A DNA stretch of 34,855 bases from Bacillota bacterium (lineage in GTDB: Bacteria; Bacillota; Sulfobacillia; JAJZYS01; JAJYTV01). The notes under the pieces were generated by a model. The model had not been told where the DNA came from. It saw only the letters and a program-made list of their open reading frames with translations, and searched no databases. This document shows positions 1 to 34,855 of the stretch, piece after piece. The stretch lies in assembly GCA_021847575.1 (NCBI GenBank), contig JAJZQO010000023.1, positions 1-34,855 on the forward strand, given 5' to 3'. A program made the position numbers and the translations under genes. How positions within the stretch are numbered: the first letter of the stretch is position 1; each line of letters opens with the position of its first letter.

Positions 1-1
1 C

Positions 2-91
2 GCATTCTTCCAGTGGGCCCGCTCCGAGCGCCGGCCGGAGCTGCGGGTCGTACGGCCTGCGCCCTTGGCTGAGCACCAGGCGGTCCACTGA
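2..91 (+). CDS. C-terminal end of a gene entering from the left (unidentified)
   Basis: Frame 2 of the plus strand is open from the window edge for 29 codons and stops at TGA 89-91. The residues (beginning AFFQWARSERRPELRVV) have a composition like real coding DNA in this window. A hairpin that could be its terminator follows at 127-169. Only the tail is visible, so no function can be given. The other frames also stay open for a short way, so this is a modest-confidence call based on the stop codon being followed by a terminator. Confidence 0.4.
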   Translation, partial: AFFQWARSERRPELRVVRPAPLAEHQAVH

Positions 92-126
92 GCCAGGCAT
101 GTTTCTTGAAGCCCCGTACAGGCAGT

Positions 127-169
127 GAACAGCCCAAGCGCCCATAAAGCCGGTGCGCCTGGGCTGTTC
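127..169. terminator. Hairpin between the left-edge gene and the M20 gene
   Basis: GAACAGCCCA (127-136) pairs with TGGGCTGTTC (160-169). A mismatch is followed by a further GCGC/GCGC pairing. There is no run of T on either side. It lies downstream of the plus-strand gene ending at 91 and the minus-strand gene ending at 293, so it may serve both. Bases 170-292 show nothing further. Confidence 0.55.
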
Positions 170-292
170 TCATCTTGCCGGAGTCCGGCAGGTTGAGGGA
201 GCTTCCCGCGATACAGGCCTACGCTTCCCTGGCGGATAGCAAAGTCCGGCCGGGAGCCTGGCCGCGGTAGCGGTGGTCGAAGACCGAGCGGC

Positions 293-1474
293 CTACCCTG
301 CCAGGAACTCGAGGGCGATAGCCGCGAGAGCCGCCGCGCCGAGGGGCAGTGCGCCCTCCTCGATGTCGAAGCGCGGATGATGATGCGGGAAAACGATGCC
401 ATTTGCCTCGTTTCGGCTGCCGAGCCAGAAGAAGCAGCCGGGGGCCACCTGCTGGTACGCTGAGAAGTCCTCTCCCACCATGGACGGCTCGGTCTGCGTC
501 ACCGCGTTCTCGCCAAGCAGGTTCGCGACGGCGGTCCGAACCCTTTGCGTGGTTGCCGGATCGTTGACGACGGGGAGGTAGCCCTTTTCGTAGTCCACGC
601 GAGCGTCGGCCCCGTGCGCGTGCGCGATGCCCTGCACGGTGCGCTCCATGAGCTCGGCAACGAGCTTCTGGACCGACACGTCTTGCGTGCGCACCGTGCC
701 CACGATGGTGGCTTCGTTCGGCAGGACATTGTCGGCCGTGCCGGCATGTATTTGCGTCACGCTGAGTACGACAGGCCGGAGCGGATCGATGTTGCGCGAG
801 ACGATCTGCTGCAGGGCGAGTACGATCTCCGCGACGACAGGGATCGGATCGATCGTGAGATGGGGCTGCGCCGCATGCCCGCCGCGTCCGGTGACCGTGA
901 TGGTGAAAGAGTCCGGCGCCGCGGTCACGGGCCCTGCCGCGATACCCACCTTGCCGGCCTCGAGCGGCGCCCAGAGGTGCTGGCCGACGAAGAAGTCCAC
1001 GTCGTCGAGCAGGTGGAGTCCGACGAGCTCCTGTGCGCCACCGGGCGAAAGCTCCTCCGCATGCTGGAAGATGAAGCGCACTTCCCCGTGCAGCAGGTGC
1101 CGCATCTCGGCAAGCAGCTTCGCCGCCCCCAGCAGCATCGCCGTGTGTCCGTCATGGCCGCAGGCATGCATCACGCCGGGACGTTCGGACGCGAATGGTA
1201 GGCCTGTCTCCTCGGTGACGGGCAACGCGTCCATGTCCGCCCGGAGCCCGAGGCACGGTCCCGGCAGATCGCCTCGCAACCGGCCGAGGACACTGGTCGG
1301 AGTTGGCCTGGAGACCTCGACGCCTTCCAGGGTGCCAAGGATCTCCGCCACAAACTGCGCGGTCTCGATCTCTTGAAAGGAGAGTTCGGGGTGCCGGTGC
1401 AGGTGGCGGCGCCACGCCACCACCTGAGAGGCTTCGGCCATGGCTCGCTCAAGCAGGTCGACCTGTTCGTCCAT
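293..1474 (-). CDS. M20 family amidohydrolase (N-acyl-amino-acid / aminoacylase type)
   Basis: A 393-residue metal-dependent hydrolase of the M20D group, which cleaves amide bonds of N-acylated amino acids or related conjugates in the cytoplasm. Visible motifs are GLRADMDALP (about 76-85), HACGHDGH (103-110), QHAEE (137-141), GQHLWAP near 165, the dimerisation-domain motif GRGGHAAQPH and the C-terminal PHHHPRF. Together they give the usual Cys, His, Glu, His and His metal ligands. The family normally has QPAEE where QHAEE is seen. I chose the ATG at 1474 because GGAAAGGAAA lies about 8 bases upstream; an in-frame start at 1519 lacks such a site. It is the last gene of an operon with a peptide-type ABC importer and an epimerase, which suggests it processes an imported acylated or peptide-like substrate. 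The exact substrate cannot be read from sequence. Confidence 0.93.
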   Translation of the reverse strand: MDEQVDLLERAMAEASQVVAWRRHLHRHPELSFQEIETAQFVAEILGTLEGVEVSRPTPTSVLGRLRGDLPGPCLGLRADMDALPVTEETGLPFASERPGVMHACGHDGHTAMLLGAAKLLAEMRHLLHGEVRFIFQHAEELSPGGAQELVGLHLLDDVDFFVGQHLWAPLEAGKVGIAAGPVTAAPDSFTITVTGRGGHAAQPHLTIDPIPVVAEIVLALQQIVSRNIDPLRPVVLSVTQIHAGTADNVLPNEATIVGTVRTQDVSVQKLVAELMERTVQGIAHAHGADARVDYEKGYLPVVNDPATTQRVRTAVANLLGENAVTQTEPSMVGEDFSAYQQVAPGCFFWLGSRNEANGIVFPHHHPRFDIEEGALPLGAAALAAIALEFLAG

Positions 1475-1519
1475 GTGGCAGTTTCCTTTCCTTCCGATCT
1501 CCCTACCGCTCTGACGCAA

Positions 1520-2383
1520 CTAGCCAGCCAAGCTGCGACGCTGTGGGGCAAAGACGTCGGCAAGGGCTTCGCCAAGCTCGTTGAACGCGATGACGACGAG
1601 GGTGATCGCTACCCCCGGCGCCAGGGAGAGCCAGGGAGCCTGCAGCACGTACGTCTGGGCGGCCGACAGCATGCCGCCCCAGTCCGGCAGGGGCGGCTGC
1701 GCGCCCAACCCCAGGAAGCTCAGGGTGGCCTCCGCGAGGATCGCATCAGCCACGCCGACGCTGGCCAGGACGACGATCTGGCCCAGCACGTTGGGCAGGA
1801 TGTGTCGCAGCGCGATGCGCCACTGGGATGCACCTACGGCGACGGCGGCCTCGACGAAGTTGCGCCCGCGCAGTTCCAGCGTGCTGCTGCGCACGACCCG
1901 TGCGTACTGGGGCCAGAAGCCGAAGGCGATCGCGACGATCGCGCTCTCGACCCCAGGGCGCAGGATGGCGACCAGTCCGATTGCCAGAAGGATGATCGGG
2001 AACGACCAGATCACGTCGGCCACGGCGGAGATCAGCGTGTCCACGACGCCGCCGAACAGTCCCGCAACAATGCCGAGGAGGCCGCCGAAAGCGGCACCGG
2101 CCAGAACGGCGATGAAGCCCACCTCGAGGGATACCTGCGCGCCCCATACGATGCGGGCCAGTTCGTTGCGTCCGAACTCGTCCGTGCCGAGTGGGTTGCC
2201 GGAGGACGGCGGCATGAGGGAACTCATCAGGTTTTGCTGATTGTATCCGTGCGCGAAGAGCAAGGGAGCCAGCAGGGCCAGAGCGACAAAGAGCGCGACG
2301 AAGGCGAGGGCCAGGAGCAACCTCAACCTGCGGCGCCACCAGCCTGTCCGGACCTTCTCGGCTTGCTGTGCGTGTTGCAGCAA
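1520..2383 (-). CDS. Peptide-type ABC transporter permease, DppC/OppC family
   Basis: A 287-residue inner-membrane permease of the peptide/nickel importer family. An N-terminal basic stretch and first membrane segment (LLLALAFVALFVALALLAPLL) precede the extracytoplasmic loop typical of DppC. This is followed by about five more membrane helices. The EAA loop that contacts the ATPase is clear (EAAVAVGASQWRIALRHILP). The start is TTG at 2383 with AGGGGAG eight bases upstream. It lies 19 bases after the DppB-like gene and 45 bases before the M20 hydrolase, all on one strand. No ATPase genes for this importer are in the operon, so it must borrow ATP-binding subunits encoded elsewhere. Confidence 0.93.
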   Translation of the reverse strand: MLQHAQQAEKVRTGWWRRRLRLLLALAFVALFVALALLAPLLFAHGYNQQNLMSSLMPPSSGNPLGTDEFGRNELARIVWGAQVSLEVGFIAVLAGAAFGGLLGIVAGLFGGVVDTLISAVADVIWSFPIILLAIGLVAILRPGVESAIVAIAFGFWPQYARVVRSSTLELRGRNFVEAAVAVGASQWRIALRHILPNVLGQIVVLASVGVADAILAEATLSFLGLGAQPPLPDWGGMLSAAQTYVLQAPWLSLAPGVAITLVVIAFNELGEALADVFAPQRRSLAG

Positions 2384-2402
2384 TGCACTACTCCCCTAAT
2401 GG

Positions 2403-3323
2403 CTACTGGTAACGGATGGATGGATTGACCCAACCATAAGCGAGGTCCGCAATGAAGTTTGCAAGCAGCACCGATATGCCGAGGACCAGCATGGTTCCCT
2501 GCACGACGGTATAGTCGGAGTTCAGGATCGCTTGGACCATCAACTGGCCCATGCCGGGCAGCAGGAACACGAGCTCGAGCACGACCGATCCGGCGATGAT
2601 GTAGCCGACGCGCAGGCCGAGCAGCGCGATGATGGGTATCACGGCGTTGCGGAAGGCGTGCCGCCACACGGTGCCGGAGGACGAGACGCCCTTCGCCCGC
2701 GCCGTTCGCACATAGTCGTTGGCCAGTACCTCCGCGATCTGGTTGCGCATCATGCGCGCGAAGATGGCGAGCCCGTTGATGCCGAGCGCAAGCCAGGGCA
2801 GGATCATCTGTCGGAACGAGCCCCAGCCTGCGCTGGGCAGCCAGCCCAGCCTGACAGAGAACGCGAGCACGAGAAGGATGCCTAGCCAGAAGAGCGGCAC
2901 CGAGACGGTGACGCTCGTGATCAGGACGATCAGGCGGTCCAGAAAGGAACCGGTCCGCCTTCCGGCCGCGACGCCGAGCGGGATCCCGAGCAGGAGCGCG
3001 AGAACCGTTCCCCCTCCGCCGATGGTGAGGGTCACCGGCAGGGCGGACGCGATCAGGGACGCGACGGGCCTTTGCTCCATCATCGAGTAGCCGAGGTTCC
3101 CGTGGAAGAGCTGCAGGAGGAACCTGACGTACTGCTCGGGCAATGGGAGATTCAGGCCCCATTCGCGCGTGATCGCGGCGATCAGCGACGGCGTGGGGTG
3201 CAGTCCAGCCAGGAGCAGGGCAGGATTGCCCGGCGCCAGGTGGACGATCAGGAACGCTCCCAGGGATACGGCGAACAACTCGGGCAGGAGCACGAGTACG
3301 CGGCGGAAGGCGAACCCAGCCAT
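2403..3323 (-). CDS. Peptide-type ABC transporter permease, DppB/OppB family
   Basis: A 306-residue permease, partner of the DppC-like protein. It has the standard DppB layout: an N-terminal helix (about 8-30, ending in VHLAPGNPA), a periplasmic-side loop, then five helices. The coupling loop reads YVRTARAKGVSSSGTVWRHA, matching the family EAA region. The ATG at 3323 lies 10 bases after the stop of the substrate-binding protein gene, with AGGG upstream, so translation is probably coupled. Length and topology are normal for the family. It forms the membrane channel of an importer for peptides or peptide-like compounds; substrate choice is set by the binding protein. Confidence 0.93.
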   Translation of the reverse strand: MAGFAFRRVLVLLPELFAVSLGAFLIVHLAPGNPALLLAGLHPTPSLIAAITREWGLNLPLPEQYVRFLLQLFHGNLGYSMMEQRPVASLIASALPVTLTIGGGGTVLALLLGIPLGVAAGRRTGSFLDRLIVLITSVTVSVPLFWLGILLVLAFSVRLGWLPSAGWGSFRQMILPWLALGINGLAIFARMMRNQIAEVLANDYVRTARAKGVSSSGTVWRHAFRNAVIPIIALLGLRVGYIIAGSVVLELVFLLPGMGQLMVQAILNSDYTVVQGTMLVLGISVLLANFIADLAYGWVNPSIRYQ

Positions 3324-3333
3324 GTTATCGACC

Positions 3334-4920
3334 CTACTTGCTCTGACTCACCCAGACGTCGTTCAGAACGATGTCGGTCGGGTGGATGCGGTAGCCGTGC
3401 ACCAAGGCCGTGTTGACGGCCTGCAGCTGGTCAGGGTAGTAGATCGGCGCCCAGACGGCCTTGCCGACCAGGTAGTGCGCGAGCTGGTCCCAGCGCTGGA
3501 CGTAGGCGTTCCAGCTCGGCGCGGCGTATGCGGCGTTGATCATCCGGTCGGTGGCGGCGTCCTTCCACATGAAGTAGTTGGGGTAGGGCATCTGGTTCGA
3601 CTGCAGGAACCACTGCAGGATGTTCGGGTCCCACCATTCGTAGTGGTAGACGAAGAGCTGCTGCTTGCCCGACTTGAGGTAGGCGACCCAGCGCGCCGTC
3701 GAGAAGGTCTCGATCCGCGTGTGGATGCCGATCTTGGCCAGCATCGGCTGCACTGCCTCGGCGACCTGCGTGAGGTTCGTGTCGTTGCTGGTCGCGAGCG
3801 TGTAGGTGCCTGGCAGTCCGTGCGGGTAACCGGCCTTGGTCAGGAGCTGGCGGGCTTCCGTCACGTTGTAGGACATGGCCTTCTTGTCCTGGAAGTAGCC
3901 AGGCGTCGTGGGCGGGAAGTAGCCATAGGCGGGCGTGGCCATTCCGGCGAACAGCGCCTTGACGATCCCCACACGGTCGATCGCGTGGTTGATCGCCTGG
4001 CGTACGAGGACGTTGTTGAACGGCTTCGCCTCGGTGTTGAAGCCGAGGAAACCGAGGTTGTCGCCGGGCGCCGTGAGCACCTTGATGTTGGGGAAGCGGG
4101 CCGCCACCTTGGCGTCCGCCGCCGGCAGGTCTACGAGAATGCCGATTCCGCCAGTCTGCAGCTGCGTCAGGCGGGTGGCGTCATCCGGGATGATCTTCAC
4201 GATTACCTTGCTCACGTACGCCGGGCCGTGGTTCGAGAGGTAGGGAGGAGCGCTGTTGAAGCCTGCGTAGCGCTGGAACACGTACTCCTCGTGCGGAACC
4301 CACTGGACGAGCTTGAACGGTCCGGTGCCCACCGCCACCTGCGTGCCATAGGTGTTGTTGCCCATCGGCCCGTACTTGAGGTAGGCGGTCGGGCTCTGCA
4401 GCCCACCGTAGGTGTTCGCCATGTCGAACAGGATGTCCGGGAAGGGCGCCTTGAGGACAAAGGTGACGGTGTAGGGATTGGGCGTGAGGATCTTGTTCGG
4501 ATCGATGAAGTTGTAGGAGGCCGCGTCGGCGAAGTGGTACTTCGGGTTCAGCATGATCTGGAAGTCCTGTTTCACCGCATAGCTGTTGAACGGGGTGCCG
4601 TCCTGGAACTTCACGCCCTTGCGCAGGTGGAATGTCCACTCGAGCCCGTTCTTCGACTCGCTCCAGCTGGTGGCCAGAGCGGGCTGGAACTGGAACTTGA
4701 AGTTGTGCGTCAGCAGGGACTGGTAGTTGAGTTCAAGCCCCTCGGACCAAATCGTCTGGTTGACATCGAAGCTGTTGGTCTCCTGGGAGATGCCGACCGT
4801 CAGCGTGCCACCACGCTGAGGACCGCTGGCTGCGGACGCTGTCGTCGCCCCGGCAGCCAGAGCCGCCAGCATCGCCGCGGACACCAGCCCGCCGATAATG
4901 CGGGCCTTGTTCAGGGCCAA
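3334..4920 (-). CDS. Extracellular solute-binding protein, family 5 (peptide/opine type)
   Basis: A 528-residue SBP_bac_5 protein that captures the importer's substrate outside the membrane. A signal peptide covers about residues 1-31 (basic start, then LVSAAMLAALAAGATTASA), with no lipobox cysteine. The mature protein begins RGGTLTVGISQETNSFD, and family features such as EWTFHLRKGVKFQDGTPF and RQAINHAIDR are present. The start is TTG at 4920 with GGGGGA six bases upstream; no ATG fits. It precedes the two permeases with a 10-base gap and follows the epimerase gene by 43 bases. How the signal-peptide form stays at the surface is not clear; the uncleaved helix may anchor it. Confidence 0.92.
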   Translation of the reverse strand: MALNKARIIGGLVSAAMLAALAAGATTASAASGPQRGGTLTVGISQETNSFDVNQTIWSEGLELNYQSLLTHNFKFQFQPALATSWSESKNGLEWTFHLRKGVKFQDGTPFNSYAVKQDFQIMLNPKYHFADAASYNFIDPNKILTPNPYTVTFVLKAPFPDILFDMANTYGGLQSPTAYLKYGPMGNNTYGTQVAVGTGPFKLVQWVPHEEYVFQRYAGFNSAPPYLSNHGPAYVSKVIVKIIPDDATRLTQLQTGGIGILVDLPAADAKVAARFPNIKVLTAPGDNLGFLGFNTEAKPFNNVLVRQAINHAIDRVGIVKALFAGMATPAYGYFPPTTPGYFQDKKAMSYNVTEARQLLTKAGYPHGLPGTYTLATSNDTNLTQVAEAVQPMLAKIGIHTRIETFSTARWVAYLKSGKQQLFVYHYEWWDPNILQWFLQSNQMPYPNYFMWKDAATDRMINAAYAAPSWNAYVQRWDQLAHYLVGKAVWAPIYYPDQLQAVNTALVHGYRIHPTDIVLNDVWVSQSK

Positions 4921-4963
4921 GATGTTCCCCCGCTTTCCTCCGACATAGTTTGAAGCCGCCGGG

Positions 4964-6082
4964 TTATGCCAACTCGCCTACGGACACCCGCCTTCTGACC
5001 AGCGACGGGAAATCCGCGGCAAGACCAACCCCGAGTCCAGGAGTCTCCGAGACGCGGAACAGCGGGGCTCGGATCGGTGAGTCCACGCCGTCCTTGGCAA
5101 AGAGCAAGGGGCCTGATGTTTCGAGGGACACCACCTCCGGACGTGCAGCGGCGATATGGGCTCCAGCCATGCTGGCGATGCCGGACTCGACCATCGAGCC
5201 GATCTGGACCTGAAGCCCCGCGCTCCCCGCGATGTGGATGAGCTGAAGCGCCGGCGACATGCCGCCGCACTTCATGAGCTTCACGTTGATCAGATCCGCG
5301 GCCCGCAGGCGGATGATGGACATGAGGTCGTGGGCGTCGTGCAAGGCCTCGTCCGCCATGATCGGCACGCCGACCCTTGCCCGCACCTCGGCCAGACCCG
5401 CGATATCCCATTGGCTGACGGGCTGTTCGATCCAGACCGGCTCGAACCGTTCCAAAGCGCGGATGCGCCGTACGGCCTCCGACGGTGTGCCCCAACCCTG
5501 GTTGGCGTCGATCTTGAGCGGGATTGCCGGACCCACCGCGGAACGGATGGCCCCTACGCGCGCCACCTCGTCGGCGACGCTGCCCTGGCCCAGCTTGAGC
5601 TTGAGACCACGGTATCCGCCCGCCACGGCGTCCGCCGCGCTCTCGGCCATCTCCTGCGGCGCGCCGAGGCTGACGACATGGTAGAGCTCGAGCTGTTCGG
5701 TGGTCTTGCCGCCATAGAGGCGATAGGCGGGAATCCCGTAGGCCTTTCCGATCAGGTCGTTGAGAGCGATCTCGAGCGTTGCAACCGCGGTGGGCACACC
5801 GCGGACGCGGCGGCGGAAGGCCTGCAGGGCAGGTTCGATGTCTCTCGGGTCCGCACCCAGGAGTGCGGGACCGAGTTCGCCCAGGAGAACCGCCAATGTC
5901 CCCTCGGGCGTTTCGCCGGTCACCTCGGGGTCGGGCACACCTTCGCCGAGGCCTTCGAGGCCGTTGTCCGTCACCACCCGGGCAACGATGGACGGCATCC
6001 TGTCCCACTGCGCGTAGGCGATGCGAAAGGGGGTCTTGAGCGGGAACTCGCAAAGCATGAACTCGACGCCGACTACTTTCAT
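4964..6082 (-). CDS. Enolase-superfamily dipeptide epimerase (L-Ala-D/L-Glu epimerase-like)
   Basis: A 372-residue member of the muconate-lactonising subgroup of the enolase superfamily. From the ATG at 6082 the catalytic residues fall at Lys161 and Lys163 (LKLKLGQ), Asp192 (IDANQGW), Glu219 (EQPV), Asp244 (ADEALHD) and Lys268 (INVKLMKCGG). These numbers are almost the same as in characterised L-Ala-D/L-Glu epimerases, which also supports this start over the ATG at 6106. A GGGAGG site lies 11 bases before 6082 and nothing useful lies before 6106. The enzyme would invert a stereocentre of a dipeptide or acyl-amino acid in the cytoplasm. Being first in an operon with a peptide importer and an amidohydrolase fits catabolism of unusual or D-containing peptides, perhaps from cell wall. 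N-succinylamino-acid racemase is the main alternative. Confidence 0.88.
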   Translation of the reverse strand: MKVVGVEFMLCEFPLKTPFRIAYAQWDRMPSIVARVVTDNGLEGLGEGVPDPEVTGETPEGTLAVLLGELGPALLGADPRDIEPALQAFRRRVRGVPTAVATLEIALNDLIGKAYGIPAYRLYGGKTTEQLELYHVVSLGAPQEMAESAADAVAGGYRGLKLKLGQGSVADEVARVGAIRSAVGPAIPLKIDANQGWGTPSEAVRRIRALERFEPVWIEQPVSQWDIAGLAEVRARVGVPIMADEALHDAHDLMSIIRLRAADLINVKLMKCGGMSPALQLIHIAGSAGLQVQIGSMVESGIASMAGAHIAAARPEVVSLETSGPLLFAKDGVDSPIRAPLFRVSETPGLGVGLAADFPSLVRRRVSVGELA

Positions 6083-6152
6083 GAAAACCGAGTCCTCCCT
6101 TGGCATCGGGGCGGCGTAACCGAACGGTGGTATTAACGGACAGCGATTCGTC

Positions 6153-6205
6153 TGTATGATGAATAATCCTTCTCTGCGTCAAAGCGTGAAAGGAAAGTTT
6201 CTTTT
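6153..6205 (-). promoter_or_regulatory. Candidate promoter and RpiR-type operator of the peptide operon
   Basis: On the minus strand TTGACG (6182-6177) is followed after 18 bases by a weak -10, CATACA (6158-6153). Just upstream is an imperfect dyad centred on 6197, AAAGGAAA-G-TTTCTTTT (6189-6205, one mismatch) with the perfect core GAAAGTTTC. RpiR-family sites often contain GAAA/TTTC arms, so this may bind the regulator encoded at 6423-7379. The rest of the 340-base gap (6206-6422) holds a 6-bp hairpin, CGCGGG/CCCGCG, near 6250-6270, possibly ending the regulator transcript, and no convincing gene. Confidence 0.35.
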
Positions 6206-6422
6206 GGCTGGTTTTCCAGCGTCTCTCAGGCGGGTGGAGGTCAGGCGGGCCCGCGGGACATTAGCCCGCGTGCGGCTTCCGTGCCCGATGGCGAGGGCCT
6301 CCGGTCGGGGGAGAAAGGCCCTGGGGCCGGCGTGTTGCAGGCGTCAGGGTCTTTCTGGTCCGGGTGATGGAGTGGGGTTGCGAATCCCTGCAGGCGTCGC
6401 ACCCGGACGACCGCTGGAGGGT

Positions 6423-7379
6423 CTATGAGTCTCGATCACCTTTGGGTGGCGGTCGGCGGTCCCGAGGCCCGCTCCGACCGCCGGCGGCCGGGCGACCTGT
6501 TCCGTGTGGCGGCTTGGCCGCGTGCATGTTCAGGAACTTCGCTCCACGCCAGATCTCATCCGCTTCGTCCACGTTGCCCAGCACCGGATCGGGCGCCAGG
6601 TCGGCCAACAGCTCCGTCAGGATCTCGACGAGCGCGACAAGGGAGGCCTTGGAACCGAAGGAGCCGTGCGAAGTGACCGGCAGCCGCACCAGGCGACCTA
6701 TGTCCTCGCTGTCGCGCGGGCCGATCTCGTCGGTGAGCAGCCAGACGCCACGGACCTTGTTCTTGACCGCGCGGAGCAGCTTCAATGTCGCCTCGGCGTA
6801 GCGGGGAAAGCAGATACCCACGACGACGTCGTCCGGCTGGGCGTCCCGCACGAAAAGCCACGCCTCGCCCGTCGCGGGATCGAAGTGCCGCACCTTGCCC
6901 AGCAGAATGTTCAGTTCCGTCGCCGCGTGGGCCGCAAAAGGGGCCGACGTGATGCTGCCGAGGAACACGCTGGTCCTGCTGGCCGCCAGATCTCGGGCCA
7001 GGTCTTGCATGTCCTGGCCGGCGAGCTGCTCCAGCCTGCCCAGGTTTTCGACCTCTTGCTGAATGACCCGCCCGACCACCGATGCCTGCGCCGTAACCGG
7101 GGCATGGTCGCGGGTAAGCTCCCAGACGAGCTCGCTGGCCGGCAGGCCCTGCTGGACGGTCCGCCTGAATCCGTTGTAGCCGTCGAAGCCGACCTGCTGC
7201 AGGCAACGCACGACGGACGCCGGACTCACGCGCGCCGCAGCGGCGATCTCGTCGACGGTCCGCCAGGCAACCTCGGGCAGGTGCTCGGCGAGCCACAAGG
7301 CGGTGTGGGCGAGGGATGGCGAGAGTCCTGGCGCCTTGCCGCGCAACAGGCGCTCCAGGGACGGCCACTGCTCAGACAT
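6423..7379 (-). CDS. MurR/RpiR family transcriptional regulator (HTH + SIS)
   Basis: About 318 residues. The N-terminal RpiR helix-turn-helix is seen at about 40-75 (TVDEIAAAARVSPASVVRC, then LQQVGFDGYNGF). The C-terminal half is a SIS sugar-isomerase fold that usually senses a phosphosugar or other small ligand (near TSVFLGSITSAPFAAHAATE, then DVVVGICFPRYAEATLKLLR and KNKVRGVWLLTDE). The C-terminal tail of about 40 residues is Pro/Gly/Arg-rich and unlike the family. I chose the ATG at 7379 because homology starts there; it has no strong ribosome binding site, so a nearby non-ATG start is possible. It sits directly upstream of the peptide operon on the same strand and probably controls it. 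Confidence 0.85.
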   Translation of the reverse strand: MSEQWPSLERLLRGKAPGLSPSLAHTALWLAEHLPEVAWRTVDEIAAAARVSPASVVRCLQQVGFDGYNGFRRTVQQGLPASELVWELTRDHAPVTAQASVVGRVIQQEVENLGRLEQLAGQDMQDLARDLAASRTSVFLGSITSAPFAAHAATELNILLGKVRHFDPATGEAWLFVRDAQPDDVVVGICFPRYAEATLKLLRAVKNKVRGVWLLTDEIGPRDSEDIGRLVRLPVTSHGSFGSKASLVALVEILTELLADLAPDPVLGNVDEADEIWRGAKFLNMHAAKPPHGTGRPAAGGRSGPRDRRPPPKGDRDS

Positions 7380-7633
7380 GGCTCGCGGCAATTGGCGGCC
7401 GGTGTGGGGGACGTGGCAGAAGACCCTTGCGACCAGATAGGTGCCACCCTGCAGGCAACGCAAACACTCCTCACCCGTCAGGGTGTGCCGACATCGTAGG
7501 GCGCCAGCCTTCGCAGGTTGACGTGCGGAACTTCTGCGCGCGGCAGCGAACTCCTGTCCTGCGCCGAGCCCGCCCACGCCTGGGGCAGCTGGAGTCCCGT
7601 CGATGCTCCTTCCAGGCGCTCGAGTTCCGGGAG

Positions 7634-7814
7634 CCGGGACCACAGCCTGCCGAGGCCGTAGAAGACGGCCGTGACGGCGGCGACTCAGAACCCGACCGGT
7701 ATGCCGGTGTCGTACGCGAAGACCAGCGAGAACCAGACGCTGAGGAGGCCGATGACCACTCCAATGCCCAGCGCCTTGGCGGGGCCGCGGCCGAACTAGC
7801 TGCCCGCCGCCGCG
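7634..7814 (-). pseudogene. Fragment of a metal ABC permease gene (3' end copy)
   Basis: On the minus strand these 181 bases align without gaps to 10391-10211, the C-terminal part of the intact metal permease gene, with about 13 mismatches (near 93% identity). Read in the permease frame it gives GIGVVIGLLSVWFSLVFAYD, then TGIPVGF, then a TGA stop where the intact gene has TTC, then AAVTAVFYGLGRLWSRL. The first two-thirds or more of the gene is missing. It is therefore a truncated, stopped remnant. Downstream of the match the sequence (about 7500-7633) stays open but does not resemble the intact gene's tail. Confidence 0.88.
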
Positions 7815-7845
7815 CCTGCACCCGCTGCTCCATGCCATCCATGTC

Positions 7846-7874
7846 CGCTCACGGCTTTCGTGAAGCCGTGAGCG
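7846..7874. terminator. Perfect 12-bp hairpin beside the permease fragment
   Basis: CGCTCACGGCTT (7846-7857) and AAGCCGTGAGCG (7863-7874) pair perfectly around a 5-base loop. There is no T-run on either strand. It lies between the permease fragment and the island genes and could be a terminator or a REP-like element. Confidence 0.5.
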
Positions 7875-8189
7875 TTACGCAATAGGCAGGGGACGATGCC
7901 GCCGGGAATACGTCGCCAGGAACAGAGTTCGCGGTTGAGCCAGGTCCAGTGCAAGAGCTAAGCCCGCGCCAGCGGGTGACATCCGTGCGCAACGGTATAT
8001 CACCTGTATGGGTGATGGCCTTTCACTAATGCAAGGTGTCGAATGGATTATACGGGAGCTGGCCGGAGCGTACATTCGTGGCTACATGGCAGGGGCCGCA
8101 TGGGCCATCTGGGGGTGGGGAGCAAGCATCTTCGCGTCACGCGCGGCCGGGATCTCAGGCATGTCAGAGGTGCAAAGGGAGGCCGGGAC
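7875..8189. other. Non-coding stretch upstream of the island membrane gene
   Basis: No gene is supported here. A small dyad, ATCACC-(6)-GGTGAT, lies around 7997-8014 next to TATAT and may be an operator or part of a promoter for the gene at 8190. An open frame with an ATG at 8043 runs into that gene, but its first 49 codons read as poor, Arg/His/Gly-rich protein and lack a ribosome binding site. Confidence 0.4.
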
Positions 8190-9185
8190 TTGGACGAGGC
8201 AGTGCAGCCGCGAGGCTGGCTCGGGGCATCTGCTTGCTTTCTGGCATCGCTAGCGCTGAGCGAGTTTGCCTTTATCGGTTTCATTGTCGTGGCAGCAATC
8301 GGTGTCGTGACGTTCCTCGTCCTATCCCGCTTCGGTGGCCGACCGTCCTCCAGCCCCGGGGTTGCGCGGACGACGGAGATGGTTCTTAGCGGCTTTACCG
8401 TCCTTGCGGCGCTTGTTTATGCCTTCCACTCCGGTGAGATTGTCGAGGGTGCCGTGGTGCTGCTTTGGGCGATCGTCTACGGGGCGTGGGCGTTGCGCAC
8501 ACTCGCGCCCGGGGTGTTGATCCGCCTTGCAGGCGAGCAGAGGACAGCGGTCGTGCCGCTGCTTGCCGCCGTCCTGAGTGCCGCCCTAGCATTTCTCATG
8601 GGCGGAGTCTCGCTCGCCTACATCCTGTGGCTCGCGGGCGTTGTTTCGCTCGTCCTGGCGCTTCGCCCCGGGGATTTGCCCCATGCTCTCGACCCGAGAA
8701 GACTCTGGCAGACAGGGGCTGCGCGCCTTGCGACCATCGGGGCGGCCGTCGCGGGTGCCAGTCTTGGTCTAAACTGGGCCACCTGGGTCGACTTCAACCC
8801 TGGCGTCTACGATCCGTACGCGAACTGCGACCCTACAACCGGATTCTGCATGGGGGACATCGTGGGAGGCAGCTACTACTCAGGCAGCCTGAGCGGGCAC
8901 AGTCACGGCCTTGACCTTCTGCCTATGGTGCTTCTTACAGGTGCCCTCGTCTGGCTCGCCAGCGAACGCTCTGAAACACCGCAGCTCGGTGGCTGGCGGT
9001 GGCTGCCGACGGCAGCGCTGGTGGTGCTGCTCCTTTACGCGATCTGGAACAACTTCGCCAGCGAGCTCGGTCCAAAGGTATTTGCCGTTGCGCTCGTATT
9101 GATGGCGCTTGGGATGTATCGGCGGCAACGTCTGACGGCGGGCTCGACCGACGGGCAAAGTCTCGACACCGAGGGGGGCCGGTGA
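8190..9185 (+). CDS. Multi-spanning membrane protein, family not recognised
   Basis: About 331 residues with roughly eight to nine hydrophobic segments (for example FIGFIVVAAIGVVTFLVL, LLAAVLSAALAFLMGG, LPMVLLTGALVWLA, FAVALVLMALGMY). Between two helices is a polar loop of about 45 residues with two cysteines (ANCDPTTGFCMGD) followed by GSLSGHSHGLD, probably exposed outside the membrane and perhaps disulphide- or metal-linked. I chose TTG at 8190 because AAAGGGAGG lies seven bases upstream; the ATG at 8043 would add 49 unlikely residues. It lies in the island between the two permease repeats, and a secreted-protein gene follows on the same strand. I do not recognise the family, and no function is assigned. 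Confidence 0.75.
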   Translation: MDEAVQPRGWLGASACFLASLALSEFAFIGFIVVAAIGVVTFLVLSRFGGRPSSSPGVARTTEMVLSGFTVLAALVYAFHSGEIVEGAVVLLWAIVYGAWALRTLAPGVLIRLAGEQRTAVVPLLAAVLSAALAFLMGGVSLAYILWLAGVVSLVLALRPGDLPHALDPRRLWQTGAARLATIGAAVAGASLGLNWATWVDFNPGVYDPYANCDPTTGFCMGDIVGGSYYSGSLSGHSHGLDLLPMVLLTGALVWLASERSETPQLGGWRWLPTAALVVLLLYAIWNNFASELGPKVFAVALVLMALGMYRRQRLTAGSTDGQSLDTEGGR

Positions 9186-9277
9186 ACCGACAACTCCGGC
9201 TGCCGGGCCGGTGGCGGCGGCGACAGGAACCCGTGGCGGTTTGTCCTATTGGAACGATGCGAAACGGGGGGGCTCGG

Positions 9278-9778
9278 ATGGTTTCGACGCTTGCATGGCC
9301 TGCGTACTTTTGCAAGTCTCTCGTCTCAACTGCTCTGGTAGCGACCGTGCTGATGGCCGGTACGCCAGGGATGGCGTCAGCGGCGCCGCGTAGTGTCGTC
9401 GTGACCGCAGCCGTGTTTCCGGCGGAATCTTGCCAAGAGGGATCCGCGCAGAACACCCCTGGGGCCACCATTACCTGCAAAGGCGTCAATGACTTGTGGC
9501 TGACAGCGACAAAGGCGTACGCGATCTCTTTCGGGGGTTATGTGAACTCCACGGGTAAGGCAACGGGCGACCTGCAGTTCAAGGAGTGGTCGCCGTATGC
9601 GCACAAGCCGATTTACCAGCACGACTTCGGGCAGCAGCACCTGACAACCAACGGAGAGTGGTTCCGTGTGAGCGCCTCAGGGGTTCGCAACAAGCCTCGA
9701 GATTACTGGGCAGGCCTATACTTCAACGGCAAGGTGATCGGCTGGACCCCGGTCAACTGTATATCTCCCACGAAGTAG
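9278..9778 (+). CDS. Small secreted protein, family not recognised
   Basis: About 166 residues. A signal peptide covers roughly 1-36 (LVSTALVATVLMAGTPGMASA before APRSV). The mature part of about 130 residues has three cysteines (SCQEG, ITCKG, NCISP) and many aromatic, strand-like stretches (GEWFRVSASGV, YWAGLYFNGKVIGWTP), as in a small beta-rich extracellular domain. The run of G at 9266-9272 precedes ATG 9278; ATG 9257 is an alternative start. It follows the island membrane protein by 92 bases on the same strand, so the two may be co-expressed. No known family is recognised. Confidence 0.72.
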   Translation: MVSTLAWPAYFCKSLVSTALVATVLMAGTPGMASAAPRSVVVTAAVFPAESCQEGSAQNTPGATITCKGVNDLWLTATKAYAISFGGYVNSTGKATGDLQFKEWSPYAHKPIYQHDFGQQHLTTNGEWFRVSASGVRNKPRDYWAGLYFNGKVIGWTPVNCISPTK

Positions 9779-10171
9779 GGCTGCAACATCACCCTGGCGT
9801 CGCGTACGGGCGGACGCATAGCAAAGGTGCGGCGGGAGCGGCACTGCCCGACGTCGCGTGACAACAAACCCGCGAACGCTCCGCGCATTCGCCGCGCCAG
9901 GCCCGACACTTCCCCCACTTCCTCAGCCGCACCCTTTACCGTATCGCGGGCCCGCGCAAATCCTGCTGCGGGCTCGCTGCACGTTGGAGTCTCAGCCCAT
10001 CTGTCAGCAATCATTGGCATCTTGCAGCCTTCCCGAATTTGGTCGGCGGCTCTGGGCTGCCTATGCCATGGCTTTCAGCGAAAGCTCTAAGTCCCGCAGG
10101 TAAGCCGACTACCAGCCCGCGCGACGCAGTGCCATGGCGGCGATGGTGGGTCGCCTGTTTGATCGCGCGAG
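9779..10171. other. 393-base gap without a convincing gene
   Basis: Open frames exist on both strands (for example 9827-10090 plus and 9703-10020 minus), but none has a ribosome binding site or recognisable protein features, and they overlap each other. I see no strong hairpin or repeat. It may be decayed sequence belonging to the right side of the island. Confidence 0.4.
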
Positions 10172-11020
10172 TCAGGGGGATACCCGTGCCGCGTTTTCCC
10201 CCTCTGAGAGCCTGGACCACAGCCTGCCGAGACCGTAGAAGACGGCCGTGACGGCGGCGACGAAGAACCCGACCGGCATGCCGGTGTCGTACGCGAAGAC
10301 CAGCGACAACCAGACGCTGAGCAGGCCGATGACCACTCCAATGCCCAGCGACTGAGCGGGCCCGCGGCCGAAGTAGCTACCCGCCGCCGCGGGACCCACC
10401 ATGAGGCTGAAGCTGAGAAGCGCCCCCACCACCGGCACTGCGGCCGTCGCCGCGAGGGCCACGAGGAGCAGGAAGAGGATGTCCATGCGGCGGCGCGGGA
10501 CACCCTTCGCTTCGGCGACATCCGGCGCGACGGAAGCGTAGAGCAGTGGCCTGTAGAGGATCGCGGTCGCGAGCAGGGCGAGCGCGAGCAGCAGCAGGAT
10601 GCCGACCACGTCTGGGCGGCTGATCCCGACGATCTGACCGAAAAGCAGGGCGTAGACCTCCGGTGCGTAGGCGTTGCCGAGCGACAGGAAGAGCGCCCCC
10701 AGCCCGAGCGCCGCCGTCAGCACGAGCGCCGTCGTCTGGCTCTCGTGCCGGCGCGATGAGAGCGATGCGATGCCGAGGGCGCTCAGGCCGGAGAAGACGG
10801 CCAGGCCGACGAGCGTGTCGCCCCCCGCCAGTACGGCTCCCGCCGCGCCCGCGAAGCTGGCGCGCGGGATGGCGTGCGCCGCGAACGACGCGCCGCGCAG
10901 CACGACGAAGAACCCCACCGACGCCGAGAGAACCGCCACGGCGCTGCCGGCGATCCAGGCGTTGACCATGAAGTCTGCTGTGAAGAGGCCTGACGGAAAC
11001 AGCACGTGGAGGAGATGCAT
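10172..11020 (-). CDS. Metal ABC transporter permease (ABC-3 / ZnuB-MntB family), second copy
   Basis: A 282-residue permease with about eight membrane helices and the ABC-3 family pattern (FFVVLRGASFAAHAIPRASFAG, VGALLSFSLMVGPAAAG). The ATG at 11020 overlaps the stop of the first permease gene by one base (TGATG), so the two are translated together. It likely pairs with the first permease to form the membrane channel for zinc, manganese or iron. Its 3' end (10211-10391) is the source or sister of the broken copy at 7634-7814. The last dozen residues (SEGENAARVSP) are not shared with that copy. Confidence 0.93.
   Translation of the reverse strand: MHLLHVLFPSGLFTADFMVNAWIAGSAVAVLSASVGFFVVLRGASFAAHAIPRASFAGAAGAVLAGGDTLVGLAVFSGLSALGIASLSSRRHESQTTALVLTAALGLGALFLSLGNAYAPEVYALLFGQIVGISRPDVVGILLLLALALLATAILYRPLLYASVAPDVAEAKGVPRRRMDILFLLLVALAATAAVPVVGALLSFSLMVGPAAAGSYFGRGPAQSLGIGVVIGLLSVWLSLVFAYDTGMPVGFFVAAVTAVFYGLGRLWSRLSEGENAARVSP
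10211..10391. repeat. Direct repeat, right copy (partner at 7634-7814)
   Basis: This 181-base segment matches 7634-7814 in the same orientation at a constant offset of 2577 bases, with no gaps and about 13 substitutions. It lies wholly inside the intact permease gene. Together the two copies bracket the two island genes. Confidence 0.9.
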
Positions 11021-11889
11021 CAGGGCACCTGCCTTGTCGCGGGCTCTTGACGGGTTCGCCGGCCGATGCGCGAGAGCAGGTATTCGAGCAGGACGATCAT
11101 GACGATGAAGAAGCTGACCGGCCAGCCGCGGTCGAGCGGCGGCCAGGCGTAGCTCTGGTAGGCGAGGGCGACGCCGAGCACGACGGCCAGAAGGCCGAGC
11201 AGCACCGAGAGCGCAACCGCCTCGCCGACATGACGCGTCCAGCGGACGGCGGCGGAGGCTGGCCCGATCAGGAGCGCCGTGCTGAGGAGGGCACCCGCCA
11301 CCAGCGCGGACTCCTCGACGGCAACGGCGATGGCCAGCATGAACAGGAGGCTCACCGCGGTGGTGGGCACGCCGGCCGCCCGCGCGACCTGCGGGTTCAC
11401 GGTGGTGAAGACGAGCGGGCGGTAGAGCACGGCGAGCAGCAGCAGGACGAGCACGGAGAAGAGCGCGACAGGGCCTGTCACGCCGGGGTCCACGGTGAAG
11501 ATCGAGCCGAACAGGATCGCCACCGGCCCGCTGCCCGGGTTCGGCCGTTGCGTCATGAAATAGAGCAGGAGGGCGCCGATGCCCAGCATCAGCGAGAGGA
11601 CGATGCCTGTCGCGACGTCGCGTTCGCGTGCACGTTCGCCCAGGGTTTCGATGCCGAGGCCTCCCAGCACGCCGACGCCGATGAAGCCGTAGAGGGGCGA
11701 GATGCCGCCGAGGTAGGCAGCGGCGGCACCGGTGGTGCCGATGTCGCCGAGCGCGTGGCCGGAGAAGCTCTGGCCCCGCAGTACGACGAAGACGCCGACC
11801 GCCCCGGATGTCGCGGCGACGAGGCTGCCGATGACGAGAGCCGTGCGGGTCGCGCCCAGGGTCAGGAGACTCGCGATGAAGGCGGCCAT
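11020..11889 (-). CDS. Metal ABC transporter permease (ABC-3 / ZnuB-MntB family), first copy
   Basis: A 289-residue inner-membrane permease with about eight helices. Family signatures are visible near the N-terminus (VFVVLRGQSFSGHALGDIG) and in the C-terminal half (VAGALLSTALLIGPASAA). It starts 10 bases after the ATPase gene and ends overlapping the second permease by one base. Two different permeases suggest a heterodimeric channel rather than the homodimer of E. coli ZnuB. The metal is not shown by the permeases themselves. Confidence 0.93.
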   Translation of the reverse strand: MAAFIASLLTLGATRTALVIGSLVAATSGAVGVFVVLRGQSFSGHALGDIGTTGAAAAYLGGISPLYGFIGVGVLGGLGIETLGERARERDVATGIVLSLMLGIGALLLYFMTQRPNPGSGPVAILFGSIFTVDPGVTGPVALFSVLVLLLLAVLYRPLVFTTVNPQVARAAGVPTTAVSLLFMLAIAVAVEESALVAGALLSTALLIGPASAAVRWTRHVGEAVALSVLLGLLAVVLGVALAYQSYAWPPLDRGWPVSFFIVMIVLLEYLLSRIGRRTRQEPATRQVP

Positions 11890-11899
11890 GGCATCTCTC

Positions 11900-12727
11900 C
11901 TAGGCGTCGCAGGTGGTGCAGGTCAGGGCCTCCACGTCCGGGCCGCCTACGACGAGGATGCGGCCGTGCACCCGCACGACGTCGATGTGGTGGCCGTAGA
12001 GCTGGCCGAGGACGTCCTGGCGCACCACCTCGTCGACCGTGCCGAGGGCCGCCTGGCCGCGGGCCAGGTAGAGGATACGATCCATGACGCCCAGGATGGG
12101 ATTCATGTCGTGGGTCACGAGGAGGACGGTGACGCCGCGCTCGTGCGCCACCCTGCCGACGAGCGCAACCACTTCGTCCTGGCTGCGCAGATCCAGGTTC
12201 GCGAGCGGCTCGTCGAGCAGTACGACGCGCGGCTCCGAGATGAGGGCGTGCGCCACGAGGAGCCGTTGCAGCTCGCCGCCCGAGAGGCGGCCGACGGGCT
12301 GGTCGGCGTAGCTGGACGCGCCGACCCAGTTCAGGGCCTCGTCAACTTTGGCCCGCCGGTTCCTGCCGCCGAGCGAGAAGCCCCAGCGGGCGCCGTCGAG
12401 ACCGAGCGCCACGAGGTCCCGGGCCGTAAGGGGCAGGTCCGGGTCGGGCGTGTAGCTCTGCGGCACATAGCCGACCAGACTGCGCGACGCCTGCGCGTCG
12501 TGCCCGCCGATGCGTACCTTTCCCTGGTCGGGCCTGAGCAGGCCCAGGATGATCTTGAGCAGGGTCGTCTTGCCGGCCCCGTTCGGTCCGATCACGCCGA
12601 CGAGCTCACCGGGACGCAGGCTCAGGTCGATGCCCTGCAGCACCGGCCTGCCGCCGAGACTCACGCGAACGCCCGCGAGCTCCAGCACGGGTTGTGCCTG
12701 GCCCGCCACCGGCTGAAGGTTCCTCAT
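11900..12727 (-). CDS. Metal ABC transporter ATP-binding protein (ZnuC/MntA-type)
   Basis: A 275-residue ATPase that powers metal import. Walker A is GPNGAGKTT (47-55), the Q-loop is in GYVPQSYTPDPDLPLT, the signature is LSGGELQRL, Walker B is VVLLDEPLANLDL and the H-loop is LLVTHDMN. The last residues, CTTCDA, form a CxxC pair that could bind metal; this is not a standard feature of the family. Its ATG overlaps the stop of the binding-protein gene by four bases (ATGA), and the first permease follows after 10 bases, so the operon is tightly coupled. Confidence 0.95.
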   Translation of the reverse strand: MRNLQPVAGQAQPVLELAGVRVSLGGRPVLQGIDLSLRPGELVGVIGPNGAGKTTLLKIILGLLRPDQGKVRIGGHDAQASRSLVGYVPQSYTPDPDLPLTARDLVALGLDGARWGFSLGGRNRRAKVDEALNWVGASSYADQPVGRLSGGELQRLLVAHALISEPRVVLLDEPLANLDLRSQDEVVALVGRVAHERGVTVLLVTHDMNPILGVMDRILYLARGQAALGTVDEVVRQDVLGQLYGHHIDVVRVHGRILVVGGPDVEALTCTTCDA

Positions 12728-13665
12728 GGTGCCAGCACCTCCGACTTGTGTTTCGTGATCGCGGCGTCGAGTGCGGTCGTCTCGGCGAGCATCCAGCGCT
12801 GGTAGTCGTAGCCGCGCGGCATCGTTTCGTAGACGCCGACCACCGGAACGCCGTGCTGGCGGGCCAGCTTCAGCATGGACGCGGTGGTCGGCTCCACCGC
12901 CTGGAAGTTGTAGACGAGAGCCGAGACCTGGCGGTGGGTGATGAGAGACTCAACGTGCGTGACGTCCTGCGGCGACGGATCCTCGCCGTTCATCACCGCG
13001 AGCTCGAAGGTCCAGGGCGTCGCGATGTGGAGGTCGCCCGCCTTCAGGAGATAGTCTGCGACAGGTTCCATCGGCGCCACCCACGCGCCCGCGGCAGTGG
13101 CCCTGAGGCGTGCGACAGCCTGGCGCCACGGCGCGAGGGAGCGGTCGAAGGCGGCGAGGCGCTGCCTGAAGTAGTCCTTGTGGCTCGGCTCGAGCTTCGC
13201 GAGCGCCTGGGCGATGCGACCCGCGACGGCCTGCATCGTTCCGGGGCGGTACCAGAGGTGCGGGTTTGGCGTGCCCTGCGGCGTCCGAACGATCTGCGCG
13301 GCGGTCAGGACGATGCGTCCCGGGCTCGGCGAGGCGGCCTCGAGGCTCTGCATGAAGCTGTCGTAGCCGAGGCCGTTCTGCACGATCAGCGCCGCCTTCG
13401 CCACTTCCTCCGCGTCGACGGTGCTCGCCTCGAAGGTGTGCGGGTCGGTGTTCGGGTTCACCATGATGCCGACGGCCTGGACGTAAGGCCCCCCGATCTG
13501 CGCAAGCACGTTCGCGTACTCGTTTTCGGCGCCGACCACGAGCAGGGCCCGCCCCTGCGCGGGCCCCTGCGCAGCGGGCTGACCGAAGACGAAGACGAAC
13601 GCCACGGCCAGCCCGGCCAGCAGTACGACGAGGCCGCCTACGATGATCAGGCGCCGCAATCTCAT
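12724..13665 (-). CDS. Metal-binding protein of the ABC transporter (cluster A-I, ZnuA/MntC-like)
   Basis: A 313-residue extracytoplasmic metal-binding protein held by an N-terminal helix (about 5-28) with no lipobox cysteine. Likely ligands are His76 (NTDPHTFE), His136 (NPHLWYRP), Glu200 (APMEPVADYL, where zinc proteins usually have His) and an acidic residue near the C-terminus (VGVYETMP). A His, His, Glu, acidic set is known from Mn/Fe-binding members such as PsaA, so Mn or Fe is at least as likely as Zn. There is no His-rich loop of the kind common in zinc binders. I chose ATG 13665 because it overlaps the Fur-family gene stop (ATGA) and begins the membrane anchor; the longer open frame upstream lies inside that gene. 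Confidence 0.87.
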   Translation of the reverse strand: MRLRRLIIVGGLVVLLAGLAVAFVFVFGQPAAQGPAQGRALLVVGAENEYANVLAQIGGPYVQAVGIMVNPNTDPHTFEASTVDAEEVAKAALIVQNGLGYDSFMQSLEAASPSPGRIVLTAAQIVRTPQGTPNPHLWYRPGTMQAVAGRIAQALAKLEPSHKDYFRQRLAAFDRSLAPWRQAVARLRATAAGAWVAPMEPVADYLLKAGDLHIATPWTFELAVMNGEDPSPQDVTHVESLITHRQVSALVYNFQAVEPTTASMLKLARQHGVPVVGVYETMPRGYDYQRWMLAETTALDAAITKHKSEVLAP

Positions 13666-14150
13666 AGCGGCGGCACATCCTTGCCGCGGCCGGATGCGCC
13701 CCGGCAGGCCGGGCAGACGCCGAACGCCTGCAGAACGTGATTTTCCATACTGTAGCCGACGCGCTCCACCGCACGTGCCACCGCACCGTCGTCTTCCAGG
13801 CTGAAGACCTCGGTGCGACCGCACACGCGGCACGTCACATGGTGGTGATGGCCCGCGGTGAGGCAGAGCGTGTAGACCTCCGCGTCGGGAGCGTGCAGGC
13901 GCTCGACCAGCCCGCAGGTGCGCAAGAGCTGCAGGACCCGAAACACGGACGCCCTGCCGATGCCCGGGTCTGCCTTGGCGACTTCCGCCGTAAGCTCGCT
14001 CGGGGTGAACGGATGGCCGAGCGATGCGACCACCTGCAGGATCGTGCGTCTCGGGAGCGTGTGGCGAAAGCCCTGCCGGGCCAGGGCGCTCTCCATCAGA
14101 TCGAGCGGGTTGCTGCGCTCCGGCTCACCCGTCACCTCATCACCACCCAT
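13662..14150 (-). CDS. Fur-family metal-responsive repressor (Zur/Mur/PerR-like)
   Basis: A 162-residue Fur-family protein. The winged helix lies at about 20-85 (RHTLPRRTILQVVASLGHPF, IGRASVFRVLQLLRTCGLVE). The dimerisation domain carries the GHHHHVTCRVCG metal site and a second pair, CPAC, so the structural zinc site CxxC...CxxC is complete. It is the first gene of the metal-uptake operon, and its stop overlaps the binding-protein start. A perfect palindrome lies 12 bases before its ATG, over the promoter, pointing to autoregulation and control of the whole operon by metal. Sequence alone cannot separate Zur, Mur, PerR and Fur types; the tail GRGKDVPPL is unremarkable. Confidence 0.93.
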   Translation of the reverse strand: MGGDEVTGEPERSNPLDLMESALARQGFRHTLPRRTILQVVASLGHPFTPSELTAEVAKADPGIGRASVFRVLQLLRTCGLVERLHAPDAEVYTLCLTAGHHHHVTCRVCGRTEVFSLEDDGAVARAVERVGYSMENHVLQAFGVCPACRGASGRGKDVPPL

Positions 14151-14161
14151 AAATGAGACCG

Positions 14162-14204
14162 AGTATCATGATGATACTATGTATCAGACGACACACCACG
14201 TCAA
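14162..14204 (-). promoter_or_regulatory. Promoter with overlapping Fur-family box for the metal operon
   Basis: On the minus strand -35 TTGACG (14204-14199), a 17-base spacer and -10 CATAGT (14181-14176) precede the regulator gene. The perfect inverted repeat AGTATCAT-G-ATGATACT (14162-14178) overlaps the -10 and the probable start point. Its inner 7-1-7 form, GTATCAT-G-ATGATAC, is the usual layout of Fur, Zur and PerR boxes. Binding here would block RNA polymerase when the metal is plentiful. Confidence 0.75.
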
Positions 14205-14409
14205 GAAGTAGTGTCTCCCTGTACATGGTGAAGATCGTATCGTCGACCATCCCATGCCCAAGCGGCGACGCATGAGCGCATGTTTTGAGAATTAGACAAT
14301 GATCAAAATAACAAGCCATCGCCCTTCGGCTCGCCTTTCTCTCCCTGGGCATGTCGAGCCTGAAGCGGAGGGACGTCTGAGCCGGTGGCCCGTCAGCCCC
14401 GCCTGACGT

Positions 14410-15696
14410 TCAACCTGCCTTGACCCATGTTCGGCCGCCGTCGCTGGTCCGCAGCATGATGCCCTGGTCGACGGCGAAGCCGTGCGAGGGGCTGACGAAA
14501 TCCAGTTGCGTCACGCCCTCGAGACTCCTGTCCGGCGTGACAGACGTCCAGGTTCTGCCGCCGTCGGCCGTCCGGAAGACGGTCTTGCCGTCCGTCGCGA
14601 CGATGTGGCCTTGGTCGACGATGCTGTAGACGAGCTGCATCCCCTTGCCGTACACAGGCGTTGTCGGCGTCCACGTGACGCCGCCGTCGGTCGTCTGGTA
14701 GAAGACGGTCGGCAGTCCGGGATTGCCGAAGCGCACGGGCAGCACGCCGCCGGAAGGGCCGAAGAAGGACGGCGGCATGCTCTGGGCCGCACCGCCCTGC
14801 GCCGAGAGGCCCGCGGGAACGGGCAGGGGCTGGCGACGCCACGTCCTGCCACCGTCGGAGGTGGCGTCAAGCAGGATGGAGTTTGCTGCCCACTCGCCAG
14901 TCAGCCAGCCGTGCGTGGGGTCGCGGAAAGCGAAACCGCTCTTGTCGCCGGCAAAGATCAAGGGCGGCGTCCACTTGGCCTGAGGGCTTCCGTTGGCCAC
15001 GACCCGCCAGTGGGCGCCCCCGTCCCTCGTCCTGAGGAGTGCCACCCCTTCGCTGCCCGCCGCGGCGCCCAGATGGAGGAGGAGGTAGCCGGTGCTGCCA
15101 CTCAGGAAGCTCACCTGCGGCTGCCCAGTCAAGCTGATCCGAGCCCGTCGCCATGTCGCGCCGCCGTCCGTCGTGCGGTAGACCCACGTGCGGCGGTCCG
15201 TGGCCACTGCGAGCCAGGCGTCGTCTGGACCCGTGGCCGCGATGGCGCCATTGTAGGGCGGCGCTGCGGGCAGACCCCTGGGCGTCGCGTCGAGCCATTT
15301 CCGTCCGCCGTCCGCCGTCCTCAAAATGTGGTTGTTCGCGCCAAGGGTCCAGCCGGCCGACACGGTCAGCATGTCGACACTCTGCAGCGATGTCGCCGGT
15401 GCCGGCACGCCCCGGCCGCTGATCTCACCAGACCGCGTGCCCTGCTGCCGCTGCTGGGCGGGATGCCCCGTCGCGACATCCGGAGCGAGTCGCTGGCCGA
15501 CGAGTGCAAGGACCACGAGCCCTGCGGTGAGAGCGCCCGCTCCCACCCACCAGAGGCTCGGCCGAGGCCGGCGGGATGCGCGGCGACTGTCGGGGGCAGC
15601 CGCAGCGAGCGAGCCGAGGATGCTGCGGCGCGCGCCATCCGGCAGCTTCTGCTCCGCGAGCGACCGGTAGCGAACGCGCCATTCCTGTTCGTTCAT
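14410..15696 (-). CDS. Membrane-anchored BNR/YCF48-like propeller protein, putative anti-sigma partner
   Basis: A 428-residue protein. The first 50 or so residues are basic and cytoplasmic-looking, a single membrane helix follows (LWWVGAGALTAGLVVLALV, about 48-66), and the rest lies outside. The outer part has at least six repeats ending in a BNR/Asp-box-like motif (TADGGRKW, TTDGGATW, TRDGGAHW, TSDGGRTW, TTDGGVTW, TADGGRTW), as in YCF48/HCF136-type beta-propellers. Its ATG overlaps the ECF sigma factor stop by one base (TGATG). The topology (short inner domain, one helix, large outer sensor) and the coupling argue that it holds the sigma factor inactive and senses an envelope signal. No HXXXCXXC zinc anti-sigma motif is present, so the anti-sigma role is inferred from context. 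Confidence 0.82.
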   Translation of the reverse strand: MNEQEWRVRYRSLAEQKLPDGARRSILGSLAAAAPDSRRASRRPRPSLWWVGAGALTAGLVVLALVGQRLAPDVATGHPAQQRQQGTRSGEISGRGVPAPATSLQSVDMLTVSAGWTLGANNHILRTADGGRKWLDATPRGLPAAPPYNGAIAATGPDDAWLAVATDRRTWVYRTTDGGATWRRARISLTGQPQVSFLSGSTGYLLLHLGAAAGSEGVALLRTRDGGAHWRVVANGSPQAKWTPPLIFAGDKSGFAFRDPTHGWLTGEWAANSILLDATSDGGRTWRRQPLPVPAGLSAQGGAAQSMPPSFFGPSGGVLPVRFGNPGLPTVFYQTTDGGVTWTPTTPVYGKGMQLVYSIVDQGHIVATDGKTVFRTADGGRTWTSVTPDRSLEGVTQLDFVSPSHGFAVDQGIMLRTSDGGRTWVKAG

Positions 15697-16220
15697 CAGG
15701 TTTCGTCCCCCTTCGGGAAGGCGGCGTCGCCCTCGTGGAGTTCACTGCGCAGACGCGCGAGGGCACGGTGGAGCGTCACGCGAACCCAGACAGGCGAGCG
15801 CCCAAGCTGCGATGCCGCTTCCTCAACCGGCCTGTCCTCTACGATGCGCAGGATGAATACCTGGCGCTGCGCCAGGGGCAGGAGGCCAAGGCTCGCCTCG
15901 AGGTCCATGCGGGTCTCCTGGCCTGGGTTCGCGGCGGCGCCGTCCCAGGGCACCGGCGACGCCTCTGTCCGCGCAAGCCGCCAGGTGGCGCGCAGATGGC
16001 CCGCGATGCGGTGGCGGGCGATGGCGAAGAGCCACGTCCGTTCGGATGACCGGCCCCTGTATCGCTCCCAGCCTCCGAGGACGGCGAGGAAGACCTCCTG
16101 AACCACGTCCTCCGCAGCCGCCGCATCGCCGAGCGAGTAGCGCGCAAAGCGGTAGAGCTCGTCGGCGTACCGCTCGAAGAGCCGCTCGGCGGCCTTGGCC
16201 GGGGACTCGCGGTCCGTCAT
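15696..16220 (-). CDS. ECF RNA polymerase sigma factor
   Basis: A 174-residue sigma-70 family factor with only regions 2 and 4. Region 2 is seen at about 12-75 (YADELYRFARYSLGDAAAAE, DVVQEVFLAVL, RTWLFAIARHRIAGHLR) and region 4 at about 112-162 (LLPLAQRQVFILRIVEDRPV, LGRSPVWVRVTLHRALARLR). The ATG at 16220 has no normal ribosome binding site. It overlaps the stop of an 18-codon ORF that has a strong one, so it is probably translated by coupling. An in-frame TGA upstream rules out a longer protein. An ECF-type promoter lies at 16296-16322, implying autoregulation. The downstream gene is the likely anti-sigma partner. Confidence 0.94.
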   Translation of the reverse strand: MTDRESPAKAAERLFERYADELYRFARYSLGDAAAAEDVVQEVFLAVLGGWERYRGRSSERTWLFAIARHRIAGHLRATWRLARTEASPVPWDGAAANPGQETRMDLEASLGLLPLAQRQVFILRIVEDRPVEEAASQLGRSPVWVRVTLHRALARLRSELHEGDAAFPKGDET

Positions 16221-16273
16221 GCCCCCACGCGTTCCGACCAGACGCGCGGCGGGGCATGCTGCTCAGGCGTCAC
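16217..16273 (-). CDS. 18-codon leader ORF coupled to the ECF sigma gene
   Basis: GTG at 16273 follows AAGGAGG (16287-16281) by seven bases, the best ribosome binding site in this operon. It encodes MTPEQHAPPRVWSERVGA, then TGA (16219-16217), which overlaps the sigma factor ATG as ATGA. The peptide resembles no protein known to me. Two explanations are possible: a leader whose translation brings ribosomes to the sigma start, or a remnant of an earlier start region. The position exactly between the ECF promoter and the sigma ATG supports the first. Confidence 0.55.
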   Translation of the reverse strand: MTPEQHAPPRVWSERVGA

Positions 16274-16295
16274 GCGCGCACCTCCTTGCCCGGTA

Positions 16296-16322
16296 GTCGC
16301 ACCGTGATGCCCTGGCGTTACA
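16296..16322 (-). promoter_or_regulatory. ECF-type (SigX-like) promoter of the sigma operon
   Basis: On the minus strand TGTAAC (16322-16317) is separated by 17 bases from CGAC (16299-16296). This matches the known Bacillus SigX-type pattern TGTAAC-N17-CGAC. It lies about 20 bases before the leader ORF, so the transcript would begin just ahead of the ribosome binding site. The sigma factor encoded here probably reads this promoter. Confidence 0.6.
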
Positions 16323-16674
16323 CACAGCGGAAAAAACGCGTCGCGAGGACCATAGACCGGCCAGGGCAGCGCATGACGTGCGCCTGCCCAAGGTCTCGGC
16401 GCAGAGGAAGGCGCACTGCCGGGCTATCGCTCGCCGAGGCTCTCCACGACGAAGCCTCAGCGCGCTAGAAGTTCACGGCGTCATGATTTGTCTCCGCGAC
16501 ATGGTGCCGCGAATAAGCCTCCCGGCGAACCGCTCCCGCCATGCGCCGTTCGGTATCCCGCCACGACGGCGCGCGAATATGGCGACGTCGCTGTCGACAA
16601 CTGCGTTGGCCCCGCATGCCTACGGGGCCAACGCTTCGCGCCTGATTGCCAAAGTCCGTGAGCGCCCAAGGACT
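16323..16674. other. Gap between the sigma operon and a small membrane gene; holds a hairpin
   Basis: No gene is supported in this 352-base stretch. It contains a perfect 12-bp hairpin, GCGTTGGCCCCG (16603-16614) / CGGGGCCAACGC (16623-16634), with an 8-base loop. The hairpin lies downstream of the small membrane protein gene ending at 16675 and is probably its terminator, although no T-run follows. Confidence 0.55.
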
Positions 16675-16896
16675 TCAGAGCTGCATGCCGGCTCCCGGCA
16701 GGGCCGTTTGGAAGTGGAACGCCCCGAAGAGCAGGCCGGCGATCAGCAGAAGCCGAAAGGCCTGCCAGTACTGGAGTTCATGCAGGTCGAACAGGTCGGG
16801 AATCGTGATGTTCCACAGCCACATGAGGATACCGGCCGAAACAAAGACCAGCACGACCCAAAGCAGGATTACACCTAGCCCGATACCTGCCACCAT
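16675..16896 (-). CDS. Small two-helix membrane protein
   Basis: 73 residues: helix 1 at about 4-26 (LGVILLWVVLVFVSAGILMW), a short loop, and helix 2 at about 44-62 (WQAFRLLLIAGLLFGAFHF). The core LWNITIPDLFDLHELQYWQA resembles a widespread class of small membrane proteins with an LWN-x-PxLF-x-WQA pattern whose role is unknown. AGGAGGAG lies just before ATG 16896; the next codon, GTG, has better spacing and may be the true start. It stands alone between hairpins at 16603 and 17134, downstream of the other small membrane gene on the same strand. Confidence 0.75.
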   Translation of the reverse strand: MVAGIGLGVILLWVVLVFVSAGILMWLWNITIPDLFDLHELQYWQAFRLLLIAGLLFGAFHFQTALPGAGMQL

Positions 16897-17133
16897 GACT
16901 CCTCCTCGCGTGGGATCCAGATGCTCCCATGATAGCTCCAGCGATCCTGCCTGCAACGAACCGGGACGCGCGGCCCGGCAGGCGAAAAGTCGTCCGTCGG
17001 CTGCGGCCCCGCCGGCAGGACCGCACCCGGCTGCCCGCATGCCATGAGACAGGCGAGCCGTCTTCCGCGTCTCGTTGCGCCTGGTTTCAGAGAGGACGAT
17101 CGCATGATCATGGAGCGCGACGCTGTCGGGCAT

Positions 17134-17177
17134 GCGCAAGCGGCCGCCGAGACCTATGCCTCGGCGGCCGCTTGCGC
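17134..17177. terminator. Perfect 18-bp hairpin after the DUF2892 gene
   Basis: GCGCAAGCGGCCGCCGAG (17134-17151) pairs perfectly with CTCGGCGGCCGCTTGCGC (17160-17177) around an 8-base loop. It lies 11 bases after the stop of the minus-strand gene at 17189. No T-run follows, so it is a strong structure but not a textbook intrinsic terminator. Confidence 0.7.
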
Positions 17178-17188
17178 TCCTGCATCCC

Positions 17189-17392
17189 TCAGCTCTTGTG
17201 CGCGGGGCAGGTCCTGATGCCGAAAAGCGTGTAGAGGGCGCAGAACCCGGTGGCCGCGGTGACGAGCGCGATCGCCGCCAGGATCCAGAGGACCCAGGCG
17301 AGCGCGCCATGCTGGCCGAGAGCCAGGGCACCGAGGATGACAGCGACGACGACGCGGATCACGCGGTCCCAGGATCCCTCGTTCCGTTTCAT
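17189..17392 (-). CDS. DUF2892 (YgaP transmembrane-type) small membrane protein
   Basis: 67 residues starting MKRNEGSWDRVIRVVVAV. Two membrane helices are followed by the family ending GFCALYTLFGIRTCPAHKS, with the two conserved cysteines. This matches the DUF2892 domain found alone or fused to rhodanese domains (as in YgaP). Its role is unknown, with a proposed link to sulphur or redox chemistry in the fused forms. ATG 17392 has GGAGGTG seven bases upstream; an in-frame ATG at 17425 does not. It lies 117 bases after the Crp/Fnr-type regulator gene on the same strand. Confidence 0.85.
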   Translation of the reverse strand: MKRNEGSWDRVIRVVVAVILGALALGQHGALAWVLWILAAIALVTAATGFCALYTLFGIRTCPAHKS

Positions 17393-17509
17393 GTACAGCA
17401 CCTCCGCTTGTGCGCAGTATGACACGATCGCCCGGCCTGTGTCTGTATGAAAGCGTACAAAGGTGTTTGCGGTTGCAAGCGCCAGCGCGGTGCACTGCCC
17501 GAGCAGACG

Positions 17510-18181
17510 TCAGGACAGCAGCTGCTGGAGCATGTCCGGGCGCAGCCTGATCACCGATCCGCGGTCGTAGGACACGGCGCCCTGCCGTCGGAGATCCGCG
17601 AGATGCATGCTCACCTGCTCGCGCGTCGTGAAGATGCGCGCCGCGATCTCCTGGTGCGTGAAACGGCCATTCAGCAAGGCGAGGCCGTCCCTTTCGTTTG
17701 ATTCGTCGGCGAGGCGCAGCAGGAAGCGGATGAGCCGATCCCGCACCGACGATGTCGAGAGTTCGTGCACCTGGCGTTCAAGCTCCGCGAGGCGGTGGGT
17801 GAACATCTCGAGAAGTCGCCAGAGACCCTCACCCTTTGCGAAGGCGTCGAGATCCTCGAGTCCGATGCGGGCCACCCGTGCGTCGTTGAGCGCGATCGCC
17901 TGTTCCTGCCGGGCGCGCACTTCGCAGAAGCAGAGCTCGCCGAACGCCTCGCCGGGTCCGTAGTCCTGCAGGATGTACTCCTGCCCGGCGGCGCCGACGG
18001 TGCTGGTTCGCACCCGGCCGAGCAGCACCAGGTAGAAGTGGTCTGTCGGGTCACCCATGCGGTAGATCGGCTCGCCCGCGCTGAAGGCAAGCGGCCGGGC
18101 GTGCGGCAGGCGCACGGAGAGCTCCCGCGCGAAGGCCGTCAAGGCGCCGCACTGCCCGTGCTCCGACAGCCTCAGCTCCAC
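17510..18181 (-). CDS. Crp/Fnr family transcriptional regulator
   Basis: A 223-residue protein. A cyclic-nucleotide-binding beta-roll covers about 10-125 (FSAGEPIYRMGDPTDHFYLV, GPGEAFGELCF). The dimer helix follows, then a C-terminal Crp-type winged helix (GRFTHQEIAARIFTTREQVS, LRRQGAVSYDRGSVIRL). The roll has FGELCF but lacks the PGEhxGExxLxxxxPRxAT cAMP signature, so cAMP binding is doubtful. There is no Fnr-type cysteine cluster. The start is GTG at 18181 with GGGAG close upstream. It follows the CAP-SLH gene by 37 bases and precedes two small membrane protein genes that may be among its targets. Confidence 0.92.
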   Translation of the reverse strand: MELRLSEHGQCGALTAFARELSVRLPHARPLAFSAGEPIYRMGDPTDHFYLVLLGRVRTSTVGAAGQEYILQDYGPGEAFGELCFCEVRARQEQAIALNDARVARIGLEDLDAFAKGEGLWRLLEMFTHRLAELERQVHELSTSSVRDRLIRFLLRLADESNERDGLALLNGRFTHQEIAARIFTTREQVSMHLADLRRQGAVSYDRGSVIRLRPDMLQQLLS

Positions 18182-18218
18182 CGTCTCCCGTCACCTCCCC
18201 AACTTGGCATCAAGGCCC

Positions 18219-20225
18219 CTAAAAGAGACTCTGCGGCGGTATCAGCGCGGCGTGCAGGCGCCACGTCCAGATGGCGAAGGCGCCGCGTGACACAGAGGCA
18301 TTCGGGCGGAAGGTGCCATCCGGATAACCCAGGACGACGCCGTCCTGCGCTGCGGCATCCACGTAGCCCTGGAACGCGGCGGGGATGGACCCCGCGTCCT
18401 TGAACGTGGAGGTACCCGACGCGGCTGCGAGACCGAAGGCCCTCAGGAGCCAGGCGGCCAGCTGGGCCCTTGTCGCAGGGCTCGAGGCGGCGAAGCCGTC
18501 GCCCGGTTGGACGACTCCTTGCGCGTATGCCCATGCGGACGCCGGCTCTGCCCACAAGGGCACGCCTGCGATCGCAGGGGCGCCCGAGGTGCCGGGCGAC
18601 CCTATGGCGCGGTAGAGCATGGTGATGGCCTGCGCCCCGGTGACCAGGGCGTCCGGCCGGAAGGTGCCATCCGGGTAGCCCTGGACGAGTCCAGCCACCT
18701 GGTCGGCGTCCACGTAGTACTGGCTCGAACTGGACGTCCCAGCGTCGCGGAAAGGCGCCCGGGACAGGCGGTAGGTGCCCACCGCCTTGCCTGTCGACCC
18801 GTCCGTTACCTCGACGCGCGTCAGAGAGCCGCTGGCTGGTGCCGCGATCAGGTGGCTTCCCTGGTAGGAGGGATTGCCGAGGTTGGCCTGGCTGCCGTTG
18901 TACCAGTATGAAGAAACGTAGGACTCGCCCAGGTTCTGGCCCTCGACGTACAGCGTGCCGCCGTCCATGTAGGCGCCTGTGACCACTGGTGCCGAACCGG
19001 TCGTGAAGGACCACGTCTGCTGGAAGGGCTGCGTGGAGCCGTCCGAGAGCGTGATGGTGCCGGCCATGCTTGCGGTGTAGGACGTATCGTACTGCAGAGG
19101 CTGGTGCGGGAAGAGGGCTATCGAGGTTCCCATCGACTCGCCCGGGTAGGTCGGGTTCGCGTCCTGGTAGGTGGCGTTGTCGACGAGGTAGGTCGGCACT
19201 TCGGTCGCACCCCGGCTCAGGGTTGCCTGGGAGACCTCAACCGACTGCACTTGTCCGGGGTCGAAGGTGAGGCTGACCGGGTAGCCGGACTCGGGCGACG
19301 ACTGGGTCTGCGCGGCTGGGGCGATGCCCGCGAGGGGGTCGGGGTCTTCACCGAGGAAGGCGACGGGCACGCCGGTCTCGCCGTTCCACGGGAATTGCCA
19401 CGACACGGTGGTCGCGGGGTCGAAGCCTGTGTCCATATCCATGACGTAGGCGGCCTGTCCGAATGCGTCGCTCGTCGGACTCTGGGCCAGGCCCGCGCCC
19501 AGGGCGGTCATCGTCGGGTCGAGCAGCCCAAAGCGGTGGAACGTGGTGTCGAAAAGGCCCAGCAGGCTGTAGGGACCGCTCGCCTCGCCCGTCACCATCA
19601 CCTCGTTGCCGCCGGCGACGGCCGAATACGCCGCATCCCGGTCCTGCGGCCAGAGGCCAGTGTAGCCCTTGGCCAAGGAGTTCGGCTCCGTATGCATGCT
19701 GACGTTCGCCGGGAAGAGGCTCTGGTTTTGCACGAAGTACTGTGCGTGCGCTTGGCTGGCCGCCTGCAGTGCGGCGTCGTAGCCGACCGTGGACAGCTGC
19801 AGCTGATGGCGCACGTAGTCGAGGACGCGTTGCCCTTCGAGGCTTGCGAGGTTCTCGGACGGCAGGGAGGCCGCGGCGCCTGGGGCCACGGAGAACTGCA
19901 GATTCTCCACAAGCGGGTTGGAGCCGGGGGACGCGACGTTGATCGTCGCCGTGTAGCTGCCGGCGGCGAGAGGGGTCGGCCACGGATAGACGCAGCCCTG
20001 CTGCTGCTGGTCGTAGGGCATGGCGATGACCTGGCCCTGGAACTGCAAGGTGCAGGCGAGACTCGAGCCGGGGTCCGGCTGGGCCTGCAGCGAGAAGATC
20101 GGTGTGGCGACAAGCAGCGTCACGCCGTTCGGGCTCGGGTCGTAGTAGCTGAATGCGGCCCTTGCGCTCGCGATGGGCATCAGGGCGACGATCAGCAGCG
20201 TCAGGAGCGGCAAGGTGCGTCGCAT
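18219..20225 (-). CDS. Secreted CAP-domain protein with three C-terminal SLH domains
   Basis: 668 residues. The signal peptide is about 1-24 (LPLLTLLIVALMPIASARA). A beta-rich N-terminal region is followed by a CAP/SCP-like domain (about 125-265: LASLEGQRVLDYVRHQLQLS, AHAQYFVQNQ, MHTEPNS, FHRFGLLDP). Ig-like regions come next, including a Big_5-like segment ending QTWSFTTGSAPV. Three SLH repeats end the protein (FRDAG, GYPDGTFRPDA; LWAEPASAWAY; FKDAG, GYPDGTFRPNA). SLH domains bind the pyruvylated secondary polymer of the cell wall, so the protein is displayed at the surface. Bacterial CAP proteins have no settled activity. ATG 20225 has GGGAGG upstream and begins the signal peptide; the frame runs longer, but that part is not protein-like. 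Confidence 0.9.
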   Translation of the reverse strand: MRRTLPLLTLLIVALMPIASARAAFSYYDPSPNGVTLLVATPIFSLQAQPDPGSSLACTLQFQGQVIAMPYDQQQQGCVYPWPTPLAAGSYTATINVASPGSNPLVENLQFSVAPGAAASLPSENLASLEGQRVLDYVRHQLQLSTVGYDAALQAASQAHAQYFVQNQSLFPANVSMHTEPNSLAKGYTGLWPQDRDAAYSAVAGGNEVMVTGEASGPYSLLGLFDTTFHRFGLLDPTMTALGAGLAQSPTSDAFGQAAYVMDMDTGFDPATTVSWQFPWNGETGVPVAFLGEDPDPLAGIAPAAQTQSSPESGYPVSLTFDPGQVQSVEVSQATLSRGATEVPTYLVDNATYQDANPTYPGESMGTSIALFPHQPLQYDTSYTASMAGTITLSDGSTQPFQQTWSFTTGSAPVVTGAYMDGGTLYVEGQNLGESYVSSYWYNGSQANLGNPSYQGSHLIAAPASGSLTRVEVTDGSTGKAVGTYRLSRAPFRDAGTSSSSQYYVDADQVAGLVQGYPDGTFRPDALVTGAQAITMLYRAIGSPGTSGAPAIAGVPLWAEPASAWAYAQGVVQPGDGFAASSPATRAQLAAWLLRAFGLAAASGTSTFKDAGSIPAAFQGYVDAAAQDGVVLGYPDGTFRPNASVSRGAFAIWTWRLHAALIPPQSLF

Positions 20226-20419
20226 AACGGGCCTCCCTGCATGAACCGGTGGGTTCGGGGCGGCGGCCAGCGACAGGCCCGTCGCCGACAGCGAGCGGTC
20301 GGGAAGTCCAGGACGGCCTGATGCTGCCGAGGCGTTCCGATCAGGATTCCGTGGCCTTGACGCGAACCCTGCGCTCGCCCTGCTGCCACTTTCGACCAGC
20401 GCATCCGAGGACCCCGGAT

Positions 20420-21601
20420 TCACGCGGTGCGGTGCTCCGCCGTCGCGAGCAGGAGCGGCCTGATGCTGCCGACGGCCAGCACGAGGAGCAGGGCGCCAAG
20501 GCCGAGGCCGAAGGTGAGTCCGACATGCGCCGCCGCGTAGCCGATCGGCAGCAGCAGAAGAGCCCCGATGCCGTTGCCGAGTCCGAGCGCGACGCCCGAA
20601 CCGAGGCCAGGGTTCTCCTTGAAGACGTCCTGCCCGATCAGGCTCGTGACAGGACCGGTGCTAAAGAGGCCGATGCCGAGAAGGGCGAGTATCGGCCAGA
20701 AGGCGGCGCCGTGGGCGAAGGGCAGCATGCTGAGCAGGATCAGGGAACCGATGGACGAGCCCCAGAGCACGATGGCGCTGCCGAGACGGTCGCGCAGGAG
20801 TCCGCCGGCCAGATTGCCGATTATGCCAATGCCGATCATTGTCGTGACCAAGGAGGCGCCGAGCACCAGAGAGCCCCCGGCGCGGTGCCAGAGCAGCGGT
20901 ACGAGCGTCGTTACGGTGGATATGGCTCCGGCGCGGAGACCCGCGAACGTCGCGAGGGCGAGGGCGGGCCGGAAGTGCTGACGGAACCCGACGGGCGCCA
21001 GCTTGGCTGTGCGCTTCGGCAGCGACGGCACGACCCGGATCAGCCATGGCCATGTGACGACGACCAGCACGCCGACGAGCCAGAGGCGACTGAGGCCGAA
21101 CGACGCCACGATGAGCGTGGCGACGAGCGGGCCGATGGCGCGCCCGAACTCCCCGCCCACCATGAAGATCGACATTATGATGCCAGGACGCTTGCCCGCC
21201 AGACTGCGAACCACCGTCATGGCCTGAGGGTGGAACAGCGTCGAGCCGATGCCTGCCAGGAAGAGGCCTGCGGCTGTGCCGGCGTAGCCGCCCGAGACCG
21301 CCACAAGGGCGACCCCGACCACGGAGAGCAAGGGGCCGCCGAGCGCGAGCCAGCGACCGCCGATGCGGTCGGCGAGGAGGCCCGAGAGCGGTTGCACCAT
21401 CTGACCGAACATCAGAATCGTGACAAGGCTCGTGAGCAGGAAGAGCGGGACGTGGCGCTCTGTCGCTATGGCCGGCAGGATGCCCGGAAGATAGTTCGCC
21501 AGGGCGTCGTTGTTCAAGTGGGCCCAGATCAGTGCAGGAAACGCCGTGCGGTGCCCTTCGACCGGCAGGCCTCGCCCTGCCGGTACGGTCGTTTGAATCA
21601 T
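20420..21601 (-). CDS. MFS transporter, fosmidomycin-resistance (Fsr)-like
   Basis: A 393-residue protein with 12 predicted helices. The N-terminus (ALIWAHLNNDALANYLPGIL), the first-loop motif (LLADRIGGRWLALGG) and AGIGSTLFHPQAMTVVRSL are typical of the Fsr subgroup, which exports small drugs such as fosmidomycin in E. coli; natural substrates are mostly unknown. ATG 21601 has AAGGAG eight bases upstream. It is divergent from the DUF59 gene and lies 194 bases ahead of the CAP-SLH gene on the same strand. Confidence 0.9.
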   Translation of the reverse strand: MIQTTVPAGRGLPVEGHRTAFPALIWAHLNNDALANYLPGILPAIATERHVPLFLLTSLVTILMFGQMVQPLSGLLADRIGGRWLALGGPLLSVVGVALVAVSGGYAGTAAGLFLAGIGSTLFHPQAMTVVRSLAGKRPGIIMSIFMVGGEFGRAIGPLVATLIVASFGLSRLWLVGVLVVVTWPWLIRVVPSLPKRTAKLAPVGFRQHFRPALALATFAGLRAGAISTVTTLVPLLWHRAGGSLVLGASLVTTMIGIGIIGNLAGGLLRDRLGSAIVLWGSSIGSLILLSMLPFAHGAAFWPILALLGIGLFSTGPVTSLIGQDVFKENPGLGSGVALGLGNGIGALLLLPIGYAAAHVGLTFGLGLGALLLVLAVGSIRPLLLATAEHRTA

Positions 21602-21809
21602 CGCTTGCTCCTTGTGTGACGCAGGGCGCCTTGGCGTGCGTACAGCGGGCCGGTCAAAAGCGCAACACGTTCATGATAGCGTTTAAATGGGCCCAGGTGG
21701 GCCAACGGAGCCAAAGTTGGGCGGATGCCGGGCCACTTGCGGCGCGGTCAGGTTGACTTGCCGTGGCCGCCGGGAATGTTAAACTGACTGCGGAAGCGGG
21801 GGATTTTTT

Positions 21810-22115
21810 GTGCTGACCACGGAACAGGTCTACGAGGAGCTCAAGAGCATCATCGACCCCGAGATCGGGATCGATATTGTCAACTTGGGCATGGTTTACG
21901 GTGTGGAGGTTTCCGAGGACGGGCGCAAGGTGCATATCGACATGACGCTCACCACCATGGGCTGCCCGCTCTACTCCCAGATCGAGCGCGGCATCCAGAT
22001 GCAGCTCGGCCAGCTCGGGGCGGAGGAGGTCGACGTGACGCTTGTCTGGAGTCCGCCCTGGTCGCCGGACCTGATGTCGGAGGACGCGCGCACGGCGCTC
22101 CGCTACCTCTTTTAA
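21810..22115 (+). CDS. DUF59 / MIP18-type metal-sulphur cluster assembly factor
   Basis: 101 residues covering one DUF59 domain, as in SufT, PaaD and eukaryotic CIA2. Family features are DPEIGIDIVNLGMVYGVEV at about 17-35, MTLTTMGCPLYSQI with the conserved Cys52, and VTLVWSPPWSPDLMSE near the end. These proteins help mature Fe-S proteins in the cytoplasm. The start is GTG at 21810 with a GCGGGGG site upstream. The S41 protease gene follows on the same strand. The nfu-like gene at 26346 is another Fe-S factor in this window. Confidence 0.92.
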   Translation: MLTTEQVYEELKSIIDPEIGIDIVNLGMVYGVEVSEDGRKVHIDMTLTTMGCPLYSQIERGIQMQLGQLGAEEVDVTLVWSPPWSPDLMSEDARTALRYLF

Positions 22116-22247
22116 GGATATCCCGGGCACGAGGGCGGGAGCCAAGGCGTGCTCCCGCCAGGCAACATGCCTCGGGTTCGATGCGCGACCCAGGGGCTCG
22201 GCCGCACGCCGCCATGGGACCCGCGGGTTTCGCGAAAGGTCCGGGAC

Positions 22248-23771
22248 GTGGTAGCCTTACGTCATCAGGAGGTGCCCATCCTGCGCAGAAACGTTTTCAT
22301 CGGAGTCGGCCTCCTGCTCGTGGGGCTGGTGGCCGGCATTGGCATCGCGCCCGTGGTGCGGGCTACGACGCAGCCTGCGTTCTCGGAGTCCTTCCCGCTC
22401 CTGCAGGAGATCTACCAGACGATCACCCAGAACTATTACACGCCGGTGGACAACTCCAAGCTGGTCCAGGGTGCCATCAACGGCATGACAGGGGCGCTCA
22501 ACGATCCGTACACCGTCTACTACACGCCGTCGGAGTACCAGCAGTTCACCCAGCAGGTGAACGGGCAGTACGCCGGCATCGGCGCCGAACTGGACCAAGT
22601 CGCCCAAGGCGTCGAGGTGATGACCGTCTTCCCGGGGACGCCAGCGGCCAAGGCCGGCGTGCAGACGGGTGACATCTTCATCAAGGTGAACGGCAAGTCC
22701 ACGAGCGGCTGGTCGGCCGACGCGGTGGCGAATGCCGTGCGCGGCGATGCGGGCACGAAGGTGACGATAGAGTTCCAGCGCATGACGCGCGACTACACCG
22801 TCACCCTGACGCGCGCGCTGATCACCATCCCGACGGCCACCGCGAAGATGCTGCCGCACGGCATCGGGCTGATCACGCTCTCGCAGTTCTCGCAGAACGC
22901 CGCGAGCGCGTTCCAGTCCGCACTGCAGAGGCTGCAGCAGTACCACCCGAAGGCCTACATCCTCGACATGCGCAACAACCCGGGTGGCTACGTCGACCAA
23001 GCGGTGGGCATTGCGCAGGACATCATCCCGCAGGGCAAGGTCGCCACCCTGGTGGGCAAGAACTACCCGGCTCAGGCCTATTCCTCGCAGAGCGGCAAGT
23101 CGCTCGGCGTGCCTCTCGTGGTGCTGGTCAACGGCGGCACCGCCAGCGCGGCGGAAATTCTGTCGGCGGCGATCGTGCAGAACCACGAAGGACGGCTGAT
23201 GGGCACCCAGACGTTTGGCAAGGGCATCGCGCAGCAGGTGATGCCGATGCAAGACGGCGGCTACCTCAAGATCACGATTGCCCAGTGGATGACGCCCAAC
23301 GGCAGCAACATCGAGCACAAGGGCATCACGCCAAGCTACATCGTCACAGGCTCGCAGGCGCCTTTGGCCGCGGCCCAGGCATCGCTCGGCGGGCTTACCA
23401 GCATGCAGGCGACCGTCAGCGTCGGATCGCGCTGGCTGACGGCGGCCGGCCAGCAGGATCCGCTCGGCCACGCACCGGTCTTGCAGGGCGGTCAGCTCTA
23501 CCTCTCCGAGACCGCCATCGAGCAGGCAACCGGGGCGCTGGTGAACTACGTGCAGAACGCCAAGACGTTCGAGTTGACGCTCGGCAAGGACACGCTCGTG
23601 CTGCCGCTCGGCAGCACGCGAGGAACTCTGGACGGGCGCAGCCTACGCGTCACACCGGCCCAGGAGATCTCCGGCGCGCCGATGATCCCGCTGCAGGACC
23701 TGGAGCAGTCCTTCCACGTCAAGAGTCTGAGCCTTGGCAACGGCAGCTACCGGCTGACCACCACCTACTAG
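22248..23771 (+). CDS. S41 family C-terminal processing protease (CtpA/CtpB-like)
   Basis: About 508 residues. An N-terminal helix at about 15-34 anchors it to the membrane with the rest outside. A PDZ domain follows at about 105-190 (GIGAELDQ, VFPGTPAAKAGVQTGDIF), then the S41 core with Ser300 (NGGTASAAEIL) and Lys325 (TFGKGIAQQ) as the catalytic pair and DMRNNPGGYVDQ before them. The last 100 or so residues add a copper-amine-oxidase-N-like domain (TLDGRSLRV, GAPMIPLQDLEQ), an extra wall-associated module found in some Firmicutes proteins. The start is uncertain: GTG 22248 fits AAAGG upstream, but GTG 22272 and ATG 22149 are in frame. These proteases clip exported or signalling proteins. 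Confidence 0.9.
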   Translation: MVALRHQEVPILRRNVFIGVGLLLVGLVAGIGIAPVVRATTQPAFSESFPLLQEIYQTITQNYYTPVDNSKLVQGAINGMTGALNDPYTVYYTPSEYQQFTQQVNGQYAGIGAELDQVAQGVEVMTVFPGTPAAKAGVQTGDIFIKVNGKSTSGWSADAVANAVRGDAGTKVTIEFQRMTRDYTVTLTRALITIPTATAKMLPHGIGLITLSQFSQNAASAFQSALQRLQQYHPKAYILDMRNNPGGYVDQAVGIAQDIIPQGKVATLVGKNYPAQAYSSQSGKSLGVPLVVLVNGGTASAAEILSAAIVQNHEGRLMGTQTFGKGIAQQVMPMQDGGYLKITIAQWMTPNGSNIEHKGITPSYIVTGSQAPLAAAQASLGGLTSMQATVSVGSRWLTAAGQQDPLGHAPVLQGGQLYLSETAIEQATGALVNYVQNAKTFELTLGKDTLVLPLGSTRGTLDGRSLRVTPAQEISGAPMIPLQDLEQSFHVKSLSLGNGSYRLTTTY

Positions 23772-23779
23772 CGCTCAGC

Positions 23780-23829
23780 ACAGTGCGAGGCGGCCACCGC
23801 GTTTTTCGCGGCCGGCCGCCTCGCACTGT
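23780..23829. terminator. Bidirectional hairpin between convergent genes
   Basis: ACAGTGCGAGGCGGCC (23780-23795) and GGCCGCCTCGCACTGT (23814-23829) form a perfect 16-bp outer stem. An inner stem, CCGCG-TTTTT-CGCGG (23797-23811), fills the loop. It lies between the S41 gene (plus) and the SLH gene (minus) and can end both transcripts, although no T-run follows on either strand. Confidence 0.85.
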
Positions 23830-23834
23830 CTCCC

Positions 23835-25133
23835 TTACCGGGTCAGGGTCACATGGTCGGCGTCGACGCTGCCGTCCCCTTGGATGAGGCCCTGCACCTG
23901 CGCGGAAAGGCCGACGGCGGGAGCGCTCGGCGCGTCTGCCCCCACGCCCGTGATCGTCGTGCCCTGACTGAGATTCACCTGGACGAGATCGCCGTCCCCG
24001 AGCGCCGGCAGAAGTGCAGCCAAGGCGCTTGAACTGCCGAGCCGCACAGTGAAGCCCTGCTGGCCTGCGGTCACGATCGTTCCCGTGAGGTCGAACGCGT
24101 AGGGCGACGCCACATCCACCTGGGCGGAGGGAGTCGTGGAGACCGAGACGTGCGCCCAGAGCAGGTACGCCGGCCAGGCGTCGACAGGCAGGCTGGCGCT
24201 GCCCAGGGTGATCGTTGTGCCCGAGCCGATCGTCAGGGCGAAGCCCGTGTCGAGATAGAGGGTCTTTGGCGTCAGGTCGGCGACATCGCCGACAAGCGGG
24301 TTGGGCGCGGCTGCGGCCAGATCGAGGACCAGCGGGGATGACCCGTCCTTGCCGACGAAGACCGCGACGAGGTCGCCTGGCTGCAGGGCGTAGACATCGG
24401 CCAAGGCCGCGCCGCGGTAGACCAGACCTTGCGCGGCGAGGTCCAGCGTGCGCGAGCCGATGCCGACGGCCCCAGCGGGACCACCGAGGGGGCTCTCGGC
24501 TGCAAGTGCCGTGTCAGCCGGCGGATAGGTCGCCGCGAGGGGCCCCGCGACGATTCCGGGCGCGCCCGCGGCGCCGTGGACAAAGGCGATCGCCCGCAGG
24601 AGCATCGCGGCCCACTCGGCGCGCGTGACATCGGCGAGCGGCAGGAAGTCACCCTGGACGGTACCCTCGACGATGCCGTCATGGCTGAGCGCTGCGACGT
24701 CGCCCTGCGCATAGCCGGGGATCGACGCGGCGTCGCGGAATGCGGCCCGCGAGGCGGCGGGTACAACCTTGAAGGCGCGCGCCAGGAGCGCTGCGGCCGC
24801 AGCGCGGTTCAGCGGCAGCCTGGGCTCAAGGTAGCCGCCCGCCGTGCCCTTGAGGATGCCTGCGGCCACGGCTGCGGCCACATCCGCACGCAGGGAGGGG
24901 CTTACGGCTCTCAGGTCGTGGAAAAACGGCAGAGCGGCGGCAGGCAGTGCGAGCGTACGGGCCAGCGTGGCAGCCGCCTGCTGGCGGCTCACCGGCCGCG
25001 TAGGCGCGAAGAGACCGGATCTTTCCCCGTGCAGCACGCCGGCGGAAGAGAGAATCGTGACATCGGGAAAGGCCCAGCTGGCAGGTGGAACGTCGCGAAA
25101 ATGGATGAGAGCAGCCAACGCAAGGGCGAGCAT
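23835..25133 (-). CDS. SLH-domain surface protein with beta-rich C-terminal region
   Basis: 432 residues. The very short N-terminus (LALALAALIHF) may be a minimal signal or follow an undetected start. Three SLH repeats fill about 10-190 (FRDVPPASWAFPDVTILSSA, FHDLRAVSPSLRADVAAAVA, FRDAASIPGYAQGDVAALS). The remaining 230 residues are beta-rich repeats (GDLVAVFVGKDG, GSGTTITLGSASL, GDGDLVQVNLSQGTTITGVG) of OB-like or DUF5666-like appearance, a guess from pattern only. ATG 25133 has GGAGG seven to eight bases upstream. With SLH domains first and the ligand or structural part last, it is the mirror of the CAP-SLH protein. Confidence 0.85.
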   Translation of the reverse strand: MLALALAALIHFRDVPPASWAFPDVTILSSAGVLHGERSGLFAPTRPVSRQQAAATLARTLALPAAALPFFHDLRAVSPSLRADVAAAVAAGILKGTAGGYLEPRLPLNRAAAAALLARAFKVVPAASRAAFRDAASIPGYAQGDVAALSHDGIVEGTVQGDFLPLADVTRAEWAAMLLRAIAFVHGAAGAPGIVAGPLAATYPPADTALAAESPLGGPAGAVGIGSRTLDLAAQGLVYRGAALADVYALQPGDLVAVFVGKDGSSPLVLDLAAAAPNPLVGDVADLTPKTLYLDTGFALTIGSGTTITLGSASLPVDAWPAYLLWAHVSVSTTPSAQVDVASPYAFDLTGTIVTAGQQGFTVRLGSSSALAALLPALGDGDLVQVNLSQGTTITGVGADAPSAPAVGLSAQVQGLIQGDGSVDADHVTLTR

Positions 25134-25308
25134 GGCAAAGCCTCCATGTCGACGTGGTTAACACCATCATTCGACATGAATGGGCCAAATTCCTGGAAAA
25201 GGGGGACAGCCGCAGGCTGTGCGGTGGTGAGCGAGCCGGACCGCGGGGAGCCTGGCGGCTCGGGCCGAGCCATGCGGCGCACGGACGGGGCCCAGAGGGG
25301 AAACCTGC

Positions 25309-26091
25309 TCAAACGCCGTGCGCGAGGTGCGCTGGCAGTGCTGCGGCCCGCTCGTGCCGCAGCACTGCCAGCGGCCTTGTGTGCAGCATCGCCGCGACTA
25401 GGTCCACGAGGCGCGGGACGCCGGCGAAATCGCTGCCTATGTTGAACCGCGGGATTGCGCTCTGCCCAGGCCGGGCATAGCCGCTTTGCGAGGTGAAGAG
25501 GAGAGGGAAGTGTCGGTGCAGCTGGCGAAAGTCTTGCCGTGTGTAAAAGCCGAACGGGAAGGCAAAAGCCTCTGGCCGCGGCAAGCCCAGCCGGCGGAAG
25601 GTGGCGTATTGGTGCGCGATGTCCCCACTCAGCGTGCGGCGGGCGCTGATGTGGTGCAGCGCATAGTAGTGCAGGTTCTGGTGCTCGCCGTATCCCGAGT
25701 GCAGGTTGTACGTGTGCGAGCCGAAGTCCCAGAGGCCCGTCTTTGCCATCTCCCGGACCTCGAACGGCGTGAGGCTGCTCGGATCGCGGCCGATGCGGTG
25801 TCCGATCAGGAATGCGACCGCGTGGTCGTGGAAGCGGCGCAGAATCGGGGTTGCAACCGTGTAGTCCGAACGGCTGCCGTCGTCGAAGGTCAGCAGGACG
25901 CTGGGCCTGCGCGGGTCGAACCTGCCCCGCATGTAGCGCTGGAACTGGCCCAAGGTGAGCACATCCACCTGTTCGGTGCGCAAGGTCGAGAGGCAGGCCG
26001 CGAAGGCGCGTTGCGACAAGGTGTACGGGCCAGGATTGCCGATGGCGTGGAACATCAGCACGGCGACCAGCGGCAGTGCGCGCAGACTCAT
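25309..26091 (-). CDS. Polysaccharide deacetylase (NodB-type, PgaB/IcaB-like)
   Basis: 260 residues. The NodB core has motif 1 TFDDG (68-72) and motif 2 SHTYNLH (125-131). The spacing in motif 2 is that of PgaB/IcaB-like enzymes that remove acetyl groups from beta-1,6-GlcNAc polymers or related wall glycans; metal ligands would be Asp71, His126 and His131. VLMFHAIGNPG at the start matches the family opening. A signal or anchor is short or absent (ALPLVAVLMFHAI), and ATG 26091 lacks a clear ribosome binding site, so the start is unsure. The final 22 or so codons lie in a perfect 17-bp inverted repeat (25331-25372), so the C-terminus may be altered. Confidence 0.88.
   Translation of the reverse strand: MSLRALPLVAVLMFHAIGNPGPYTLSQRAFAACLSTLRTEQVDVLTLGQFQRYMRGRFDPRRPSVLLTFDDGSRSDYTVATPILRRFHDHAVAFLIGHRIGRDPSSLTPFEVREMAKTGLWDFGSHTYNLHSGYGEHQNLHYYALHHISARRTLSGDIAHQYATFRRLGLPRPEAFAFPFGFYTRQDFRQLHRHFPLLFTSQSGYARPGQSAIPRFNIGSDFAGVPRLVDLVAAMLHTRPLAVLRHERAAALPAHLAHGV
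25331..25372. repeat. Perfect 17-bp inverted repeat inside the deacetylase gene
   Basis: GCTGGCAGTGCTGCGGC (25331-25347) pairs exactly with GCCGCAGCACTGCCAGC (25356-25372) around an 8-base loop. It encodes the C-terminal residues LAVLRHERAAALPAH on the minus strand. The stem and 8-base loop resemble the terminator-like hairpins elsewhere in the window. Confidence 0.9.
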
Positions 26092-26291
26092 GACGGCAGC
26101 CGGGCGGCAAGGGCCCGCCCAAGACGACGACGGGTTCGCCCAAGGCGCGCAGGATACATGTCCGGTTCCTCCTACTGGATCGTCGTGTTAGAGCCAGTAT
26201 GCGCCAAGGGCATCAGGATCCTCTGAGGAAAATGCCGTGCACGGGATGAAAGGGCTGCGGCGGGCGAAGACTGGCAAAGCCGTTTTCGGGG

Positions 26292-26336
26292 AAAAAGCGA
26301 GGGGGCAGGCTGCCCTTGGCAGCCGGTCCCCTCGCT
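26292..26336 (-). terminator. Intrinsic terminator of the lgt-nfu operon
   Basis: On the minus strand AGCGAGGGG (26336-26328) pairs with CCCCTCGCT (26304-26296), with an inner stem GGCTGCC/GGCAGCC (26308-26324). It is followed by TTTTT (26296-26292). It begins 10 bases after the nfu-like stop codon. This is the only hairpin here with a classic T-run. Confidence 0.88.
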
Positions 26337-26345
26337 GTCGTTCGT

Positions 26346-26576
26346 TCAGGAAACGGCCAGCACGCGCTCCACGCCGGCCACCTGCTGGCGCAAGGCCACC
26401 TCGAGACCTTGCTTCACCGTCATGGCGGAGATCGGGCAGCCTATGCAATGGCCCTTGAGGCGCACGAAGACGTCTCCACCCTGCACATCGACGAGTTCGA
26501 CGTCGCCGCCGTCCATGTGCAGCAGCGGCCGCATCTCCTCGATCACCCGCTGAACTTCTTCGAGCAACGCGATCAC
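26346..26576 (-). CDS. NifU C-terminal domain protein (Nfu-type Fe-S carrier)
   Basis: A 76-residue stand-alone Nfu domain. LLHMDGGDVELVDVQGGDVF and GHCIGCP with Cys44 and Cys47 are the family hallmarks. The two cysteines hold a [4Fe-4S] cluster at a dimer interface, to be passed to target proteins. It follows lgt by 43 bases on the same strand and ends in a strong terminator, so the two are probably one transcript. Confidence 0.94.
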   Translation of the reverse strand: MIALLEEVQRVIEEMRPLLHMDGGDVELVDVQGGDVFVRLKGHCIGCPISAMTVKQGLEVALRQQVAGVERVLAVS

Positions 26577-26619
26577 GCTCCCCCACTATGGATTTTACCA
26601 TGCGGGTGCGCATGTTCGC

Positions 26620-27426
26620 TTAGGAGGGAGCCTTGTCGGGTGAAGCGGTGCCTCCTTCGTTGGCCCGCCAGTGCCGCATGACCCGGAAGTACATGTAGCC
26701 GGCGACGAGGAGGATGAGCGGAGTGAACCACTGTTCGAGCGTCATGAAGCCCACGCCGAGGTAATGGTTGACGTAGACGATGCCGTAGAGCGGGTTCTGC
26801 CGCACGGCCTCCTCGATCAGGCCGCGGAACAGCTGATACCAGAGGTTGAACGTCCAGAACTGGTAGCCGTTCGGCAGTTCGCCGTACTTGCGGCGGATGT
26901 AGAAGTAGCGCAGCAGCAGGACGAGGCCGATCGCGGAGCCGATGAGCTGCGCGGGCCAACGGAAGCCCATGCCGGTGAACCTGCCCAAAACCTCATGGTT
27001 GAAGATATTGCCGATGCGTACCAGGATGTAGCCGATGGACAGTCCTGGCACGGCGAGATCGAGCAGGGCCTGGAACGGGAGGTGGTTGCTGCGGCAGCTG
27101 AGGTAGCCGCCAAGCAGCCCGCCAAGCAGTCCGCCGTCCCAGGCGAGGCCGCCTTGCCAGATATAGAAGACTTGAAGTGGGTCGTGGACGATCCAGAGGG
27201 GATCGTTCGCGAAGACGAAGACGAGTCTCGCGCCGACTACGCCGCCAACGATTCCCCAGATGGCGACGGATGTGATCGCGTTCTCGGTCCAGCCGCGGCG
27301 AAGGCCCTCGCGTACCATATAACTGGCGCCGAGGAGCATCGAAACGGCCATGAAGAACCCGTACCAGCGGATGCCGAAGCCGTTCGCGAACTGAATGATG
27401 TACGGGTGAAGCTGTGGCAGATACAT
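26620..27426 (-). CDS. lgt: Prolipoprotein diacylglyceryl transferase
   Basis: A 268-residue membrane enzyme that adds diacylglycerol from phosphatidylglycerol to the lipobox cysteine of prolipoproteins, the first step of lipoprotein maturation. Seven helices are predicted. The family features are FGIRWYGFFMAVS, GARLVFVFAN, the signature VRIGNIFNHEVLGRFTG (Arg-x-Gly-Asn-x-x-Asn-x-Glu) and FRGLIEEAVRQ near the C-terminus. ATG 27426 begins the conserved MYLPQLHPYIIQF; the longer frame upstream is not protein-like. No strong ribosome binding site is seen. It is divergent from trxB. Confidence 0.94.
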   Translation of the reverse strand: MYLPQLHPYIIQFANGFGIRWYGFFMAVSMLLGASYMVREGLRRGWTENAITSVAIWGIVGGVVGARLVFVFANDPLWIVHDPLQVFYIWQGGLAWDGGLLGGLLGGYLSCRSNHLPFQALLDLAVPGLSIGYILVRIGNIFNHEVLGRFTGMGFRWPAQLIGSAIGLVLLLRYFYIRRKYGELPNGYQFWTFNLWYQLFRGLIEEAVRQNPLYGIVYVNHYLGVGFMTLEQWFTPLILLVAGYMYFRVMRHWRANEGGTASPDKAPS

Positions 27427-27678
27427 GGCTTTTCTGCCCGCGGCCGCCAGGGCGCGGACCCTCCCCCCGCCGTGATTTCTGGCGAATCCAGCTGAGTCGT
27501 CCCGGCCCATTATCGTGGCTCGGGCATCAGCCTGTCCAGGCAACACGGACAATCGGCCGTCAGCCCCAGCCGAGCGTCGCGCAGGCTTGGCGAGCGGCCG
27601 CCGGCACACACTACAGACGGATACCTGTTGTGAGCCAAGGTGCCGAGTCGGAAACAGACGGGGGCTACCGCAGCATAC

Positions 27679-27707
27679 TTGGCATAGTATCCGCAATGGT
27701 CTACTCT
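27679..27707 (+). promoter_or_regulatory. Candidate promoter of trxB
   Basis: TTGGCA (27679-27684), a 17-base spacer and TACTCT (27702-27707) lie about 30 bases before the trxB start, with TAAGGAGGGA as ribosome binding site. The -35 is near consensus and the -10 is weak. The 312-base gap between lgt and trxB holds no gene; a short dyad ATACT-(6)-AGTAT (27676-27691) overlaps the -35. Confidence 0.45.
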
Positions 27708-27738
27708 AGGATGCGCAAGGTCTAAGGAGGGAACTCCC

Positions 27739-28671
27739 GTGTCCGAGGAAGCGGAGAAGGTCCTGGTGATCGGGTCAGGCATCGCCGGCCTGACCGCGGC
27801 CATTTACACCGCCCGCGCCAACTTGAAGCCGCTCGTGCTCGAAGGCGACGAACCGGGTGGGCAGCTGTCCCTAACATCCGAGGTGGAGAACTACCCCGGA
27901 TTTGTCGAGGGCATCAATGGCTTCGATCTCGTGCAGAACATGCGACAGCAGGCCGAGCGCTTCGGCGCTCGGTACGAGGGAGGGCGCGTCGAGCGCATAG
28001 AGCCCGGATCGCCGCACAGCGTCGTGCTCGACGATGGCCGCACCATCAAGGCCAGTTCCGTCATCATCGCGACCGGCGCGACAGCGCGCTGGCCGGGGTT
28101 GCCTCGCGAGCGCGAGTACATCGGCCACGGCGTTTCAACCTGCGCCACGTGCGACGGCGCGTTCTACCGCGGACTCAAGGTGGCGGTGATCGGCGGCGGA
28201 GACTCGGCCGTCGAGGAGGGCCTCTTCCTGACGCGCTTCGCTACGGAGGTTCACCTCATCCACAGGCGCGACACCCTGCGCGCCTCAAAGATCATGCAGA
28301 AGCGCGCCTTCGACGAGCCAAAGATCAAATTCCACTGGAACACGACCATCGAGGAGATCCTCGGTGAGCCGGAGGAGGGCCTCAAGGGGCTCAAACTGAA
28401 GGATGTCGAGACGGGCGCCGAAGAGACGCTCGACGTCGACGGCCTGTTCATCGCCATCGGGCACGTCCCCAACACGCAGTTCGCCAAGGGCGTCCTGGAT
28501 CTCGACGAGCAAGGGTACCTGAAGGAAGGCGTCGTGACCCACGTGGCCGGCATTTTCGCCGCGGGTGACGTGCGGGATCACGTTTACCGCCAGGCGGTCA
28601 CTGCAGCCGGCATGGGCTGCCAGGCCGCGCTCGAGGCGGAACGCTGGCTCGGTGCGAGCGGTCTCGGCTAG
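27739..28671 (+). CDS. trxB: Thioredoxin reductase
   Basis: A 310-residue FAD/NADPH enzyme that reduces thioredoxin in the cytoplasm. It has the FAD site VIGSGIAGLTAAIYTARAN (9-28), the redox pair Cys135-Ala-Thr-Cys138 (STCATCDGAFY), the NADPH site VIGGGDSAVEEGL and the C-terminal FAD motif GIFAAGDVRD. The cysteine numbers equal those of E. coli TrxB. The start is GTG at 27739 with GGAGGGA upstream. It is followed by a terminator at 28697. The ccdA gene at 31498 could carry its reducing power across the membrane. Confidence 0.96.
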   Translation: MSEEAEKVLVIGSGIAGLTAAIYTARANLKPLVLEGDEPGGQLSLTSEVENYPGFVEGINGFDLVQNMRQQAERFGARYEGGRVERIEPGSPHSVVLDDGRTIKASSVIIATGATARWPGLPREREYIGHGVSTCATCDGAFYRGLKVAVIGGGDSAVEEGLFLTRFATEVHLIHRRDTLRASKIMQKRAFDEPKIKFHWNTTIEEILGEPEEGLKGLKLKDVETGAEETLDVDGLFIAIGHVPNTQFAKGVLDLDEQGYLKEGVVTHVAGIFAAGDVRDHVYRQAVTAAGMGCQAALEAERWLGASGLG

Positions 28672-28696
28672 ACTCGCACCCTGGAGCCGTTCGTGA

Positions 28697-28730
28697 GAGG
28701 GGACCTGCCTCGCAAGGGGCAGGTCCCCTT
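28697..28730 (+). terminator. Terminator after trxB
   Basis: GGGGACCTGCC (28699-28709) pairs with GGCAGGTCCCC (28718-28728) around an 8-base loop, extended by A28698-T28729. TTCTCT follows, a partial T-rich tail. Confidence 0.8.
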
Positions 28731-29310
28731 CTCTAGTGCGCTCGGCGTGGGCATCGGTTTGGCGGTGGAAGTCTGTGGGCAGGGCGGCACGGGCCCGCTG
28801 GCCCTAGGCACGGGCGTCAGCCACGAGTCGGGATCCAGGGCAGTCCGAGGCAAGATGACGCACCAAGGCACCTGAAGCCCATAGAGACCGCGCCGCTTGG
28901 GGGTGAACGGGCTGAACACGGCGAAACGCAAGGCTGCCAAAGGGCGCTGCAGTAGATGGGAAGGAGGACTGACCCGGCAGGGGTCAGCCGAAGGCGTGGC
29001 ACCCCGCCAAGCGGAGGAAGGCCCGAACGCCGGGGTAGACCGGCCGAACCTCGTCGCCAAGGCTCGAGCCGCGAACTCCGCGAGATCGGCAGGCGGACAG
29101 GCGCGTGCAACGCGCAGCCGCCCGGATTGGAGCCTGATCGAACGCGTGGGCTGCCGAAGGATGCAGGGCAAAGGACGGGTGGGCGTATGGCCCATATGGG
29201 CCATTGTGCCAAAAGGAACATGTCCAAATGGACCAGTCAGATAGTGGGCCATCGGACTTTACTGGGGTGAAGTTGTACCCTAACAATTGGCCAAGAGGGT
29301 GATCCGGAAG
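28731..29310 (+). other. Long non-coding stretch before the soluble chemoreceptor; possible structured RNA
   Basis: About 580 bases with no credible gene. It is open on both strands in several frames, but none has a ribosome binding site plus protein-like sequence. It is rich in local inverted repeats: GCGCGT-GCA-ACGCGC near 29100-29115, TGGCCCATATGGGCCA near 29187-29205, and GTCCA-AA-TGGAC near 29222-29233. Many purine-rich single-strand-like segments (GGCGAAACGCAAGG, GGAAGGAGGACTGA) lie between GC stems, as in large structured RNAs. It does not match the c-di-GMP, c-di-AMP, cobalamin, RNase P, tmRNA or SRP signatures I know. The call is a candidate only. Confidence 0.35.
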
Positions 29311-31122
29311 ATGTTGTCTCTTCGGCGCCATACGCTCGACTCGGCTCCGACCGGATCCGAGCATCCGCAGGACCGGGGAGCGGCGCAGGACGCCGTCTCC
29401 CTTGCTGTGTCGATCGCCGACGCAATGGGATCCCTGAACGAGGGTGCCCAGGACATGGCGCGGCGCATCGGCGAGGCGCGCCAGGCGGTCGATGACCTGC
29501 GCGACAGCACCGTGCAGCGTCCAGAGATGCTCAGGCGTGTCGAGGACAACCTCGGTATGCTGTCGCAGGCCTTCAGCCAGGTGGCGACCGGCGCGACGGA
29601 GCAGGCCAACGCAACGTCGGCCGCTCTTTCCCTGGTGCAGGAGGTGGCGACGGAAGGCGGCGGCGTGGAAGAGCGCTCGCGCGAGGTCGCGCGCTTCATC
29701 GCCGATGGCGTGACAGACCTCGATCGGCAGCGGCGCGAGCTCGCCGACGTGTTGTCGGCCGTGCAGGGTGTGGCGCAGTCCATGCAGGAGGTGCGCGACG
29801 AGCTTGGGCGACTGCGCGACGCGGCGCAAGGTATCGAGGGCATTTCGGATAACATCCTGGAGATTGCCGGCCAGACAAATCTGCTGTCGCTCAATGCCTC
29901 GATCGAGGCCGCGCGCGCGGGCGAGCACGGCCGCGGGTTCGCGGTCGTCGCGGAAGCGGTGCGCAAGCTCGCCGAGCAGTCCAAGGTGCAGGTTGCGGAG
30001 ACAGGCGATCGCATCAAGCTGATCGATCAGGCGATCCAGCGGGTCAGCCTGGTCGTGGACCGGGTGGCAGGCTCGGTCGGCGAGGCGGCGGCCAAGTCGA
30101 GCGGTGCCGAGGGCACGCTGACGCGCATGGTCGGCCTGCTGGAGGGCACCCGGGACCAGGTCGGGGGCATGGGGCAGAGCTTCTCGCGGGTGGCCGCCAA
30201 GCTTGGCACGGCCTCGCAGGAACTGGGCAGCGTCGCGGCCGTCTCCCAGGAGAACGCCGCCATCGCGGAAGAGGTCACGGCCAGCGTCGAGGGCGTGCGG
30301 ACGCAGCTCGAGGAGATGTCGCGCGTCACCGCCGCGGACGGGCTGGCGGCCGAAGCCACGGGCGGCCACGTCGACGCGCTCGCGGGGCATGCCGACCGCC
30401 TTGCAGGCATGTCCGCGATCCTGCGCCTGATGGCGCAGGACGTCGCCGGGTCGGTCAAGGGAGACAGCCAGGGATCGATGATCATCGCCCTCGCACATGA
30501 CGCGAAGGATGCGGTCCGCCGGGCGCAACCGATCTTCGAGCAACTCTCGCTGCGCGACTACGAACTGACGGCGTACCGCGAGCTGCGTTCCCTTGAGGAT
30601 GTCTCGAGCCTCGAGCGGCTCTTCCGGGTTCCACACGGCGCGCAGTTCCAGCCGCCCAAGCTGGCGTCAGGCTGGGACCAGCGGATCGACGAGGAGCTTG
30701 CCCCGATCGTGGACGAGATTTGCCGACGCCACCCGGAGACGGGCACCGTCGCCTTCTTCGATCTCAACGGCCTCTCCATCATGCAGGATCTCGCCTGCAG
30801 GCGGGACTGGACGGGCGATCCGCGCAAGGACGCGACAGGCAATCGGATCAAGAGGCTTTACGACGACGCGGCCAGCCTCGCCTCCGCCCGGGTGGGCCTT
30901 GACGAGACGGGCATGCGACTGCAGGCGCGGACGCCCTATGCGACGCTCTGGCAATACGCGCCGCAGCAAGACGACGGTCGCTTCAGGACAAGCGTCTATC
31001 GGCGCGACACGGGCGAGGTGCTGCTCGAGGTGGCGGTGCCGGTCTGGGCGCACGGGCGCCCGGTGGCGGCGCTGCGCTGGGTGGTGCGGATCGACCCGTC
31101 CGGCCGCCTGCAGGTAGCCTAG
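29311..31122 (+). CDS. Soluble methyl-accepting chemotaxis protein with C-terminal Cache-like domain
   Basis: About 603 residues with no membrane helix. The long coiled-coil signalling domain has its tip at about 178-225 ([20 protein letters not shown], then [20 protein letters not shown]), the part that binds CheA and CheW. The last 200 or so residues form a separate sensor ([55 protein letters not shown]), matching a Cache-like domain known at the C-terminus of some cytoplasmic chemoreceptors. It therefore senses inside the cell. I chose ATG 29311 because GAGGGTGATCC, close to the full anti-16S match, lies just upstream; TTG 29287 and GTG 29299 are in frame. The tip has Ser-Leu-Asn-Ala-Ser where most receptors have Ala-Leu-Asn-Ala-Ala. 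Confidence 0.9.
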
Positions 31123-31225
31123 GTGGTGTGGGGCACGCCGCGTCTCGCGCGGGGCCAAGCGGACCGGTACGTAGGAGTGCGAACCGCCGCAACCGAACTG
31201 AGCCGTGCAAGCGAGGAGGTGTCCG

Positions 31226-31423
31226 ATGCCAGCTCCCCAGAGATTCCTGCAGGAACTCCTCGGCAAGCCGATCAGGTTGCACTTCGCGCGGGTCGAGTCC
31301 GCTTCGGCAGAGGGTTTCCTGGATGGCTACGACAGCCTGGGCGTCGTGGTCCGGCGGGCGGATCGCCTGACGTTCTACCCTTGGCATGTGCTGCGCTCGA
31401 TCGAGGCCGCCGAGGCGGATTAG
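31226..31423 (+). CDS. Very small LSm/Sm-like protein
   Basis: 65 residues. The pattern RFLQELLGKPIRLHF, then SAEGFLDGYDSLGVVVRRA and LTFYPWHVLRSIEA, fits an Sm-type fold: an N-terminal helix, five short strands, a Gly-Tyr-Asp in the position of the Sm1 turn and a final strand ending in Arg-Ser-Ile. Sm/LSm proteins such as Hfq form rings that bind RNA, but this one lacks the Hfq motif KHA, so RNA binding is inferred only. ATG 31226 has GAGGAGGTG upstream, one of the best ribosome binding sites in the window. It lies 103 bases after the soluble chemoreceptor on the same strand and may share its transcript. Confidence 0.75.
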   Translation: MPAPQRFLQELLGKPIRLHFARVESASAEGFLDGYDSLGVVVRRADRLTFYPWHVLRSIEAAEAD

Positions 31424-31497
31424 CAGGCCGAGGGCCGGACGCCGCAGCGTCCATGGCGACCGCCCCCTGTCGCGCAGCGGCGCCAACGCCGATGCGG

Positions 31498-32175
31498 TCA
31501 GAAGAAGCTGCCGAGGCCGGAGAGTCGCTGCAGCATGCCTGTCAGCATGACGACGCCGAGCAGGACCAGCAGGGCGCCGCCGATCTGTTCAAGGAGCCGC
31601 GTGTGGCGCCGCAGAGCCGCGAGGCGGTCGACAAGGCGGTCGGCGAGGAGTCCGAGCAGCAGGAACGGCACGCCGAGACCGAGCGCGTAGGCCACGAGCA
31701 GGATACCACCCCGCTGCCAGCTGGCCGTCTGCGCCGCCAGGACGAGGATGCTGCCGAGCCAGGGCGTGACGCAGGCCGTCCAGCCGAAGCCGAAGGCGGC
31801 CCCGACCAGTACGGCGCTGCCGAAGCCCATCTGCTTCGGCGTGTAGTGCATGCGCATGTCGCGCATGAGCACGCTCGGCTGAAGACCGAGCATGAACAGG
31901 CCGAACAGGATGACAAGGACGCCGCCCACATTGCGCAGCAGCTCGCGTTCGTGGGCCAGGACCTGGCCGAGCACCGTCGCGCTGAGGCCGAGCAGGATGA
32001 AGACGACGCCGAAGCCGGTGACGAAGCCGCTTGCGTTGACGATGCGAACGAACCTCTTGCCTTCGCCGCCTGCCGCCAGGAGGGCGAGATAGCTCGGCAG
32101 CAGAGGTAGTACGCAGGGGGAGGCGAAGGACAGGATTCCGCCCAGGAAGGCGAGTGGCAGGGAGATCGTGCTCAG
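31498..32175 (-). CDS. ccdA: CcdA-type cytochrome c biogenesis / thiol transport membrane protein (non-AUG start)
   Basis: About 225 residues, six helices, matching CcdA, which carries reducing equivalents from cytoplasmic thioredoxin to the outside. Its two active cysteines are in GGILSFASPCVLPLLPSYLA (helix 1) and GWTACVTPWLGSIL (helix 4). Helix 1 is only reached by reading upstream of the first ATG, GTG or TTG codon (GTG 31974). The frame runs back to a TGA at 32178-32176, and the only starts available before helix 1 are CTG 32175, ACG or ATC. GGGGTGA overlaps that region. I therefore place the start at CTG 32175, reading (M)STISLPLAFLGG. A start at 31974 would lose helix 1 and the first cysteine. 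A sequencing error is the main alternative. Confidence 0.85.
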   Translation of the reverse strand: MSTISLPLAFLGGILSFASPCVLPLLPSYLALLAAGGEGKRFVRIVNASGFVTGFGVVFILLGLSATVLGQVLAHERELLRNVGGVLVILFGLFMLGLQPSVLMRDMRMHYTPKQMGFGSAVLVGAAFGFGWTACVTPWLGSILVLAAQTASWQRGGILLVAYALGLGVPFLLLGLLADRLVDRLAALRRHTRLLEQIGGALLVLLGVVMLTGMLQRLSGLGSFF

Positions 32176-32640
32176 TCACCCCGTGGCGCGTCGACTGTGG
32201 ATCATTCTCGCAGGGTAGGGGTCGGGGGTCAAACGGCGGGACTGGCGGGTGGGTGTATACGGTATACATGGGAAATTTGTGACGTAACTGCGCTGTGGGT
32301 AGACGGGCATACCCTTGGCCAGTCCGAGTGGCCCATGGCGCCAGATCGCACCGCAAGGGCCTTTTGCGCCTCGCGACGGCATCTGACGAGCGTCGACACA
32401 GCTGCCTTCGGGCGTAACCAACCTGTGGGTGGCGGCCCTATCAGCAAAGATTGCGGCCATGGTAGCATGACCCATGCCGCGACGGACCGTGTGGGGCTTG
32501 TCACGTGCATTGCGACGAAGGACGATCGGTCGGGATCGGCTGTCGCGCACTGCAGGAACGCCCCGAAGGCAGTCGAGAGCCGCCGCAGATCTTCACGGCA
32601 AATTTCGTGGCGTCCTGTCATGTCGGAGGAGAGCTAACCC
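32176..32640. other. Divergent gap between ccdA and the transmembrane chemoreceptor
   Basis: 465 bases with no convincing gene. It holds the palindrome at 32254-32268 and must contain promoters for both flanking genes, but I cannot place them with confidence. An open frame at 32197-32637 (plus) and another at 32229-32621 (minus) overlap fully, lack ribosome binding sites and look like chance open frames in GC-rich DNA. Confidence 0.45.
32254..32268. promoter_or_regulatory. Perfect 7-1-7 palindrome, candidate operator
   Basis: TGTATAC-G-GTATACA is perfectly symmetric. Its AT-richness stands out from the surroundings. It lies 79 bases upstream of ccdA and about 370 bases upstream of the chemoreceptor. 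GTATAC half-sites are common in GntR-family operators, and the 7-1-7 layout also occurs in Fur-family boxes. No matching regulator is adjacent. Confidence 0.5.
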
Positions 32641-34491
32641 ATGCGCAACCTGAACGTCCTGATGAAACTTATGGTGGCCTCCTCGATTGTAGGTGTGATC
32701 TTCCTCGCCGCCCTCATCTATTCGATCGTCTCGACCGCCGCCGTCTCCGGCAACTACGCACGCATCCTGCAGAGTATCGTACCGACGCAGATCGCCGCGC
32801 AGAAGCTCGACAGCGACATGTGGGGGGCGCTCGCCGAAGTGCGGGGGGAAACCCTCACCGGCCATGCGGGCAGCTACACCTACTTCACCAGCGACGCCAA
32901 GAAGCAGATCGCGAACCTCAAGCGTCTGAGCGTCACCCCGCAGCAGCAGGCGGCGTACCAGACGCTGGCCGCGGACGTGACGCAGGAGCTTTACACCCTG
33001 GATCAGGCCCAGACGTACGCCTCGACCGGCCTGAAGTCGGAGACGCTGACTCTGCTTTCGTCCTCGACCCCGGCGCGCAACCAGACGCGCACCGACGTCC
33101 TGGCCTTCGAGCAGCAGGAGTCCCGCCTCGATCAGTTGACGACCGCCAATGAGCAGGCCGCCGGCAGGACGGCGCTCATTCTCGAGATCGTCCTCGCGGC
33201 CGCCGCCATGCTTGTCGGCTTTGTCCTTATTCGCCGCATGGCCGCCACGATCGCCCGGCCGATCACCCAGATCGCCGACGGGGCGAAGCGCATTGCAGAC
33301 GGTGACCTGACGTTCGAGCGCCTTGACGAGAACTCGGGCGACGAGCTCGGCGAGGTCGCCAAGGCGTTCAACCGCATGGTCCAGGACATCAAGGGCATGA
33401 TCGGCCGAATCCATGGCGCCGCCCAGGAGGTGTCCACCGCCGGCGAGCAGATGGCTTCAACCGCCTCGCAGGTGTCGGACGCCACCAGACAGATCGCGGC
33501 GGCGATGCAGGAACTCGCCAAGGGTGCGAGCCAGCAGTCCAGCGGGGCCGAGGAGACCGCCGGCTACATGGAGCAACTGAAGGTCGCCGCCCAGCAGGTG
33601 ATGGCAGGGGCCAAGAGCCAGGCCGAGGACATCGCCCGCAGCACAGAGGTGGTGCGTCAGACCGCGAAGGCCATCGAGCAGGTGGCTCACAGCGCCCAGG
33701 AGGTCTCGCGGGCCGCGGCACAGGCCTTGCAGGCGGCGGAGTCCGGCGGCGAATCGGTGCGCCAGACGGTCGTCGGCATCAATCAGATCGACACGGCATC
33801 CCGCCAGGTGGTCGAGTCCGTCGAGGCCCTAGGGGCATCGTCACAGCAGATCGGCGCGATCGTCGAAGTCATCTCCTCGATCGCGGACCAGACCAACCTC
33901 CTCGCGCTGAACGCCGCCATCGAGGCGGCGCGGGCCGGCGAGCACGGCCGCGGCTTCGCCGTTGTCGCGGACGAGGTACGCAAGCTTGCGGAGAGTTCCG
34001 GCGAGGCGAGCGGTCAGATCTCGAAGATCATCGAGACGATCCAGGACCACGTCCGAACAGCGGTGGCGGCGATCGGCGTCGCGGCCCAGCGCGTGCGCGC
34101 GGGCACCGAGATGGCGGGGCAAGCGGGCCAGGCGCTCGAGGCGATTCTCGAGGCGATGCGCGAGACGAACGGTTACGCGCAGGACATCTCTGCCGCTGCC
34201 GAACAGGTCACCGCGAGCACCGAGGGCGCCGTCCAGGCGATGGACGCGATCGCCGCCGTCGCCGAGGAGAGCCTGGCGGCGACAGAGCAGATGACCGAGC
34301 AGGCGCTCGCTGTCCAGGAGCGGGTGCAGTCGGTCGCCACCGTCTCCGCCCAGACGGCCGCTTCGGTGGAGGAGGTCTCCTCGAGCAGCGAGGAGATGGG
34401 CGCGTCCGCCGAGGAGATCACCAAGACCGCCATGAGGCTTGCCGACACGGCTGCCGCGCAACGGGCGGTCGTCGCGCGCTTCCGGATTTGA
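32641..34491 (+). CDS. Transmembrane methyl-accepting chemotaxis protein (HAMP + signalling domain)
   Basis: 616 residues. Membrane helix 1 is at about 8-31 and helix 2 at about 177-197 ([20 protein letters not shown]). The outer sensor between them (about 32-176) is helical, as in four-helix-bundle receptors. A HAMP domain follows (about 198-255; [33 protein letters not shown]), then the cytoplasmic coiled coil with the hairpin tip at about 408-455 ([35 protein letters not shown]). No C-terminal CheR-binding pentapeptide is seen. GGAGGAG lies about 10 bases before ATG 32641. A cheW-like gene follows after 32 bases, so the pair probably works together. Confidence 0.95.
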
Positions 34492-34523
34492 CCGATCTGG
34501 CCGATAGGTACTTGGAGGGGGGG

Positions 34524-34855
34524 ATGTCCATGGCCGAAGACACGCAGATTCAGCTCGTCCTGTTCGAGTTGCGGGGCGAACTGTATGCGGTCGAGGCGAT
34601 GAAGGTGCAGGAGATCGTCCTGCGCGGGCGGGAGACAGCGATTCCCAGGGCGCCAGGCTATGTCGTAGGCATCATGAATCTGCGCGGACGCGTCATTCCG
34701 GTTGTCGACCTTCTCCGGCGATTCTCCCTGGGCGACGCCGGCAAGACGGCGTCGCAGGTGGTGGTGGTCGACCTGAGGGGCAGCCAGGTCGGGTTCATCG
34801 TCGATCTCGTCACCGAGGTCCTCAATGTACCTCTCGGCAAGATGGAGCCCCCGCC
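34524..34855 (+). CDS. CheW-like chemotaxis coupling protein (cut by the window end)
   Basis: The first 110 codons of a CheW-domain protein. LVLFELRGELYAVEAMKVQE, IPRAPGYVVGIMNLRGRVIP and VVDLLRRFSLGD are typical, as is VGFIVDLVTEVLNVP. CheW links chemoreceptors to the kinase CheA at the membrane. ATG 34524 has GGAGGGGGG directly upstream; ATG 34530 is the alternative. It follows the transmembrane chemoreceptor by 32 bases. Whether it is plain CheW or a longer CheV or CheA-type protein cannot be seen. Confidence 0.93.
   Translation, partial: MSMAEDTQIQLVLFELRGELYAVEAMKVQEIVLRGRETAIPRAPGYVVGIMNLRGRVIPVVDLLRRFSLGDAGKTASQVVVVDLRGSQVGFIVDLVTEVLNVPLGKMEPP

Follow-up and report, generated by a model that had tools for sequence, protein, structure and literature searches.

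A decayed permease gene end within a probable strain-specific insertion between ZnuB2 and CtaG of a Sulfobacillia bacterium

Gene organization of the locus

The window, i.e. the whole stretch of 34,855 nucleotides analyzed, stems from contig JAJZQO010000023.1 of a draft assembly. The following features were assigned at the locus and beside it.

2..91, plus strand: C-terminus of CtaG (cytochrome oxidase assembly type), truncated where the contig ends and sharing 57-76% identity with CtaG from four congeners over 21-30 aa
121..172: strong terminator-like hairpin next to CtaG (-34.8 kcal/mol when 115-180 is folded)
293..7379, minus strand: peptide-uptake operon with M20 amidohydrolase, DppC-like and DppB-like proteins, family 5 solute-binding protein, enolase-superfamily enzyme and RpiR-type regulator (Pfam, NCBIfam)
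7626..7814, minus strand: decayed relic of a permease 3' end with two stops, with weak similarity to congeners reaching on to 7616 (repeat alignment, translated comparison)
7847..7873: perfect palindrome, present once in the genome, that lies between the relic and ORF1
8043..9185, plus strand: ORF1, predicted polytopic membrane protein (open reading frame, hydropathy); the true start may lie further in, e.g. at 8202
9278..9778, plus strand: ORF2, predicted secreted protein of 166 aa (signal-peptide-like start)
10172..11020, minus strand: intact ABC-3 family metal permease of 282 aa ("ZnuB2"), with the right repeat copy (10203-10391) at its 3' end
11020..14150, minus strand: remaining metal-uptake block with second permease, ATPase, ZnuA-type binding protein and Fur-family regulator (profile matches, DNA similarity to relatives)

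Within its first 91 bases, the window encodes AFFQWARSERRPELRVVRPAPLAEHQAVH* (asterisk, stop codon), matching the C-terminus of a protein which we take to be CtaG from reading its sequence rather than from a profile search. The contig starts inside this gene, and its remainder was absent from the rest of the assembly (137 contigs; genome rated 99.4% complete). From left to right follow the hairpin, the peptide-uptake operon, the permease relic and the pair of ORF1 and ORF2, before ZnuB2 is reached. The ZnuB2 protein shared 79-80% identity with its counterparts from four congeners and 75% with that from a different genus of the same family, and DNA similarity to relatives at 72-78% spanned 10207-14187, from ZnuB2 to the Fur-family gene. 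Further to the right, two long minus-strand proteins (18219-20423 and 23835-25133) carry candidate S-layer-homology-type repeats, as judged by the look of their sequences.

The direct repeat and the permease relic

An ungapped direct repeat of 189 bp connects 7626-7814 with 10203-10391 at an offset of 2577, with 15 differences (92% identity). A DNA search of the genome (2.86 Mb, 137 contigs) found only these two copies, the second one with an E-value of 2.4e-74. The original prediction had described the repeat slightly shorter (7634-7814 and 10211-10391, about 13 substitutions in 181 ungapped positions), with the same offset, and had placed the right copy inside an intact metal ABC permease gene, in agreement with the Pfam assignment (ABC-3, E = 4.3e-40). 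It had also noted that both intervening genes lie opposite in strand to their neighbors. Indeed, the two ORFs are on the plus strand, the permease operon and the RpiR-type gene on the minus strand.

Translated in the permease frame, the left copy reads S*FGRGPAKALGIGVVIGLLSVWFSLVFAYDTGIPVGF*VAAVTAVFYGLGRLWSRLPELER. It is 85% identical to permease residues 210-276 and interrupted by one TAG (changed base 7796) and one TGA (changed bases 7685-7686), while the comparison of the repeat surroundings found nothing of the permease 5' part beside it. With its in-frame homology, its disabling changes and neither start nor 5' part, the left copy is a decayed pseudogene fragment of a permease gene. The earlier description as a fragment with an in-frame TGA thus holds, but was one stop short, as the TAG had been missed. 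No function is expected for this stub, and the permease itself is still intact.

The two copies were 92% identical to each other versus about 75% to the congeners, and hence group as sisters to the exclusion of every congener. Consequently, they split either in this lineage or between this lineage and a close unsampled relative. As had been proposed before, the event is not recent, given the 8% divergence of the copies. Where the congeners gave a direction, both stop codons were changes in the left copy alone, and two other sites had changed in the right copy alone. Ten of the 15 differences fell on third codon positions. This bias would fit two once-functional alleles and equally one constrained plus one neutral copy, and does not decide between them.

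Past 10203, toward the permease stop, identity between the copies dropped abruptly from the 92% of the block to 14/31, a weak similarity that is nevertheless kept (shuffle p = 0.04). For comparison, the pair of congeners G002 and G005 showed 0.92 in the block and 0.86 in the tail. At the level of residues, the left tail (PELER) is more similar to the congeners (WEIER or WQIER) than the right tail (SEGEN). Our first reading of the right tail as foreign sequence replacing the ancestral one was dropped, with the stop codon of the right copy at the congener position, 14-15 residues past GRLW, and the weak similarity kept. Either replacement or fast divergence of the right tail may account for the alignment.

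The slot between ZnuB2 and CtaG in related genomes

ZnuB2 and CtaG were found as convergent neighbors in G001, G002, G003 and G005. In G001 and G003, the two are separated by about 50-80 bp with a terminator-like palindrome, whereas G002 and G005 have a gap of about 730-790 bp with a small lipoprotein-like gene (L024 9852-10643 and L026 2632-3363). In our genome the same slot comprises about 10.08 kb (about 92-10171). As the CtaG C-terminus at 2-91 adjoins ZnuB2 in the congeners, the whole of this stretch is extra DNA in one slot. The sample compared is small, as the slot was resolved in five genomes, of which this is one. Inspection of related genomes, suggested in the original prediction, found five (G001, G002, G003, G005 and G006) with a single permease end and without the island. 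The limits given there for the island were however too narrow, since the extra DNA runs from the permease end to CtaG and the part between the repeats makes up about 1/4 of the total.

Among the operon genes, the RpiR-type and the enolase-superfamily gene were those sought in the congeners. The former gave no match there and the latter only distant relatives in the genus (about 28%). The ORF1 and ORF2 proteins and the DNA of the two-gene segment were likewise not found in the congeners. Thus, the flanking genes are adjacent in relatives, and the four inserted genes searched for have no close match there. Because the congeners agree on CtaG adjoining ZnuB2, a gain in this genome is simpler than a loss in the congeners. 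Genome comparison therefore gives good support to an insertion specific to this strain, in a variable slot where the convergent genes ZnuB2 and CtaG meet.

The orphan genes ORF1 and ORF2

Across 154 class genomes and 398 sampled from the phylum, ORF1 had a single relative, a partial gene in G013 with 37% identity. It lies at a contig start (L078 1-2623) and is followed by two genes which, from reading their translations, we take to encode a Fur-family-like regulator and a NicO-like metal transporter. For ORF2, no credible relative was found among class genomes, plasmids and PDB sequences; weak matches in the class (E 0.003-0.1) were short, nearly all with internal stops, and were discarded. 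Viral contigs, plasmids, phages (the latter at the DNA level), Pfam, NCBIfam and PHROGs yielded nothing useful for either gene, and the structure models were too poor for searching (mean pLDDT of 43 for ORF1 and 41 for ORF2). The palindrome at 7847-7873 was considered as an element end and dropped, as it occurs only once in the genome and in none of ten relatives.

GC3 was 0.72 in both ORFs versus 0.81-0.91 in neighboring genes. Compared to equal-sized pieces of 10392-34855, the two-gene segment was a mild outlier in tetranucleotide distance (0.302 versus 0.161-0.276) and in GC content (0.631 versus a minimum of 0.637). This composition supports a separate origin of the two-gene segment.

Origin of the inserted DNA

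The layout is known from one contig of a 137-contig draft assembly. The original prediction had explained it by duplication with decay of one copy, or by insertion of a cassette. The gain of DNA absent from relatives and the decay of one copy were supported; the decayed full second metal operon, also considered there, was not. We suggest that the slot is a tolerant insertion site, which in this lineage would have taken in the peptide-uptake operon as well as a short segment with the two orphan genes, in one step or in two. The left stub would then be a duplicate permease 3' end, left behind when recombination imported the two-gene segment. In its likeliest form this would have been a single-crossover-like integration of short DNA from a close relative, in which a permease 3' end adjoined the two genes. 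One such event would yield a permease, then the two genes, then a further permease end, and the two ends would differ from the outset as alleles of donor and host. Lacking a 5' part, the extra copy would have been free to decay and acquired its two stops. We regard this additive integration as an evenly poised call. Its donor and crossover are what we infer from the arrangement, and more than one mechanism and order of events would agree with it; the peptide operon may have arrived before, with or after the two genes. None of the genomes searched had a 92%-identical permease next to ORF1 and ORF2, as expected of a donor. Moreover, the last 31 bp of the permease, with 14/31 worse than the congener tails, are poorly explained by simple allelic exchange.

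A tandem duplication of the permease region, in which most of the second copy was lost and the two genes and peptide operon took its place, would make the stub a remainder. The sister relationship of the copies is what a local duplication predicts. However, more steps are required, and neither remains of a second gene set nor a relative with two adjacent intact sets was found: the only sequences of this kind in the genome are ZnuB1, ZnuB2 and the fragment, left of which lies the peptide-uptake operon, and none of the relatives examined has such a pair. We consider this course of events possible, though rather doubtful. Less probable still is an insertion at a double-strand break that cut the permease end in a staggered way, where fill-in of the overhangs would have duplicated about 190-220 bp on either side of the new DNA and all of the 8% divergence would have come later. 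It would give the layout in a single event, and the stop-making changes of the left copy are as expected of unconstrained decay, but an overhang of about 190 bp would be a long one and the abrupt drop of similarity at 10203 is left unexplained. Both duplication readings could produce the same layout as additive integration, with more steps or less precedent. We hold it for quite improbable that the stub and its neighbors were wrongly joined in the assembly. This is a draft of 137 contigs whose contig ends inside a CtaG gene that was not found further. On the other hand, CtaG and ZnuB2, neighbors in the congeners, flank the slot, each oriented as expected, so that the contig is coherent as a whole, and copies that differ at 15 sites are not one sequence assembled twice.

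An intact gene on one side and a displaced 3' fragment on the other, with a left tail closer to that of the congeners, are what a site-specific genomic island would leave if it had entered the permease 3' end and supplied a replacement end, the left copy being the displaced original. A direct repeat is present as a candidate att pair, but with 189 bp at 92% identity it is long and diverged, and the same insertion was found in no other genome searched. Neither the genes of 293-9778 nor ten frames scanned in the gaps around ORF1 and ORF2 encode an integrase, recombinase or transposase, which makes an integrase-driven island very unlikely. As for a transposon or IS element, there was no transposase and no inverted-repeat pair at the segment borders. 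The least credence of all is given to a small integrase-less element that would enter ZnuB-type 3' ends, supply a new gene end and carry a membrane protein as well as a secreted one, both with a link to metal uptake; this link was drawn because the only relative of ORF1 lies near the Fur-like and NicO-like genes.

Taken together, the locus is a case of ordinary genome remodelling, a variable slot with a recombination scar. It provides a small, clear example of gene content changing at a convergent-gene junction, where a decayed stub records an old join. It also calls for caution: the repeat alone pointed to an island of 2.6 kb, and only the comparison with congeners revealed the gain of about 10 kb. 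No new mechanistic question is raised unless further genomes carry the same stub.

Comparison with known systems

By its Pfam match, the right copy fully belongs to the ABC-3 (ZnuB type) metal permeases, whereas the left copy preserves, as a relic, some 60-odd final codons interrupted by two stops. With variable insertion slots known as hotspots of gene gain, the locus shares conserved flanks and contents that change between relatives, from a gap of about 50-80 bp through a small lipoprotein-like gene to about 10 kb; it differs in the small sample of five genomes and in that no mobility gene was found. Genomic islands at gene 3' ends typically show a short identical att core. Our locus resembles them in the intact gene and the displaced 3' fragment at the two borders, but has no integrase, and its repeat is no such core. 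Closest to the proposed integration are two bacterial precedents. Incoming linear DNA was described to circularize and to integrate by a single crossover (PMC3240628), and additive insertion of a cassette in strain R3022 gave rise to a tandem duplication of 3.3 kb that had no flanking repeats (PMC3784515). The event proposed here would differ from these cases in being inferred and old (8% divergence), with one copy being a decayed gene end, and would resemble them in that new DNA lies between direct copies of host sequence.
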